A stretch of 64,000 nucleotides of DNA. Source: Kordiimonas aquimaris. GTDB taxonomy: Bacteria; Pseudomonadota; Alphaproteobacteria; Sphingomonadales; Kordiimonadaceae. The translations under genes and the position numbers were made by a program. The stretch is taken from contig NZ_JAOBPO010000003.1 in assembly GCF_025574485.1 (NCBI RefSeq), forward strand, positions 39,867 to 103,866. Reading direction: 5' to 3'. This document shows positions 1-64,000 of the stretch, piece by piece. How positions within the stretch are numbered: position 1 is the stretch's first letter; each line of letters starts with the position of its first letter. The notes below the pieces were generated by a model. It was not told the DNA's origin. It worked only from the letters and a program-made list of their open reading frames with translations, and did no database searches.

Positions 1-72
1 GGATCGGGAGCAGGTGCTGGATCAGGATCGGGAGCAGGTGCTGGATCAGGATCGGGAGCAGGTGCTGGATCA
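1..72. repeat. 24-bp tandem repeat, three perfect copies, cut by window edge
   Basis: Positions 1-24, 25-48 and 49-72 are identical 24-mers beginning ggatcgggagcaggtgctgg. On the minus strand the unit encodes eight residues made only of Pro, Asp and Ala (PDPDPAPA in register). The array is in frame with the minus-strand gene and may continue beyond the left edge, so copy number is a minimum. The perfect identity suggests recent expansion or ongoing homogenisation. Confidence 0.95.
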
Positions 73-1838
73 GGCTCAATAGCTGGCGGTGTTCCTAAGT
101 TGTTACCAGGGTCTCCTGCGCTATCAGGCGCAGCAGCTTCTGGCCGATTGTTATCAGCATCGTTTGTATCAGGCTCGTCCGGTGTTGTCGGGGTCGGATC
201 CGGTGTTGTATCAGTTTCAGTTTCCGTTGTGGGTTGCGCTGTTGGCTGCGGCGTGACTGCATTGGCCTCTACCGTTGGTAGGCCATTAGCACCGTCATTG
301 AATGCAGTAACAGGGTCTACAATAGCAAGACTACTGCCGACAATAGTTTCTACGCTTAAATTTTCACCGGCGGCAGGAGCCACGCGGTTTATGAAGGTAG
401 CAACTTCTTCAGCCAGCTGTTGCTCAATTTCCTGATCAGGTTCAGGGTAAATAATAACTGCTGTTACGTATGTATTCTGACCACCTAGCTGACGAAAGTT
501 AATTCGCAAAGTGCCGTCTACTACTTCTGCTCTGGTAACCAACATGTGCCCAGCTGCCGGTGCGTTTCCACCACCTACGGTCTGGAATGATGGTGTTACG
601 TCAGCAATCATTGCGTAATTTGCACTGGAAGTGAGTGTGTCAAATGTATTCTGTGTAACAAACCCGTCCATGCCTGACATTGAATGCATAGATGGTACAA
701 GCTCGGAAGATGCAGACGCTACAAGCGAATAATCTTCGCTTACAGTGTTGTAAGACACGTCGTCAGTTGCCGCTTCTGATCCCAGGCGTCCAACGCCTTC
801 TGTTGCCAGTTTCATTACTGGAACAAGGTCATCTGTTGCGCGTGTATCAACCATGTTGATTTTAGCGCCGTTCCGTTTCACATCGACACCAAATGGATAA
901 AGTGGGCTTTGTCCATTAGGGCGAGGTGCTGTAAGAATAACAACGCGGTATTTACCATTTTTTATGTTGTTGGCGACGAATGCATCAAGATTTCTTACGC
1001 CTTTTGACAAAATCGACGGGCCGCTTGCTGAGCCCTCGCTTTGCATATTGTTTCCTTCAAGCATTTTACTGTCGGTAGAAACACGTACAAAGTCAGTGTA
1101 TGGCTTGTCGGTACTAGGGCCTAAGTCCCAACCAATGGCTCCTTCACTTAATTCAAAGCCTTCATCAAGTACGAAGGGAGCCATAAAAGCAGTCCAATGC
1201 GTTCGCGCACCTGCTTCAATTATAAGATTGGCCGCGTCTGAAATGGTTGCAAGATCATAATCTCCTGCTGCATCTTCCAAACGATTAAGTAGAGCATCCA
1301 TCCGCTCTTTAAGAGCATCTGTATCACCCAGCGCTTGATTTAAGTATGATTGAACAACTTGAAAGCCCCATTCGTCAACAGCGAGCGCGCCCTCAATTGC
1401 TTCATCCAATGTAACTGTTGGAAAGGTTTCAATGCGTGCCTCAACAGGTGTGCGAATTAGCTCAGCGCTACGCGTGCCAGTTAGGTAAAACTCTTCTTCG
1501 TTTACACTGTTTTCGGTAGTTATTACTTCAGAAGGTGCCGCTTCATTAACAGAAGCAGTTTGAATTGTAGCGGCAGGTGTTAATGTTGCAGTCTGTAAAC
1601 TTGGGCGTGTTATTTTTAAACGTCTTATACCTGGAATTTCAACAGGAGGAGGTGTTGACATTCTATATGTTGCTGGCGGAGGTAACATACCATTACTAAT
1701 TACAGGCGGTATAGTATCATCAAGAATGATGAGTTGCTCACCTGGGCTTTTGTAAATACCATACATAAGTGTGCCGGTTGCGGCAGCAGTACCTGCTAAC
1801 AGCGTTGAAAGAATAATTTTTCTATTGCTAGATGCCAT
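1..1838 (-). CDS. Exported-looking protein of unknown function with Pro/Asp/Ala repeat tail (C-terminus outside window)
   Basis: Reading leftwards from the ATG at 1838 there is one open frame of 612 codons to the window edge with no stop. I do not recognise the family. The N-terminus (MASSNRKIILSTLLAGTAAA) is basic then hydrophobic, like a signal peptide or membrane anchor. A Pro-rich linker follows (about residues 40-110), then a mixed alpha/beta region to about residue 500, then a low-complexity tail rich in Thr, Pro, Asp and Glu that ends in at least three 8-residue units of Pro, Asp and Ala. The ribosome-binding site before ATG 1838 is weak, so the exact start is moderately sure. It is divergent from the CobT-like gene and about 1.2 kb from the exosortase locus. 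A surface or cell-envelope role is inference only. A C-terminal sorting signal, if any, lies outside the window. Confidence 0.75.
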   Translation of the reverse strand, partial: MASSNRKIILSTLLAGTAAATGTLMYGIYKSPGEQLIILDDTIPPVISNGMLPPPATYRMSTPPPVEIPGIRRLKITRPSLQTATLTPAATIQTASVNEAAPSEVITTENSVNEEEFYLTGTRSAELIRTPVEARIETFPTVTLDEAIEGALAVDEWGFQVVQSYLNQALGDTDALKERMDALLNRLEDAAGDYDLATISDAANLIIEAGARTHWTAFMAPFVLDEGFELSEGAIGWDLGPSTDKPYTDFVRVSTDSKMLEGNNMQSEGSASGPSILSKGVRNLDAFVANNIKNGKYRVVILTAPRPNGQSPLYPFGVDVKRNGAKINMVDTRATDDLVPVMKLATEGVGRLGSEAATDDVSYNTVSEDYSLVASASSELVPSMHSMSGMDGFVTQNTFDTLTSSANYAMIADVTPSFQTVGGGNAPAAGHMLVTRAEVVDGTLRINFRQLGGQNTYVTAVIIYPEPDQEIEQQLAEEVATFINRVAPAAGENLSVETIVGSSLAIVDPVTAFNDGANGLPTVEANAVTPQPTAQPTTETETDTTPDPTPTTPDEPDTNDADNNRPEAAAPDSAGDPGNNLGTPPAIEPDPAPAPDPDPAPAPDPDPAPAPD

Positions 1839-2057
1839 TTGTTGCCATGCCTAACATGTCTTAATTCATAGCACATGGACTTTTGCAGTTTACAAAAGCA
1901 TTTATATGCTATTCCTAACTGCTAATTATGCCTGATGTGCCTTTGGTTAGCAATATCAACGGCTGAACTATTACACATTAATACATATTGATACATATTG
2001 TTTCTTTCATCCTATTATTACCACGCTATGTTCTCGTAGATAATTTGGACATCATAC

Positions 2058-2930
2058 ATGACTTCACCTAATCCTTTGAACGACTTAAGAAACCTGTTTC
2101 TAAAAGTATCATCAATTGATGCTGCTGATGTTCGGGATGAAGCTGTGGCGAATAAACAACCAAGCGCCACCGCTAAAAATGTTGGTTTTGATCAATTAAT
2201 TTGGTGGTTGAAGCGTTGGCAGGCTGACGAAACGGCAGACATTTCAGAGGCACACCTTTGTGTGCTGGCTAGTTCCTATGTTGGGGCAAGTGGTTCGCAA
2301 GAAGTTTTTGATTTCATTGAGGCGGCTAGTAAAGGCAGCGCGTCAGTAAATAAACTCTGTAAGCAACATGGTGTTGGTTTGCGTGTTCTAGAAATGGCTC
2401 CGGCAATACCACATGACACAGAAAAACCATGGAGCGAGGCGGAATGCATGGCCGCTACAGCATTTGGTATGGAGGCTATCGCTGCAGGTGGGCAGTTGCT
2501 TGGGTTATCTGCTATTGCGCCAGGTAACATTAAGGCAAGCATTTCGTTAATCGAGGAAGTTAAACGAAATAAGTATGCTAGCTCTAGTGAAGAAGCAAAA
2601 AAAAGCTATGATGCATTGGATATCATGAGAAAACTTGGCGGGCGTGAAATTGCCGGCTTGGTAGGCGCTATTCTTGCGGCGAAAAGTAAACCAATGCCTG
2701 TTTTGACAGAGGGCTGGTCGGCTATTGCGGCTATGCACATTGCTCATGCAATAGACCCAACTTCTATTGATCATGTTCAGGTTGCATCTGTTTCTGATGA
2801 GAAGCAGCGTGAGTATGTGCTGGAAATTAATAAAGTGCCGATTATAGGTCAGTATGTTGATTTTGGAGCTGGATGTGGTCTGGCATTAGCGGTGTCAAGT
2901 ATTGTGTCATTACTATATTTGGCTAAGTAA
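2058..2930 (+). CDS. CobT-like protein (degenerate nicotinate-nucleotide:dimethylbenzimidazole phosphoribosyltransferase homologue)
   Basis: The 290-residue product matches the CobT fold region by region. AFGMEAIAAGGQLLGLSAIA corresponds to the substrate loop normally written as G-I-G-E-M-G-I-G-N-T-T. LGGREIAGLVGAILAA matches the conserved LGG..E/D..MAG.ILGAA helix. VLTEGWSAIAAMHIAHA matches VLLDGF.S.AA, and the C-terminal GAGCGLALAVSS matches LGEGSGAALAMP. CobT proteins are usually about 340-360 residues, so this one is short, mainly in the N-terminal third. The glutamates that family knowledge marks as important (Glu174 and Glu317 in the Salmonella enzyme) both align with alanine here. Lower-ligand activation for B12 is therefore doubtful, and a regulatory or divergent phosphoribosyltransferase role is possible. 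It is divergent from the repeat protein and sits just upstream of the polysaccharide locus. Confidence 0.7.
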   Translation: MTSPNPLNDLRNLFLKVSSIDAADVRDEAVANKQPSATAKNVGFDQLIWWLKRWQADETADISEAHLCVLASSYVGASGSQEVFDFIEAASKGSASVNKLCKQHGVGLRVLEMAPAIPHDTEKPWSEAECMAATAFGMEAIAAGGQLLGLSAIAPGNIKASISLIEEVKRNKYASSSEEAKKSYDALDIMRKLGGREIAGLVGAILAAKSKPMPVLTEGWSAIAAMHIAHAIDPTSIDHVQVASVSDEKQREYVLEINKVPIIGQYVDFGAGCGLALAVSSIVSLLYLAK

Positions 2931-3028
2931 TTGTTATTGTGATTAACGTTGCTTATAGTCGAGAAAGCTGATGGGGGCGAAACGGATAAACCTTAATTTG
3001 GTTTTTTGCCTGTAGGGATAATGTTTGT

Positions 3029-4453
3029 ATGGCGCGAATATTTCGCCACCACGTATCACCAGTAAAACTGACGCTGGCTGTCGCTGATTTTATAGCGGTA
3101 TTCGGGTCTGCATTTCTTGCCGAATATTATCGATATTGGGCGTTAGACCTCTCTCTTGATCAAACGGCAGTATCTTTCTTTGCCAAGCTGACTATCCCCA
3201 TTGTCTTGGTGACCATTTTGCTTGGTCTTGGCGCTTATCAATCCGATGCAATTAGAGATATGAAGGTTTTCTTTGTTCGGTTATCTACAAGCCTTCTTAT
3301 CAGTATTTTCCTATTAGCAGCAATCGCTTACCTCTTTCCGGTCCTGCCTTTGTGGCGCTCGATATTGTTCATAACACTCGTAATATCTGGCTCTCTTATA
3401 TTGTTGATACACTGGCTTTCTTTTGTTGTTTTCAAAGAAAGCGTATTAGGGAAGCGCGTTGTTGTTCTTGGAGCAGGTGCAGACGCGGTTGAACTAATTC
3501 AGCAAGCAGAAAACGCCCCCGAAGCAGGGCTTAAGATAATTGAAGCAATAGAGTTTGATGGTGACCAGGAAAGTCGAAATACTCTTCCAGAAAATGAGCG
3601 ATTGATCAAAGCAAAGATTAACGCATTGAGTAACAAGCGAAGTTTACTCGAGCATTTAAGTGATGTTGATTGCGAACTGATTGTAATTGGTAATCATTTT
3701 GAAGCAGGACAGTTACCAATCAAAGAATTAATTGCATGTAAACTCGCTGGTATCGAAGTGAAAGACCGGCTGACTTTTTATGAAGAAGCTCGAGGGTATG
3801 TTGATTTAGACTCTGTGAAAGCTGATTGGATTATTTTTGCTGAAGGCTTTAAAGGAACCAATGTATTAGAGCGATCTTTTAAGAGGTTACTTGATATAGT
3901 AATAAGCCTAATTTTCCTGTTTTTGAGTAGCCCAATATTCTTACTTGGAATTTTACTGGTGCGCATTTCAAGTCGAGGGCCAGTTTTCTATAAACAAGAA
4001 CGGGTAGGGTTAAATAGTACTACGTTTGATGTTTTGAAATTACGCAGCATGAAAGTTGATGCCGAACAGGGTAATCAGCCGGCCTTTGCACAAGAGAACG
4101 ATCCACGAGTGACACCGGTTGGCCATTTTCTTAGACGCACTCGAATTGATGAATTACCACAATTACTTAATGTTTTACGCGGCGATATGAGCTTTGTAGG
4201 GCCGCGCCCAGAACGTCCATACTTTGTGGAACAACTCGAGGGGTCAGTTCCATTTTACGGCGAACGTCATTGCCTAAAGCCCGGAATTACCGGCTGGGCT
4301 CAAATTCGCTATCCTTATGGAGCATCGTTGGAGGATTCACGACGAAAGTTGGAATACGACTTGTATTACATCAAGAATTATTCGCTTTTTCTCGACCTGC
4401 TGATTATCCTACAAACAGTCCGGGTAATTTTATTCCCACATGGAGTGCGTTAA
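3029..4453 (+). CDS. XrtA/PEP-CTERM-associated priming sugar transferase (undecaprenyl-phosphate glycosyl-1-phosphate transferase)
   Basis: The 474-residue integral membrane protein has four to five N-terminal membrane segments (residues about 15-145), a CoA-binding/Rossmann-like middle ([17 protein letters not shown]) and a C-terminal bacterial sugar transferase domain. Diagnostic motifs are [18 protein letters not shown], the [11 protein letters not shown] segment, KLRSMK and the [20 protein letters not shown] block followed by FVGPRPERP. Known relatives (WbaP/EpsB class; TIGR03013 in exosortase loci) move a sugar-1-phosphate onto undecaprenyl phosphate to start repeat-unit assembly at the inner membrane. 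ATG 3029 follows a GGGA-containing leader. It is the first gene of the 19-kb exopolysaccharide locus, and its stop directly abuts the next start. Confidence 0.93.
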
Positions 4454-7312
4454 TTGAATAAAAATATCCAAATTGCACTTGGTGATAGCAAGAATTTAAG
4501 CATGCTTTTGCGGCAACCTCTAAAGCGCATCTTGCTGACTTTCAGTGTTGTTCTGCTCGCTTTATTTGTTTCTGTTCATAAGACAGCGGTTGCGCAGGAA
4601 GACTTTAAACGCCTTGCGCAACAGCAAATTTCGACTGGAAATTATGAGGATGCGTTAGCTACAATTACGCAAGCGCATGAAAACGGTACTGCAGATGTTG
4701 AGAGTTATCAATTACTGGCGCGTGTATACCTTAGTCTTGGAAGCGGAATTCCAGCTGAGTCTGCAATTGAGCGTGCTAGGCAATTAGGTGCTGACTACGC
4801 TAGTACTGCCGTATCCTACGCAAAATCACTACTCATCCAAGGAAAGTACAACGACGCATTATTAGCGCTACGCGGTATTATAATTCCTGAAATTGATCAA
4901 CGCGATGCATTAATAATTACTGGAGATGCTTATTTTGCTGATGGTAATTATGCAAATGCTATTAGGTCATATGAAGAAGCAAAGACCCAGTTTCCGGAAG
5001 ATTATCAAGCTTATCTTGGGTTAGCGCGTATTGCGTTAAAACAAAGCAGACTGGATGATGCAAAGCAATTTGCAGATCAGGCATATGAGAGAGATGACCG
5101 CAATACTATGGTTCAATATACGCGTGGTTTGCTTGCGCGGTATAGGGGTGACGTGGAACTAGCCGAAACTTTTATGTTGGACGCTGTTCGGCTTTTCCCT
5201 GGTAACTTGATGGCTAATCTGGAATTGGCAGGAATTCGCATTAATCAGAATCGCCTCGAAGATGCAGAAAAATACCTTGATTCCGTTTATGCATCCTCAC
5301 CTAAAAACCCTATGGCTCTGTATCTTTCCGGCGTTATCTTGGCGAGCAGGGGGGAATATACGGATGCGGACGCTTTATTAAAACGAACGCGCGCAGTAAC
5401 TGAAAACTATCTGCCTGCGTTATATGTGCGTGGTTTAGTTGCATACCAGCTGGAAAATTTGGATGATGCTATCACTCTTTTATCCAGGGTTTTGCAAGCG
5501 CGTCCAGCAAACAGACAAGCACGACTTGCATTAGCTGGTGCTTTTCTGAAACGCCAACAACCGACAAGTGCGTACAATGTTATTCGACCATTGCTCGAAC
5601 AAGAGCCGGACAATGTAAATATATTGGCAATGGGAGCTGCTATTTTAATGGCTTCCGGTGAAATAGAGCGCGGAAAGCTTATGTACGAGAAACTTTCCAC
5701 GTTACAAACCGATACCAGAGCACCTACCGTTAATAATTTGGCGACTAAAGTGGCTCTTGCTCAATTTGTAGCCGGCGAAACCGAAAATGCGCTATCCACC
5801 TTGTCAGTTGTAACAGCAGGCAGGGAAAGTCAAATAAAAGACCTTGGAGTTCTTGGCAGCATGCAGTTACGGACAGAGGATTACATTGGTGCCGAGGCAA
5901 CTATTGCAAAAATAATTACTACTGCGCCTGATCGTGCGCTTGGCTATAATATGAGAGGGACGCTGGAATTTAAACAAAGACAGTTTGAAAGAGCGGTCCA
6001 GTCTTTTACACAAGCGCTTTCCCGGGATGAAAATTACTATACAGCGCTGCGTAACCGTGGTTTGGCGTATCTAAATTTGAGGCAATACGGGCAAGCTGAA
6101 TCGGATCTAAAAGAATTATTGGAGCTTGAACCTAATGATGTGCGTGCAAAGGCAGCATTAGGTAAAGCTCTTTTGGAGAATGACAAGGCAGAAGAGGCTG
6201 TACCCTATTTTCGAGAAGCAGTGCGATATGTAAGAGGTTCCGTTATACTGTGGGCCGATTATGCGCAGGCTTTGGCCGATTCAGGTAATACAACACGTGC
6301 TATCGAAGAGGCACGTGCAACAGCTGTTCGCGGAGAAGATCAACCGGAAATCTTAAAGAGAATGGGCTTGCTCTTGCTTGAAATGGGGCAATCCGCCGCT
6401 GCAGAAAGGCCGTTGTCTCGGTATGCTGCATTTAAGTCTGATGAAGGTGAGGCGCACTTGTTTCACGCACGTGCATTACTGCAAACGGGCTTGTATACTG
6501 GCGCAAGAATTTCATTTTTAAGGGCAATGCGCGCAGAAAAGGCAACCGTTGATGCTGATGTTGTGAATTGGTATTTGTTTGCAACTGAAGCTTTAGGACA
6601 AAAACTGGAGGAAGCTGAACGCCGCTTGCCATCACTTGTAACTGCAAAGCGCCCAGTAGATGTTAAGGCGAGCCTCGTTGGTGATGTTTTCCTTGGGAAA
6701 GGCGAACCAGAACTTGCAGCCGCATCGTATAGAGAAGCGCTGGGGCGAAATCAAACACCCGACCTAATCATTGGGCTTTCACGAGCTTTGTTTTTAATGG
6801 GTCAGCCATCTGATACTATTCAAACGTTAGAGAGTTTTATACAGCGTAATCCGGAGGCCCGACAAGTTCGCTTAGAACTTGCACTTCGCTACGAGCAATC
6901 ACTCTCTTTTCAAGAGGCAAGCGAACAATATGAGTATATCTTGCGCTCTGGTGTTGCCGATGCAAGTGTTGTTGCAAAGTTAGCTATGATATATTTGCAG
7001 CTGCAAAACCGCGCTAGCACCCAGTTGGCAGACCGGGCTTATCTTATGGCTCCTGATGACCCGGCGATCCTTGATATTGCTGGTTGGATCGCACTTCAGG
7101 CAGAAAAACGCACATCGAAAGCCGTTGATCTATTGGAAAAAGCCGCTCGCCGAGCCCCTGGGGAGGCATTGTATAAATATCACTTGGGTGTAGCATATGT
7201 GGCGCGCGGTGACCGCCGGGATGCCATAAGGGTTTTAACTCAGGCGTTAAGTCTTGATCCGAATTTTGTTGGTGCTGTCGATGCGAGGCGTCAATTACTT
7301 AACCTTCAGTAA
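4454..7312 (+). CDS. PrsT-type TPR-repeat protein of the XrtA/PEP-CTERM system
   Basis: This 952-residue protein is nearly all tetratricopeptide repeats; units such as YEDALATI..A, LDDAKQFADQAYERD and YGQAESDLKELLELEPND recur about every 34 residues. It fits the PEP-CTERM-system TPR lipoprotein family (TIGR02917, roughly 900 residues) by position and length. The N-terminus has a signal sequence (LLRQPLKRILLTFSVVLLAL...) ending near AVAQ, but I see no lipobox Cys, so it appears secreted or periplasmic rather than lipidated. Two starts compete: TTG 4454, immediately after the upstream TAA and with GGAG at 4442-4445 well spaced, and in-frame ATG 4502, which gives a more normal signal peptide length. 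The likely role is a scaffold for polysaccharide or exosortase-linked export. Confidence 0.88.
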   Translation: MNKNIQIALGDSKNLSMLLRQPLKRILLTFSVVLLALFVSVHKTAVAQEDFKRLAQQQISTGNYEDALATITQAHENGTADVESYQLLARVYLSLGSGIPAESAIERARQLGADYASTAVSYAKSLLIQGKYNDALLALRGIIIPEIDQRDALIITGDAYFADGNYANAIRSYEEAKTQFPEDYQAYLGLARIALKQSRLDDAKQFADQAYERDDRNTMVQYTRGLLARYRGDVELAETFMLDAVRLFPGNLMANLELAGIRINQNRLEDAEKYLDSVYASSPKNPMALYLSGVILASRGEYTDADALLKRTRAVTENYLPALYVRGLVAYQLENLDDAITLLSRVLQARPANRQARLALAGAFLKRQQPTSAYNVIRPLLEQEPDNVNILAMGAAILMASGEIERGKLMYEKLSTLQTDTRAPTVNNLATKVALAQFVAGETENALSTLSVVTAGRESQIKDLGVLGSMQLRTEDYIGAEATIAKIITTAPDRALGYNMRGTLEFKQRQFERAVQSFTQALSRDENYYTALRNRGLAYLNLRQYGQAESDLKELLELEPNDVRAKAALGKALLENDKAEEAVPYFREAVRYVRGSVILWADYAQALADSGNTTRAIEEARATAVRGEDQPEILKRMGLLLLEMGQSAAAERPLSRYAAFKSDEGEAHLFHARALLQTGLYTGARISFLRAMRAEKATVDADVVNWYLFATEALGQKLEEAERRLPSLVTAKRPVDVKASLVGDVFLGKGEPELAAASYREALGRNQTPDLIIGLSRALFLMGQPSDTIQTLESFIQRNPEARQVRLELALRYEQSLSFQEASEQYEYILRSGVADASVVAKLAMIYLQLQNRASTQLADRAYLMAPDDPAILDIAGWIALQAEKRTSKAVDLLEKAARRAPGEALYKYHLGVAYVARGDRRDAIRVLTQALSLDPNFVGAVDARRQLLNLQ

Positions 7313-7381
7313 TTGTTGCGTAAATACATCGCCGTTTTTGAGCTAGAGGCCAAATAACTTACTGTAAGAGTATAGAAAATA

Positions 7382-8599
7382 ATGTCCTCAAAGCACGGAA
7401 AAACCATTAATATCGTCTTATTTTCCTCGTTGTTTCCACACTTGGGTGAGCCGACCCTCGGTATTTTTGTTAAAAATCGCTTAAAACACCTTCTTGAAGA
7501 TAGCGATGTTAAAGCCATTGTCGTTGCTCCAGTGCCCTGGTTTCCATTCCGGGGTAAGCTTTTTGGCTCTTATGGGCGCGCAGCAATGGCTAAGTTATAT
7601 GAGAAAGAAGGTAGCCTTGAAATTTATCATCCAAGATACCTTGTTATCCCTAAAATTGGTATGCTTTTAACACCTTTTTTTCTTTATATTGCAGGGCTTA
7701 GAGTACTTCGAAGCTTGATAAAAAAGGAGGCGAAGATTGACATTATAGATGCGCACTATCTTTACCCGGATGGTGTTGCAGCTAGTCGAATAGGTCAGAA
7801 ACTAAACATACCGGTTGTCATGACGGCACGAGGTAGCGATGTAACTCAGATCGCAGATATGCCAGACCCTGAGCGGATGATTTTAAAAGCGCTAAAATCT
7901 GCAGCTCATACAATCACTGTCAGTCAATCCCTTAAACTGAAGCTGGTTAGCAAAGGCGCGAATGGCTCGAAAATCACACCACTAAGAAATGGTGTTGACC
8001 TTGAAAAATTCAAATGGGTAGCTTCAGCTCGTTCTCTTTTGGCTGACGAGATTGGTTTCGATAAAACAAAGCCTATTTTAGTATTTGCTGGTTGGTTAAT
8101 CCCTAGAAAACGTGTTGATATTGTTATTGATGTAATTGCACAGCATTTAAATGCTGTGGCATTCATTATAGGTGAAGGGCCTTTAATGCAGGCTTTGCAA
8201 ACGCAAGCAGATGAAAGCAATGTAAGTGATCGTGTGTTTTTTCTTGGGCAAAAACAACCACATGAAATGCCATTATATTTTTCAGCAGCGGATATTTTGA
8301 TGCTCCCTTCGGAAAGAGAAGGGTGGGCAAATGTTCTATTAGAAGCAATGGCTTGTGGCACACCTGTTGTGTCTAGGGCTGTTGATGGTGCATGTGAATT
8401 AGTCACTAAACCAGAAGCAGGGCGGCTGGTTGATGAAAGGGGCTTGGCTTCTGCATATACATCAGCTGTCGTGGATTTATTAGAAAACAAACCTTCGCGC
8501 AGCGATGTTAGAAATTATGCACTGGGTTTTGATTGGCGTGAAACTTCACGTGGTCAATATGATATTTTTACCAAAGCTATAGCTGAATTTGAGCGTTGA
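7382..8599 (+). CDS. GT4-family glycosyltransferase
   Basis: The 405-residue protein has the GT-B two-domain layout of family 4 glycosyltransferases. The N-terminal acceptor domain begins INIVLFSSLFPHLGEPTLG and contains DAHYLYPDG and TARGSDV, typical of TuaC-like enzymes. The C-terminal donor domain carries FAGWLIPRKR and IIGEGPL. It ends with the conserved E-x7-E region in SEREGWANVLLEAMACGTPVV. It should transfer a sugar from a nucleotide donor to the growing lipid-linked repeat unit on the cytoplasmic face; the donor and linkage cannot be read from sequence. It lies between the PrsT-like gene and galE on the same strand, so it belongs to the exopolysaccharide locus. Confidence 0.9.
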   Translation: MSSKHGKTINIVLFSSLFPHLGEPTLGIFVKNRLKHLLEDSDVKAIVVAPVPWFPFRGKLFGSYGRAAMAKLYEKEGSLEIYHPRYLVIPKIGMLLTPFFLYIAGLRVLRSLIKKEAKIDIIDAHYLYPDGVAASRIGQKLNIPVVMTARGSDVTQIADMPDPERMILKALKSAAHTITVSQSLKLKLVSKGANGSKITPLRNGVDLEKFKWVASARSLLADEIGFDKTKPILVFAGWLIPRKRVDIVIDVIAQHLNAVAFIIGEGPLMQALQTQADESNVSDRVFFLGQKQPHEMPLYFSAADILMLPSEREGWANVLLEAMACGTPVVSRAVDGACELVTKPEAGRLVDERGLASAYTSAVVDLLENKPSRSDVRNYALGFDWRETSRGQYDIFTKAIAEFER

Positions 8600-8614
8600 G
8601 GTCGAAAAACTAAT

Positions 8615-9616
8615 ATGAATAGTTATAAGATTGAAGGAACCATTCTAGTCACTGGCGGGGCCGGATATATAGGTGGGCATACGGTTTTAGCATTGCTGGA
8701 TCGCGGGCACGACGTTTGCATTATTGATGACTTAAGTACAGGCAAGCGCATGCCTATGCATGATAATGTGCATTTTTATGAAGGCAGCATCCATGATGAA
8801 ACGCTTGTTGATAAGGTTATTAAAGATCACAACATTCAATCAATATTACATTTTGCGGGGTCAATAAAAGTTGACGAATCTGTAACTAACCCTTTGAAGT
8901 ATTATTATAATAACACTGAAGGTAGCCGTCGGTTAATTGCGTGTGCAATATCAAACAATGTTGATAATTTCATTTTTTCATCAACAGCAGCAGTGTACGG
9001 CGCTACGGATGATGAACCGGTTAGTGAGAACTTTTGCCCGTTACCGTTAAATCCATATGGTTGGTCAAAGCTATTTACTGAGCAACAGCTCAAGGATGCC
9101 GCTAGCATCAGCCAGATGAGGTATGGGATATTTAGGTATTTTAATGTTGCTGGTGCTGACTCTAGCCTTAGGCACGGTCAAATTCTTGATAACCCAACAC
9201 ATCTTATAGGGCGTTCTATTGACGCTTTATTGGAGCAGGCGCCACCGTTAAGTATCTTCGGTAAATCTCATCCAACAGAAGATGGTACAGGTGTGCGTGA
9301 TTATATACATGTTAGCGATGTTGCAGACGCACACTTAGCTATGCTTGCTGATATGCAACAAAACAAAAAATCGCGGTTGCTTAATCTCGGATATGGCAGG
9401 GGAAGTAGTGTGTTACAGGTAATTGGCGCTATCAAAGATATCGTGGGAAAGGAAGTACCTAATGTCTTTGCCGAGCCAAGATTAGGTGAAGCACCATCTG
9501 TTATTGCAAACGTTAGTTTGATGAATGACACCTTACACTGGCAGCCACAGCACGATCAACTTGAGAAAATCGTTAAATCGTCATATAATTGGGCATTGAA
9601 AATAAAATCAGGTTGA
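8615..9616 (+). CDS. galE: UDP-glucose 4-epimerase
   Basis: The 333-residue extended short-chain dehydrogenase starts with the NAD-binding glycine motif TGGAGYIGGHT. It then has DDLSTG and LHFAGSIKVDESV, the catalytic Ser region SSTAAVYG, and the Tyr-x3-Lys pair in NPYGWSKLFTE. FRYFNVAGAD and GVRDYIHVSDVADAH are typical GalE signatures. The family interconverts UDP-glucose and UDP-galactose in the cytoplasm. Here it presumably supplies precursors to the surrounding polysaccharide locus. It starts 15 bases after the glycosyltransferase gene and is followed after four bases by a small membrane ORF. Confidence 0.95.
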   Translation: MNSYKIEGTILVTGGAGYIGGHTVLALLDRGHDVCIIDDLSTGKRMPMHDNVHFYEGSIHDETLVDKVIKDHNIQSILHFAGSIKVDESVTNPLKYYYNNTEGSRRLIACAISNNVDNFIFSSTAAVYGATDDEPVSENFCPLPLNPYGWSKLFTEQQLKDAASISQMRYGIFRYFNVAGADSSLRHGQILDNPTHLIGRSIDALLEQAPPLSIFGKSHPTEDGTGVRDYIHVSDVADAHLAMLADMQQNKKSRLLNLGYGRGSSVLQVIGAIKDIVGKEVPNVFAEPRLGEAPSVIANVSLMNDTLHWQPQHDQLEKIVKSSYNWALKIKSG

Positions 9617-9620
9617 CGTT

Positions 9621-9779
9621 ATGACAACGCTTTATTTTGCTTTTTTCTGCTTTGCTATCTTTTTCATAATCCTTTGGGGATTGAAGAATGATGATCATGA
9701 TGCGTTTTATGACAATGTTAAAGACAAGCGATTTTCAATTGAAAAAGCAAAAGCGATGAAGCCAAATAAAGTTGAATAG
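9621..9779 (+). CDS. Small membrane protein, 52 residues
   Basis: ATG 9621 follows the galE stop by four bases, with an AGG at 9610-9612 as a possible ribosome-binding site. The frame runs to TAG 9777-9779. The product is one hydrophobic helix (residues about 4-20, LYFAFFCFAIFFIILWG) followed by a charged, Lys/Asp-rich tail. I do not recognise it. The tight coupling to galE and the clean membrane-helix-plus-tail design favour a real small protein, but nothing in the sequence reveals a function. Confidence 0.5.
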   Translation: MTTLYFAFFCFAIFFIILWGLKNDDHDAFYDNVKDKRFSIEKAKAMKPNKVE

Positions 9780-9935
9780 GCTAGTCATAATATTTAAAGT
9801 AATGTAATCATTGATTGATTAATGCAACACTTTGGCATTAAAGTGATAATTTAATGTAGGAATAACGAGATATTGTCATTTTTTCGTGTTATGTAATGCC
9901 TGATTGGGTGGTCTTGCGGGCGAAATGAGTGATTA
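9780..9935. other. Intergenic region before the export operon, with a 6-bp palindrome
   Basis: This AT-rich 156-base gap separates the galE block from the export genes. It contains the inverted repeat CACTTT-ggcatt-AAAGTG at 9828-9845, a possible operator for the downstream genes. No sigma-54 -24/-12 element with correct GG/GC spacing was found, although many XrtA systems use PrsK/PrsR and sigma-54. No confident sigma-70 promoter could be assigned. Confidence 0.35.
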
Positions 9936-10577
9936 ATGAATTTGTTTTTAAATATTCGATTTATAATGTGTGTTGCTGCAGCAATGTCAGTAACTGCTTG
10001 TGGTGTCTTTGATTTCGATTGGAAAGAAAGCTTGCCACCTGCGCCGTTTGTGCCACCAAACGAAGGGCCCGGGCCTAATTATTTAATTGGTCCGCTTGAT
10101 GGTCTTAATGTTTTTGTGTGGCGTCAACCTGAATTGTCAACAGGTGTAACGGTTCGGCCAGATGGTCGAGTATCGATGCCTTTGATTGATGATCTTCCTG
10201 CAACAGGAAAGACACCAAGCGAGCTTGCACGTGATATTGAAGAGCAGTTGAGTGTTTATATTCAGCAGCCTATTGTTACAGTTGTTGTTAGTGCTTTTAC
10301 AGGCCCTTTCTCTCAACAAGTTCGCGTGGTTGGAGAAGCTGGTGCACCGCAAGCTATTCCATTCAGGTCTAATATGACCTTGCTTGATGTGATGATCCAA
10401 GTTGGTGGATTAACCGAATTTGCCGCAGGTGATCGTGCAACACTTGTTCGTTTTGAGAACGGTGAGCAACGTGAATACCGTTTAAAGATCGAAAGCTTGA
10501 TTAGAGACGGCGACATTAACGCTAATGTAAAGATTTTCCCTGGCGATGTTTTGATAATACCAGAAAGCATCCTTTAG
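9936..10577 (+). CDS. Wza-type polysaccharide export lipoprotein (XrtA-associated)
   Basis: The 213-residue protein begins with a lipoprotein signal peptide; the lipobox VTAC places the lipidated Cys at about residue 22. The poly-saccharide export domain follows: YLIGPLDGLNVFVWRQPELS, TVRPDGRVSMPLIDDLPATG and PSELARDIEEQL. A SLBB-like second domain then contains VRVVGEAGAPQAIPF, MTLLDVMIQVGGLTEFAAGD and the terminal FPGDVLIIPES. Wza relatives form the outer-membrane channel for capsule or exopolysaccharide; this shorter version fits the PEP-CTERM-locus export family (TIGR03027). It precedes the chain-length and kinase genes, the usual Wza-Wzz-Wzc trio. Confidence 0.92.
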   Translation: MNLFLNIRFIMCVAAAMSVTACGVFDFDWKESLPPAPFVPPNEGPGPNYLIGPLDGLNVFVWRQPELSTGVTVRPDGRVSMPLIDDLPATGKTPSELARDIEEQLSVYIQQPIVTVVVSAFTGPFSQQVRVVGEAGAPQAIPFRSNMTLLDVMIQVGGLTEFAAGDRATLVRFENGEQREYRLKIESLIRDGDINANVKIFPGDVLIIPESIL

Positions 10578-10622
10578 ACTAACGATACTTTTGTCAGTGC
10601 TTAGCTGACGAGGAGACAAACG

Positions 10623-12245
10623 ATGGCATCACCTGCAGTAGGTTTACATGACCTGTTCCAACAGCTGAAATCTCTTGTTTATGGGATTTGGCGAAAGCGT
10701 TGGTACATGATGGCGACGACCTGGTTAATTTGTTTACTTGGCTGGGGGTTGGTTTCAACATTGCCGTACAAATACGAATCCAGTGCGCAGATATTTGTTG
10801 ATACCGACACTATTTTGCCATCGATTGTTCGTGGTATTGGTATTGATGTTGATGTTTCTAAAAAAATCGACGTTGTACGTAAAACACTAGTTACTCGTCC
10901 TAATCTTGAAAAGATTATTCGCCGTTCAGAGTATCTCGAGCGATTGGCCCGTAATGATGCCGAATTGAATTCGTTGGTAATAAATATGCAGGATGACATT
11001 CTGGTCGCCTCTCTCGGCGATGGAATGTATAGAATTCAGTATGAAATCGATGACGCTCGGCTTAGTGATCGTCAGCGTGCGGAAGTTGCGAAAAATGTTG
11101 TGAACAACCTTTTGTCGTTTTTCCTTGAAAGCGGATCTTCAAATTCAGGTGCCAACAAGGATGCAACTGAATTTCTGGATAAACGGATAGCGGATTATGC
11201 GGAACGGTTGAGTTCGGCTGAAACGGCTCATGCCAAATTCAAACAAGACAATATCGAGTTCATTGGCGGGCAGGGTAGTTTTCTATCTCGTCATGATTCA
11301 GCTAATGAATCTTTGAGAAAAACACGTAATGAAATTGCCGAATTAAATGTAAGTCTTGAGACTCTACAAGAGCAAATTCAGAATGTGCCGGCAACTATCC
11401 GCGAAGCTCGTTCTTCACGCGGCGGACGCGGGGGTGGTGAAGCCGATCCATTGGAAGAGCGGATATCTGATCTTGAGAAGAAAATTGATCAGTTGCGTAC
11501 TTTGGGTTTCACGGATCGCTATCCTGATATTGTGAATATTAAAGGGCAGCTTGAAGTGTTGCGCCAAGAACAGAAAGAAAAGCAAGACCAGATCGCAGCT
11601 GAATTATCAGCATCTGCCGAAGCAGGTAAAAAATCAAACTACACAACAGAAACACCTAATCGCCTGTATGAACAGTTGATGTTGAATATTATTACAACTA
11701 CAACGCAGGTTAAATCCTTGCAGCAACGAGAGCTTGACCAACGCAAAACTGTTGCTGAAATGGAAGAAAAAGCAAAACGTGTTCCTGAGATTGAAGCTCA
11801 AGAAGCTCAGCTTAAGAGAGATTTCGAGCAATTGCGTCGTCAATACAATCTTCTATTGAAAGAGCAGCAGGATCTTGAGTTGCGCTCTGATGTGGAGGGT
11901 GCTGATGAGGCTGTAAGTTTGCGTGTTGTAGAGCCGCCAAACACACCGACTGCGCCAAGTGGTCCACCACGCCTTATCTTTTTGAGTTTGATGCTTGTTG
12001 GTGGGTTAATTGCGGGTATTGGTGCCGCTCTCGTACTATCTTTGTTGCGCCCAGTTGTTTTGACAGTTGATCAATTACGCCTGCAGTTTGATTTAAATAT
12101 CTTAGGCAACGTTTCACGCTCTTTATCGGAAGAAGAGACGCGTCAACGTAGTATGGAATTGCTGTTTTTCGCTGGCGCTACTGCTGCCCTATTTGTTGTG
12201 TTTGCTGGATTTGTTGCATTTGACATGATTGGTGGCCCGATTTAG
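10623..12245 (+). CDS. Wzz-type polysaccharide chain-length determinant (XrtA-associated)
   Basis: The 540-residue protein has an N-terminal membrane segment (about residues 27-47) preceded by a charged amphipathic stretch. A long periplasmic coiled-coil follows (about residues 180-430, with LEERISDLEKKIDQLRTLG and KRDFEQLRRQYNLLLKEQ). The PxxP-containing region EPPNTPTAPSGPPR precedes a second membrane helix around 445-470, and there is an additional hydrophobic stretch at the C-terminus. This matches the exosortase-locus chain-length family (TIGR03007), which sets polymer length at the inner membrane with a partner BY-kinase. A strong GAGGAG ribosome-binding site at 10610-10615 supports ATG 10623. 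The kinase is a separate gene immediately downstream. Confidence 0.93.
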   Translation: MASPAVGLHDLFQQLKSLVYGIWRKRWYMMATTWLICLLGWGLVSTLPYKYESSAQIFVDTDTILPSIVRGIGIDVDVSKKIDVVRKTLVTRPNLEKIIRRSEYLERLARNDAELNSLVINMQDDILVASLGDGMYRIQYEIDDARLSDRQRAEVAKNVVNNLLSFFLESGSSNSGANKDATEFLDKRIADYAERLSSAETAHAKFKQDNIEFIGGQGSFLSRHDSANESLRKTRNEIAELNVSLETLQEQIQNVPATIREARSSRGGRGGGEADPLEERISDLEKKIDQLRTLGFTDRYPDIVNIKGQLEVLRQEQKEKQDQIAAELSASAEAGKKSNYTTETPNRLYEQLMLNIITTTTQVKSLQQRELDQRKTVAEMEEKAKRVPEIEAQEAQLKRDFEQLRRQYNLLLKEQQDLELRSDVEGADEAVSLRVVEPPNTPTAPSGPPRLIFLSLMLVGGLIAGIGAALVLSLLRPVVLTVDQLRLQFDLNILGNVSRSLSEEETRQRSMELLFFAGATAALFVVFAGFVAFDMIGGPI

Positions 12246-12282
12246 AGGCTTCGATTGTGTTGGTTATTGAGTAGTAAATCGT

Positions 12283-13437
12283 ATGGATTTGATAGAAAAA
12301 GCAGCGTTAAAGGCACAACAGCAACAAAAGGAAAAGAAACCTTCTGTTGACACAAGCCCTGCGTCTGAAAAAAACGAACCCAAGAAAGCAGTATCACTTG
12401 TTGAACGTGCCGCTCTGAAGTCAGGTAACAACCCTTTTAAAAAAGCAGAGGGTGCGACAGGAATTGGCGCCCTTGGTGAACGCAAGCCAGATCCATCATC
12501 ACTAAATCCATTTGCTGACAACCAATCTTCTTCGCAATCTTTTAAAGGGATTGGTGCGCCAGGCTCAAAGCCCCGACCTAAGCCTGCAGCTAACGAAGAT
12601 GATAAACCTAAAAAACCTGATGAAGATACTAAGCCGCGTTCACTTGCCATTGGTGCAGGTGGAACTACCGCTGCCGGAAAGGCGGCAAAACCCAAAAAGC
12701 AAAAACCTCCACAAGAGATCGATCTGGTTGCGCTTCGTGAAGGTGGTTATATCACACCAGATATGCCGCCGAATCTTATGTCTGAAGAGTTTCGGATTAT
12801 TAAACGTTCTTTACTGTTAACGGCATTTTCTAAAGATACTGACAAGAATAGAAATAGTAATGTGCTGTTGGTTACCAGCTCAAATCCAAGTGAAGGTAAA
12901 ACCTTTTGTACAATAAATCTGGCTCTCTCAATCGCGACTGAACAGGATGTAACAGTGCTATTGGTTGATGCGGACTTTTCCAAACCTGAAATTCTAAACC
13001 GATTAGGAGTTTCTGGCGGACGTGGGTTGATGGATGTTGTTGCTGATAACAGCCTTGATTTAGCGGATTGTTTGGTAAGAACAAATGTACCTAATTTGGT
13101 TTTGCTGCCTGCGGGCCGACAACACAACCTTACAACTGAATTACTAGCCAGTGAGCGCATGGAAAAAATTGTTGAAGAAATTTCAACACGTTATCCAGAC
13201 CGTCTCGTAATTTTTGACTCTCCACCTGTTCTTGCAAGTTCTGCAGCGTCAGTTATGGCGTTGTATATGGGGCAGGTTGTGTTTGTTATTGAAGCCGAGA
13301 AAACAACTGAACCTCAAATCAAAGAGAGTTTAGGAATGGTCAGCGCATGTGAAAACATTAATTTGCTGCTGAATAAAACGCGATACAACGGTAGTAATAA
13401 GAAATTTGCGACTTATTACGGTTACGGTGGACGTTAA
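12283..13437 (+). CDS. BY-kinase (CpsD/CapB-type tyrosine autokinase, XrtA-associated)
   Basis: The 384-residue protein has a disordered, Pro/Lys-rich N-terminal half (1-145). The C-terminal kinase domain has Walker A SSNPSEGKT (about 199-207), Walker A' VTVLLVDADFSKPE, and the Walker B-like VIFDSPP. The C-terminal tyrosine cluster ATYYGYGGR is the expected autophosphorylation tail. The family (TIGR03018 in PEP-CTERM loci) cycles phosphorylation with the Wzz partner to control polymerisation and export. The N-terminus carries two similar motifs, DLIEKAALK and SLVERAALK, about 36 residues apart, suggesting an internal duplication. It lies 37 bases after the chain-length gene. Confidence 0.92.
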   Translation: MDLIEKAALKAQQQQKEKKPSVDTSPASEKNEPKKAVSLVERAALKSGNNPFKKAEGATGIGALGERKPDPSSLNPFADNQSSSQSFKGIGAPGSKPRPKPAANEDDKPKKPDEDTKPRSLAIGAGGTTAAGKAAKPKKQKPPQEIDLVALREGGYITPDMPPNLMSEEFRIIKRSLLLTAFSKDTDKNRNSNVLLVTSSNPSEGKTFCTINLALSIATEQDVTVLLVDADFSKPEILNRLGVSGGRGLMDVVADNSLDLADCLVRTNVPNLVLLPAGRQHNLTTELLASERMEKIVEEISTRYPDRLVIFDSPPVLASSAASVMALYMGQVVFVIEAEKTTEPQIKESLGMVSACENINLLLNKTRYNGSNKKFATYYGYGGR

Positions 13438-13516
13438 GTTTTTGCTTTATCGCTCAAAAAAACTGCCTATTTTAGGCAATTCTGCACGCCATGGGGGCAA
13501 GGGACATATTAGTCTT

Positions 13517-14980
13517 ATGTGTTTTCACCGGCAAATTCCCATTATAATAAGCGCTTTGTTTAGCGCTTTTTTTTCGGTGCAAGCTGTACAAGCACAGCAT
13601 ATCTACATTGACCCAAGAGCTGAAACTCGCTTTACCGTAACGGATAATGCAAACCTGACTACAAGCGATAGATTAACGGATGGTGTTTTTAATAATGCTA
13701 TTGGGGTTAATGCTCGTATTGATGGCGCTAGATTACGCACGTCAATAGATTATTCCCTTGATCATTTTTACTTCCTTTCTGATGGCACTGATGACTACCG
13801 GCAAAATCTTTTTGGTACTTTGGATGCTGAAGTATGGAAGGATCATCTCGTACTGAATGGGCGGGCTAGTTTAAGGCAGCAATTTTTGGATCAACGAGGA
13901 AGTTTGTCTGGTAGTGCAGCGAATAGAACTACAAACAGGCGCTTGGTGCAGACGTACACTGGTACGGCTTCTTTTCGTGCCGGTTTGCGCGATTTTGCCG
14001 ATGCTCGTATTACATATCGTTATGGTATTCAAAAAAGCCCGGCAGATGATCTGACTGACACAACATTGCCGATTAATTTTTCTGACTCAACATCGCACGA
14101 AATAAACGCTTCCATAGACTCTGGTGATCGCTTTAATAATTTTCAGTGGCGTTTATTTGCAAATTCATCCCGCGTTTTCAGAAACCTAGATGTAAATGAT
14201 TTTAGAAATGAACGAGCGGGCGGCGAGGTAACACTCAAGTTTAATCGTTACTTCCAACTTATTGGTAACATTAACTATTCCAGAAATGACTTTCAGTCGG
14301 ATGTCTTATCGGAAGATGGTTTTGGCTGGGAAGCCGGTTTTCGCTGGACGCCTGGCCGTAAGCTAGATTTGACTTTTACAGCAGGTAAAGAAGGTAATCG
14401 TGAAGTTTATTACGCCTCGTTGCAGCACTTCTTCACAATAAGGCTTAGTTTTACAGGTAGTTACACTGATACAATTACGGCAAATACGATTGTCGGCAAT
14501 GATGGATTAAACTCGTTAAGGTTCGACGAAGAATTCGGCATTGTTAACAATGAGACACTTCCTATTGATGAAACTGACCCTAATTTCTCATTTTCCGATC
14601 TAGACTTTCGGCGTCGTGCATTTGTTGGAACATTTAATCTTCAACAAAAAAGAACACGGCACTTTTTGACGGGAAATTACGAATTGCGCACATTTGACAA
14701 TAACACTGGTACGGGACGCGCTTGGGGGGTAACATACGGTGTGAATAGGAAAATTAACGATAAGGCTGAATTATCTGCTCGACTTAGCTACCGTCAAAGT
14801 TTATTTGAAGATGGTGTACGTGTGGACAATTTTATTGTAGGTAACGTTACTTGGTCGAAAAGACTGTCAAAACGGTTTAGGTTAGCTCTTTCATTTGATC
14901 ACTCTCAGAGGCAATCAAATAGTGACGGAGGTGATTTAATGGAAAACGCAGCGACGTTATATCTAAGAGGGACTTTTTAA
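13517..14980 (+). CDS. Outer-membrane beta-barrel protein of the XrtA/PEP-CTERM locus
   Basis: From ATG 13517 the 487-residue product begins with a signal peptide (hydrophobic IIISALFSAFFSVQAVQA, cleavage near VQA-Q). It is then rich in alternating aromatic/polar beta-strand segments such as FRWTPGRKLDLTFTAG, FTIRLSFTGSYTDTITA and GNYELRTFDNN. It ends in Phe (LYLRGTF), the usual last residue of outer-membrane barrels. It matches by position and style the exosortase-locus barrel family TIGR03016. The same frame is open further up to 13406, but that would overlap the kinase gene and place the signal peptide far from the N-terminus. It may be the outer-membrane conduit or anchor for the polysaccharide machinery. 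Confidence 0.85.
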   Translation: MCFHRQIPIIISALFSAFFSVQAVQAQHIYIDPRAETRFTVTDNANLTTSDRLTDGVFNNAIGVNARIDGARLRTSIDYSLDHFYFLSDGTDDYRQNLFGTLDAEVWKDHLVLNGRASLRQQFLDQRGSLSGSAANRTTNRRLVQTYTGTASFRAGLRDFADARITYRYGIQKSPADDLTDTTLPINFSDSTSHEINASIDSGDRFNNFQWRLFANSSRVFRNLDVNDFRNERAGGEVTLKFNRYFQLIGNINYSRNDFQSDVLSEDGFGWEAGFRWTPGRKLDLTFTAGKEGNREVYYASLQHFFTIRLSFTGSYTDTITANTIVGNDGLNSLRFDEEFGIVNNETLPIDETDPNFSFSDLDFRRRAFVGTFNLQQKRTRHFLTGNYELRTFDNNTGTGRAWGVTYGVNRKINDKAELSARLSYRQSLFEDGVRVDNFIVGNVTWSKRLSKRFRLALSFDHSQRQSNSDGGDLMENAATLYLRGTF

Positions 14981-14986
14981 TTTCCG

Positions 14987-16024
14987 ATGTATGAAAGTTT
15001 TTACAATCTACAAGGTCGACCTTTCCAGCTGACGCCGGACCCCAGGTTCTACTTTAGTTCTAAGACACACAAGAAAGCTATGGCTTACTTGACCTATGGC
15101 TTGAACCAAGGTGAAGGTTTTATCATTGTTACTGGTGATATTGGTACTGGCAAAACTACTCTGGTAAGGCATTTGTTCGATACGCTAGACCGTAACGAAT
15201 TCATTGCTGCAATGATTGTGAGCACGCAATTAAGCGCGGAAGATTTGTTACGTAGTGTTGTTGCGGCATTTGGCTTAGATGCTCAAGCTGAAGACAAAGG
15301 CGAGTTACTAGCGCGGCTTGAAAGACATTTACGTGAGCAATTCGCGCGGGGCCGCAGGGCGCTGTTGGTTGTGGATGAAGCACAAAACCTTTCCAGCGCA
15401 GCACTTGAAGAAATGCGTATGCTTTCTAATTTTCAGGAAGGCGATAAAGCGCTTGTTCAAAGTTTCCTTGTAGGACAACCTGAATTTAGAGAGCGTATTT
15501 TTGAAGCACCCGAGCTTGAGCAGTTACGTCAAAGGGTAATTGCCACTCACCACCTCGAGCCAATGGAACAAGAAGAGCTAGCTGATTATATTCAACACCG
15601 CCTAAGCATGGTTGGTTGGGATAACGACCCTTGTTTCACCGCTGATGCAGTGGAAGCAATCTATAATCAAAGTGCTGGTGTTCCTAGACGTCTAAACACA
15701 CTGTGCTCTCGTGTGTTATTATACGGTGCATTAGAAGAAATTCACACAATTGACAGTGACGTTATATCTTCTGTTGTTGCCGATATGGCAAGCGATCAAC
15801 GCCAAGTGACGGCCACGTCTTCTGCTGTAAAATCTCAACCTGTGAACAAGCAAAACGACGCGACTATCCCTCTTGAAGCTGCTGAATTTAAGAAAGCTAA
15901 TGAGGACATAGAAGGGCGTATGTCGCAGATTGAAAACATGATGAAGTCGCAAGATCAAACGTTACAACAATTGACCCAACTAATGGCACAGCTTGCTAGC
16001 GGCGGTAATAAGAACGACGAGTAG
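14987..16024 (+). CDS. ExeA-like AAA ATPase of the XrtA/PEP-CTERM locus
   Basis: The 345-residue protein starts MYESFYNLQGRPFQLTPDP, the hallmark of the GspA/ExeA-like AAA family found in exosortase loci (TIGR03015). Walker A is GDIGTGKTTL (about residues 50-59) and Walker B is LLVVDEAQNL. Sensor and C-terminal lid regions include SAGVPRRLNTLC. A coiled-coil tail around residues 295-335 (IEGRMSQIENMMKSQDQTL) probably mediates oligomerisation. Relatives power assembly of envelope secretion structures; its exact partner here is unknown. It begins six bases after the barrel gene and ends three bases before the deacetylase gene. Confidence 0.92.
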   Translation: MYESFYNLQGRPFQLTPDPRFYFSSKTHKKAMAYLTYGLNQGEGFIIVTGDIGTGKTTLVRHLFDTLDRNEFIAAMIVSTQLSAEDLLRSVVAAFGLDAQAEDKGELLARLERHLREQFARGRRALLVVDEAQNLSSAALEEMRMLSNFQEGDKALVQSFLVGQPEFRERIFEAPELEQLRQRVIATHHLEPMEQEELADYIQHRLSMVGWDNDPCFTADAVEAIYNQSAGVPRRLNTLCSRVLLYGALEEIHTIDSDVISSVVADMASDQRQVTATSSAVKSQPVNKQNDATIPLEAAEFKKANEDIEGRMSQIENMMKSQDQTLQQLTQLMAQLASGGNKNDE

Positions 16025-16027
16025 CAC

Positions 16028-16948
16028 ATGAAAAATGCTGTTGAGGCTGCACAATTTAACCCTGTAGCTAAACAGGCCTCGATTGGCATTGATGAAATAC
16101 AGCATGTTTTTTCTGTTGATGTTGAAGAATGGTTTCAAGTTGGGGCGTTCGAGAACTCTCTTTCGCGTTCTGACTGGTCTGACCTTGAAAGCCGGGTTGT
16201 AATTCAAACAGAGAAAATTCTTTCATTGCTTGAACGTACAAATGTTAAAGCAACATTTTTCTGCCTTGGATGGGTTGCGGAACGTGAGCCTGAACTCATA
16301 AAAAAAATTAGTGATCATGGCCATGAAGTGGCCTGTCACGGTATGGATCATAGGCGTCTTTATCAAATGGACGCAGATACTTTCTATCAAGACATCCTCC
16401 ATTCTAAAGCCTTGCTTGAAAAAGCTTCTGGACAAACGGTGTATGGATACCGCGCACCCAGTTTTTCCATGTCAGAAAATACTTGGGATTACTACCCGCG
16501 CATGATTGAAGCTGGCTTTAAATATTCATCCAGCGTTTTTCCTGGCAAAACAGACCATTACGGTATGCCGTCCGCACCACGATTACCATTCTATCCACTA
16601 AGCGATGAAAGCATAATAGAAGTACCGATGACTGTATCTCGTTTTGGTTCATTATCACTACCTGCTTCAGGTGGCGGGTACTTCCGGTTATTACCAAGTT
16701 TTCTATCGAAAGCTTTAATGACGAGAGCTTTCACGCAAACAAATGGTAGTACAATATTTTATATGCATCCGTGGGAAGTTGACCCAGAACAGCCACGCGT
16801 TACCGATGCACCATTTTTATCGAAGTTTCGTCATTATAGTCGCCAAAATGTAATGGAAGAAAAGCTTGAAGTGATCCTTAAAAGCCAACCTTTTACAAGA
16901 ATGGATCATATGCTGAATGCTCAGTATCGCATAGAGATGGGCAATTGA
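16028..16948 (+). CDS. Polysaccharide deacetylase (XrtA-associated, DUF3473 type)
   Basis: The 306-residue protein is a NodB-fold carbohydrate esterase. VFSVDVEEWFQV supplies the catalytic/metal aspartates, and HGHEVACHGMDHR carries the metal-binding histidines. YGYRAPSFSMSENTWDYYP is the conserved Arg-containing motif, and FYMHPWEVDPEQPR the C-terminal catalytic His region. The DUF3473 extension is typical of the PEP-CTERM-locus subfamily TIGR03006. No signal peptide is evident, as in related proteins, so its compartment is uncertain. It likely removes acetyl groups from the polysaccharide or its precursors. Its TGA shares its last base with the next gene's ATG. Confidence 0.93.
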   Translation: MKNAVEAAQFNPVAKQASIGIDEIQHVFSVDVEEWFQVGAFENSLSRSDWSDLESRVVIQTEKILSLLERTNVKATFFCLGWVAEREPELIKKISDHGHEVACHGMDHRRLYQMDADTFYQDILHSKALLEKASGQTVYGYRAPSFSMSENTWDYYPRMIEAGFKYSSSVFPGKTDHYGMPSAPRLPFYPLSDESIIEVPMTVSRFGSLSLPASGGGYFRLLPSFLSKALMTRAFTQTNGSTIFYMHPWEVDPEQPRVTDAPFLSKFRHYSRQNVMEEKLEVILKSQPFTRMDHMLNAQYRIEMGN

Positions 16949-17988
16949 TGTCTGTGCGTATTGTCATATTAGAGGAACAAAGTTTCGCCGCCTGGGATGA
17001 TTTTTTAATTCACCAGAAGGGCTCAACATTTTGCCACCGTTCTGGATGGAAAACGGTCATTGAGCAAGGTGCAAGACAGGCGTGCCCTTATTTAATTGCT
17101 TATCAAGGAACTGAAGTCGTTGGTATTCTGCCGTTATCGATTAAAAAGCATTTCTTGTTTGGTAAGGCTTTAATTTCAAACATGTTTTGTGTATACGGCG
17201 GCGCAGTTGCGCTTGATGATACTATTGCAGAGAGCCTCTACAACGCTGCATGGGATTTAGCCAATAAAGAAAATATACCGGTATTTGAAAACAGAACACG
17301 CATTTCCAAACATCAACAGCATGATGAATGGATCGGAAAGTCAGAATCAGCGACTTTTATAAGAGATTTGGCAGATGATGAAGAACAGCAGCTGCTCGAT
17401 ATTCCAAGAAAACAACGCGCTGTAATAAGAAAAAGTTTGAAACGAGAAATGGTTACAGATTGGAACGGTGACTTTTCTGTTTTCTATGACTTATATGCTC
17501 AAAGCGTATTGACTTTAGGTACACCTGTTTTTCCAAAGCGCCTCTTTATAGCCTTGCGTGATGTTTTTGCAGATGATGTAGAAATTCAAATTACTAGAAA
17601 TAACACAGGCGAGGCTGTTGCCAGTTTGATGAGCTTCTATTACTGCGACACGGTTATGCCTTATTATGCTGGTGGGAATGCGCTGGCAAGACCACTAGCT
17701 GCACATGACTATATGTATTTTCAATTGATGATAAAAGCTCGGGAACGAGGCGTAACCCGATTTGATTTTGGTCGTAGCAAGATTGATAGCGGCCCTTATA
17801 AATTTAAAAAGAACTGGGGCTTTGAGCCGACAGAAATGCAATATGAATGGCGATTACGTGAAGGCATCACCATTCCTGAAATGTCTCAACATAAGGGGGT
17901 ATATGGCCAATTGGCAAAGTGGTGGAAAAAATTACCACTACCTGTATCAAAAATAGCTGGGCCGATAGTATCCCGGCATTTAGGATAA
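16948..17988 (+). CDS. FemAB-like acyl/aminoacyl transferase (XrtA-associated)
   Basis: The 346-residue protein has two GNAT-like halves. The second carries LARPLAAHDYMYFQLMIKAR and RFDFGRSKIDSGPYKFKKNW, the conserved FemAB/GNAT signature of PEP-CTERM-locus members (TIGR03019). Family relatives attach amino acids or acyl groups to cell-wall precursors; the substrate here is probably a polysaccharide or precursor modification, by inference. ATG 16948 overlaps the preceding stop (TGATG), which argues for translational coupling and against the TTG three bases upstream. Confidence 0.88.
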   Translation: MSVRIVILEEQSFAAWDDFLIHQKGSTFCHRSGWKTVIEQGARQACPYLIAYQGTEVVGILPLSIKKHFLFGKALISNMFCVYGGAVALDDTIAESLYNAAWDLANKENIPVFENRTRISKHQQHDEWIGKSESATFIRDLADDEEQQLLDIPRKQRAVIRKSLKREMVTDWNGDFSVFYDLYAQSVLTLGTPVFPKRLFIALRDVFADDVEIQITRNNTGEAVASLMSFYYCDTVMPYYAGGNALARPLAAHDYMYFQLMIKARERGVTRFDFGRSKIDSGPYKFKKNWGFEPTEMQYEWRLREGITIPEMSQHKGVYGQLAKWWKKLPLPVSKIAGPIVSRHLG

Positions 17989-17994
17989 GGTTTA

Positions 17995-19233
17995 ATGGCG
18001 CGTATTCTGTTTTTGTCACATCGTATTCCGTACCCGCCTAACAAAGGTGACAAGATACGCTCGTGGAATTTTCTGAAACACTTGTTGTGTAAAAACGAAG
18101 TGCATTTAGGTTTTTTCATTGATGACAAAGCAGATGTGAAACATATCTCTTTTCTACAAGAGCAGTGTGCAAGTGTGATGTATGCTTTTGCCTCACCCTT
18201 GAAGCAGAAGCTATCAGCTATAAAAGGCTTTGTAACCGACAAGTCACTCACCGAATGTGCTTATCCATCAAAAAAAATAAGGCAGGATATAAAGTCTCTT
18301 ATTTTCACTAAAAAGTTCGATCTTATATTTGTCTATTCCGCAGCACCTTTTGCTTGGTTGCCTTCTCAGGTTGATGATGTACCAATCATTACTGATTTGG
18401 TAGATGTCGATTCTGCAAAATGGGAAGCATATGCAGCAGGCGCATCCATACCAATACGCTGGATTTACAATAGAGAGGCAAAATACCTCTCAAGGTTTGA
18501 GGCGTTTGTTGCCTCGAAAAGTAAGGCATGTTCTCTTGTCAGCAATGATGAAGCCGCATTGTTTAAAAAAAGAATGCCCCTCAACTTACAGAAGACTACA
18601 CAAGTTTATGGCATAACAAATGGTGTAGATTGTGCTGCTTTTAACCCGCGCATTCAAAATGAAACTGGTGCAAAGCAAAATATATCAACTCGCCTTATAT
18701 TCACGGGTGCGATGGACTATCGTCCAAATATTGAAGCTGTTAAATGGTTTACGAAACACGTATTGCCGAAGCTCTTTGATCATGACAGTTCTATTGAATT
18801 CATAATTGCTGGCGCGCCTGTTGCACCTGAGGTGAAGGAGTTGTCTCATCATGCTTATATTAATGTGCTGGGGCGCGTCGATAATATGGCTGATGAAATT
18901 AATTCTGCAGATATTGTTGTTGCTCCGCTTCAAACGGCAAGAGGTATACAGAACAAGGTTCTTGAAGGTATGGCTATGGCTAAGCCAGTGATAGCTACCT
19001 CCGCCGCCAATGAAGGTATCAATGCGCCTGATAACGAAGCTATCATTATTGCGGATACAGCTGAGGCATATGTTGCGGCGATCAATAACTTACTGGCTGA
19101 CCCAAAACAGTCTGCCGTAATAGGGAAAAATGCACGAAAATTTGTTGAGCAGCATTTCAGTTGGTCTGCAAGTTGGTCTGCACTCGATAATATGATCAAC
19201 TCTGCTAGAACCCAGGAAGAAAATACAGCATGA
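17995..19233 (+). CDS. GT4 glycosyltransferase of the XrtA locus (TIGR03087-type sugar transferase)
   Basis: The 412-residue protein begins ARILFLSHRIPYPPNKGDKI, characteristic of the exosortase-locus sugar transferase family. It contains DLVDVDSAKWEAYA in the N-domain, FTGAMDYRPNIEAVKWF at the domain junction, and VVAPLQTARGIQNKVLEGMAMAKPVIA as the donor-binding region. GT-B fold retention-type transfer to the lipid-linked repeat unit is inferred. Its end overlaps the exosortase gene by four bases (ATGA), suggesting coupled translation. Confidence 0.92.
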   Translation: MARILFLSHRIPYPPNKGDKIRSWNFLKHLLCKNEVHLGFFIDDKADVKHISFLQEQCASVMYAFASPLKQKLSAIKGFVTDKSLTECAYPSKKIRQDIKSLIFTKKFDLIFVYSAAPFAWLPSQVDDVPIITDLVDVDSAKWEAYAAGASIPIRWIYNREAKYLSRFEAFVASKSKACSLVSNDEAALFKKRMPLNLQKTTQVYGITNGVDCAAFNPRIQNETGAKQNISTRLIFTGAMDYRPNIEAVKWFTKHVLPKLFDHDSSIEFIIAGAPVAPEVKELSHHAYINVLGRVDNMADEINSADIVVAPLQTARGIQNKVLEGMAMAKPVIATSAANEGINAPDNEAIIIADTAEAYVAAINNLLADPKQSAVIGKNARKFVEQHFSWSASWSALDNMINSARTQEENTA

Positions 19234-20759
19234 CTGATCGCAGTAAAATAGCTTTTGCAATCATGCTGTTTGGTTTGGCCATAACTTTCTATGCTTGGTG
19301 GTCCACCGTTGTCCACTTAGTCGACCTCGTTCAAACCGTTGATGTTTTTGCACATGGTCAAATCGTACCGCTAGTCAGTATTGTTTTAATATGGTCGCGT
19401 AGAGAAATGTTAAGGGCTATAAAGCCCAGCTTCTCGATCATGGGTCTTGTTGTTCTTACTGGCGCAGTAGCGATATGGCTGATGGGAGAATTGCTTGATT
19501 CAGCTTTATTTGCGCATTTGGGCCTTATTACTGCGATACAGGGGATTGTTCTTTTCTCCTTTGGAACAAAGATTTATCGGGCACTTTTATTCCCGATGGG
19601 ATTTCTCTATCTAACGATCCCGTTTGGCTATGCGCTTGTTACCCATCTACAGCACCTGACCGCCAATATGGTCATTTTAGTATTGGATATTATAGGTGCA
19701 GATTTTACTGCAGAAGGTGTTCTAATTGAATTGCCAAGCGGTCTTTATGAAGTTGCACAGGCTTGTGCTGGTATACGGTTTCTGTTTACGAGTGTTGTAA
19801 CAAGTATATTACTTGCAAACTTGGTCTTTGAGAGCTGGAAACGCCGTGTAATGATACTGTGTGTTGGTGTTATCTTACCTATTGTTGCCAACATTATTCG
19901 CGTTTTGTCTATTCTGGCCATTGCTGAAATGACAGATCAAAGTTTCGCAAAAGATGTTGACCATTTGATCTATGGCTGGGTGTTTTTATCAATAGTATTA
20001 TTAGCGCTAATAAGCTTTGCCTACAGGGTGTCTGATATTGATATTGCCGCGGGTAGAATTGAGCAAAAACAAGAACAACACGAGCTTGATCATCATAAAT
20101 TCAGTATCTTTGGCGTAAGTTTGTTCTTCCTACCATTGTTTGCTAGCTATGTCTTTCCAAGCCAATTTGAGCCTGTATACCAAGAAGGTCAGCAAGAAAA
20201 TACCGCGCTTTATCAGGTTGCTCCTAATGGATATCGCCTTATCAATAGACCTGCAAAAGTTTCAACGCCTAAATTCCTGAACGCAGATGTGGAACGACAG
20301 AGTGTGTTACGTGAAAACAGTGTCGTATTTAGTGTTTACGCCAGCACCTACAACGCATTAGGGCCTGGTCGGCGTTTGTATCAATCTGGCAATAGCCTTA
20401 CGAGCCATGATTGGGAAGAATTGACAGGATTAAGGCAAAACCATGCTGAAATATGTGGTCAACATGTTGAAGAACGCATTTTCCGCCGTGGGGAGATGCG
20501 CATTATGGTGTGGTCAATGTATCGGCTCAATGAAGCAGCAATAGCTAGTAGTTTAGAAGAAAAACTATTCTCTGCTTATGCCCGTTTTAAAGAAATGCCT
20601 GCTGTAGGAGAAGCCGTGGTTTTAACAGCATCAGTCGCTGATGATCTAGAGGTTGTGCGTAAGACTTTTTCTGGTTTTATTAAAAAAAATCTACATAAAA
20701 ACGGCTTGTGGAGTGATGCGCAAACAAAGGTAAAAGGAACCAGATTATGTGCGGAATAA
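19230..20759 (+). CDS. xrtA: Exosortase A fused to EpsI domain
   Basis: The 509-residue protein has an N-terminal exosortase with about eight membrane helices (residues 1-275) and a C-terminal periplasmic EpsI-type domain (about 300-500). The catalytic triad is visible: Cys179 in YEVAQACAGIRFLF, Arg224 in NIIRVLSILA and His245 in DHLIYGWVF. Exosortases are the predicted transpeptidases that cleave proteins bearing a C-terminal PEP-CTERM signal and anchor or release them. EpsI accompanies them, either separately or fused as here. No protein with a PEP-CTERM tail is complete in this window, so substrates are elsewhere. The gene overlaps both neighbours, by four bases upstream and 13 bases downstream. 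Confidence 0.95.
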   Translation: MTDRSKIAFAIMLFGLAITFYAWWSTVVHLVDLVQTVDVFAHGQIVPLVSIVLIWSRREMLRAIKPSFSIMGLVVLTGAVAIWLMGELLDSALFAHLGLITAIQGIVLFSFGTKIYRALLFPMGFLYLTIPFGYALVTHLQHLTANMVILVLDIIGADFTAEGVLIELPSGLYEVAQACAGIRFLFTSVVTSILLANLVFESWKRRVMILCVGVILPIVANIIRVLSILAIAEMTDQSFAKDVDHLIYGWVFLSIVLLALISFAYRVSDIDIAAGRIEQKQEQHELDHHKFSIFGVSLFFLPLFASYVFPSQFEPVYQEGQQENTALYQVAPNGYRLINRPAKVSTPKFLNADVERQSVLRENSVVFSVYASTYNALGPGRRLYQSGNSLTSHDWEELTGLRQNHAEICGQHVEERIFRRGEMRIMVWSMYRLNEAAIASSLEEKLFSAYARFKEMPAVGEAVVLTASVADDLEVVRKTFSGFIKKNLHKNGLWSDAQTKVKGTRLCAE

Positions 20760-22645
20760 CCGGCTGGATGACGCATGATGGTTCTTTGATTGAAGAACGT
20801 TTGCTAAAACATATGACTAATCAAATTGCGCACCGTGGGCCTGACGGAGACGGCTATTTTAACGGTGGTGACGTTGGATTGGGCCACCGTAGACTTAGCA
20901 TAATTGATCTTGATGGCGGTAAGCAACCTATGTATTGCGACCAAAAAGAGGTTGTTCTCTCTTACAACGGCGAAATATATAATTATCAAACGCTAAGACA
21001 AGAGCTTGAAGGTCTTGGTCATCAATTCAAAACCTCATCTGATACCGAAGTTGTTCTATGTAGCTATAAGCAGTGGGGCGAGGCATGTGTTGAACGTTTT
21101 CGCGGCATGTTTGCGTTTGCCATTTGGGATGGCGGTAAACAAAGCTTACTTTTGGCGCGAGATCGCGTTGGCATAAAACCGCTGCATTATAGTTTTTTAC
21201 CGTCAGGGGATTTTATATTTGCGTCTGAATTAAAGGCCATTCTCGCTCATGATAATGTGCCTAGAGTGTTGCGGCTGGATGCGCTGGAAGATTATTTAAC
21301 GCTTGGCTATGTGCCTGATCCCAAGACCATTCTTGAACATGTACATAAATTACCACCTGCATCTACGATGGTTCTCGTCAAAGGCTCGAAACAACCTCAA
21401 ATCCGAACCTACTGGACACCTGGCTTCAATGAACATGTTCAAGCCCTGTCTGTGCAGGAAGATTTATTGCCACACCTAGAGGAAGCCGTGCGTATGCGCA
21501 TGATCGCTGATGTACCTCTGGGTGCTTTTCTTTCTGGCGGTGTAGACTCGAGTGCGGTTGTTGGCCTAATGGCAAAAAACAGCACGAAAAAAGTAGAAAC
21601 ATGTGCCATTGGGTTTGATGATCCAGATTATGATGAAAGTGGTCATGCCCAAGTTGTAGCTGATCACTTTAATACCTCACATCGATTCCGCCTTGTATCA
21701 GCTACTGATAGTGAGCTTATTGATAAAATGGCTGACGTTTTTGACGAACCCTTTGCCGATGCATCAGCTTTACCAACATACCGGGTGTGTGCATTAGCAC
21801 GTGAAAAAGTAACTGTTGCTTTATCAGGCGACGGAGGAGATGAGCTTTTCGCTGGATATAGACGGCATAAATTTCATATGGCAGAAGAGACCATGCGCTC
21901 TAAGCTGCCATTGGCAATTCGGCAGCCTGTCTTCGGCACACTCGGCTCATTATATCCCAAGCTTGATTGGGCACCTCAATTTTTACGTGCAAAAACTACT
22001 TTTGAGGCATTATCACGCACTTCGGCACAAGCTTACTGTCACAGCGTTAGTCGCACATCAGATAGAGAACGAACGAAGCTGCATAGCTCGCGTATGACTA
22101 AGCTTTTGAATGGCTATCATCCACATGAAAGGTTTGAAGAATTAGCGGATGAAGTAAAAGGGCAAGATGCATTAACAACTATCCAATATATTGATTTCAA
22201 GACCTACTTGCCGGGCGACATTCTAACAAAAGTTGACAGAACAAGCATGGCCAATAGCCTTGAGGTGCGTGTCCCAATCCTTGACCACAAGTTTGTTGAG
22301 TGGGGATTTCGCGTTCCACCGAAGAACCGAATTGTTGAGGGCAGTGGTAAAGCAATTTTCAAGGGTGCTTTACGTGGTTTCCTGCCAGAGCACATCATCG
22401 ACCGGAAAAAACGAGGCTTTGTAGCGCCAACGGTTAATTGGATGCGAGATGAACTTTCTAATGATGTTCGCGCGCTGGCAAAAAGTAAAATTTTTACAGA
22501 TAGCGGGTTGTTTAATGTCAAAACAATTAAACGATTGGCCGAAGAACATATAAGCGGCGTTAGAGATCACCATACCACGTTATGGTCGTTAATCATGCTA
22601 GAGCGATCGCTAACAAAACTGAACGTTCAAATACCAACTGCTTGA
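20747..22645 (+). CDS. Asparagine-synthase-like amidotransferase of the XrtA locus
   Basis: The 632-residue protein starts MCGITGWM, so Cys2 is the glutaminase nucleophile. The class II amidotransferase domain (HRGPDGDG, LGHRRLSIIDL, SYNGEIYN) fills about 1-200. The synthetase domain has the PPi-loop FLSGGVDSSAVVGLMA and later LSGDGGDELFAGYRRH. This is the TIGR03108 subfamily tied to exosortase A loci. It probably amidates a sugar or precursor acid, rather than making free asparagine, by family inference. Translation overlaps the exosortase gene by 13 bases. It is the last gene of the locus and converges on phoB with 22 bases between and no obvious terminator. Confidence 0.92.
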   Translation: MCGITGWMTHDGSLIEERLLKHMTNQIAHRGPDGDGYFNGGDVGLGHRRLSIIDLDGGKQPMYCDQKEVVLSYNGEIYNYQTLRQELEGLGHQFKTSSDTEVVLCSYKQWGEACVERFRGMFAFAIWDGGKQSLLLARDRVGIKPLHYSFLPSGDFIFASELKAILAHDNVPRVLRLDALEDYLTLGYVPDPKTILEHVHKLPPASTMVLVKGSKQPQIRTYWTPGFNEHVQALSVQEDLLPHLEEAVRMRMIADVPLGAFLSGGVDSSAVVGLMAKNSTKKVETCAIGFDDPDYDESGHAQVVADHFNTSHRFRLVSATDSELIDKMADVFDEPFADASALPTYRVCALAREKVTVALSGDGGDELFAGYRRHKFHMAEETMRSKLPLAIRQPVFGTLGSLYPKLDWAPQFLRAKTTFEALSRTSAQAYCHSVSRTSDRERTKLHSSRMTKLLNGYHPHERFEELADEVKGQDALTTIQYIDFKTYLPGDILTKVDRTSMANSLEVRVPILDHKFVEWGFRVPPKNRIVEGSGKAIFKGALRGFLPEHIIDRKKRGFVAPTVNWMRDELSNDVRALAKSKIFTDSGLFNVKTIKRLAEEHISGVRDHHTTLWSLIMLERSLTKLNVQIPTA

Positions 22646-22667
22646 TAATTAGTTGGCAAAACAAACA

Positions 22668-23357
22668 CTATCTGTGCTTATCGAGTGCATAGCCTGCTGA
22701 ACGCACAGTTCTTATATAGTCTTTACCGTCGCCTTCATTCATCGCTTTTCTCAGCCTTCTAATGTGAACATCGACAGTGCGTGGTTCAACATAGACATCG
22801 TGTCCCCAAACAGAATCAAGCAATTGCTCACGTGAAAATACGCGGCCCGGATTTTCCATAAAATGACGTAACAAACGGTACTCGGTTGGACCCAAGTGGA
22901 TAAGTGTATCGTTACGCATCACACGATGCGACACATTATCAAGCGATATATCTTCAAATCGGAGCTCGTGTCCAGCAAGGGCAGGGCGGACGCGCCTTAA
23001 AACGGCTTGAATACGGGCTATAAGTTCTTTGGGTGAAAATGGTTTTGTAACATAATCATCAGCGCCGATTTCAAGTCCGCGTACACGATCAGGTTCGTCA
23101 GCGCGAGCCGTAAGCATTATAATTGGGACATTTGCCGTTTCTTCGTTGCGGCGCAGCTGTCTGCATATTTCCAAACCTGACAGATTAGGTAGCATCCAAT
23201 CAAGAAGAATAACGTCTGGCGTATCTTGAGCTGCCAGATAAAGGCCTTCTTCACCATCAGCAACCGATTCGACTTTATAGTCGGCGCGTTCAAGGTTGTA
23301 ACGCACAAGTTCAGTAATATTTAAGTCGTCTTCGATTAGTAGAACGCGGGTTTTCAC
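22668..23357 (-). CDS. phoB: PhoB-type phosphate regulon response regulator
   Basis: The 229-residue protein has a receiver domain with acidic pocket E9-D10-D11, phosphoacceptor Asp53 (VILLDWMLPN), the Thr in MLTARA, and the Lys in YVTKPFSP. The OmpR/PhoB winged helix follows (LGPTEYRLLRHFMENPGRVF, DVHIRRLRKAM, RTVRSAGYAL). DWMLP and the C-terminal GYAL are typical of PhoB proper. It is downstream of phoR on the same strand, with a 157-base gap. No pst, phoU or clear Pho box is present in the window, so regulon membership of the neighbours cannot be shown. Confidence 0.9.
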   Translation of the reverse strand: MKTRVLLIEDDLNITELVRYNLERADYKVESVADGEEGLYLAAQDTPDVILLDWMLPNLSGLEICRQLRRNEETANVPIIMLTARADEPDRVRGLEIGADDYVTKPFSPKELIARIQAVLRRVRPALAGHELRFEDISLDNVSHRVMRNDTLIHLGPTEYRLLRHFMENPGRVFSREQLLDSVWGHDVYVEPRTVDVHIRRLRKAMNEGDGKDYIRTVRSAGYALDKHR

Positions 23358-23514
23358 TGCGTTTTCCTCTCAAGTGATGCATGTAAGTCGTGTATCAATT
23401 AAGTAAGAGTTACTGAGTTAATGTTACAGATTGATGGCACTTTAGTAGCATGGAATCATCAGATAAACTTAAAATGTAACAATTATCATACTCTTAATTT
23501 TCAGCTACAAAGCC

Positions 23515-24783
23515 TTAAGGCCGCGTCAGCCGGAAAGTAAATGTCGTGCCTACACCCATTTTGCTTTTAATTTTCAATTGGCTTTCGTGTCTCAATAAAA
23601 TGTGTTTAACGATAGCAAGTCCAAGCCCGGTCCCGCCCATTTTACGTGATCGAGCGTCATCAACGCGGTAAAAACGCTCTGTTAGTCGCGAAAGATGTTC
23701 TTGTCCTATACCAGGGCCCTTGTCTGATACGCTAATTTTAATAAATCGCGCATCTGTTGCTATAGTTGCTTTTACACTCACTACGGTGTCGCGGTCAGCG
23801 TATTTTGCAGCGTTTACTATCAAATTGAGCATCACTTGCATTATTTGATCAGCATCGGCGATAGCTTCATTAGCGTTTTTCTCAACGCTAACATCGAAGG
23901 TAATACCGCGGCTTTCCGCCGTTTGAGTTGCGGAAGTAACAACACCTTCAATAAGGTTTTTGATATCTACTTTAGTGTCTGGTGTTGAGTGCCGGGACAT
24001 CTCGATTTTAGATAACGACAATAAATCATCAATAAGCCGCACCATTCGTCCTGCTTCGGTTTGCATAATCGTTAAAAACCGTTCACGGGCAGGGGGATCG
24101 TCTTTTGCAGGGCCTTGAAGCGTTTCTACAAAGCCTATGAGTGATGATAAAGGAGTTCTGAGTTCGTGACTGGCATTAGCAACAAAATCAACACGCATCT
24201 GTTCCGTTTGCAGCAGGCTGGTTACTTCATAGAAGAAAGCCATGGCTTGTGTAGGGATAGTATGTTTTCCGGTTCCTGGAACACGGGTGATAGTCACATC
24301 AAAGCTTCGATCTTTTTCATCTCTGTGCCTTACAACACCAGCGTTTTTCTTGTTTTTAACAAAGATAGACTTAAGTGCTTTAGCAAACTTTGAATGCCTC
24401 AAGTAAAGTGTAATATCATCATCTACAATCTTTTCGCCAAGCAATTCTCTTGCCGAAGCATTAGCAAACGAAATACGGTGATCTTCTGCAATAATTACGA
24501 TTGGCAGCGGTATACCATCAAGTGCATTTGCTCGAACCGAGCGAACGCCAGTATCACGCATATCACGCTTTTTTTGCAGCGCATTCCGGCGTTTATCAAG
24601 CGCATTATATCGGCGCTCTATTTCAAGACGAATAAGTAACCCGCCAACAATTAATAAAATGAATAATCCGGCAATAGTGTCGATTAAATCAAAAGCCCAG
24701 GATAATGTGAGCACAATCAACAAAACTACGGTTATGGTTCTTTCATTAAGAATAGACTTATCGTCTTGATTCTTCTTTGCCAT
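23515..24783 (-). CDS. phoR: PhoR-type sensor histidine kinase
   Basis: The 422-residue kinase has two N-terminal membrane helices (about 15-50) with almost no periplasmic loop, as in PhoR. A PAS domain follows (about 88-190; GIPLPIVIIAEDHRISFANA). The HisKA H-box FVANASHELRTPLSSLIGF places the phosphorylated His at residue 206. The ATPase domain shows the N box LIVNAAKYA, the G1 box VSDKGPGIG and the G2 box GTGLGLAIVKH. Known PhoR proteins phosphorylate PhoB at low phosphate. It starts at ATG 24783, divergent from the Tat-like protein gene, across a 194-base gap. Confidence 0.9.
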   Translation of the reverse strand: MAKKNQDDKSILNERTITVVLLIVLTLSWAFDLIDTIAGLFILLIVGGLLIRLEIERRYNALDKRRNALQKKRDMRDTGVRSVRANALDGIPLPIVIIAEDHRISFANASARELLGEKIVDDDITLYLRHSKFAKALKSIFVKNKKNAGVVRHRDEKDRSFDVTITRVPGTGKHTIPTQAMAFFYEVTSLLQTEQMRVDFVANASHELRTPLSSLIGFVETLQGPAKDDPPARERFLTIMQTEAGRMVRLIDDLLSLSKIEMSRHSTPDTKVDIKNLIEGVVTSATQTAESRGITFDVSVEKNANEAIADADQIMQVMLNLIVNAAKYADRDTVVSVKATIATDARFIKISVSDKGPGIGQEHLSRLTERFYRVDDARSRKMGGTGLGLAIVKHILLRHESQLKIKSKMGVGTTFTFRLTRP

Positions 24784-24977
24784 GCTTACATTTGTTCCAT
24801 TTACTAAAACACAGGTCTTTTACTGTCATACTTGCGTTAACCAATTAAAAACAGTTTTCTTTCATTTTTATGTCAAAGATTGATATTGATTTGATTGAAA
24901 TAACTCTGGTCAACTCATACTCTTTTAATGTATTAAGATTATGTTCTGGTTGGTGGTCTGCCTGAATATAGGCGCCA

Positions 24978-25832
24978 GTGCATGAAATTATTCAGTTTAT
25001 AATGGATGAATCTGTGACAGATCTACCAGAAAACAGCACCGTAAAAAGTGTAGGAAAGTCAGCAAACGTTGATCATAGCGCTGCTCGCCGTAACCTCTTG
25101 AAACTTGGTGTGGCCGGCATGCCAATGGTGTTAACGCTTAAAGCGTCTGCACGTCAATTGGCTATCTCTCAGTTAAATTGTGTAATCGTTTTGCCTAGTC
25201 GCATGCGTATCCTTGTTGATTCGGACGGAAATGCCTGGTCTGGGACAAGAAATATTAGCTATGATGCGTCAAAAGGCGGTTATAAATTATCTGATATTCA
25301 GAAATTTAAGGATCATCGTAACACGCGAGAATTTACGGGCGGTTTGCCCAATTCTCTCACACCCTCTGCTTGTTCATCATATTCATATGGTGGTGGCCAA
25401 GATGATTGTGATGATGATAGTGGTGGCAAAGGCGATGACGATGATTATGACTACTATTATGATGCGGACTTTGAAAACGCTTCCAGCGATTTAGATTTGT
25501 TGATGCAGGCCTCTTCTAATACATATGCTGATGGTATTGAAGCTGGTTACAGCTCTAAAGATGACGATGATGATGACGATTGTGAAGAACCCACTCATAT
25601 AGATTGTGGATATTATTTCACGACACTACGACGCAACAGGGAAATACGGCCTGGTGATTTCATTGATGGCTCTGTATGGGATTTAAGAGGCGACGATGGT
25701 TTGTTTGTTGCTCTGTCACTGCAATATGCATGCGGTGTATCCGAGACCGGTTGGCCGGGAATTTCATGTATTGTGTCAATTCTTACATATCTGAGGCAAA
25801 ATGGCGGTAGTAACGCTTGTCCTCCGTATTAA
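24978..25832 (+). CDS. Tat-like signal protein of unknown function with Asp-rich tracts, first gene of HPr-rel-A cassette
   Basis: I do not recognise a characterised family for this 284-residue product. Residues 35-60 look like a twin-arginine signal: ARRNLLKLG, then a hydrophobic stretch ending near LKASA. Two runs of aspartate (about 142-162 and 194-204) flank a Ser/Asn-rich region. Eight cysteines (68, 132, 144, 202, 210, 252, 264, 281) could form disulfides if exported. The start is uncertain: GTG 24978 has an AGG five bases upstream, while in-frame ATG 25002 lacks a ribosome-binding site. It lies 20 bases before the PqqD-like gene, so it is a plausible substrate or product of that cassette (inference). 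Confidence 0.75.
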   Translation: MHEIIQFIMDESVTDLPENSTVKSVGKSANVDHSAARRNLLKLGVAGMPMVLTLKASARQLAISQLNCVIVLPSRMRILVDSDGNAWSGTRNISYDASKGGYKLSDIQKFKDHRNTREFTGGLPNSLTPSACSSYSYGGGQDDCDDDSGGKGDDDDYDYYYDADFENASSDLDLLMQASSNTYADGIEAGYSSKDDDDDDDCEEPTHIDCGYYFTTLRRNREIRPGDFIDGSVWDLRGDDGLFVALSLQYACGVSETGWPGISCIVSILTYLRQNGGSNACPPY

Positions 25833-25852
25833 TATCTTTCTGAGTAATTTCC

Positions 25853-26155
25853 ATGGCAGCTGGTCCTATCACTGACGACATGAAATGGCGTTCCAGTAGC
25901 GATGGCTACATCGCTACTGAGTTTGATGACACTTATCTAGTATTTGTAAAAGCGTCTGCTGAAACGCATTTTTTGAATTTTTTGTCGTTTGGGATTGTTA
26001 CAGAAACTGAATCAGTTGCACAAACTGCTACAGAATTAGCTATGAACTTACGCAGAAGGTTTGAACTGACGGATGAAGAGTTAACGCAGGAGCTAGTCTC
26101 TTTAACCTTGTCAGAACTTGATGATACCGGCTTGATTTGGCCCGAGACTGTATAG
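25853..26155 (+). CDS. PqqD-family protein of the HPr-rel-A system
   Basis: The 100-residue protein resembles the small winged-helix PqqD fold. SSSDGYIATEFDDTYLVFV forms the N-terminal strands. LNFLSFGIVTETESVAQTATELAMNLRRRF would be the linker and helices, and LVSLTLSELDDTGLIWP the final helix-turn. PqqD relatives act as RiPP recognition elements that bind leader peptides for modifying enzymes. The match here is to the divergent group found beside HprK-related kinase A (TIGR04353 type), not to true PqqD. It sits between the Tat-like protein and the kinase, with one base separating it from the kinase ATG. The call rests mainly on context plus weak motif likeness. Confidence 0.7.
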   Translation: MAAGPITDDMKWRSSSDGYIATEFDDTYLVFVKASAETHFLNFLSFGIVTETESVAQTATELAMNLRRRFELTDEELTQELVSLTLSELDDTGLIWPETV

Positions 26156-26156
26156 A

Positions 26157-27098
26157 ATGAGTACAGTAACACGCGTATCAGACCTTAGTAGACGCGAAAT
26201 ACGTTCTTCGTTACGTGAAGGTTCTTTACTTTTACACTTGGGTCCATTTGCCCAGTTAATATCGGGCTCAAGCGATCCACTAATCGATTTTCTTCAGGAT
26301 ACATACCGTGATTGTCAGGTAGAGCTTTTCCCAAGTGACGTTACCGATGTTCATTTGAATTTACGTGCACCTAACATTTTACGTAAGTTTTTTCGGCCAC
26401 AAGTTGTTCCTGATCCAGGTTTTGAAGTGCCTGCAGTGCCTCTGCCGATTGAAATGGCACCTTTGGCATTTGAAATGGGTTTAAACCTGTCAGTAGCGCT
26501 TAAATGCTGTCGCTTTGTAACCATTCATGCAGGTGTAGTGGCGGATAAAGATGGCGCTATTCTTATGAGCGCTGAATCCGGTTCAGGTAAAAGTACACTA
26601 ACGGCAGCGCTTCTTGAACGAGGGTACCGTCTATTTTCAGATGAATTCGCTCTTGTTGGCCTTGGCGATGCAGTGCTGCAGCCGTATCCAAGACCAATTT
26701 CGCTTAAAGAAGAAACAATTCCAATTGTCCGCGAACTTGCCGGTGATGAATGGATTAGTCCAATCGTTAAAGGTTCACCAAAAGGCGATATTGCATACAG
26801 ACGAGCAAGGCGTAGTGATATCGATCAATCTCATAAGCAGGCAAAAGCTAAGCTGATATTATTTCCCGAATTCGAGCCCGGTATGCGGCCATATAAACGC
26901 AGATTAAATACTGCAGAGGCGATTTTACGTTTAATACCGGCTTCTACCAATTTCGGCTTGCTCGGCGAGCAAGCTTATCTTGCTATCACACGCCTTTTTG
27001 ATGACGCGGTTGCTTATGAATTAAGCTATGGCTCAACGGAACAAAGTTTGAGCTTGATTGATGAAGCGTTGCAGGAAAGAGATGATCATGCAGCGTAA
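26157..27098 (+). CDS. HprK-related kinase A
   Basis: The 313-residue protein carries a P-loop in LMSAESGSGKSTLTAALLE (A139-S146). It is preceded by VTIHAGVVADKDGA and followed by LFSDEFALVG with Asp162, the order seen in the HPr kinase/phosphatase catalytic core. It lacks the normal HprK N-terminal domain and is not near ptsH, so it fits the HprK-related kinase A group (TIGR04352). Kinases of this general kind phosphorylate peptides in some lasso-peptide clusters; the target here is unknown. It starts one base after the PqqD-like stop, and its 3' end overlaps the nucleotidyltransferase start. Confidence 0.85.
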   Translation: MSTVTRVSDLSRREIRSSLREGSLLLHLGPFAQLISGSSDPLIDFLQDTYRDCQVELFPSDVTDVHLNLRAPNILRKFFRPQVVPDPGFEVPAVPLPIEMAPLAFEMGLNLSVALKCCRFVTIHAGVVADKDGAILMSAESGSGKSTLTAALLERGYRLFSDEFALVGLGDAVLQPYPRPISLKEETIPIVRELAGDEWISPIVKGSPKGDIAYRRARRSDIDQSHKQAKAKLILFPEFEPGMRPYKRRLNTAEAILRLIPASTNFGLLGEQAYLAITRLFDDAVAYELSYGSTEQSLSLIDEALQERDDHAA

Positions 27099-28134
27099 AG
27101 CATTGAAGCAGATCGTTGGCCTAAAGCCTTTGCCAGAAAAAGTTTTGAAACGCATCAAGTTAATGATTTTTGCTGATGCTCATCATGTACTTGGGCAAAT
27201 GGCTGCTGCTTTGACAGGTGCACACGAAGGCAAGATAAATGACGTGTTTGACAATGCCTTACTACGCACGGCCCATGATCACCGCATGTTACATTTCGAA
27301 ATGAACCGATTAGAGCGGGCGCTTGAGGGGACAGAAATAACACCAATTTTACTCAAGGGCGCCGCGTATGTCGCACGGGATTTGAAAGCTGCACAAGGTA
27401 GGCGCGTTAGTGATATTGATATTCTTGTGAGAGAAGAAGAGCTTGATCAAGTCGAAAAGCTTTTGATGCAAGCAGGCTGGAAAGCCGACCAAGAAACTGA
27501 CAACGAGTATGATCAAGAATACTACCGCCAATGGATGCATGAATTGCCGCCTATGCGCCATGGTAAACGTGGTACAATCATTGACGTGCACCACCTTTTG
27601 CTGCCTAGAACGGCACGATACAAAATCGGTATTGATCAAATGATTGACGGCGCAAGAACAATAGAAGCTAGCGCGCTAAAGACATTTTGTCCGGCCGATG
27701 TATTTATACATTCAGCTATCCACGCTTTTGCAGATGGCGCCTTTGATAACCCGGTTCGGGGGTTCATTGAGCATTATTATCTATTTCAGGATTTAAATGA
27801 AAGTGACCGCAAAGATTTGTGTGTGAGAGCCGAGCAGGTTGGTGCAGAAAAGCCAGTAGGCCTTGCGGTATGGTGTGTCGGTTTCTTATTTTCTGACGAG
27901 AACGCTCAAAAAATGGCTAAAAACATGAAAAAGCCAATGTTGTTTTGGCTTTTAAGGTGGGCATTGATTTCAAAAGCCATGGATGGGTTAACTTCTCCTC
28001 TTGCAAAAGCGCTGCTTTATATCCGTAGCCATTACCTTCGCATGCCAATGCGGTTACTTGTACCGCATCTTACACGCAAAGCTATTCAATGGCGCCCAAT
28101 GTCACGCAAGCCGGTAGATCTGCCATTGCCGTAA
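27082..28134 (+). CDS. Nucleotidyltransferase family protein (PF14907-like) of the HPr-rel-A cassette
   Basis: The 350-residue product contains ITPILLKGAAYVARDL followed by GRRVSDIDILVREEELDQ, the R-x(n)-D-I-D-x-L signature of the NTP_transf_5 group. Further on, TIIDVHHLL supplies a third likely acidic/metal residue. Members are predicted to transfer nucleotides to unknown acceptors and occur in some lasso-peptide clusters and in HPr-rel-A cassettes. AGGA at 27073-27076 supports ATG 27082 or ATG 27088; the frame is open further upstream to 27058, which seems less likely. It overlaps the kinase gene by 17 bases and converges into the phosphatase gene by 53 bases. Confidence 0.85.
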   Translation: MIMQRKALKQIVGLKPLPEKVLKRIKLMIFADAHHVLGQMAAALTGAHEGKINDVFDNALLRTAHDHRMLHFEMNRLERALEGTEITPILLKGAAYVARDLKAAQGRRVSDIDILVREEELDQVEKLLMQAGWKADQETDNEYDQEYYRQWMHELPPMRHGKRGTIIDVHHLLLPRTARYKIGIDQMIDGARTIEASALKTFCPADVFIHSAIHAFADGAFDNPVRGFIEHYYLFQDLNESDRKDLCVRAEQVGAEKPVGLAVWCVGFLFSDENAQKMAKNMKKPMLFWLLRWALISKAMDGLTSPLAKALLYIRSHYLRMPMRLLVPHLTRKAIQWRPMSRKPVDLPLP

Positions 28135-28756
28135 TGGTCAGATCTGCATTTAATTCATCATGTGGAATAGCTGAATATCCAAAAGTAACCAAAATAGATG
28201 GAATATTTGCAGCGCGCGCCCCGTCAATATCTGCAATACTATCGCCAATCATTATAGCCGGACCTGTACCTGGTAAGGCGTTTATTGCGCTGAGAATAGG
28301 GCGAGGGTCAGGCTTCTTATATGGAAGACTGTCACCGCCAATAATACATTCAAAATATTGAGTCATATTGAGGTCATGCAGCAATGATTTTGCCAAATGG
28401 TGAGGTTTGTTGGTGCAAATTGCTAACCCAAATCCATCAGATTTAAGCGCTTGCAATACATTTATCGTGTCGGGAAATGGACGCGAGTTAACAGCAACAT
28501 TATCTGCATAGTATTTTAAGAAACTTTGTAAGAGTTCAGCGGTATCTTGCCGGTTGACACCACCTGTTGCTTTTAATCCAAGCTCTATAAGCTTCATAGC
28601 GCCAAAGCCTACCATGTGCCTCACTTGCTCTAGCGTGACTGGTGCACGGTTAATTTCATGTAACACGTGGTTTGTTGCTGCGAGAAGGTCCGGTGCCGTG
28701 TCAACGAGCGTACCGTCTAGGTCAAATATAATTTTTTTGGCAAATATTGGTGTCAT
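28082..28756 (-). CDS. gph: Phosphoglycolate-phosphatase-like HAD hydrolase
   Basis: From ATG 28756 the 224-residue protein begins with HAD motif I in KKIIFDLDGTLVDTAPDLL. ICTNKPHHLA is motif II, GGDSLPYKKPDPRPI carries the Lys of motif III, and MIGDSIADIDGARAA is motif IV. Gph hydrolyses 2-phosphoglycolate; HAD substrate range is loose, so the exact substrate is inference. The AGGAG ribosome-binding site just before ATG 28756 decides the start over the longer frame to 28843. Its 3' end overlaps the nucleotidyltransferase 3' end on the other strand by 53 bases. Confidence 0.88.
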   Translation of the reverse strand: MTPIFAKKIIFDLDGTLVDTAPDLLAATNHVLHEINRAPVTLEQVRHMVGFGAMKLIELGLKATGGVNRQDTAELLQSFLKYYADNVAVNSRPFPDTINVLQALKSDGFGLAICTNKPHHLAKSLLHDLNMTQYFECIIGGDSLPYKKPDPRPILSAINALPGTGPAIMIGDSIADIDGARAANIPSILVTFGYSAIPHDELNADLTITAMADLPACVTLGAIE

Positions 28757-28960
28757 TGTTACTCCTGTAGTTGCGCTCAAATAACAGGATTTCATAATGC
28801 ACAGCAACACATATGATTTGCTATATGGATTTCGCCAGTTCATTCCTATATTAAGACTTGCGCATGGATTGTAGATCAGTTTATGTGCACATGATGTTGC
28901 GTAGAAGTGTGATAATTTGAAATAATAGTTTAAAGCCGCGTTAGTGAAAAGGTAAGAGTG

Positions 28961-30334
28961 ATGAGTGAATGGCGCCCAGATAGCTGGAGATCAATGCCAA
29001 TAGTGCAGATGCCTAATTACCCTGATACAGTAGAAGTTAATTCTGTTGAAAAGGAACTAGCTAGTTATCCGCCACTTGTTTTTGCCGGTGAAGCAAGGAA
29101 TTTGAAAGCACAATTGGCTGATGTTGCTCACGGAAAAGCCTTTTTACTTCAAGGTGGTGATTGCGCCGAAAGCTTTGCTGAATTTCATCCGGATAACATC
29201 CGTGATACTTTTCGTGTTTTGCTGCAGATGGCTGTTGTTCTGACATTCGCGGCATCTTGCCCTGTTGTTAAGGTAGGGCGCCTGGCGGGTCAGTTTGCAA
29301 AACCACGATCAAAAGACACTGAAACCATCAATGGCGTAGAACTACCAAGTTACCGTGGTGACATTATCAATGGCATTGATTTTGACGCCGCGGCGAGGAT
29401 TCCTGATCCAAAACGTATGACGCGTGCCTATAGTCAGTCAGCAGCCACACTTAATTTGCTGCGTGCATTCGCACAAGGTGGCTATGCTAACTTGATGTCC
29501 GTTCACAAATGGAATTTGGATTTCGTTAGTCAAAGTGGTGCAGGTGAACAATACCGCGAATTGGCTGACCGTATTGGTGAAGCACTGTCCTTCATGCAAG
29601 CTTGTGGCATCAATCCTGCTGATGTTCGACAGCTTCAGGGAACTGAATTTTATACATCTCATGAAGCATTACTGCTTGGATACGAGCAAGCGTTAACACG
29701 TGTCGATTCAACGTCTGGTGATTGGTACGACACTTCTGCTCACATGCTTTGGGTTGGTGATCGAACGCGTCAAACTGATGGTGGACACCTTGAATTCTTA
29801 AGAGGTGTGTCAAACCCTATTGCCTCTAAGGTAGGTCCAACAACTGACCCTGATGACCTTATTCGTTTGATTGATATTCTAAATCCTGAAAATGAAGCAG
29901 GGCGATTGACTCTAATTACGCGCTTTGGTGCCGATAAGGTTGAAGAATACCTGCCGCGCCTTTTGCGAAAAGTAAGCTCTGAAGGACGCCACGTTGTTTG
30001 GTCATGTGATCCTATGCACGGAAACACGCTTTCTGCTGGTAGTGGCCTGAAAACAAGGCCCTTTGATCGGATTTTGAAAGAAGTGAAGCAGGTATTTGCA
30101 TGTCATAAAGCTGAAGGCACATATGCAGGCGGTATACACCTTGAGTTAACGGGGCAAAATGTGACTGAATGTACAGGTGGTGCTGTGGCGATAACAGAGG
30201 AAAGCTTGTCATCTAGGTATCACACACACTGCGACCCACGTTTGAATGCCAATCAGGCAATTGAGCTAGCCTTTTTACTTGCAGAAGCTCTTAAAGATGA
30301 ACGGTTAGCGATGAATCAAACGACGGCTGCCTAG
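28961..30334 (+). CDS. aroF: Class II 3-deoxy-7-phosphoheptulonate (DAHP) synthase
   Basis: The 457-residue protein is of the plant-like class II type. It shows [18 protein letters not shown] with the metal-binding Cys, [47 protein letters not shown] and [13 protein letters not shown]. It joins phosphoenolpyruvate and erythrose 4-phosphate to start the shikimate pathway. AAGG at 28949-28952 supports ATG 28961 over GTG 28958. The 204 bases upstream show no convincing attenuator or leader peptide rich in aromatic codons. Confidence 0.95.
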
Positions 30335-30416
30335 ACACGAAATACTGTAAGGTAAACGGAACTTATTAGCTGTTTCTTTGCTTGTGATGGGTAGTATGCC
30401 GCGTTAAAAGGCTGAT

Positions 30417-32084
30417 ATGTCAGAAACACTTTCTATATATATTGCACAACTAAACCCAAATTTAGGTGCTGTGCAGAGCAACTGTAAAGCCATTGCTGCT
30501 GCATATGCACGCGGCATGGCCGATGGTGCGGATCTGATTTTGACACCTGAGCTGTCTATTACTGGCTATCCTTTAGAAGACCTCGTGTTGAAGCCATATT
30601 TTGTACGTATGGCAAGGCAAGCGCTTGAGAGTTTAGCTGAAATTACTGCTGGTGAAGGAGCGCCTGGTTTATTGGTAGGTGCGCCATGGTTGGATGATGG
30701 TGTTCTATATAATAGTACATTCTTGCTTGAGGGCGGTAACATTACTGCCATTCGTTACAAGCATGATCTACCTAACTACGGAGTTTTCGACGAAAAGCGG
30801 GTATTTTCACAAGGGCCTTTGCCTAAACCAATACTGTTTCGCGGCATCTCACTCGGTGTAATGATATGTGAAGACATGTGGTTTCCTTCAGTTGCAAATG
30901 CCCTAAAATCGGATGGCGCTGAAATCCTTCTTGTGCCGACATGCAGTCCGTTTCAGGTTAACAAGCATCAAGAACGCGAGAAACAAGGCCAACTCCGTAC
31001 AGAAGAAACAAAATTACCGCTTATATTTTGTAATCAGGTTTGTGGGCAGGATGAGTTGGTGTTTGAGGGTGCCAGTTACGTACTTAATCACCGTGGTAAA
31101 AAAATCATACAAATGCCGGCATGGCAAGAAGCAGAGCTGCTGACATGTTGGAAACGTGTGAACGATGGGTTTGTGTGTGAAACAGAGAACATGAATGAGC
31201 TCGAAACCGGCATGGCGGCCATCTATCAGGCCATGATGCTCGGATTACGTGATTACGTGCAGAAAAACCATTTCCCCGGCGTTCTACTCGGCCTTTCTGG
31301 CGGTATTGATAGCGCTTTATCTGCAGCTGTCGCAGTTGATGCGCTGGGCGCAGATAAGGTTGACTGTATCATGATGCCTTCACGATTTACTTCAGGTGAA
31401 AGTGTTAGTGATGCGGAGGAATGCGCCAAATTATTAGGCGTTAACTATGACACCATTGCTATTAAGCCGGGCATGGATGCATTTAATGAGATGTTATTTC
31501 CTGCGTTTAAAGATACAAACCCCGATACGACAGAAGAGAATATCCAATCCCGTTTACGTGGTCTTATTTTGATGTCTCTTTCTAACAAGTTTGGCAAAAT
31601 GGTGCTTACAACGGGCAACAAATCGGAAATGTCTGTAGGTTATGCCACGCTATACGGTGACATGTGTGGCGGATATAGTGTTTTGAAAGACGTATATAAA
31701 CTTGATGTTTTTGAGTTATGCCGTTGGCGCAATCAAACTGTTCCTAAGGGAGCATTAGGGCCATCTGGGCCAGTCATGCCGCATAATATAATTGCGAAAC
31801 CGCCAACGGCTGAATTGCGCGATGATCAAAAAGACGAAGACAGCTTACCTCCTTATGAGCGCCTAGACGATATATTGCGGTGCTTGGTTGATAATGAAAT
31901 GGCTGTTAGTGAAATAATTGAACGTGGTCATGATGCATCAGAGGTTGCACGTATTGAACACCTGCTGTACATCGCTGAATATAAAAGGCGTCAGTCGCCG
32001 CCCGGTGTGAAAATTACCGGGAAAAATTATGGTAGGGATCGTCGATACCCTATCACAAATGGCTTTCGGAGCGCGCGCTCCTGA
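30417..32084 (+). CDS. nadE: Glutamine-dependent NAD+ synthetase
   Basis: The 555-residue protein fuses an N-terminal nitrilase-fold glutaminase to a C-terminal NAD synthetase. The catalytic Glu lies in LTPELSITGYP, Lys in KHDLPNYGVFDE and Cys in VMICEDMWFP. The C-terminal domain has the PP-loop LLGLSGGIDSALSAAVAVDA. TTGNKSEMSVGYATLYGDMC is the NaAD-binding motif. It makes NAD+ from nicotinate adenine dinucleotide using glutamine nitrogen. It stands 82 bases after the DAHP synthase gene and 55 bases before gltX. Confidence 0.96.
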   Translation: MSETLSIYIAQLNPNLGAVQSNCKAIAAAYARGMADGADLILTPELSITGYPLEDLVLKPYFVRMARQALESLAEITAGEGAPGLLVGAPWLDDGVLYNSTFLLEGGNITAIRYKHDLPNYGVFDEKRVFSQGPLPKPILFRGISLGVMICEDMWFPSVANALKSDGAEILLVPTCSPFQVNKHQEREKQGQLRTEETKLPLIFCNQVCGQDELVFEGASYVLNHRGKKIIQMPAWQEAELLTCWKRVNDGFVCETENMNELETGMAAIYQAMMLGLRDYVQKNHFPGVLLGLSGGIDSALSAAVAVDALGADKVDCIMMPSRFTSGESVSDAEECAKLLGVNYDTIAIKPGMDAFNEMLFPAFKDTNPDTTEENIQSRLRGLILMSLSNKFGKMVLTTGNKSEMSVGYATLYGDMCGGYSVLKDVYKLDVFELCRWRNQTVPKGALGPSGPVMPHNIIAKPPTAELRDDQKDEDSLPPYERLDDILRCLVDNEMAVSEIIERGHDASEVARIEHLLYIAEYKRRQSPPGVKITGKNYGRDRRYPITNGFRSARS

Positions 32085-32139
32085 ACAATGTTTATACAGT
32101 AAAAGGCATTTATGTGCCTCAAGCTGACAGGAAAATATA

Positions 32140-33462
32140 ATGAGTGTAAAAGTTCGTTTTGCGCCGTCTCCGACGGGAAAACTTCATGTTGGCAACATTC
32201 GTGCTGCATTGGTGAATTGGCTTTATGCCAAACAGCAAGGCGGTACATTTGTTCTACGCATTGACGATACAGACCGCGAACGATCCACACAGGAAAACGA
32301 AGACGCCATTCGCGCAGACCTCACATGGTTAGGCTTGAAATGGGATGAGACTTTTCGCCAAAGTGATCGCTTTGAGCGCTATAACGAAGTTGTTGAGCAA
32401 CTCAAGAAAGCAGGCCGTTTATATCCATGTTATGAAACTGCCGACGAACTGGATATGAAGCGCAAAATCCAGATGAGTAGAGGTAAACCGCCAGTTTATG
32501 ACCGTAGTGGACTTACACTCACTGATGATGAGCGTAGTAAATTTGAAGCAGAAGGCCGTGCACCACATTGGCGTTTTAAGCTTGATGTACCGGCACGTGT
32601 TGAATGGGAAGACCTAATTCGAGGAACGGTTTCAATTGATATGGAATCAGTTTCCGATCCTATCTTAATTCGCGGTGATGGCAGCTTTTTATATACCCTT
32701 CCAAGTGTTGTTGATGATGTTGATTACGGCATAACTCATATTGTGCGCGGTGAAGATCATGTGACTAATTCAGCTGTACAAGTGCAGATTTTTGAAGCCG
32801 TTGGTGGTAAGTCACCTGAAATGGCGCACTTCGCGCTTATGACAGGTAAAGGAGGCGAAGGTCTCTCAAAACGCCATGGCGCAATGTCCATCGGTGAATA
32901 CCGTGATGAAGCCGGCTTGGAAGCCATGTCTATTGTGTCCTTGATAGCTAGAGTAGGCACGAGCGAACCTATTGAGGCATTTACTTCGGTTGAACCATTA
33001 ATCGCCGGATTTGATTTCGGTAAATTTAGCCGCTCGACAGCCAAATTGGACCCTGCAGATTTGGATATGTTAAATGCAAAAATTCTGCATGCGTTACCAT
33101 ATGAAGCTGTCAAAGACCGGCTGCAAGGCGTCGATCAAACTTTTTGGCAGGCTATTCAACCCAATTTAAGCAAGATAGCAGATGTAAATGCATGGAAAGC
33201 GATCGTAGACGGGCCAGTAACTCCTATAATTGAAGATCCAGCTCATATTGCAAATGTCAGGAACCTGTTACCAGACGGCGATATAACGACGGAAACCTGG
33301 TCTGCCTGGACAAACTGCATCAAAAATGAATTGGGCGTGAAGGGTAAAGCTTTGTTTATGCCTTTAAGACAGGCACTAACAGGCCAAAACCATGGACCTG
33401 ATATGGGGGTCTTGTTACCGCTTATAGGACGTGAAAAAGTGCTCGAGCGCCTTGCTGGATAA
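32140..33462 (+). CDS. gltX: Glutamyl-tRNA synthetase (GluRS)
   Basis: The 440-residue protein has the HIGH-type motif in FAPSPTGKLHVGNIRAAL and the KMSKS equivalent GLSKRHGAMS. VLRIDDTDRERST is typical of GluRS, as is the C-terminal alpha-helical anticodon-binding region. It is shorter than many GluRS (about 470), like the second GluRS copy found in many alphaproteobacteria. Whether it charges tRNA-Glu, tRNA-Gln or both cannot be told here. Its stop lies three bases before cysS, forming a gltX-cysS-trmJ run. Confidence 0.94.
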   Translation: MSVKVRFAPSPTGKLHVGNIRAALVNWLYAKQQGGTFVLRIDDTDRERSTQENEDAIRADLTWLGLKWDETFRQSDRFERYNEVVEQLKKAGRLYPCYETADELDMKRKIQMSRGKPPVYDRSGLTLTDDERSKFEAEGRAPHWRFKLDVPARVEWEDLIRGTVSIDMESVSDPILIRGDGSFLYTLPSVVDDVDYGITHIVRGEDHVTNSAVQVQIFEAVGGKSPEMAHFALMTGKGGEGLSKRHGAMSIGEYRDEAGLEAMSIVSLIARVGTSEPIEAFTSVEPLIAGFDFGKFSRSTAKLDPADLDMLNAKILHALPYEAVKDRLQGVDQTFWQAIQPNLSKIADVNAWKAIVDGPVTPIIEDPAHIANVRNLLPDGDITTETWSAWTNCIKNELGVKGKALFMPLRQALTGQNHGPDMGVLLPLIGREKVLERLAG

Positions 33463-33465
33463 GTC

Positions 33466-34803
33466 ATGACGGATATATACGTATATAATACAGAAACACG
33501 AGCGAAACAAAAATTTGAGCCGATAGATGCCAAGAACATCCGTATGTATGTGTGCGGGGTAACGGTATATGATTACGCTCATATTGGAAATGCGCGCCCC
33601 TATACTGTATTTGATTTGTTGTATCGCTTGTTACGCCATGTTTACGGTACCGAACATGTTACATATGCGCGAAATATCACTGATATTGAAGACAAGATTA
33701 TGCAGCGCGCCGCAGATGAGGGTGTTGGTATAAAAACTATAACATCGCGCTACACCAAGATATTTAAAGAAGATATGCAATCGTTAGGCTCTCTTGATCC
33801 TGACTTAGAACCCAAGGCAACAGAGCATTTACCGCAAATGATAAAAATGATGCGGGATTTGATCGAAAAAGGCCACGCATATGTCGCTGATGGGCACGTG
33901 ATGTTCCACGTGCCTTCTATGGAAAACTATGGCCGTTTGTCTCGACATAGTAGAGATGAACTGGTTGCAGGAGCCCGTGTTGAAGTAGCTTCTTTCAAAA
34001 AAGATCCTGCGGACTTTGTTTTATGGAAACCCTCAACAGATGATCAAGTCGGTTGGAATAGCCCTTGGGGGCGAGGTCGACCGGGATGGCATCTTGAGTG
34101 CTCATGCATGGTCGAAGAACACCTCGGTACCGAAATTGATATTCATGCAGGAGGTCAAGATCTCATTTTCCCTCACCATGAAAACGAGATTGCTCAATCG
34201 GAATGCACACACGGCAAACAGTTTGTTCGCTATTGGATGCATAACGGCTACTTGACTGTTGATGGTGTTAAAATGTCCAAGTCTTTGGGCAATTTCTATA
34301 CGATCAGAGAATTACTGGAACAACACGGCGGCGAGGCAATGCGACTGTCTCTTTTAACCGCACATTATAGGCAACCAGTTGATTTTTCTCATGATAACGC
34401 TGTTGAACAAAAGAAAAGGCTCGATCGGTGGTACCGTTTAGTTGACGGTGTTGCACCTGCATCTGAAGTTCCTTCAAGTGTTATTAATGCCTTGTCAGAC
34501 GACCTAAATACGCCAAAAGCATTAGCAGCGCTTGACGCATTAGCAACGAGCGAAACTGCGGCCTCATTAAAAGCTGGTGCTCAGTTTATGGGTTTGTTGA
34601 TGCAATCGAGTGATGAATGGTTCAAGGGCGGACTTGGCGAAAGCATTGATGTAGATGAGGTCGAAGGGCTTATCGAGGATCGTTTAAAAGCACGACAAAA
34701 TAAAGATTTTTCCGAATCAGATCGAATCAGAGACCGACTCGCTGAAATGGGCGTCTTGCTAGAAGATGGACCTAGCGGAACGTCCTGGCGGAAAGCCGAT
34801 TAG
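33466..34803 (+). CDS. cysS: Cysteinyl-tRNA synthetase
   Basis: The 445-residue class I synthetase shows MYVCGVTVYDYAHIGNARP (zinc-ligand Cys plus HIGH motif HIGN). It also has YARNITDIEDKI, GRPGWHLECSCM, DLIFPHHENEIAQSE and the KMSKS motif VKMSKSLGNF. It charges tRNA-Cys. The gene starts three bases after gltX and is followed, two bases after its stop, by the tRNA methyltransferase gene, so the three are likely one transcript. Confidence 0.96.
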   Translation: MTDIYVYNTETRAKQKFEPIDAKNIRMYVCGVTVYDYAHIGNARPYTVFDLLYRLLRHVYGTEHVTYARNITDIEDKIMQRAADEGVGIKTITSRYTKIFKEDMQSLGSLDPDLEPKATEHLPQMIKMMRDLIEKGHAYVADGHVMFHVPSMENYGRLSRHSRDELVAGARVEVASFKKDPADFVLWKPSTDDQVGWNSPWGRGRPGWHLECSCMVEEHLGTEIDIHAGGQDLIFPHHENEIAQSECTHGKQFVRYWMHNGYLTVDGVKMSKSLGNFYTIRELLEQHGGEAMRLSLLTAHYRQPVDFSHDNAVEQKKRLDRWYRLVDGVAPASEVPSSVINALSDDLNTPKALAALDALATSETAASLKAGAQFMGLLMQSSDEWFKGGLGESIDVDEVEGLIEDRLKARQNKDFSESDRIRDRLAEMGVLLEDGPSGTSWRKAD

Positions 34804-34805
34804 CA

Positions 34806-35525
34806 ATGGGTAGACCTGCAATCATATTAGTGCAGCCACAGTTAGGCGAAAATATCGGGAAAACAGCACGAGCCATGCTTAATTTTGGGCTGACTGATTT
34901 AAGGTTGGTTGCGCCGCGTGATGGATGGCCTAATCCCTCTGCTGGGCCTTCAGCAAGTGGTGCTGATGTGGTTCTTGATAATGCGCGCGTTTTTGATGAT
35001 GTGGCTTCTGCAATTGATGACTGCCACCATGTGTATGCCTCTACTGTTCGTCCGCGCGACATGATAAAGCCAGTTGTAACACCGCGCGAAGCAGCGGCCG
35101 AGATAAATGCGTTAACTGAAAACCACTGTACTGCTATTTTGTTTGGACGAGAGGCCTCAGGCCTTTCAAACGATGATATAGCATACGCTAATTCTATAGT
35201 TACAGTTCCTGTTAATCCAGACTTTGGCAGTCTTAATCTTGCCCAAGCTGTTATATTAATGGCTTACGAGCTGTATATATTTGGAAACGACACACCGCAT
35301 TACCAACCAGGGCATGCCGAGGGATTAGCGAGTAAAAAAGAAATGGAAGGCTTGCATTCCCATTTAACAGGCGCACTGGAGGAACGTGGGTATTTTAGAA
35401 GTGCTGAACGTCGCACCAAACAAGAACATACATTGCGGAATGTCATGCAGAATGCTTCTTTCTCTTCGCAGGAGGTACAAACTTTGCGTGGTGTAATAAA
35501 ATCACTGATAAGAGATAAATGTTAA
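34806..35525 (+). CDS. trmJ: TrmJ-like tRNA 2'-O-methyltransferase (SPOUT family)
   Basis: The 239-residue protein starts with RPAIILVQPQLGENIGKTAR and AMLNFGLTDLRLVAPRDGWP. The knotted SAM-binding region AILFGREASGLSNDDI is followed by VPVNPDFGSLNLAQAVILMA. These are the three SPOUT motifs of the TrmH/TrmJ group. TrmJ methylates ribose 32 in the anticodon loop; the assignment to position 32 is by family. It is directly downstream of cysS, in keeping with a tRNA-related operon. Confidence 0.9.
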   Translation: MGRPAIILVQPQLGENIGKTARAMLNFGLTDLRLVAPRDGWPNPSAGPSASGADVVLDNARVFDDVASAIDDCHHVYASTVRPRDMIKPVVTPREAAAEINALTENHCTAILFGREASGLSNDDIAYANSIVTVPVNPDFGSLNLAQAVILMAYELYIFGNDTPHYQPGHAEGLASKKEMEGLHSHLTGALEERGYFRSAERRTKQEHTLRNVMQNASFSSQEVQTLRGVIKSLIRDKC

Positions 35526-35615
35526 TCTCTGCTTCATTTGCGATGAGTATACCTATATTAGCTATATGTTCCTAGAAGCAGTATTGCTTAGGCTTGATTA
35601 ATTGGAGATACAGAC

Positions 35616-36206
35616 ATGTTTGCATTAGTTGCTGCCATGATGATGATGCAAGGTCTCGATGATACAGGTACTGCAATTGCCCAACCAGTTGGTAAAGCAA
35701 TATTAGAGCCTGTGTCAGGTAGTTATTTTCAGATATTCGAATTCTATGGTCGCCCGCCTTACACATGGCGTCATGCAAAGCGTATGGTTAAAGGTTATTT
35801 ACATGAGGGCAGGGAAGGCAACCTTGCTACAATTAAAGATGGTTCAACACATTATTTTCTGATTCTCAATTTCCCGGAACTGAGAGAACAACCAATGTGG
35901 ATTGGTTTAGCAGCTGAATGCAACGAGCAGGCAGATCTGATATGGGTAGATGACACTAATCTTGCCGACACCTCATTTCGTGCGTGGAATCCAGTTGCGC
36001 AAAAGAAAATTCGCGATAATTGCAAGCGCTTAGAGGAAACAGGTACTCAATTACCTATCTACTATGAACCATCAGATCTGGGTTCGAGATGGGAAGTTTC
36101 TACACCTACCTCGAATATCACACGCATGATGGTTGAGTTTCCAGTACCTGTGGAAGAGGAAGCTCCTGCAGAAGGTGATATTGGTGAAACAACAGTTGGT
36201 CGTTAA
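35616..36206 (+). CDS. C-type-lectin-like exported protein
   Basis: The 196-residue protein has a short N-terminal hydrophobic segment (MFALVAAMMMMQG), not a textbook signal peptide. Residues about 35-130 resemble a C-type-lectin-like domain: an aromatic start (YFQIFEF), TWRHAKRMVKGYLHEGREG, NLATIKDGSTHYFLI, MWIGLAAECNEQADLIWVDD and FRAWNPV. The order W..A, LATI, WIGL, W.W/D, F..W is the fold's signature. The tail is Glu-rich. No relation to its neighbours (trmJ upstream, hemB convergent) is evident. The lectin-like call is by motif order only; sugar binding is not implied. Confidence 0.6.
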   Translation: MFALVAAMMMMQGLDDTGTAIAQPVGKAILEPVSGSYFQIFEFYGRPPYTWRHAKRMVKGYLHEGREGNLATIKDGSTHYFLILNFPELREQPMWIGLAAECNEQADLIWVDDTNLADTSFRAWNPVAQKKIRDNCKRLEETGTQLPIYYEPSDLGSRWEVSTPTSNITRMMVEFPVPVEEEAPAEGDIGETTVGR

Positions 36207-36214
36207 AAGGTGAG

Positions 36215-37204
36215 CTATTCGTTTAGTTTTTTCGCTATTTCATATGCGAAATAAGTGAGAATACCATCCGCACCTGCACGTTTGAATGACATCAGCGATT
36301 CCATCATAATGCTTTCCTTGTCTAGCCATCCATTTTGGGATGCCGCTAGTATCATGGCGTATTCTCCTGATACCTGATATGCGAATGTTGGTACTCCAAA
36401 AGTATCTTTTATTTCCCGAATAATATCCAGATAAGGCATGCCAGGCTTGATCATCACGCTATCGGCCCCTTCATCAATATCTAGACTAACCTCACGGATC
36501 GCTTCCAAACGATTTGCGGCATCCATTTGATAAGTCTTTTTATCGCCTGATAAGACACCTGTGCTACCGACTGCGTCGCGGAATGGTCCATAAAATGCCG
36601 AGGCGTATTTAGCTGCATAAGCCATTATTTGCACATGCGAGAAACCGGCTTCATCAAGCTTTTTACGAATTGCACCGACACGACCATCCATCATATCAGA
36701 GGGGGCAATGATATCTGCGCCTGCTTGTGCTTGTATGACAGCTTGCTGAACAAGTACATCAACTGTTGCATCATTGAGGATAGTGCCATTTTCCAACAAC
36801 CCGTCCTGCCCATGACTGGTATAGGGGTCGAGCGCAACATCAGCCAACAGGCCAATTTCAGGCACAGCTTCTTTAATCGCCGCTAATGCTGTGTTTATTA
36901 AATTATCAGCATTCAATGCTTCATCACCATTCACACTACGACGTTCAGGCTGAGTTGATGGAAACAACGCTATACAGGGGATACCTATTTCAGCTGCAGA
37001 TTTCGCAGCTTTTACTGCTTTATCAACACTTAGTCGCGAAACACCTGGCATTGAGGCCACCGGCTGTTCAATGTTCTTCCCATCACAGATAAAAATCGGC
37101 CAGATCAAATCATCAACAGAAACTCTAGTTTCTTGGACCATCCGGCGAGACCAATCATGTTGCCGCGTTCTTCTTAAGCGTGTGCTAGGGAATTTGGGGT
37201 TCAT
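36215..37204 (-). CDS. hemB: Delta-aminolevulinic acid dehydratase (porphobilinogen synthase)
   Basis: The 329-residue protein carries the two Schiff-base lysines in MAYAAKYASAFYGPFRDA and VMIKPGMPYLD. The metal-site segment DVALDPYTSHGQDG (about residues 122-135) has Asp where zinc enzymes have Cys. By family knowledge this marks the zinc-independent, Mg-activated type of many alphaproteobacteria and pseudomonads. It condenses two 5-aminolevulinates into porphobilinogen, the next step after the hemA product encoded nearby. It is divergent from the LdtR-like regulator across a 222-base gap. Confidence 0.96.
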   Translation of the reverse strand: MNPKFPSTRLRRTRQHDWSRRMVQETRVSVDDLIWPIFICDGKNIEQPVASMPGVSRLSVDKAVKAAKSAAEIGIPCIALFPSTQPERRSVNGDEALNADNLINTALAAIKEAVPEIGLLADVALDPYTSHGQDGLLENGTILNDATVDVLVQQAVIQAQAGADIIAPSDMMDGRVGAIRKKLDEAGFSHVQIMAYAAKYASAFYGPFRDAVGSTGVLSGDKKTYQMDAANRLEAIREVSLDIDEGADSVMIKPGMPYLDIIREIKDTFGVPTFAYQVSGEYAMILAASQNGWLDKESIMMESLMSFKRAGADGILTYFAYEIAKKLNE

Positions 37205-37426
37205 TGTGTGCGTGCTCTTGTATCTGTTTTTCTGATCTATACCGGATTGAATAGAAATACGCCAAATAACTTTAAATTAGATACAATTTTATCATTAACT
37301 AAGCATTAGTAGTTGTCCGCGAAACTGATGATATTCAGATTCGACGAAAATTTGTCCTTTTTCTTTGGGTGGACGGTGTCGTGGCATTTGAAACAAGGTG
37401 AAAATTGACAACGTTAGGGCAAAACG

Positions 37427-37906
37427 ATGCATGGTTATGATTTTAATGATCCGAAATTTCTCTTTCTGGACATTCTTTCTTTAGTGGAAAGGTTGCATCG
37501 GCGTTTGCTTGACGTTCTGAAAAATCACTTGGAGCAAATTGGTAAGAATGATCTTAATCCAGTGCAGGCATTACTTTTGCACAACATCGGTGAAAACGAG
37601 ATGACCGCAGGTGAGCTAAAGTCACGTGGTTATTATCAAGGATCAAATGTTTCGTATAACCTAAAGAAACTGGTGGAAATGGGATACCTTCGTCATGAAC
37701 GTTCAGACTATGATCGAAGGGCCGTGCGTATCTCACTTACTGATGCGGGTTATGAAATTAGAGACCTAATCGATCAGCTTTACGTTAGGCATTTACAGGA
37801 AATGATGCGGGATGATTTAACATCTCAGGATGAGTTAAAACATTTACGCAAGAACTTGAGGAACCTTGAACGTTTCTGGTCTGATAAAATTCATTTTGGC
37901 CTATAA
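37427..37906 (+). CDS. ldtR: MarR-family regulator, LdtR-like
   Basis: The 159-residue winged-helix protein shows FDILSLVERLHRR-like dimerisation helix text (FLDILSLVERLHRRLLD). The DNA-binding part is MTAGELKSRGYYQGSNVSYN, followed by LVEMGYLRHERSDYDRRAVR, the wing with the DxRx motif of MarR proteins. The GYYQGSNVSYNLKKL recognition helix is typical of the alphaproteobacterial LdtR group, which controls L,D-transpeptidase and stress genes in relatives. Between hemB and hemA it could also act locally, but no binding site is evident. Confidence 0.82.
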   Translation: MHGYDFNDPKFLFLDILSLVERLHRRLLDVLKNHLEQIGKNDLNPVQALLLHNIGENEMTAGELKSRGYYQGSNVSYNLKKLVEMGYLRHERSDYDRRAVRISLTDAGYEIRDLIDQLYVRHLQEMMRDDLTSQDELKHLRKNLRNLERFWSDKIHFGL

Positions 37907-38116
37907 TTGTCAAAATTGATTAGAGAAATCGTAACAATTGACTGCCTTTACAGCAAATTAAGTATTATATATTAGGTATATAGCAGCTGAAATTGACATG
38001 CGACAATTTCACTGCTGGACGAAATGTGTCATATTAGGTACGTAGACGGCGTATTCATGGCATCTTTGCATATGTAACGCGTTGTGAGTCGGGCCAAATT
38101 GTTGACGGACTGTCAG

Positions 38117-39334
38117 ATGGATTATGAAAAGATATTATCTTCTGCGATAGAAACTATCCGCAGCGAAGGTCGTTATAGAACCTTTGCAGATATTTCTCGT
38201 GAACGCGGTGCTTTTCCTCGCGCTCAGCGGCATGATGCTGGAGACAATGCACGTTCAATTACAGTTTGGTGTAGTAATGATTACCTGGGAATGGGGCAGC
38301 ACCCTAAAGTAATTGAAGCTATGCATAATGCTCTTGACGAAACTGGCGCGGGTGCTGGCGGAACCAGAAACATTGGCGGAACGAATCATTATCATGTTTT
38401 GCTTGAGAAAGAGTTAGCTGACCTGCACCAGAAAGAATCTGCTCTGCTTTTCACTTCAGGTTACATTTCCAACGAAGCAACATTATCTACAATCGCGGGA
38501 TTATTGCCGGAATGTGTTGTTTTTTCAGATGCTCTAAATCACGCATCCATGATTCAAGGCATCCGCAATAGCGGTGCAAAGAAGGCAATCTTCCGTCATA
38601 ATGATGTTGCACATCTGGAAGAACTGCTGGAAGCGGCTGATCCGAAGGCACCTAAAATTATCGCTTTTGAGTCTGTTTATTCCATGGACGGCGATATGGC
38701 ACCGATTAAAGCTATCTGTGATCTGGCCGATAAATATAATGCCATGACTTACCTCGACGAAGTTCATGCCGTTGGTATGTACGGCGAACAAGGTGGCGGC
38801 GTTGCTGAACGTGATGGCCTTGCTGACCGCATCACTATCATCGAAGGCACTCTTGGAAAAGCCTACGGTGTTATGGGAGGCTATATAGCTTCTTCGCAAG
38901 CCTTAGTTGATGTTGTGCGCAGCTGTGCTTCCGGATTTATTTTCACAACTGCTTTAAGCCCGGTTCTAACTGCAGGTGTTCTGGCTAGTGTGCGTCATTT
39001 GAGAGGCAGCAGTAGTGAACGTATTCAGCAACAAAGGCGAGCTGCTGAACTTAAGCAGCGTATGCGGGATGCGAAGCTACCTGTTATGCCGTCTGAAAGT
39101 CACATTGTGCCTTTGTTCATTGGGGACCCTGTGCTTTGTAAGGATGTCTCTGATTTGCTGTTAAATGAATTTGGTATTTACGTGCAGCCTATCAATTACC
39201 CAACGGTAGCCAAAGGTACAGAACGTCTACGTTTTACGCCCGGACCACTTCATGACGATAATGCAATGGATTCGCTTATCAATGCATTGTCAGAGGTTTG
39301 GCAACGCCTTGGCTTAACGCGCAAGATTGCTTAA
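38117..39334 (+). CDS. hemA: 5-aminolevulinate synthase
   Basis: The 405-residue PLP enzyme has [16 protein letters not shown] near the start, the glycine-rich [17 protein letters not shown], and [20 protein letters not shown] provides the PLP-ring Asp. [16 protein letters not shown] contains the catalytic Lys. It makes 5-aminolevulinate from glycine and succinyl-CoA (C4 pathway), as expected for alphaproteobacteria. ATG 38117 ([10 protein letters not shown]) matches the family N-terminus better than GTG 38084 further upstream. The upstream 210 bases contain no confident promoter. Confidence 0.96.
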
Positions 39335-39344
39335 CGGCTAGTAC

Positions 39345-39560
39345 ATGCCAGTTCCTACTCGAATAATAGTTGAAATGATACCCCAGGGTAACTTCATAAA
39401 AGTATCTGCTGTATGCGAGGATACGGGTAGAGAAGTATCTATTGTCGGTGATCCAAGGGCGGGCAATGCCGCACTTAAAGCGCTTGCCGTTAAAAAGCTA
39501 AAATACGTAATGTCTAAACAAGATAGTGGGCAAACACCACGTCGCGGCATTGAAGTTTAA
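39345..39560 (+). CDS. Small conserved alphaproteobacterial protein (DUF6898-like)
   Basis: The 71-residue protein contains RIIVEMIPQGNFIKVSAVCE, then TGREVSIVGDPRAGNAALK and LAVKKLKYVM. This pattern, beta-hairpin plus helix with EVSIVG, resembles small proteins that accompany hemA or rpiB in other alphaproteobacteria. No catalytic motif or signal peptide is visible and its function is unknown. It starts 11 bases after the hemA stop. Confidence 0.7.
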   Translation: MPVPTRIIVEMIPQGNFIKVSAVCEDTGREVSIVGDPRAGNAALKALAVKKLKYVMSKQDSGQTPRRGIEV

Positions 39561-39765
39561 GCATCTTATTACTGCAGTGCATTGTCATATAAAAACGACT
39601 ACCTAGCTATGATGCCTTATTCAGCTTCGTGAATGAATTTTGCTTGAGTAATTTCTCAATAGACACTTGGGTTGCGTAAGGGAGTATGATATCACGCTGC
39701 CAAGTAAAAATGCATAATTGGCTATGTCCAAAAAAGACACTAGTCAGTGCTGGGGAATTACGGAA

Positions 39766-40203
39766 ATGGCGAATGAAATCATTGCAATAGCCAGCGATCA
39801 TGCAGGTTTTTCATTAAAAGAAGTATTAAAGGGTAAACTTGAAAACCTCGGTTTTGAAGTTTTGGACCTTGGTACAAACTCCACCGATTCTGTTGACTAT
39901 CCAGATTATGGCATAGCCATGGGCGAAGCAATTGCTGGGGGCAAGGCAAACCGAGGCGTTTTGGTCTGTGGTTCTGGCATTGGAATATCAATTGCTGCGA
40001 ATAGAAATGAATCTGTTAGAGCAGCGCTTTGTCATTCTGGTTTGATGGCGCGCCTCGCACGGCAACATAATGATGTAAATGTATTGGCGCTGGGGGCACG
40101 ACTAACCGGTGTTGATACCGCGTTAGATTGTTTATCTGAGTTTTTAAATACACCTTTTGAAGGTGGTCGCCATGCTAGGCGCGTTTCTAAATTGAGTTCT
40201 TAA
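39766..40203 (+). CDS. rpiB: Ribose-5-phosphate isomerase B
   Basis: The 145-residue protein has the RpiB signatures ASDHAGFSLKE near the N-terminus, GVLVCGSGIGISIAANR with the catalytic Cys, and ALCHSGLMARLARQHNDVNV. It interconverts ribose 5-phosphate and ribulose 5-phosphate. ATG 39766 is preceded by GGGGA at 39752-39756; the frame is open back to 39718, but that would add 16 residues atypical of the family. It lies 36 bases before glyA, an order common in alphaproteobacteria. Confidence 0.95.
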   Translation: MANEIIAIASDHAGFSLKEVLKGKLENLGFEVLDLGTNSTDSVDYPDYGIAMGEAIAGGKANRGVLVCGSGIGISIAANRNESVRAALCHSGLMARLARQHNDVNVLALGARLTGVDTALDCLSEFLNTPFEGGRHARRVSKLSS

Positions 40204-40239
40204 TTCTTTATCTAAAACGATCCAAAGAAAGCGATTATT

Positions 40240-41526
40240 ATGAGCAACTTTGCACAAGAAGGTTTTTTTACTGCAAGCTTAGGTGATACAGATCCTATAC
40301 TGAAACAGTCGCTTGATGGCGAATTAAAGAGACAGCAAAGTCAAATTGAGCTTATCGCATCTGAAAACATTGTAAGCCGCGCTGTACTAGAAGCCCAAGG
40401 TTCTGTACTTACAAATAAGTATGCGGAAGGATATCCGGGACGTCGTTATTATCAGGGTTGCCACCATGTTGATATTTCTGAAGAATTGGCGATTGATCGT
40501 GCCAAACAGTTATTCAATGCAGATTTTGTAAATGTTCAACCTCATTCCGGCGCACAAGCAAACGGCGCCGTAATGCTGGCTTTGACCACACCAGGTGACA
40601 CCATTATGGGTATGTCACTGGATGCTGGGGGCCACTTGACACACGGTGCAAAACCAGCGCAGTCAGGCAAATGGTTCAATGCCGTTCAATACGGTGTCCG
40701 CAAAGAAGATGCCTTAATTGACTATGATGAAGTTGCGGCAATGGCGAAAGAACATAAACCACGCCTAATAATCGCTGGTGGCTCTGCTTATCCTCGTGCA
40801 ATTAACTTTGCACGCTTTCGCGAAATTGCCGACAGTGTTGGTGCGATTTTCATGGTTGATATGGCACACTTTGCTGGCCTTGTTGCCGGTGGCATTCACG
40901 ACAACCCACTCGACTATGCTGATGTTGTCACAACGACGACACATAAAACATTGCGTGGGCCTCGAGGCGGTATGGTTTTGACTAACGACGAAGCTATTGC
41001 TAAAAAGATTAACTCTGCTGTTTTTCCCGGACTTCAAGGTGGCCCATTGATGCATGTTATTGCAGCTAAAGCCGTTGCATTCGGAGAAGCATTGCAACCC
41101 GAATTTAAAAAATATGCAGAGCAAGTTGTTATCAATGCGCGAACGTTGGCTGCACGCTTACAGCAAAATGGTTTCGATATTGTTTCTGATGGTACAGACA
41201 CGCATGTTGTTCTGGTTGATCTACGCCCTAAAGGAATTACAGGGAAAGCCGCTGATGAAGCGCTTGAACGTGCATTCATGACTTGTAATAAAAACGGTGT
41301 TCCATTTGACCCTGAGAAACCATTTATCACTTCTGGCATTCGTCTTGGAACGCCGGCAGGTACCACACGTGGTTTTGGTGAAGCAGAATTCGAAAAAATT
41401 GCAGACATGATAACCACTGTTATTGATGGGCTGGCCGCTAATCCTGAGGACAATGGAGCAGCAGAGGAACAAGTTCGCAGAGACGTTGCCGTTTTATGTG
41501 ACAAGTTCCCCATTTACGCCGGCTGA
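40240..41526 (+). CDS. glyA: Serine hydroxymethyltransferase
   Basis: The 428-residue PLP enzyme shows [56 protein letters not shown], and the PLP-lysine motif [33 protein letters not shown] closes the domain. It converts serine and tetrahydrofolate to glycine and methylene-THF, supplying glycine that hemA nearby also uses. It follows rpiB and precedes nrdR. Confidence 0.97.
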
Positions 41527-41599
41527 TCGACAGGTTACATATATGTGCGATCAGAAGATCGCCTGCATACAATATTTAGGGATTAGGGGGCTATAATTC

Positions 41600-42076
41600 A
41601 TGCGTTGTCCGTTTTGCCAGAACGAAGATACTCAAGTGAAGGACAGTCGCCCGTCCGAAGATAAAGCGGCTATCAGGCGGCGGCGGTACTGCGCTGGGTG
41701 CGGTGCAAGATTCACAACATTTGAACGCGTTCAATTGCGAGAGCTGGTTGTTGTTAAAAAAACAGGGCGTAAAGTTCCATTTGAGCGTGAAAAGCTTGAG
41801 CGTTCACTTGATATAGCACTGCGCAAGAGGCCGGTTGACCCAGGTCAAGTAGAGCGCATGATAAACGGTATCGTAAGGCGTCTTGAATCTATGGGTGACA
41901 ATGAAATTGAATCTGATCAGATAGGCCATTTGGTTATGGAAGGCCTGGATAGTCTCGATCAGGTGGCTTATGTGCGTTATGCCTCTGTATATCGTAATTT
42001 CCGTGAAGCTTCAGATTTTGAGAAGTTCTTAGGTAAGATGTCTGGTCCTGAAGGCAGGGAATTTGAAGACGACTGA
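41600..42076 (+). CDS. nrdR: Transcriptional repressor NrdR
   Basis: The 158-residue protein starts with the zinc ribbon [20 protein letters not shown], ending [14 protein letters not shown]. The ATP-cone follows ([20 protein letters not shown]). NrdR represses ribonucleotide reductase genes according to (d)ATP level. It is encoded between glyA and ribD, as in many proteobacteria. The glyA-nrdR gap holds a 7-bp inverted repeat (41523-41529/41548-41554), but the core does not match the known NrdR box well. Confidence 0.96.
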
Positions 42077-43172
42077 TCACTCTCTTACGTCCAACAAAAG
42101 CGACAATGACTGGATGCAGGCTGCTCTAGGCCTTGGTGCTCGCGGGCAGGGCAATGTTTCACCTAACCCTTCTGTTGGCTGCATTATAGTTAAAGACAAC
42201 GTTGTTGTTGGTCGTGGCTGGACACAGCCAAGTGGGCGACCACATGCCGAAGCAAAAGCGTTACAGCAAGCTGATGACCAAGCGAAAGGGGCAACAGCAT
42301 ATGTAACGCTGGAGCCATGTTCACATTATGGAGTGACCCCTCCGTGCGCTGAGGCTTTGATCAAGGCAGAGATAGGCCGTGTTGTTGTTGCTATGCGTGA
42401 CCCAGATGAACGGGTAAACGGTTCCGGTATTAATATGCTGCGTCAAGCTGGAATTAATGTAACAGAAAATATTTTATCTCAGGATGCGGAAGCTTTTCAC
42501 CTTGGCTTTGTATTGAAGGCTACTGAAAACCGACCAACATTCACTCTTAAACTTGCTGTTTCAAATGATGGTAAAATTGCTAAGGCAAATGGTGACAGTA
42601 AATGGATTACCGGCCCAGAAGCACGCCAATTTGGGCATATGATGCGCGCAAAACATGATGGAATTTTGGTAGGCGTAAATACTGTGTTGGCGGATAATCC
42701 AATGTTATCATGCCGTGTTAATGGTCTTGAGAGCAAAAGCCCCATTCGCATCATACTTGATACTAATCTACAAACACCCCTTACAGCACAAGTGGTTCAA
42801 ACAGCAGATGAAATCAAAACCGTTATTGTCACTGAAGTTAATAATAATGTTGATGCATTCAGTGCTTGTGGCGTCGAGATATTGAATGTGCGTTCAACAC
42901 GAGACATGCGAGAAGTTTCAGCCTTACTTGCGAATTTCGGATTTACATCTGTGATGATTGAAGGGGGGGCACAAATTGCTGCCTCATTTGCACGAGCTAA
43001 ATTAATCGATCAACATGCTATATTTCGTGCGCCAACAATAATTGGAGAAGATGGGATTAATGCTATTCAAGGTTTAAGCCTTGAAAGATATATAGCTGAC
43101 CCATCTTTCGTGATAGAAACCACAAGAAACCTTGGTCCGGATGTACTTACGACGTACCGAAACATAAAATAG
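42063..43172 (+). CDS. ribD: Bifunctional riboflavin biosynthesis deaminase/reductase
   Basis: The 369-residue protein has an N-terminal cytidine-deaminase-like domain ([34 protein letters not shown]). The C-terminal reductase domain carries [39 protein letters not shown] and [13 protein letters not shown]. It performs the second and third steps after GTP cyclohydrolase II. The best start seems to be TTG 42063, overlapping nrdR by 14 bases; ATG 42114 is in frame but cuts close to the conserved DWMQAALGL segment and lacks a ribosome-binding site. Confidence 0.94.
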
Positions 43173-43182
43173 AGCTAAAGCT

Positions 43183-43782
43183 ATGTTCACTGGAATTATT
43201 ACTGACGTTGGGCGAATTCGCAGCATTGAGGGTGCAACCGACAAGCAATTTGTCTTTGAGACAGGTTACGATCTTTCATCTGTTGATATTGGAGCTTCAA
43301 TAGCATGCAACGGTGTGTGCCTTACTGTTGTAGATAAAGGCACTGACTATTTTGGTGCAGATGTATCAGCAAAGACAATCAGTGTTACGACCGTTAACTC
43401 TTGGCAAAAAGGCCATGAGGTCAACCTTGAACGTTCTTTAAAGTTAGGCGACGAGCTCGGTGGTCATATCGTTACAGGACATGTTGATTGTGTTGGAAAA
43501 ATTACCCGTTTTGATCGTTTGGGGGAATCAATTACACTTAATGTTGCAGTATCAAGCGAACACAAGCACCTAATTGCAAAAAAGGGGAGCATTACTATCA
43601 ACGGCGCCTCTCTTACTGTAAATGCAGTAACCGACAGGCCGGAAGAATGTGAGTTTTCGATAAATCTAATTCCACATACGCAAAACGTAACAAGTTTTCG
43701 TTCTTGCCAGTTAGGTGACAAGGTTAATATCGAGTTTGATGTATTGGCGCGCTATGTTTCACGCCTAAAGATGAGTTTATAA
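43183..43782 (+). CDS. ribE: Riboflavin synthase alpha chain
   Basis: The 199-residue protein has two lumazine-binding repeats. The first starts MFTGIITDVGRI with IACNGVCLTVVD; the second has LGGHIVTGHVDCVGKI and GSITINGASLTVNAV. It converts two 6,7-dimethyl-8-ribityllumazine molecules to riboflavin. It starts 10 bases after ribD. In many alphaproteobacteria ribBA follows; here a non-coding 127-base gap with a long hairpin follows instead. Confidence 0.95.
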   Translation: MFTGIITDVGRIRSIEGATDKQFVFETGYDLSSVDIGASIACNGVCLTVVDKGTDYFGADVSAKTISVTTVNSWQKGHEVNLERSLKLGDELGGHIVTGHVDCVGKITRFDRLGESITLNVAVSSEHKHLIAKKGSITINGASLTVNAVTDRPEECEFSINLIPHTQNVTSFRSCQLGDKVNIEFDVLARYVSRLKMSL

Positions 43783-43814
43783 ATACAAATATAACATATT
43801 ACTCATGATTCACG

Positions 43815-43866
43815 ATATTGGCTCTTGAAGCACTGCGCAGAGGCGGTGTAGAAGAGCCAAAATATT
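43815..43866. other. Long imperfect hairpin between ribE and ribH
   Basis: ATATTGGCTCTT (43815-43826) pairs with AAGAGCCaaAATAT (43852-43865). An inner stem CACTGC (43831-43836) pairs with GCGGTG (43843-43848), with one G-T, around a six-base loop. There is no T-run on either strand, so it is not an ordinary intrinsic terminator. It could be an RNA element or processing site within the rib transcript. It does not resemble the FMN riboswitch by eye. Confidence 0.5.
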
Positions 43867-43909
43867 GAGTGTTGATATTCGTACAGTAATTAATTGATCG
43901 GAGCCATTC

Positions 43910-44347
43910 ATGGCAAAACCCCATATTCTTATCGTCGAAGCGCGGTTTTATAGTGACCTTGCAGACGAGCTTGCTGCCGGTGCCATTGAGGCAATTGAGC
44001 AGGCAGGTGGAACTTGGGATAGAACTGATGTGCCTGGCGCTCTGGAAATACCAGCTGCTATTGCAATGGCAGCAAAAGGTACGATCACTAAATATGATGG
44101 ATATGTGGCACTTGGGTGTGTAATTCGCGGTGAAACAACGCACTATGACTATGTATGCGGTGAAAGTGCACGTGCATTACAGGATTTGGCCTTTAAAGAG
44201 TTATTACCTGTTGGCAACGGCGTGTTGACTGTAGAAAATCATGACCAGGCTTGGGCGCGTAGTGACCGGAAACAAAAAAATAAAGGCGCTGATGCAGCAA
44301 ATGCTGCGCTACGCATGGCTGGGCTAAAAGCCCAGTATGGGGCTTAA
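43910..44347 (+). CDS. ribH: 6,7-dimethyl-8-ribityllumazine synthase
   Basis: The 145-residue protein has ILIVEARFYSDLADELAAGA, RTDVPGALEIPAAI, VALGCVIRGETTHYDYVC and NGVLTVENHDQAWARS. These are the substrate-binding segments of lumazine synthase. It condenses the ribityl uracil with dihydroxybutanone phosphate. The stop is two bases before the nusB start, the classic ribH-nusB pair. Confidence 0.96.
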   Translation: MAKPHILIVEARFYSDLADELAAGAIEAIEQAGGTWDRTDVPGALEIPAAIAMAAKGTITKYDGYVALGCVIRGETTHYDYVCGESARALQDLAFKELLPVGNGVLTVENHDQAWARSDRKQKNKGADAANAALRMAGLKAQYGA

Positions 44348-44349
44348 TT

Positions 44350-44820
44350 ATGGCGCAGCAACGAAACAAGCAAAACAAACAGGGCGGCCCACGCAGTGCG
44401 GCACGTTTGGCTGTAGTTCAAGCTCACTATCAACTACTAATGGCCGACGAACCCAAACTTGAGTTAGTTACTAAAGAGTATATCGACCACAGATTGGGTG
44501 CCGAATTAGAAGGTGAGCAATTTGTTGATGCTGATGCGGAATTGTTTTCAGATATATTAAAAGGGTCATGGGAACGACGCCAGGAATGGCGCGACCTGAT
44601 TGAGCCATACTTATCGAAAGAGTGGTCATTTGATCGGCTAGATAAGATATTACTGGCTACTCTATGTGCAGGTTCTTATGAACTGGTTGCTCGTATTGAC
44701 GTACCTGCAGCAGTTGTGATTAATGAGTATGTCGATGTAACGCATGGTTTTTACGAACGTGCAGAAGCGTCATTTATCAATAGTATTCTTGATAAACTAT
44801 CGAAAGACGTGCGCCAGTAA
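44350..44820 (+). CDS. nusB: Transcription antitermination factor NusB
   Basis: The 156-residue all-helical protein shows SAARLAVVQAHYQLLM at the start, LDKILLATLCAGSYELVARI in the core, and AAVVINEYVDVTHGF with SFINSILDKLSKDVR at the end. These are standard NusB motifs. With NusE it binds boxA in rRNA leaders and supports antitermination. It overlaps no neighbour and is followed by thiL after 49 bases. Confidence 0.95.
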   Translation: MAQQRNKQNKQGGPRSAARLAVVQAHYQLLMADEPKLELVTKEYIDHRLGAELEGEQFVDADAELFSDILKGSWERRQEWRDLIEPYLSKEWSFDRLDKILLATLCAGSYELVARIDVPAAVVINEYVDVTHGFYERAEASFINSILDKLSKDVRQ

Positions 44821-44869
44821 TCTGGACAAACCAAATGATCACAAACATAGCATTTTAACTGAGGAAAGT

Positions 44870-45829
44870 ATGAGCGGAGAGTTTGAGCTAATCAAACGAT
44901 ACTTTGCTCCACTCGCGGGCAAATTCTCGCTTAACTTAAGCGATGATGCTGCTTGTATTCCCGCTAAAACTGGCTTCGATAGCATCGTTACTAAAGACAT
45001 AATCGTCGAAGGCACGCATTTTCATTCACATGATCCTGTTGACGCCATCGCTTACAAAGCTATTGCCGTTAATGTTTCAGACTGTATAGCCAAAGGCGCA
45101 ACGCCAGACCTTTATTGGCTAGGATTAGCTTTGCCTAAAACAATTACTGAGGAATGGTTTACTGAATTCGCTATAGGGCTAGGGCATGCACAAACAGATT
45201 TTGGTTGCTTATTAGCAGGCGGTGATACAACAACGCATGATGGTACCAACATAATGATCAGTGTAACAATGGCCGGGCACGTTCCGGCAGAACAAATGAT
45301 CAAACGCAGCGGTGCACATGATCAAGATGATATTTATGTAACGGGATACTTGGGTGAAGCAGCTTTAGGATTAGTATGCATTAAAGAGAATTCAGGCGAT
45401 AAATATTCAAATCTTATAGAACGATACTTGAGACCAAATCCGCCAATCGGCGTACAAAATTCTTTTACCTCCATCGCGTCAGCTTCAGCCGATGTTTCGG
45501 ACGGGCTTCTCGCAGATATTGGTCATATTTGTGAGTCTTCTAATCTCGGATGTATCATCAAAAGCGATTTGCTGCCGGTTTCTGTACTTGCGAATCAATT
45601 TTTGGAAGAATTTCCCGAGCATAAGGCTTTGATTTGGTCTGGCGGCGATGATTATCAAGTTGTATTTACTGCAGATAAAAAACATTGCATGGAAATTGAT
45701 GAGTTATCAAAATCAAGCGGCCTAAATATTAGTAAAATCGGACATATGACTACCGAAAAAAACATTCAGCTACTTGATTCAATGGGAGAACCTGTGCAGG
45801 TTGACCATCGGGGGTTCAAACACTTTTGA
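44870..45829 (+). CDS. thiL: Thiamine-monophosphate kinase
   Basis: The 319-residue protein begins MSGEFELIKRYFAPLAG and has LSDDAACIPA, DPVDAIAYKAIAVNVSDCIA, LAGGDTTTHDG, ADVSDGLLADIGHICE and WSGGDDYQVVF. These are the ATP/Mg-binding motifs of ThiL in the PurM-like fold. It phosphorylates thiamine monophosphate to the diphosphate cofactor. The GAGGAAAG at 44861-44868 fixes ATG 44870, although the frame is open to 44744 inside nusB. Confidence 0.95.
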   Translation: MSGEFELIKRYFAPLAGKFSLNLSDDAACIPAKTGFDSIVTKDIIVEGTHFHSHDPVDAIAYKAIAVNVSDCIAKGATPDLYWLGLALPKTITEEWFTEFAIGLGHAQTDFGCLLAGGDTTTHDGTNIMISVTMAGHVPAEQMIKRSGAHDQDDIYVTGYLGEAALGLVCIKENSGDKYSNLIERYLRPNPPIGVQNSFTSIASASADVSDGLLADIGHICESSNLGCIIKSDLLPVSVLANQFLEEFPEHKALIWSGGDDYQVVFTADKKHCMEIDELSKSSGLNISKIGHMTTEKNIQLLDSMGEPVQVDHRGFKHF

Positions 45830-45843
45830 CTCGGGGACGCAAG

Positions 45844-46356
45844 ATGGCTGCAGACAATAAAGAAATAGATACTGAAACTGGCGGTTCGGCAAAAGGCCTG
45901 CTCTTAATTGGATTACTTGGAGGGTTGGCTATTGGCGGTGCTGTTGCCTATTTCTATGCATCCAATAATGCAGCAAATACTTCGACAGAAGAAGAAATAG
46001 CTGCTGAAAAAAAAGAAGAAACAGTCCCCTTACAAGCCATTCGTTTCGAGCGCCTGACTGTTCCTATTTACTCCAGCGCCAGTGGTTCTTCGCGCTTTAT
46101 TGGTAACTTTTTTATCAATATCGACGTACTTGTGAAAAGTGACGAAGACTTCATTGCAGTAAGAAGGTCTGAGCCACAACTTCAACACGCTTTTATCTCT
46201 GCTATCAGCAAGGCTGATCTAATGCGGGAAGGATCTAGTCAACAACTGGATCTGGAGAAAACAGCGGTTGTACTCAAGAAAAAGGCTAACGAGGTTCTTT
46301 CTGGTAACATTGTAGCTGATGTTTCCGTTATCGAAGCGCTTCGCATACCCAATTAA
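45844..46356 (+). CDS. FliL-like membrane-anchored protein
   Basis: From ATG 45844 (GGGGA at 45832-45836) the 170-residue protein has a Gly-rich membrane helix (LLLIGLLGGLAIGGAVAYFY, about 20-42) and an acidic linker. Its extracytoplasmic domain runs FFINIDVLVKSDEDFIAV, RRSEPQLQHAFISAISKADL and LKKKANEVLSGNIV. That strand-helix-helix order is like FliL (beta-strand, P-x-L-r-d helix, final strand). No flagellar gene is in the window, so a flagellar role is unproven. It sits between thiL and the pyrophosphatase gene. Confidence 0.6.
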   Translation: MAADNKEIDTETGGSAKGLLLIGLLGGLAIGGAVAYFYASNNAANTSTEEEIAAEKKEETVPLQAIRFERLTVPIYSSASGSSRFIGNFFINIDVLVKSDEDFIAVRRSEPQLQHAFISAISKADLMREGSSQQLDLEKTAVVLKKKANEVLSGNIVADVSVIEALRIPN

Positions 46357-46429
46357 TGAATTACATCATTTAGTTTTCTAGAAAAACACACATTGTCCAA
46401 TGCTTTATGTCTGATGATGTGAATCTCGC

Positions 46430-46458
46430 TTGCAACCATCGTTTTTGCTTTCTAGAGT
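46430..46458 (+). promoter_or_regulatory. Candidate sigma-70 promoter of hppA
   Basis: TTGCAA (46430-46435) and TAGAGT (46453-46458) are separated by 17 bases in the 207-base gap before hppA. Transcription would start near 46465, leaving a leader of roughly 100 bases. The call is by consensus only. Confidence 0.4.
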
Positions 46459-46563
46459 ATTTTCGTGGTTCTTTAGGGAATTATGCAAAGGGGCAAACTG
46501 GTTGGTGGGGAGTATCACCAGTTAAAACGCCTGTAATTTAGGTTTTTAGGGGGAGGATTTCCC

Positions 46564-48651
46564 ATGAATGTATTATACGCTGCCATCGCTTGCGGCGTTA
46601 TTGCCGTTATTTATGGCATAGTAACACGCGGTGCTATTTTATCAGCAAGTGCCGGTAACGAAAAAATGCAAGAAATCGCAGCCGCAATCCAGGACGGAGC
46701 GCAAGCTTATTTGAATAGGCAGTACCGGACAATTGCTGTTGTTGGCGTTGTTGTAACTATTGCTATTTTCTTCTTGCTTAGTGCGACATCTGCAATTGGA
46801 TTTGTCATTGGTGCAGTATTGTCTGGCGTGGCTGGTTACATCGGCATGCTGATTTCTGTGAAAGCCAATGTGCGAACAACGGAAGCTGCGCGTACCGGCC
46901 TACAAGAAGGGCTTACAATGGCTTTTCGTTCAGGTGCCGTAACAGGCATGCTGGTTGCAGGCTTAGCTTTGTTGGCTATTGCTGGTTTCTATGCAGTTTT
47001 GATTGGACCAATAGGCATTGCCCCAACCGACAGTATTGTTATTGAGGGACTAGTTGCGCTTGGCTTTGGTGCGTCTTTGATTTCAATTTTTGCACGACTT
47101 GGCGGTGGTATCTTCACTAAAGGTGCTGATGTGGGCGCAGACCTTGTTGGTAAGGTTGAAGCTGGTATTCCAGAAGATGATCCGCGTAACCCGGCCGTGA
47201 TTGCTGACAATGTTGGTGACAATGTTGGTGATTGTGCTGGTATGGCAGCCGATCTGTTTGAAACATATGTTGTGACCATTGGTGCTACTATGGTGCTTGC
47301 CGCGTTGTTTATTGGAACAGGCGCTGCTGAAATTATGTCATTACCGCTGATCATTGGCGGCGTATGTATTATTACATCAATTATCGGAACATTCTTTGTG
47401 AAGCTTGGCAGCAGCAATTCAATTATGGGTGCGTTGTACAAAGGCTTTATCGTAACGGCTGTATTGTCAGCTGGTGCCATGTGGTTTGCGATGGAATACG
47501 CGCTTGGTGGTGACATGAACAAAACATTCACTGCTGCAGGTGCTGTATTCTCAGGCGAGACGCTCTATTACTGTGGTCTTGTTGGTCTTGTCGTGACAGG
47601 TATCATCATTTGGTTGACTGAATATTATACAGGCACTGAATTCCGCCCTGTAAAATCAATCGCCAAAGCATCGGAAACAGGTCACGGCACCAATGTTATT
47701 CAAGGCCTCGCGATATCACTTGAATCAACGGCACTGCCAACAATTGTTATCTGTGCAGGTATCATTATTGCTTACCAGCTAGCTGGTGTTATTGGCCTTG
47801 GCTTTGCAGCAACTGCTATGCTTGCTTTAGCTGGTATGGTTGTTGCGCTTGATGCATACGGCCCAGTTACAGACAATGCTGGTGGCATTGCTGAAATGGC
47901 TGGCCTTGATGATGAAGTACGCGATCGTACAGACGCACTCGATGCTGTTGGCAACACTACTAAAGCGGTAACCAAAGGATACGCTATCGGTTCTGCTGGC
48001 TTGGCTGCACTTGTACTATTCGGTGCATACACTGCCGACCTTGAGAAATACTTTGGTCACCTGGATGTAGATTTTAATCTTGCAAATCCATATGTCATCG
48101 TTGGTCTGTTTATGGGGGCAATGTTGCCTTATCTGTTTGCATCGATGGGCATGACCGCAGTTGGCCGTGCAGGTGGTGCTGTTGTTGAAGAAGTGCGCGA
48201 GCAGTTCCGCAACAATCCAGGCATCATGGAAGGTACGTCAAAACCTGATTACGCACGTTCTGTGGACTTACTGACTAAAGCCGCAATCCGTGAGATGATC
48301 GTTCCAAGCCTTCTACCAATTTTGGCTCCGATCATTGTTTACTATGTAATAACAGCTGTTGCTGGTCAGGCTGCTGGTTTTGCGGCTCTTGGCGCATTGC
48401 TTGTTGGTGTTTTGGTAGGTGGCTTGTTTGTCGCAATCTCAATGACTGCTGGTGGTGGTGCATGGGATAACGCCAAGAAATACATCGAAGACGGTAATCA
48501 TGGCGGTAAAGGTTCTGAAGCTCATAAAGCTGCAGTAACTGGTGATACAGTTGGTGATCCATACAAGGATACAGCTGGTCCAGCCGTTAATCCGATGATT
48601 AAGATCACAAATATTGTTGCATTGTTACTGCTTGCAGTACTCGCGCACTAA
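46564..48651 (+). CDS. hppA: Membrane-bound proton-translocating pyrophosphatase (K+-independent type)
   Basis: The 695-residue protein has about 16 membrane helices. The PPi-binding site reads [20 protein letters not shown] and then [20 protein letters not shown]. Later come [20 protein letters not shown] and [20 protein letters not shown]. The segment [16 protein letters not shown] has Lys where K+-dependent enzymes have Ala, which family knowledge links to the K+-independent H+-pumping class. A strong GGGGGAGG ribosome-binding site precedes ATG 46564. It couples PPi hydrolysis to proton pumping across the inner membrane. Confidence 0.96.
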
Positions 48652-48670
48652 ATTCGTGACATAACAAAAG

Positions 48671-48698
48671 AAAAGCCCCGGTACGCCGGGGCTTTTTT
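48671..48698. terminator. Bidirectional intrinsic terminator after hppA
   Basis: An 11-bp perfect stem AAAAGCCCCGG/CCGGGGCTTTT with loop TACG is followed by six Ts on the plus strand and, reading leftwards, by TTTTCTTTT. It can end both the hppA transcript and the convergent bamE transcript. Confidence 0.9.
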
Positions 48699-48727
48699 GA
48701 TTCTATTCTATTGGTTGACTTATAATT

Positions 48728-49216
48728 CTAACCGTTAGGTCCTCGGTTCTCGCCAGAACCTGTAGGGGCCTGACCGGAGAAGCGGCCAATACTACCAAAT
48801 ATCTGTTCAAAGAAGTTAAGGCGGCGTCCTTTGGTTGGCGTTTTATCACCAACTGGTTCAATCTCACGCATATCTTCAAGACCAAGATTATTCACGGAAG
48901 ACACAACCCCGCGGTCATTAAATCCAACAACTAATACACGATGCTCTTTCGGGTCTGGCCAAAATACGGGCCGGATACGAACCTGCGTTGAAACGTAATA
49001 CCATGTTGAATCATCAAAAGTTGCTTTAATTGTGGGAGTGCCGAGAGTTGACTCCACAGAAATGCGATTATCAACACCTGGTTGAATAGCGTCTGCAAGC
49101 TGAGGGTCGAAAACATAACCTCGTACAGCCCGACCATCACCACAAGCACTTAAAGCCAGACCTGCAGCCATCATAACAGAGGCTTTAAGAGTTACATTTA
49201 ATACTGATGCAGTCAT
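48728..49216 (-). CDS. bamE: Outer-membrane protein assembly factor BamE (SmpA/OmlA lipoprotein)
   Basis: From ATG 49216 the 162-residue protein has a lipoprotein signal with lipobox LSAC (LALSACGD). The SmpA/OmlA domain follows: RGYVFDPQLADAIQPGVDNR, ESTLGTPTIKATFDDSTWYY and VLVVGFNDRGVVSSVNN. A Gly/Asn-rich tail ends the protein. BamE stabilises the Bam complex that inserts outer-membrane barrels. AAGGA at 49228-49232 supports ATG 49216 over ATG 49243. It is divergent from the cytochrome bc1 chaperone gene, a common alphaproteobacterial layout. Confidence 0.93.
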   Translation of the reverse strand: MTASVLNVTLKASVMMAAGLALSACGDGRAVRGYVFDPQLADAIQPGVDNRISVESTLGTPTIKATFDDSTWYYVSTQVRIRPVFWPDPKEHRVLVVGFNDRGVVSSVNNLGLEDMREIEPVGDKTPTKGRRLNFFEQIFGSIGRFSGQAPTGSGENRGPNG

Positions 49217-49372
49217 AGTGATAGCGTCCTTAACTAAATACACAACAAAGCCTTAATAACCGCCAGCATTGCCTAGCGCAAGGCTCCGTGTTAGAGCGTG
49301 CACTATATTGCACACAATAACAGTGATCTATTCATTTTTTCGATAACTTTATGGCAAGAAGAGGACACTCTT

Positions 49373-49915
49373 ATGAAAGGGCTATTTAAGTCATTTCGAG
49401 ACAAGCGCCGAATGAAGCAGGAAGTTCATTTACTTTATAAACAATTGGTCGATCAAGCGCGCAAACCTGTGCTTTATCAACCGCCATACAGTATCGAAGA
49501 TACAATTGACGGCAGGTTTTCTCTAATCCTTCTTCATCTTTTTATTGTTGATCGTGCGTTATCTGATGCATCGCGTGACAATGTTATCCGCCGTATGTTG
49601 CAGGAAACACTCGTTAGCGATATGGATCGTTCGCTTCGCGAACTTGGTGTCGGCGATATGAGCGTTGGCAAAGAAATGAAGAAAGTTGGCGCGACTCTTC
49701 TAGGGTGTATGAAAAGCTATAGTGAGGCTATGAATTCAGATGATAAAACAACATCTCTTAAAGCCGTAATTATACGTAATATAACTGAAAATGAAGAGGC
49801 TGCCAGTGCACTGGCCACATATACTCTGGATACTGTGCAGTTGATATCATATAATTGGAACATCAATGATCTGCATACAAAAAATGTTTTCAATCCAACA
49901 GTAGCAACTAAATAA
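49373..49915 (+). CDS. Ubiquinol-cytochrome c chaperone (Cbp3/UQCC family)
   Basis: The 180-residue helical protein contains LLYKQLVDQARKPVLYQPPY, TIDGRFSLILLHLFIVDRAL, LVSDMDRSLRELGVGDMSVG and KKVGATLLGCMKSY. This is the conserved core of the family that aids cytochrome b and bc1 complex assembly. AGAGGA at 49359-49364 supports ATG 49373. It is followed by the DUF177 gene after 29 bases. Confidence 0.92.
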   Translation: MKGLFKSFRDKRRMKQEVHLLYKQLVDQARKPVLYQPPYSIEDTIDGRFSLILLHLFIVDRALSDASRDNVIRRMLQETLVSDMDRSLRELGVGDMSVGKEMKKVGATLLGCMKSYSEAMNSDDKTTSLKAVIIRNITENEEAASALATYTLDTVQLISYNWNINDLHTKNVFNPTVATK

Positions 49916-49944
49916 TTTATTCTTTCGCAATAAGAAGACCGAAG

Positions 49945-50493
49945 ATGACACAGACATTTGACTTATCTTTAAGCATACCTCGTTCAGAAATTAATCAAGA
50001 CGAAAGACGTTTTAAAGTAGAAGCGAGTGAAGCCGAACTATCCGGATTAGCAGAGCGATTTAAAATAGTATCAATTGCATTTTTGTCTGCTGATATTTCT
50101 GTTTCTACAGCACGTGATCGCGATGCAATTATTGTGTCTGGTCATGTATCAGCAAAATTAAAGCAGAAGTGCATTGTGAGTTTGGCACCTGTTGATGAGA
50201 TAATCGACGAAGATTTTGAATTAAATCTGGTTGAGCCAGAAATTGCGAACCAGTTTGACGAAGATGAAGTTTATCTGGACCCTGATGCGCCTGACTATGA
50301 TGCTCTAGAAGGTGAACAAGTTGCCCTTGGTGAAATTGTGGCACAAACCTTATCTGTTATGATGGATCCGTATCCCCGCGCAGCAGATGCTGAGCTTCAA
50401 GATGTGCCTAACGGCTCTGTTAGTGTGAACGCTGAGCTTGAAAAAAAACCAAACCCTTTTGCGGTTTTGTCTAAATTGAACGACGAATCTTGA
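49945..50493 (+). CDS. DUF177/YceD family protein
   Basis: The 182-residue acidic protein has the YceD pattern: an N-terminal mixed segment, VSGHVSAKLKQKCIVSLAPV with the conserved Cys, FELNLVEPE and ALEGEQVALGEIVAQTLSVM. The tail KKPNPFAVLSKL is typical. YceD relatives have been linked to 23S rRNA processing and usually precede rpmF and plsX. Here rpmF is not between it and plsX, as is common in alphaproteobacteria. Confidence 0.9.
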   Translation: MTQTFDLSLSIPRSEINQDERRFKVEASEAELSGLAERFKIVSIAFLSADISVSTARDRDAIIVSGHVSAKLKQKCIVSLAPVDEIIDEDFELNLVEPEIANQFDEDEVYLDPDAPDYDALEGEQVALGEIVAQTLSVMMDPYPRAADAELQDVPNGSVSVNAELEKKPNPFAVLSKLNDES

Positions 50494-50586
50494 GTTAACA
50501 CATAATTTCTATATTGTTCGATGAAAGTTAATAGTGCTGCTGTCTGGGGCAGGCGGGCACGCAGGTGTTTAGGTTGGGAATAGTGA

Positions 50587-51645
50587 GTGGCTAAAAAAAT
50601 TACAATTGCTGTCGATGCAATGGGCGGCGATCAAGCACCGCAAATGGTCATAGATGGTATTGCTGATGCGCGCAGGCTTTTTCCGCACACTAAATTTCAT
50701 ATTTATGGTGATGAAACACAGATACAGCCATTACTTTCGGCCTATCCAGAACTTTCAGCAGCGAGTGAGGTTTTTCACACTGATTCTGTAGTTTCTAGCG
50801 ATGATAAACCTTCTCAAGCTCTACGCCGCGGACGGCAGTCATCAATGGGTTTAGCAATTCAGGCCGTAAAAGACGGGTCTGCAGAGGTTGCCATTTCAGC
50901 CGGTAATACCGGTGCACTAATGGCGCTGGCCAAGTTTATGCTACGAACCATGCCAGGTATAGACAGGCCAGCCCTTATATCACCAATGCCAACCATTCGC
51001 GGGGAAAGCGTTATGCTTGACCTTGGGGCAAACGTTGAATGCGACAGTAATAATTTAGTGCAATTTGCCATTATGGGAGCTGCATATGTGCGCACAGTTC
51101 TTGGCCTGTCAAAGCCTACAGTTGCCCTCCTGAATGTTGGCGTTGAAGACCTTAAAGGCAAAGATAGTATTAAGGCTGCTGCTGATGTGTTGCGCGACTT
51201 TGATCATTTACCTTTAAACTTCGTTGGTTTTGTTGAAGGAAACGATATAACTACTGGCGCTGTAGATGTCGTGGTTACAGACGGCTTTACAGGCAATGTA
51301 GCTTTGAAAACAGTTGAGGGCACTGCAAGATTGATGGCAGATTTGCTCGGCCGTGCATTTCGATCAACGCTATTTACTAAAATCGGTTATTTCTTTGCAA
51401 GTCAGGGACTTAAGTCGCTGAGAGATCATATGGATCCTAACAATCATAATGGTGGTGTATTTCTTGGCCTCAATGGTCTTGTAATGAAAAGCCATGGTAG
51501 TGCAAATGCACATGGGTTTTCGTCTGCAGTAACTTCAGCTATTGATATGGCTCAAAACGACCTTGTGAAACTGATTGGTGAAGACTTACAAGAAATCGCG
51601 ATTGGTGATGAGATTGTCCCATTAGCAAAAGGCGACGATAGTTAG
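50587..51645 (+). CDS. plsX: Phosphate acyltransferase PlsX
   Basis: The 352-residue protein shows ITIAVDAMGGDQAPQMVIDG at its start, RRGRQSSMGLAIQAVKDGSA, AVISAGNTGA-like text (EVAISAGNTGALMALAKF), VALLNVGVEDLKGKD and VVVTDGFTGNVALKTVEG. PlsX makes acyl-phosphate from acyl-ACP for phospholipid synthesis. The start is GTG 50587, with GGGA upstream at good spacing. fabH, which very often follows plsX, is not present before ihfA. Confidence 0.95.
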   Translation: MAKKITIAVDAMGGDQAPQMVIDGIADARRLFPHTKFHIYGDETQIQPLLSAYPELSAASEVFHTDSVVSSDDKPSQALRRGRQSSMGLAIQAVKDGSAEVAISAGNTGALMALAKFMLRTMPGIDRPALISPMPTIRGESVMLDLGANVECDSNNLVQFAIMGAAYVRTVLGLSKPTVALLNVGVEDLKGKDSIKAAADVLRDFDHLPLNFVGFVEGNDITTGAVDVVVTDGFTGNVALKTVEGTARLMADLLGRAFRSTLFTKIGYFFASQGLKSLRDHMDPNNHNGGVFLGLNGLVMKSHGSANAHGFSSAVTSAIDMAQNDLVKLIGEDLQEIAIGDEIVPLAKGDDS

Positions 51646-51799
51646 TTGCAGAGCATTACCTCCTGTATTGATTCAAAAAGCCGCGCTAAGTTATTTATAT
51701 AATGAGTTTTTTGAGTATTGAATTTCTCTGAATTATTGACTCGTGAGGCACACGGGCATAAGGTTTGGTTCTCAATTCATTATATAGAAGGGGGTGCAT

Positions 51800-52090
51800 G
51801 TGAGCAGCACAACATTAACGCGCGCAGACCTTACCGAAGCAATTTATGAAGAAATTGGCCTTTCAAGGAACGAATCAGCTGAATTAGTTGAGTCTGTTCT
51901 TGAGGAAGTAGCGTCATGCTTGGTTTCCGGTGAGAATGTGAAAATATCTTCGTTCGGTAGTTTTCTTGTTCGCCAGAAAAATGGTCGTATGGGGCGCAAT
52001 CCTAAAACTGGCCAAGAAGTGCCAATTGACCCGCGTCGTGTATTGGTATTTCGACCAAGCCAAGTAATGAAAGACCGTATCAACGCATAG
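51800..52090 (+). CDS. ihfA: Integration host factor subunit alpha
   Basis: The 96-residue HU/IHF-fold protein reads [20 protein letters not shown], then [40 protein letters not shown] and [15 protein letters not shown]. The beta-arm with RNPKTG and the conserved Pro and helix pattern favour IhfA. GTG 51800 has a close AAGGGGG ribosome-binding site at 51788-51794. IHF bends DNA at promoters and origins. Confidence 0.95.
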
Positions 52091-52108
52091 TCGTTGGAGT
52101 AATGCCTG

Positions 52109-52537
52109 ATGAACGCTATGGGAGATGATACACGTTCCCGCGGTAGTAAAAGCCGCGATGCCTTCCGAACAATTTCGGAAGTTGCGGAGGAACTTGACCT
52201 GCCACAACATGTACTTCGTTTTTGGGAAAGTAAGTTTAATCAAATTAAACCTCTAAAGCGTGGTGGTAATCGTCGATATTATCGCCCTGATGATGTTGTT
52301 TTATTAACTGTTATCAAACGGTTACTACATACAGAAGGCTATACTATTCGCGGTGTTCAAAAGCTTTTCAAAGCTCAAGGGCTGAAGGCAACAATTGAAC
52401 ATGTAACAGCTTCTGAAAACACAACTTTGGAACCAATTGTAGAAACTTTTGCACCTGAATCAAATCAGGATAAGCACGATCTTTCCGCTGTTCAATCTGC
52501 AGTATTAAAGCTTAAAAAATTACGAAGCAGCCTTTAA
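52109..52537 (+). CDS. MerR-family regulator next to ihfA
   Basis: The 142-residue protein has a MerR helix-turn-helix: [40 protein letters not shown] and [16 protein letters not shown], then [14 protein letters not shown]. It lacks an obvious metal-binding C-terminal Cys set. This conserved ihfA-linked regulator is common in alphaproteobacteria; its targets are unknown. It starts 18 bases after ihfA and is likely co-transcribed. Confidence 0.88.
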
Positions 52538-52580
52538 TTGATTTCACATTCAGCATGAGCATAGATTTCAAATAGACCTA

Positions 52581-52609
52581 TTGCGTGAGAAATTTCACGC
52601 GGTTATAGT
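52581..52609 (+). promoter_or_regulatory. Promoter of tRNA-Pro, overlapping a palindrome
   Basis: TTGCGT (52581-52586) and TATAGT (52604-52609) are separated by exactly 17 bases and lie 25 bases before the tRNA. A 6-bp inverted repeat GCGTGA-gaaatt-TCACGC (52583-52600) covers the -35 element and spacer. Confidence 0.6.
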
Positions 52610-52634
52610 GCGCCGCTCTGTTGAATATCTATTT

Positions 52635-52711
52635 CGGGAAGTAGCGCAGCCTGGTAGCGCACTACACTGGGGGTGTAGGGGTCGCAGGTTCAAATCCTGT
52701 CTTCCCGACCA
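52635..52711 (+). tRNA. tRNA-Pro (anticodon GGG)
   Basis: The 77-base gene folds into a complete cloverleaf. The acceptor stem is CGGGAAG/CTTCCCG with discriminator A and an encoded CCA (52709-52711). The D-stem is GCGC/GCGC, and the anticodon stem CTACA/TGTAG encloses loop CTGGGGG, giving anticodon GGG. The T-arm is GCAGG-TTCAAAT-CCTGT. It reads proline codons CCC and CCU. Confidence 0.97.
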
Positions 52712-52715
52712 TAAT

Positions 52716-52748
52716 AAAGCCATCACATTTTATGTGGTGGCTTTTATG
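52716..52748 (+). terminator. Intrinsic terminator after tRNA-Pro
   Basis: A 13-bp stem AAAGCCATCACAT/ATGTGGTGGCTTT (one G-T pair) with a TTT loop, followed by T-rich sequence, begins five bases after the CCA end. Confidence 0.85.
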
Positions 52749-52849
52749 TTTCCAAGTCATAAGTCTCAAGTTAGATAAATAACGACCATAATCATAATGC
52801 GTGGCCGAATATGAAAAGCATAAGAAAAACAACAAACGAGGAGTGACCT

Positions 52850-53653
52850 GTGGATATTATCATCAATGCTCTACCTCTAATAATTGCGGGGGGTATTGCT
52901 GGTTTTCTTGCTGGATTATTGGGTATTGGTGGCGGCATTGTTACTATTCCAGCATTATTCATTGTGTTTACCAAGCTTGAGGTACCCTTTGAGTGGCGCA
53001 TGCATGCAGCCATAGGCACTTCGTTAGCAATCATTGTTGCGACAAATTGCTCAAGCGCATGGGCTCACAATAAAAAAGAAGCCGTCGATTGGAACGTTGT
53101 GAAAACCTGGTGGTTTACAATTGTCATTGGCGCAGTATCAGGAAGTTATTTTGCAACATACTTGAAAACGACTGAGCTGGTTTACTTTTTTGCCACGCTT
53201 GCCGCATTTCTTGCCATAAAGATGCTTCTGCCCATTGATAAATGGAAACTTGGCAGTTCATTACCATCAGGTGTTTTTCGTTTTTCAAACCCCACTTTAA
53301 TTGGCTTTTTCTCATCTGTAATGGGCATAGGGGGAGGGAGTTTCTCTGTCCCTTATATGACCTTGTACAATATTCCAATTCGCCGTGCTGTTGGTACGGC
53401 CTCTGTAATTGGTTTGGTGCTGAGTTTTGCTGGCACAATTGGGTATATCATTTCAGGCCAAGGTATAGAAGGTATGCCAGATGGCATGTTAGGTTTTATT
53501 CATGGCCCCTCTGCCATAATTGTAAGTTTAGCTGCCGTTATAACTGCGCCGTTTGGAGCAAAAGCAGCGCATTGGTTGCCACACAAAGTGTTGAGTATTC
53601 TCTTTGGCTTGTTTCTGATAGGTGCAACCCTACGCTTGATCAATGCGGTATAA
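52850..53653 (+). CDS. TauE/SafE-family membrane transporter
   Basis: The 267-residue protein has about eight membrane helices and the two family repeats: GGIAGFLAGLLGIGGGIVTI (about residues 14-33) and LIGFFSSVMGIGGGSFSVPY (about 149-168). The GIGGG motifs are typical of TauE/SafE permeases, which often export sulfite or organosulfur acids. The substrate here is unknown. GTG 52850 has an excellent GAGGAG ribosome-binding site. It lies between the tRNA and the methylmalonyl-CoA mutase operon without clear link to either. Confidence 0.88.
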   Translation: MDIIINALPLIIAGGIAGFLAGLLGIGGGIVTIPALFIVFTKLEVPFEWRMHAAIGTSLAIIVATNCSSAWAHNKKEAVDWNVVKTWWFTIVIGAVSGSYFATYLKTTELVYFFATLAAFLAIKMLLPIDKWKLGSSLPSGVFRFSNPTLIGFFSSVMGIGGGSFSVPYMTLYNIPIRRAVGTASVIGLVLSFAGTIGYIISGQGIEGMPDGMLGFIHGPSAIIVSLAAVITAPFGAKAAHWLPHKVLSILFGLFLIGATLRLINAV

Positions 53654-53723
53654 CTCTTTAAACCGTATCGTAATTTGTATCTTCTAGGCAGCAAATAAAC
53701 TGCCTTAAGCCTTAGGGGTTGGC

Positions 53724-55595
53724 ATGTCTGATTTTCCTATCAAATTCATGGAGGGTTTTTCTGGGGGCTCTCACGTCGATTGGCGGTCATCCGTTGAGAA
53801 AGTTCTACGCGGAAAACCATTTGAACGCGCCATGCAGTATCACACGTATGATGATATTATTGTTGACGCACTGTACACACGCGAAACATCGAAAATTAGA
53901 AGTCAATCCATACGCGAGTACGGCGAATGGGCGATAGTCTCACCTCATTGGGGAAATGACGCATCAACCGTCAATACTGAAATTTTGGAAGACTTGAGCC
54001 GGGGCGCTTCTGCTGTGGCTATTACAGTTGATGAGACTGGCATACACGGCATATCGCCAAATAGCTTATCCACTGCGTTTGAAGATGTTTATTTAGACAT
54101 GTTGCCATTCACTCTTATCCAAGGTGTAGACTTTGCTCCCGCTGCTACTGCTATGGATAAGTTGTTAAAAGACCGGGAATACAAGCAGCTAGATATTAAT
54201 GGTCTATTGGGTGTTGATCCAATTGGTGCGCTAGCTCGTTTCGGGTATCTCAATACAAGAGCTGAAGAAGCAATATCAGCAGGTGCCAAAGTAGCTGAGC
54301 AATTTGCACAAAGCTGGCCAAATGTTTCTACGTTTGTAGCTGACGGTACTGTGTATAGTAACGCTGGAGCAGGGGAAGTTCAGGAGCTGTCCGCTTGCTT
54401 GTCAACTGCTGTAACATACTTGCGTAGCATGGAGAAGCAAGGTCTAGAGCTAGCAATAGCTGCGAAACACATACAGTTCACAATGTCTGCTAGCACAAGC
54501 TTGTGGCAAACAATTTCAAAATTCCGTGCGCTTAGACAGCTTTGGAATCAGGTAATGTCCGCTTGCGGTGTAACGGATATCACACCACGAATAAATGCGG
54601 TTTCCGCATTACATCAATTCAGTATGAAAGACCCTTGGGTCAATATACTCCGTGGTACTGCAGCCTGTTTTGGCGCTACTATTGGTGGAGCAGACAGTGT
54701 AACTGTGTTGCCACATGATTTGATGCTGGGTTCAGTAAATAAGTTTTCACGTAAAATTGCGCGCAATATTCAAATCATTCTTCAGGAAGAAAGTAATCTT
54801 TCGAAAGTTCTGGATCCTGCTGCAGGTTCCTATGCAATAGACACATTAACGAATGAAATGACTGAAACGGCATGGAAGCAATTCCAAGAATTAGAGAACG
54901 CAGGTGGTATTCTCTCAGCATTACGAAACGGTTCGTTTTCAAAGAAACTGAATGCAATCTCTGACAAGCGTGCAGTCAATATTAGAAAGCGAAAGCTAGC
55001 AATAACGGGGATTTCCGAGTTTCCCGACATTACTGAAAAATCTATTACTGGTATTGTTGGTCATTCAAGCGAAGAAACAAAAACACTTGAGGCTGTTGAG
55101 CAACTTCAACCACTTGTTCTAAAGCGCATAGCTTGGGAGTTTGAAAAGTTACGTTTCAAGAGTGATGAAATCACAGTTGAAAGCGGTAAGCGGCCATCCA
55201 TATTTTTGGCAAACCTGGGAACTCCAGCTGATTTTACAGCGCGTGCAACATTTGCAAAAAACTTCTTTGAAGCTGGCGGTATTGCGGCAAGTGGCAGCGC
55301 AGGCGTTAACACAGCAGAAGCAATGTTGAATGAAGCAGAAAAGTCATCCGATAACTTTGCCATACTGTGTGGATCAGACCATCAATACCAGGAAGTGGGT
55401 GTTGAAATGGTTGGCACGCTTAAAAAAGCAGGATTTAAGCGCATATATGTAGCCGGCAAGCTGCCAGATGGCACCGAGCTTACAAAGGCTGGTATGGATG
55501 CGATGATATATATGGGCTGTGATGTTGTTGCTGTTTTAGAAGAGGCATTCAGTGCATTTGACAATGGCACATCTGAATCAGGAGTTATGTTATGA
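53724..55595 (+). CDS. mutA: Methylmalonyl-CoA mutase small (beta) subunit
   Basis: The 623-residue protein has the MutA architecture: a TIM-barrel-like N-terminal domain ([11 protein letters not shown]-like start; [16 protein letters not shown]) and [19 protein letters not shown] in the middle. The C-terminal cobalamin-fold domain (about 475-620) contains [20 protein letters not shown]. That domain lacks the B12-binding D-x-H-x-x-G motif, as expected for the non-catalytic subunit. AGGGG at 53714-53718 supports ATG 53724. It overlaps mutB by four bases (ATGA). Confidence 0.94.
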
Positions 55596-57739
55596 GCAAA
55601 ATCCCTGACTTTTCGAAAGTTGCACTATCAGATGCAAAGATTTTATCCAAAACAGACGTTTCTGAACCATGGCTTACACCAGAAGGTATCGCTGTGCAGC
55701 CTCAATACACTGCAGCTGATATAGAAAGCCTCGACTTCACCGACACATATCCTGGAGCTGCACCATATGTGCGCGGACCATACCCTACGATGTATGCAAC
55801 ACGCCCATGGACCATTCGGCAATACGCAGGTTTCTCAACTGCGGAAGATTCAAACGCTTTCTATCGGCGGAATCTTGCCGCCGGTCAAAAGGGGCTTTCT
55901 GTTGCGTTTGATTTGGCTACACACCGCGGTTATGACAGCGACCATCCACGTGTTTCTGGCGATGTTGGAATGGCGGGTGTTGCTATCGATAGCATTTATG
56001 ACATGCGTACTCTTTTTGATCGTATTCCGCTTGATCAAATGTCTGTTTCCATGACGATGAACGGTGCCGTATTGCCCATTCTTGCACTTTACATTGTAGC
56101 AGCAGAAGAGCAGGGAGTGAGCCCTGAAAAGCTTTCTGGTACAATTCAAAATGATATCCTGAAAGAGTTTATGGTGCGTAATACCTATATTTATCCACCT
56201 AAACCATCAATGCGAATAATCTCGGATATTTTCGCTTACACATCCAAAAACATGCCTAAATTTAACAGTATTTCGATTTCTGGCTATCATATGCAAGAAG
56301 CCGGAGCGACAGCTGACCTCGAACTAGCCTACACTTTGGCTGATGGCGTGGAATACATTCGTGCCGGTGTTGCTGCTGGTATGAATGTTGATACTTTTGC
56401 GCCGCGGCTTAGCTTTTTTTGGGCGATCGGCATGAATTATTTCATGGAAGTTGCCAAAATGCGGGCAGGTCGTCTTTTATGGGCAAAACTTGTTAAACAG
56501 TTTGATCCAAAAAGCGAAAAGTCCTTGTCTCTACGCACACATTGCCAAACATCTGGGTGGTCATTAACAGCGCAGGACGTTTTCAACAATGTACCACGGA
56601 CATGCATTGAAGCAATGGCAGCTGCACATGGGCATACGCAGAGCCTGCATACAAATGCACTTGATGAAGCGCTTGCTCTTCCTACGGACTTTTCTGCACG
56701 TATTGCACGCAATACTCAGTTGTTCATTCAGCAGGAAACGGGAACAACTGACATTATAGATCCTTGGGGCGGCAGTTATTATGTTGAGAAGCTTACAGCT
56801 GATCTTGCAGCAAAAGCATGGGGGCATATACAAGAGGTTGAAGCCGAAGGTGGTATGGCAAAAGCTATCGAAGCTGGTATACCAAAACTGCGTATTGAAG
56901 ATGCAGCAGCTAGAACGCAGGCACGAATTGATAGCGGCCGTCAAACCGTTGTAGGCGTAAACAAATATCAATTAGATGAGACTGAAGAAATCGATGTTTT
57001 GAAGGTTGATAATACAGCTGTGCGAACGTCCCAGTTAGAAAAACTCAAACGCCTAAAAGCAGAACGCAATGATTCTGAAGTCAGTCAAACACTTGATGCT
57101 CTTACAAAATCAGCAGATACTGGTTCTGGGAATTTATTGGCACTAGCTGTTGATGCAGCGCGTGCTAAAGCTACTGTTGGCGAGATATCAGACGCATTGG
57201 AAAAGGTTTATGGTCGCCACAAAGCAGAGATTAAGGCGATAACAGGCGTGTATAAACAGGAAGTTGGCAAGTCAGAAAAAGTCGATGAAGTGCTTCAACT
57301 TGTTGATGCATTTGAGGTTAATGATGGTAGGCGTCCCCGCATCCTAATCGCGAAAATGGGTCAAGACGGCCACGATCGCGGGCAGAAAGTTGTAGCATCC
57401 GGCTATGCTGACCTTGGGTTTGATGTTGATATTGGACCGCTATTTCAAACGCCAGAAGAAGTTGCACGACAAGGCATTGAAAATGATGTGCATGTTATTG
57501 GTGTATCATCCTTAGCGGCAGGGCATCTGTCACTTGTGCCGGCATTGAGGGCGGAACTGCAGAAACTAGGACGCCCTGATGTCATGGTTATTGTTGGCGG
57601 TGTTATTCCACCACAGGATTACGATGCGTTGTATTCTGCTGGAGCGGAAGCAATTTTCCCTCCAGGTACTGTAATTACAGATGCGGCAATAGAACTAGTC
57701 GGGAAACTCAACGAACGACTTGGCTATGCCGGAAGTTAA
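55592..57739 (+). CDS. mutB: Methylmalonyl-CoA mutase large (alpha) subunit
   Basis: The 715-residue catalytic subunit shows [54 protein letters not shown] and [20 protein letters not shown]. Its C-terminal B12 domain has [20 protein letters not shown], where the His of D-x-H-x-x-G binds cobalt, and [16 protein letters not shown]. It interconverts methylmalonyl-CoA and succinyl-CoA using adenosylcobalamin. It overlaps mutA by four bases and meaB by 14 bases, which indicates translational coupling. Confidence 0.97.
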
Positions 57740-58736
57740 ACAAGTGAATACACGGCCCTCAGTAAAAGACCTTTTTGAGGGAGTTCGTTCATGTGATCGC
57801 GCTTATATTGGTCGCGCAATCACATTAATTGAAAGCCGCAACGCCCAACATCAACAAGAAGCACAACAGCTGTTGCACCTATTACTGCCTTTTGCCGGCA
57901 ACAGTCAGCGTGTTGGCATTTCGGGTGTTCCCGGTGTTGGTAAATCAACCTTCATTGAATCGCTTGGTTCAATGCTGACAGGCGATAACCATAAAGTAGC
58001 AGTTTTGGCTGTTGATCCTTCCAGCGGACGCACCGGTGGCTCTATCCTTGGTGATAAAACGCGAATGGATAAGCTGTCAGCGGACCAAAATGCCTTCATT
58101 AGACCAAGTCCCAGTGCTGGCGTACTTGGTGGCGTTGCTAGAGCAACTAGAGAAACGATTGTGATCCTTGAAGCTGCAGGCTTCGACACTGTTATTGTTG
58201 AAACAGTTGGTACCGGGCAGTCTGAGACGATGGTTTCTGATATGGTTGATTTCTTCCTTGTCTTGATGTTGCCTGGTGCAGGGGACGAATTGCAAGGTAT
58301 AAAGAAAGGAATACTTGAGCTTGCAGACATGGTGGCTGTTAACAAAGCCGATGTTTTTGAAAAGAAAATTAAACAGGCAGTAAATAGTTACAAATCAGCA
58401 TTACATATTATGAGCGATGCCAACCCTGACTGGCATCCGCCTGTTGTAGTTTGTTCCGGTTTAACAGGTACAGGCGTCCCTGAATTATGGAACCACATAG
58501 AAAAACACCGGCGTATCATGACTAATAACGGCGCACGTGTGATACGGCGGCAAACGCAACGACTAACTTGGCTAAAAACACATGTACAAGAACGCTTACT
58601 GGAAGATTTTTACCGAAATAAAGACATAATAGAAAAAATTAGTCATGTAAAAACCAACTTAAACGACAGTAAGATAACCGTCTCAAATGCGGTGAATATG
58701 TTACTGGCTACATACAACAAATCTGACGTGAACTAA
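57726..58736 (+). CDS. meaB: MeaB/ArgK G-protein chaperone of methylmalonyl-CoA mutase
   Basis: The 336-residue P-loop GTPase has [20 protein letters not shown] (Walker A), [40 protein letters not shown] and [16 protein letters not shown] gives the base-specificity motif. MeaB protects and reloads the mutase with cobalamin. The start is ATG 57726, six bases after an in-frame TTG. No mce or pcc gene is present in the window, so the rest of propionate metabolism is elsewhere. Confidence 0.94.
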
Positions 58737-58748
58737 TTTCACAGTCAG

Positions 58749-59477
58749 TTAGCGGCCTGACCATTCATAAAAATTAATAATCTCACCGTTTTTTTCGCAT
58801 GTGGGAGAAGCAAGCTCAGCAAACAGCTTAGCTATCTCTTCAGGTTTAGGTAATTCGTCAGGGTCTTCACCGGGAACGGCTTTAGCGCGCATATCTGTTT
58901 TAATAGGACCAGGGTTAACAATATTAGTATTGATATTGTTAATGTTATTTTCGTTTGAATACGTTAAGGCCAAATTCTCAACTGCTGCTTTTGTCATCAT
59001 GTAACCGCCCCAAAATGCTTTGGATTTACCTGTGCTACCTGATGTTACAAAAATTGCACGCCCAGCTTCGCTTGCTTTTAACAAAGGATCAAGTGAGCGA
59101 ATAAATCGCCAATTTGCTGTAACATTAATATCTAACAGCATTTGGAAATCTTTTGGTGGAATATGACCAAGCGGCGAAATAGGGCCTAAAATTGCAGCAT
59201 TACCAACAAATATATCAAGTTTTCCCCAGCGTTCAAAAATAGAAGCGCCTAATCGATCAATTGCAGCAAAGTCTTTAATATCAAATGGAACCAACGTGCA
59301 CTTGCGACCTAACGCTTGAATTTCATCATCTAATGATTCAAGAGCGGCTTGGGAGCGTGGTCTTGCCACAGCAATGATATCTGCGCCTTGCTTTGCCAAT
59401 TCGATAGCAACCGCACGGCCAATGCCACGAGACGCACCTGTTACTAAGGCAAGTCTGCCTTCAAGTTGATTAGACAT
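58749..59477 (-). CDS. Short-chain dehydrogenase/reductase
   Basis: The 242-residue classical SDR has the NAD(P)-binding TGASRGIGRAV, the NAAILGP motif, the catalytic Ser in FVTSGSTGKSKAFWGGYMMT, and Tyr-x3-Lys in the same segment (YMMTK). PGPIKTDMR follows as usual. The substrate is unknown. Linkage to purF, with 14 bases between the genes, is the standard alphaproteobacterial purF-SDR pair. It converges with meaB with 12 bases between. Confidence 0.92.
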   Translation of the reverse strand: MSNQLEGRLALVTGASRGIGRAVAIELAKQGADIIAVARPRSQAALESLDDEIQALGRKCTLVPFDIKDFAAIDRLGASIFERWGKLDIFVGNAAILGPISPLGHIPPKDFQMLLDINVTANWRFIRSLDPLLKASEAGRAIFVTSGSTGKSKAFWGGYMMTKAAVENLALTYSNENNINNINTNIVNPGPIKTDMRAKAVPGEDPDELPKPEEIAKLFAELASPTCEKNGEIINFYEWSGR

Positions 59478-59491
59478 ATAGTTTGCTCCTG

Positions 59492-60970
59492 TTACGCGTT
59501 AATAGGCGTAATCATATCCAGTTGACTGGCGTCGACATCATCGGAAGACTGATCGGTTAAAAATGTGGGATAATCACCTGTGAAACAAGCATCACAAAAT
59601 GCTGGAGATTTTGCATCACGGCCATTTGGTTGATTGACAGCGCGGTATAGACCATCAATGGAAACAAATGACAAGCTATCAGCATTGATATGTTCTTGCA
59701 TTGCTTCAATTCCCATACGTGCAGCCAGAAGCTTTTTTCGCTCGGGCGTATCTACGCCGTAAAAGCAACTATGCGCTGTTGGCGGCGATGCAATACGCAT
59801 GTGTACAGCAGTTGCTCCTGCTTCTCGCATCATCGTTACGATCTTCATCGAAGTGGTGCCGCGAACAATAGAGTCGTCAACCAGAATGATTCGCTTGCCT
59901 TTAATGTTCCATCGATTGGCATTAAGTTTAAGCTTAACTCCGAGGTGTCGAATTTGGTCACTTGGTTCAATAAAAGTGCGACCAACATAGTGATTTCTTA
60001 TAATGCCAAGCTCAAATGGAATACCTGATTCTTGCGCATAACCAATTGCGGCTGGCGTGCCTGAATCGGGGACTGGAATTACCAAATCTGCTTCAATAGG
60101 GTCTTCTCGCGCAAGCTCAGCGCCAATACGCTTACGTACTTCATATACACTCATATGATCCAAGTAACTGTCAGGCCGAGAAAAATACACATGCTCAAAG
60201 ATGCAAGGCCGCGGTTTCTCATCAGGAAAAGGCCTATAACTTTTTATACCATCTTTGGTGATAACAACGAGCTCGCCTGGTTCAACATCTCGAATATAAT
60301 CAGCGCCGATGATATCAAGCGCGCATGTTTCAGAGCACAGTATGTACGCATCATCAAGCTTGCCGAGAACTAATGGTCGAACACCAAGCGGGTCACGAAC
60401 ACCAATCATACCTTCTTTCGTTAAAGAAACTAAGGAGTAGGCACCTTCTAGTTGGCGTAATGTATCAGTGAAACGATCAAGCAATGTGCGAAACCTGCTC
60501 ATTGCTATCAGGTGAATAATTACTTCAGAATCTGACGTTGACTGAAAAATAGAACCGCGCTGGACCAGGGACTTCCTGACATGCATCGCGTTTGTGATGT
60601 TGCCATTGTGAGCAACCGCTAAGCCACCAAAGGAAAACTCAGCAAAAAGAGGCTGGCAATTTCGGAGCAGGGTATCACCTGTCGTTGAATAACGCGTGTG
60701 CCCTATAGCTGCATAACCCGGAAGGCTATCTATTACATCCTGGCTAGTAAAATTATCGGCAACATGACCTAAAACACGTTTAGTATGAAAATTATCACCG
60801 TCAAACGCAGTTATGCCAGCCGCTTCCTGACCACGATGCTGTAAAGCATGTAAACCCAATGCTGTATGCGCTGAAGCATCAAGGCTGCCATACAGGCCAA
60901 AAACGCCACATTCTTCGCGCAATTTATCATCATCGAATGGATGTGAAAAACCGTGTATTAAGTCATTCAT
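59492..60970 (-). CDS. purF: Amidophosphoribosyltransferase
   Basis: The 492-residue enzyme carries a 20-residue propeptide followed by Cys21 (REECGVFGLYG), the N-terminal nucleophile after processing. GLHALQHRGQEAAGI, GHTRYSTTGDTLLRNCQP, the PRPP loop IILVDDSIVRGTTS and a DACFTGDYPT tail identify PurF. It makes phosphoribosylamine, the first committed step of purine synthesis. It lies downstream of cvpA after a 111-base gap. Confidence 0.97.
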   Translation of the reverse strand: MNDLIHGFSHPFDDDKLREECGVFGLYGSLDASAHTALGLHALQHRGQEAAGITAFDGDNFHTKRVLGHVADNFTSQDVIDSLPGYAAIGHTRYSTTGDTLLRNCQPLFAEFSFGGLAVAHNGNITNAMHVRKSLVQRGSIFQSTSDSEVIIHLIAMSRFRTLLDRFTDTLRQLEGAYSLVSLTKEGMIGVRDPLGVRPLVLGKLDDAYILCSETCALDIIGADYIRDVEPGELVVITKDGIKSYRPFPDEKPRPCIFEHVYFSRPDSYLDHMSVYEVRKRIGAELAREDPIEADLVIPVPDSGTPAAIGYAQESGIPFELGIIRNHYVGRTFIEPSDQIRHLGVKLKLNANRWNIKGKRIILVDDSIVRGTTSMKIVTMMREAGATAVHMRIASPPTAHSCFYGVDTPERKKLLAARMGIEAMQEHINADSLSFVSIDGLYRAVNQPNGRDAKSPAFCDACFTGDYPTFLTDQSSDDVDASQLDMITPINA

Positions 60971-61081
60971 GAAACCAACCCTGCGTAAGCGTCAAATTTG
61001 ATAGCTTAAGTTCACATCCTATATCGCTTATGAGGGGCTGTGCCTAGAGGATATAAGTATTTTTTCTTTCAGAAACTTGAC

Positions 61082-61738
61082 CTAAAAGTCAGGATTGTCA
61101 ACGTCTTCGACAAGCTCATCAAGTTTATCACGTTGCTGTTCAATGTACTTAGCTGCCTGTTCTTCAAGCATGTCATTAATGAACTGATTGGGAACAGCTT
61201 CTTCTGCCCTTTTGAGATATTCAGCACCAAATTCGTCAGGATCTTTACCAAGCGCCTCTGCTGCTAATGTACTAAGCATTTCAGCACCCCATGCGACCAA
61301 TGGTTTTGTCTCGGCTTTACTGATCCAATCAGGTTCATCTCCTGGAAACAGTTTTACGAAACCAAAATAAACGGCCGAGACGAGAACCATCCCGCGTAGA
61401 AGACCAAAAAGAGCACCAAGAGAACGATCTAAAAATCCCACAGGGCTGTTTTTAATCATACCGCCAATCAAACCTGCAATCCACTTTAACAAAATCAAGC
61501 CGCCAATAAACAAGACTGCGTATGTAAGCGTGTCTGCTAACCAGTTCGGCTCAACATAGTTGCGTAAATACGGAGTCAGCAATTCTCCGAGCGTGACAAC
61601 GCCGAAAATCGTGGCAAACCATGCAAGCAAACTGAGTGCGACTGTCGCGAAGCCGCGACCAAATGCCATTACTACGGAAAGACCAATTACAATAATAACT
61701 GCAATATCAAATGCTGTAAGAGTGGTTGTCACATCCAT
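61082..61738 (-). CDS. cvpA: CvpA-family membrane protein
   Basis: The 218-residue protein has four membrane helices in its first 120 residues (FDIAVIIVIGLSVVMAFGRG; LTYAVLFIGGLILLKW; LGALFGLLRGMVLVSAVYFG) and a charged cytoplasmic tail. The GFLDRSLGALFGLLRG segment is the CvpA signature. It is needed for colicin V production and envelope stress in enterics; its role here is unknown. The cvpA-purF order is widely conserved. Confidence 0.94.
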   Translation of the reverse strand: MDVTTTLTAFDIAVIIVIGLSVVMAFGRGFATVALSLLAWFATIFGVVTLGELLTPYLRNYVEPNWLADTLTYAVLFIGGLILLKWIAGLIGGMIKNSPVGFLDRSLGALFGLLRGMVLVSAVYFGFVKLFPGDEPDWISKAETKPLVAWGAEMLSTLAAEALGKDPDEFGAEYLKRAEEAVPNQFINDMLEEQAAKYIEQQRDKLDELVEDVDNPDF

Positions 61739-61770
61739 AACAATATCCCTTTGCTTCTACCGACAGTCTA

Positions 61771-63135
61771 TCACGCGTCAGGAAAGAAGTGTTCGACAAG
61801 TTCACCAACCCTAGCAACGGTTTGTGGCTTAATTCCGTGGCTTCCTGTCTTTTTTGCTTTTGGCATGATAGCGCGAGCAAACCCAAGCTTGGTTGCTTCT
61901 TTTAGTCTGTTTTCAGTTTGCGATACGCTTCTGACATCGCCTGAAAGACTTATTTCCCCGAAAACGACAGTTTCTTGCGGCAAAGCAGATTGTGACAGGC
62001 TGGACATTAAAGCAGCTGCAACGGCCAGATCTGCCGCAGGTTCCGATATTTTGAGACCTCCAGCAACGTTCAGATAAACATCACAACCCGAAAGCCCTAA
62101 ACCACCACGTGCATCAAGAACCGCTAAAACCATGGCTAACCGACCCGAATCCCACCCAACAACTGCGCGGCGTGGATTTGCTGCACTTGATCTAGCTACA
62201 AGCGCTTGAATTTCAACAAGTAATGGTCGCGAACCTTCGATTCCGGCAAACACAGCTGTGCCAGGTTCACGCGTGTTATGATCTGCCAAGAAAAGTTCAG
62301 ACGGGTTAGTCACTTCTTGCAAGCCAAGGCCAGTCATTTCAAAAACGCCGATTTCATCTGTTCCGCCAAATCGATTTTTAACAGCACGTAGAATGCGGAA
62401 TTGATGGCCACGATCGCCTTCAAAATACAAAACGGTGTCGACCATATGCTCAAGCACGCGCGGTCCGGCAATTTGACCATCTTTAGTCACATGGCCAACA
62501 ATAAGAACAATGATACCACGACGTTTGGCAAAACTGATCAGTTCGTGCGCACACACACGTACTTGACTTACCGTACCTGGGGCTGCTTCAACATGGTCAG
62601 CAAAGAGAGTTTGTATCGAATCGATTACAACAGCCTTCGGAGCAGGGCCGTTATCAAGAGTTGTTAATATATTGCGAAGGCTGGTTTCGCTACCAAGCTT
62701 AAGCGGCGCTTTACTAAGGCCGAGTCTGTCGGCCCGCATTTGAATTTGGGCTGTCGCTTCTTCGCCAGAAAAGTAAACACAGTCTTCGCCCTTTAAGGCA
62801 AGTGCCGCCATAGCTTGTAGCAGTAACGTTGATTTACCAATACCAGGGTCGCCGCCAATAAGCACCGCACTACCAGCAACAAAACCACCCCCTAAAGCGC
62901 GATCAAACTCAGAGATACCCGAGAGGGTACGTGGTGCATTAACGACAGGTTCATTAAGCGAAACAAGCGATACAGTAGAACCCTTTTGTTTACTTAGACC
63001 TTTGGGCGCGCCAGATACAGCGGCTGTTTGTTCTGAAATGGTGTTCCAGTCATTGCAGTCGTCACATTTACCTTGCCATTTTGTATATACACAGCCGCAA
63101 TTGGCACACGCGAATGTTTTTTGCGGTTTTGCCAT
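61771..63135 (-). CDS. radA: DNA repair protein RadA
   Basis: The 454-residue protein starts with a four-Cys zinc finger (FACANCGCVYTKWQGKCDDC). The RecA-like ATPase follows with Walker A LIGGDPGIGKSTLLLQAMA and the RadA-specific KNRFGGTDE. The Lon-protease-like C-terminal domain has LSGDVRSVSQTENRLKEA. RadA branch-migrates recombination intermediates. Its ATG overlaps the mlaF stop (TGATG), so translation is coupled to the lipid-transport gene. Confidence 0.97.
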   Translation of the reverse strand: MAKPQKTFACANCGCVYTKWQGKCDDCNDWNTISEQTAAVSGAPKGLSKQKGSTVSLVSLNEPVVNAPRTLSGISEFDRALGGGFVAGSAVLIGGDPGIGKSTLLLQAMAALALKGEDCVYFSGEEATAQIQMRADRLGLSKAPLKLGSETSLRNILTTLDNGPAPKAVVIDSIQTLFADHVEAAPGTVSQVRVCAHELISFAKRRGIIVLIVGHVTKDGQIAGPRVLEHMVDTVLYFEGDRGHQFRILRAVKNRFGGTDEIGVFEMTGLGLQEVTNPSELFLADHNTREPGTAVFAGIEGSRPLLVEIQALVARSSAANPRRAVVGWDSGRLAMVLAVLDARGGLGLSGCDVYLNVAGGLKISEPAADLAVAAALMSSLSQSALPQETVVFGEISLSGDVRSVSQTENRLKEATKLGFARAIMPKAKKTGSHGIKPQTVARVGELVEHFFPDA

Positions 63136-63908
63136 CAGCGCTTCAACAATTCCATTTCAATTGGGCCTTGTGCACGCCCATGGATAAATTGTTCGACATA
63201 CTCGTTACCAGACGTGTCGATTTGTGACTTGTCACCATGCCATATAATTTTTCCGTTATAGAGCATCGCAATTTTGTCAGCTATTTTACGTGCACTGGCC
63301 ATATCGTGTGTGATTGACAATGTGGTGGCACCCAAGTCTTGGACACATTCAACAATTAAATCATTTATGATATCTGCCATAATGGGGTCAAGCCCGGTTG
63401 TGGGCTCATCAAAAAAGATAATTTCCGGCTCAGTTGCTATTGCACGGGCGAGGCCAACACGCTTTTGCATGCCGCCTGACAACTCAGAAGGAGAGAGCAA
63501 GCCAACATCAGGGGACAAACCAACACGCCTCAGCTTTTCAATTGCTATCTCTTTTGCATCTTTCTTGTTTAGGCCTTTGCCCTGAATAAGCCCAAAAGCA
63601 ACATTTTCCCAAACCGAAATACTATCGAAAAGAGCAGCGCTCTGAAACAGCATACCAAAGCGCGTTAAAACCTGCTTTCGTTCGCTATTGGACAAACGTA
63701 CTATATCTGTTCCGTCTACATAAATGGCGCCTTCGTCTGCTTTTAGCAAACCGAGAATACACTTCAATGTTACGGATTTTCCGGTACCTGAACCACCGAT
63801 AATGACTAGTGATTTGCCTTTTTCAACTGAGAAATCGACACCGTTAAGCACAGCTTTATTACCAAAAGACTTGGTAACACTAGACAGAGAAATCATGGGA
63901 GTTGCCAT
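63135..63908 (-). CDS. mlaF: Mla-type phospholipid transport ATP-binding protein
   Basis: The 257-residue ABC ATPase has Walker A VIIGGSGTGKSVTLKCILG, the Q-loop MLFQSAALFDSISVWEN, the signature LSGGMQKRVGLARAIA, Walker B IIFFDEPTTGLDPIMA and the H-loop SITHDMAS. The ELSGGMQKRVGLARA text and the LFQ..ALFDS motif are typical of MlaF/Ttg2A. It drives lipid trafficking between the membranes. Its ATG overlaps the stop of mlaE, TAATG. Confidence 0.95.
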   Translation of the reverse strand: MATPMISLSSVTKSFGNKAVLNGVDFSVEKGKSLVIIGGSGTGKSVTLKCILGLLKADEGAIYVDGTDIVRLSNSERKQVLTRFGMLFQSAALFDSISVWENVAFGLIQGKGLNKKDAKEIAIEKLRRVGLSPDVGLLSPSELSGGMQKRVGLARAIATEPEIIFFDEPTTGLDPIMADIINDLIVECVQDLGATTLSITHDMASARKIADKIAMLYNGKIIWHGDKSQIDTSGNEYVEQFIHGRAQGPIEMELLKR

Positions 63909-64000
63909 TAACCTACACTCCCAAAAACGATAACCGTGATGATCAAGTTTGCTAACAGTATCATGATGAAAGCAGAAACAACGGCATTAGTGGTTGCTTT
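63908..64000 (-). CDS. mlaE: MlaE permease, C-terminal end (partial)
   Basis: Thirty codons enter from the right window edge and end at TAA 63910-63908. They read KATTNAVVSAFIMILLANLI and then ITVIVFGSVG. This hydrophobic tail, with the Ala-Thr-Thr-x-Ala-Val-Val pattern, matches the end of MlaE permeases, and the overlap with mlaF supports the call. The rest of the gene lies outside the window. Confidence 0.88.
   Translation of the reverse strand, partial: KATTNAVVSAFIMILLANLIITVIVFGSVG

Follow-up and report, generated by a model that had tools for sequence, protein, structure and literature searches.

Passages of PMC9266682 describe lasso peptide clusters in which an HprK-like kinase phosphorylates a C-terminal serine, and in which hexose addition requires an annotated nucleotidyltransferase. 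A second described system, exosortase A/PEP-CTERM, has a transmembrane sorting enzyme and a PEP-CTERM tail, both absent from the cassette described below, but shares with it the kind of exopolysaccharide locus and a dedicated class of exported proteins. A third, HPr-rel-A, is defined in NCBIfam, where a kinase and a PqqD-like protein have curated cut-offs, which their counterparts described below pass. An adjoining PF14907 gene is present here also, and we take it to be a feature of that system. NCBIfam has no model for the partner protein of the cassette described here. In the open-licence literature no paper was found on HPr-rel-A, TIGR04352/TIGR04353, 'HprK-related kinase', or exosortase together with HPr kinase; PqqD with HPr kinase led to lasso papers, and RiPP recognition element with twin-arginine gave nothing related, as judged by the listing.

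The window, a 64,000-nucleotide stretch of Kordiimonas aquimaris DNA, contains at 25002-28134 a one-strand cassette encoding an exported-looking partner protein (labelled SUB), a TIGR04353 PqqD-like protein, a TIGR04352 kinase and a PF14907 nucleotidyltransferase. The features are as follows.

3029-22645, + strand: XrtA/PEP-CTERM exopolysaccharide locus (TIGR03013, 02917, 03027, 03007, 03018, 03016, 03015, 03006, 03019, 03087, XrtA, 03108), with galE and a glycosyltransferase among its genes
19230-20759, + strand: XrtA, within the exopolysaccharide locus
20747-22645, + strand: TIGR03108 gene, an XrtA-type AsnB-like amidotransferase (883.7 bits on TIGR03108, passing)
22668-23357, - strand: phoB, a context gene
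23515-24783, - strand: phoR-like gene (TIGR02966 314.1 bits, cut-off 334.2)
25002-25832, + strand: SUB, undescribed, 276 aa from ATG, no Pfam or NCBIfam family match
25086-25151, + strand: Tat-like leader of SUB, R29-R30 to A50, RRNLLKLGVAGMPMVLTLKASA (leader HMM)
25179-25181, + strand: Cys60 just past the leader, invariant in 28 aligned closer homologues
25389-25601, + strand: variable Asp/Gly-rich stretch, limits approximate, low model confidence
25755-25793, + strand: C-terminal motif PGISCIVSILTYL, with S255-C256-x-x-S259 at 25764-25778
25853-26155, + strand: PqqD-like recognition protein (TIGR04353 46 bits, cut-off 35)
26157-27098, + strand: HprK-related kinase A (TIGR04352 228.4 bits, cut-off 200)
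27082-28134, + strand: nucleotidyltransferase (PF14907 143.5 bits, cut-off 31.2)
28082-28843, - strand: phosphoglycolate phosphatase gene, like the phoR-like gene a frequent neighbour of such loci in the window's order

A sequence-only reading had described four adjacent same-strand genes with gaps of 20 bases and 1 base, the last pair overlapping by 17 bases; the genes are all there, the spacing is exact, and the three families it named (TIGR04353, TIGR04352 and PF14907) are each matched above cut-off. It was also right that the cassette lacks a cyclase and a leader protease: no transglutaminase-like leader peptidase (B2) was found among the eight annotated proteins at 20747-28843, and the AsnB-like protein nearest to the cassette is that of the TIGR03108 gene (lasso cyclase model NF033535: 264 bits against a cut-off of 525). 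Its comparison with lasso tailoring fits as an analogy. From what passages of PMC9266682 report on PadeK/ThcoK and PsmN, the two have in common PqqD-like recognition, an HprK-like kinase, an annotated nucleotidyltransferase and a conserved serine near the C-terminus. However, the cassette partner is a Tat-like protein (118-298 aa among the listed family sequences), and the serine modified in paeninodin is terminal, whereas S259 of SUB lies 17 residues ahead of the end. The lasso kinases have His-Lys-Asp-Asp (passages of PMC9266682); the cassette kinase instead has His-Lys-Asp-Glu, and an alignment of 87 kinases shows no variation in the His (26526-26528), the Walker A Lys or the Asp-Glu (26640-26645).

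We think it somewhat probable that the cassette, guided by its PqqD-like protein, phosphorylates and tailors an exported matrix protein dedicated to it, where we infer both the chemistry and the link to exopolysaccharide. The PqqD-like protein, whose gene is tightly paired with that of SUB, would bind SUB by analogy with PqqD and the lasso B1 proteins (its profile reached the B1 protein TfuB1 only at E 0.076). In the cytoplasm the kinase would then phosphorylate a hydroxyl residue of SUB; for type I partners (see below) this is most likely the invariant serine of a C-terminal [ST]CxxS. The nucleotidyltransferase may act next, on or near the phosphate, adding a nucleotide or a sugar by the example of PsmN. 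Both enzymes are predicted to be cytosolic, unlike exosortase, and one natural frame of 708 aa fuses the two. Folded, tailored SUB would probably be exported via Tat, given its RR leader and the presence of TatC (6/6 genomes searched), and the locus association suggests that it would join the XrtA-type exopolysaccharide matrix. In some lineages the cassette may replace the exosortase/PEP-CTERM branch. A more specific form is doubtful in our view: that the kinase and then the nucleotidyltransferase, much as in the activation of sugars or alcohols, make a serine of the Tat-exported protein nucleotide- or sugar-phosphate-bearing and so couple the protein covalently to XrtA-type exopolysaccharide, by an exosortase-independent route that replaced exosortase A in Magnetococcales-like lineages. 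If the general reading is true, tailoring parts of small lasso peptides serve full-size exported proteins, and this exopolysaccharide locus has a second route besides exosortase for being given a dedicated protein.

The sequence-only reading held that its substrate idea would fail if homologous cassettes usually lacked an upstream protein. The idea survives: a Tat-like partner lies upstream of the kinase in 145/163 homologous loci, a set that has some duplicate records and excludes L149-L155 (seven named loci nearest the window), L070 (a second, weak kinase locus) and short copies of longer loci. SUB is encoded elsewhere in seven of the eight genomes searched that have partnerless loci. A pattern combining a Tat-like N-terminus with a C-terminal [ST]CxxS occurred upstream of the kinase in 70/90 loci and in 19/5648 other frames of the same loci, which exceeds chance, a few matches being junk frames beside the real one (e.g. 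L033, L048); the pattern was built on the first 40 loci (39/40), and the remaining 50 gave 31, some of those having been viewed before the pattern was fixed. Many of the 20 loci that it missed have, on inspection, type II or divergent Tat-like partners. A leader HMM from 44 leaders of the window's order (one a spurious frame, L033) matched upstream in 54/123 other loci and nowhere else in their 16014 frames; at least three of the 54 repeat training records, because some named loci duplicate unnamed ones (e.g. L157 = L040, L192 = L041, L202 = L050; the kinase tree had 159 different sequences).

At genome level, type I profile A1 matched 39/398 genomes of the phylum sample, every one of them among the 61 that are kinase-positive. 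It missed 22 of those 61, so its silence in the 337 kinase-negative genomes covers A1-like members only; a second SUB profile matched 10 of the 22. Among the 18 partnerless loci, seven (L109, L111, L112, L133, L096, L120, L068) have SUB elsewhere or divergent, L123 (genome G390) has no A1 match in its genome and a Tat-like frame upstream by eye, and L189 has a type II match just beyond the distance limit. L176 and L195 begin at the kinase, at a contig edge, which leaves L214, L215 and five Sphingopyxis-like loci (L171, L208, L217, L219, L220). SUB reaches two copies at most per genome or locus, hardly what a general sorting system would be expected to show: eight exosortase-bearing genomes have 5-38 PEP-CTERM sites each, against one or two cassette partners. 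The window's genome has five sites for the PEP-CTERM tail (TIGR02595), none of them in SUB.

SUB of the window looks like a Tat-like, exported protein by its sequence, with RR-x-LLK, a short hydrophobic stretch and ASA. A start at the GTG at 24978 (24978-25832) is also possible, although the sequence ahead of the ATG is not conserved. The type I family has in common a Tat-like leader and a C-terminal [ST]CxxS. C256 and S259 are invariant among 26 diverse members, none of which is covered by a Pfam or NCBIfam family save for one weak Tat-signal match, and S259 is a candidate phosphoacceptor. In the AF2 model of SUB the final helix is 254-266 and the C-terminus is part of the ordered region; a structure search with the model gave nothing at E 0.001 or better. 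The earlier description of an 'Asp-rich Cys protein' holds for the window (13% Asp, 8 Cys). As a family trait Asp-richness is incidental and was rejected: Asp ranges over 2-19% across 73 listed sequences (one of them spurious, a second frame of L033), and the stretch itself varies and has little order in the model.

In beta- and gammaproteobacteria the partner is mostly of another type, type II. The C-terminal [ST]CxxS therefore cannot be a universal site: 25 other aligned partners, mostly from these classes (L163 was left out before alignment), end otherwise, with SCWTS further in rather than at the end in L222, SGNxS in most and SPGYWKNH-like segments in many. A type II profile recovered 11/11 held-out members both ways and has 49 matches in the 163-locus survey, 22 of which are its training set, picked visually from upstream of the kinase. 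Type I loci are labelled by matching a pattern, which may let in some false calls; four of them (L040, L134, L139 and L157) are matched by the type II profile as well, so that the two types do not separate cleanly. The sequence-only reading is thus partly supported; it gave no account of the C-terminal motif, the two partner types or the link to XrtA-type exopolysaccharide loci.

The cassette tracks XrtA-type exopolysaccharide loci. TIGR03019 is found in 54/61 kinase-positive vs 13/337 kinase-negative genomes, and by genus, the sole correction for kinship, in 28/31 vs 10/181. No XrtA-locus gene lies within the stretch examined in 41/80 long loci. Exosortase was not found in 29 kinase-positive genomes, and in 6/12 long loci of such genomes the cassette is bordered by the genes that in the window border exosortase A; in L135 it occupies the exosortase position and adjoins a TIGR03108 gene. 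The phoB, phoR-like and phosphoglycolate phosphatase genes are not thought to be part of the system. A cassette with a name but no explanation thus acquires a definite partner protein, a candidate site of modification and a place in a pathway, and cultured Kordiimonas, Sphingomonas or Massilia would allow a test of why XrtA-type loci carry genes for handling proteins.

An alternative, which we judge unlikely, puts the target of both enzymes within the exopolysaccharide pathway, as a small molecule or a glycan, with SUB only a co-inherited matrix protein. A kinase followed by a nucleotidyltransferase is the usual logic of sugar activation, and the co-occurrence with XrtA-type loci would suit it. 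The nucleotidyltransferase model (AF2, pLDDT 94.2) also resembles the small-molecule adenylyltransferase ANT(2'') (Z 10.8, rmsd 3.7 over 163). The protein has an MNT-type fold, with MenT1 as a further structural match (Foldseek E 3.2e-5; Z 13.1, rmsd 2.8 over 177), and has the NTase core and a D88-x-D90 pair (27412-27420) of which both residues are invariant in 28 aligned sequences. FKRP, a ribitol-phosphate transferase, came up at Z 6.6, below the trusted level, and was set aside; at E 1 or better, no PDB sequence was matched by the alignment. Several observations speak against the alternative. In one family the SUB profile matches 11/11 kinase-positive and 0/7 kinase-negative genomes, and five of those seven have TIGR03019 and XrtA, although SUB and the kinase are both absent. 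Where the kinase is not directly downstream of SUB, a PqqD-like gene still adjoins it in 5/7 genomes (G320, G126, G181, G080 and G191; not G057 or G138). Moreover, SUB type largely follows kinase clade: type I is found in 65/76 and 24/33 rows of two clades and type II in 26/51 rows of a third (support 81, below the starred level), the other rows being unlabelled apart from a single type II row in the clade of 33, by rough labels (47 'none') that the 163-locus survey supersedes.

It is distinctly improbable that SUB is a RiPP-like precursor whose C-terminal part, once phosphorylated, is cleaved off to give a small modified peptide that is released, the ring perhaps being closed by the XrtA-type AsnB-like amidotransferase. 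Lasso clusters do have genes for PqqD-like proteins, HprK-like kinases and nucleotidyltransferases (passages of PMC9266682 and PMC7533575), the window's TIGR03108 protein scores on the lasso cyclase model, and a TIGR03108 gene adjoins the cassette in L135. That score is below cut-off, however, and the same protein passes TIGR03108; the eight annotated proteins at 20747-28843 include neither a leader peptidase nor a transporter; and the length of SUB and the ordered C-terminus of its window model also speak against a precursor.

A regulatory switch, in which reversible HPr-style phosphorylation of SUB controls exopolysaccharide production, is very unlikely: the kinase is a distant HprK relative (1ko7, 2qmh and 1jb1 at E about 1e-4 in PDB profile matches) with phoB and a phoR-like gene near it in the window, but it falls under the HPr kinase/phosphorylase cut-offs (TIGR00679 16.2 vs 240 bits; PF07475 17.7 vs 33.3), SUB looks exported, and the phoR-like neighbour, common in loci of the window's order, occurs in none of other classes in the same search.

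The exported-looking protein SUB is very probably the client of the cassette whose first gene encodes it and, judged by Pfam and NCBIfam, is an undescribed family. The genes concerned are as follows.

Cassette genes and the upstream locus (window positions)
25002-25832, same strand as the other three cassette genes: SUB, from ATG (GTG at 24978 possible)
25853-26155, same strand as SUB: PqqD-like protein (TIGR04353, 46 bits)
26157-27098, same strand as SUB: HprK-related kinase (TIGR04352, 228.4 bits)
27082-28134, same strand as SUB: nucleotidyltransferase (PF14907, 143.5 bits)
3029-22645, upstream of the cassette: XrtA/PEP-CTERM exopolysaccharide locus, holding exosortase A, FemAB-like and amidotransferase genes
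19230-20759: exosortase A (251.7 bits)
20747-22645: amidotransferase TIGR03108

The sequence-only reading had described four same-strand genes separated by gaps of 20 and 1 base and then a 17-base overlap, and the coordinates agree exactly; the three profile searches that it proposed all match. The cassette is flanked by two opposite-strand genes, one phoR-like and the other for a phosphoglycolate phosphatase. Among the named records in the matches listed, the closest kinases come from Kordiimonas and alphaproteobacterial MAGs, which marks the window as Kordiimonas-like.

TIGR04352 matches above cut-off were found in 38 of 59 relatives and, across the phylum, in 61 of 398 genomes. Wider stretches were taken for most kinase matches, together with 80 named loci, the best among the matches listed. 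An alignment of 32 SUB sequences shows conservation at both ends, in a Tat-like leader and in a C-terminal segment centred on [ST]CxxS, with a variable middle; other families of the window's order have loci with the same architecture despite no phmmer match. Of 90 loci, 70 show this both-ends pattern upstream of the kinase, vs 19 of 5648 other frames; the pattern was derived from 40 loci (39 match), and the other 50, some inspected beforehand, gave 31. A profile built from 44 leaders of the window's order was run on 123 other loci: 54 had a match upstream of the kinase (at least three of these matches repeat training records), and nothing else among the 16014 frames of these loci matched. Iteration raised this to 73 of 123, the two matches elsewhere being a single divergent SUB in two overlapping loci. 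The earlier reading had asked whether homologous cassettes carry such an upstream protein, and a partner is present in 145 of 163 loci (89 type I, 49 type II and 7 leader-only). Four cassettes (L036, L042, L059, L063) have two SUB genes of differing sequence.

Type I SUB, with the C-terminal [ST]CxxS, occurs in Kordiimonadales, Sphingomonadales, a Magnetococcales record (L187) and one Methylococcaceae record (L197). Only R30, C256 and S259 are invariant among 26 diverse members. Exactly two cysteines are found in 17 of 18 members shorter than 150 aa (one spurious frame excluded) and, because one follows the leader and the other lies in the motif in the sequences read, this layout suggests a disulphide after export. 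Type II partners (loci L160-L227, mainly from beta- and gammaproteobacteria) have the leader, usually an SGNxS segment and often an SPGYWKNH-like segment; they lack a C-terminal [ST]CxxS, and the seven tested matched no Pfam family above cut-off. A type II profile recovered 11 of 11 held-out members, twice; when trained on all 22 it matched 49 of the 74 loci that carry no type I label (the 22 training members among the 49), as well as 4 loci labelled type I.

SUB types are largely tracked by the kinase phylogeny, with 30 label changes vs 63.7 in shuffles. One clade (76 rows), which unites the window's order with other Alphaproteobacteria, has 65 type I and no type II; a second (33 rows) has 24 type I and one called type II; a third (51 rows, support 81) has 26 type II and no type I, the remaining rows of each being unlabelled.

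Eight of the 18 loci without an upstream partner lie in genomes searched for SUB, and in seven it was found at a distance from the kinase or in divergent orientation to it. SUB adjoins a PqqD-like gene, with the kinase elsewhere, in G320, G126, G181 and G080; in G191 the two are divergent beside the kinase, and in G057 and G138 no PqqD-like gene was found beside SUB. The type I profile A1 matched G080, G126, G138, G181, G191 and G320, and a second profile matched G057 as well as G320. The eighth genome (G390) gave no type I profile match, yet has a Tat-like frame upstream of the kinase. In a Sphingopyxis-like clade (L171, L208, L217, L219, L220, L068) the other three genes stay together with no SUB found adjoining; in G057 (L068) SUB lies about 163 kb away, adjoining a phoR-like gene. 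Profile A1 matched 39 of 398 genomes, all kinase-positive, and none of the 337 kinase-negative ones, a silence that applies to A1-like members only because 22 of the 61 kinase-positive genomes were missed. Within one family the second profile matched 11 of 11 kinase-positive vs 0 of 7 kinase-negative genomes (Fisher 3e-5). Kinase and nucleotidyltransferase form a single 708-aa open frame in G238 (93% complete, 8% contamination; L138:7962-10088, the same as L093:1438-3564).

Sequence comparison establishes the genetic unit, its conserved sites and its associations. In the proposed mechanism the PqqD-like protein would bind SUB and the kinase would phosphorylate it, with a further transfer to follow; SUB would be exported by Tat and may have a role in the matrix. 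Tat exports folded proteins, which would fit cytosolic tailoring. The SUB model has a mean pLDDT of 71.9, with confident regions at about 60-100 and 200-270, and its final helix (254-266) starts at the [ST]CxxS motif; S259 as the modification site is a reasoned guess, held tentatively. The nucleotidyltransferase model (pLDDT 94.2) resembles MenT1 and ANT(2''). All 87 aligned kinases retain the His, Walker Lys, Asp and Glu residues, whereas lasso kinases have His-Lys-Asp-Asp, according to a lasso-peptide review (PMC9266682). There, the kinase PadeK phosphorylates the precursor's C-terminal Ser, and hexoses on the phosphorylated residue are attributed to PsmN, a nucleotidyltransferase by annotation, perhaps via nucleotidylation (PMC9266682).

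A role in exopolysaccharide is somewhat probable, on indirect evidence. TIGR03019, a marker of XrtA-type exopolysaccharide loci, was found in 54 of 61 kinase-positive vs 13 of 337 kinase-negative genomes, or 28 of 31 vs 10 of 181 by genus, kinship being handled by genus counting only. The 67 TIGR03019-bearing genomes divide into kinase only (26), both kinase and exosortase at E 1e-40 (28), exosortase only (12) and neither (1). Within the fetched stretch, 39 of 80 long loci (window included) have at least one XrtA-locus homologue and 41 have none. In an Aquincola rpoN1 mutant, overexpression of the PEP-CTERM protein PepA led to less released and more bound exopolysaccharide (PMC9850573), and SUB might act by analogy.

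Of the 61 kinase-positive genomes, 29 have exosortase A or a relative at E 1e-40; a general exosortase model gave three matches in the remaining 32, one above cut-off. No exosortase was detected at E 0.001 in 29 kinase-positive genomes from 10 families; 15 of these have completeness of 90% or more and contamination of 5% or less, and absence is weaker evidence for the 14 outside these limits. PEP-CTERM tails number 5 to 38 in each of eight exosortase-bearing genomes; in 12 exosortase-less genomes, 11 had none and one had a single match at E 0.078. L187 groups with the exosortase-less lineages in the kinase tree, and the name Magnetococcales is therefore applied to them.

In the window, TIGR03087 and TIGR03108 flank exosortase A. 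In L135 (G064) it is the cassette that sits between two such genes, TIGR03088 and TIGR03108, within a run of XrtA-type genes that has no exosortase and a chain-length gene below its cut-off. In this and other exosortase-less loci, XrtA-type exopolysaccharide genes persist without a detectable exosortase. The 29 exosortase-less genomes supplied 12 long loci; 10 of these have a TIGR03087 or TIGR03108 homologue in the stretch examined, and 6 have both, one on each side of the cassette.
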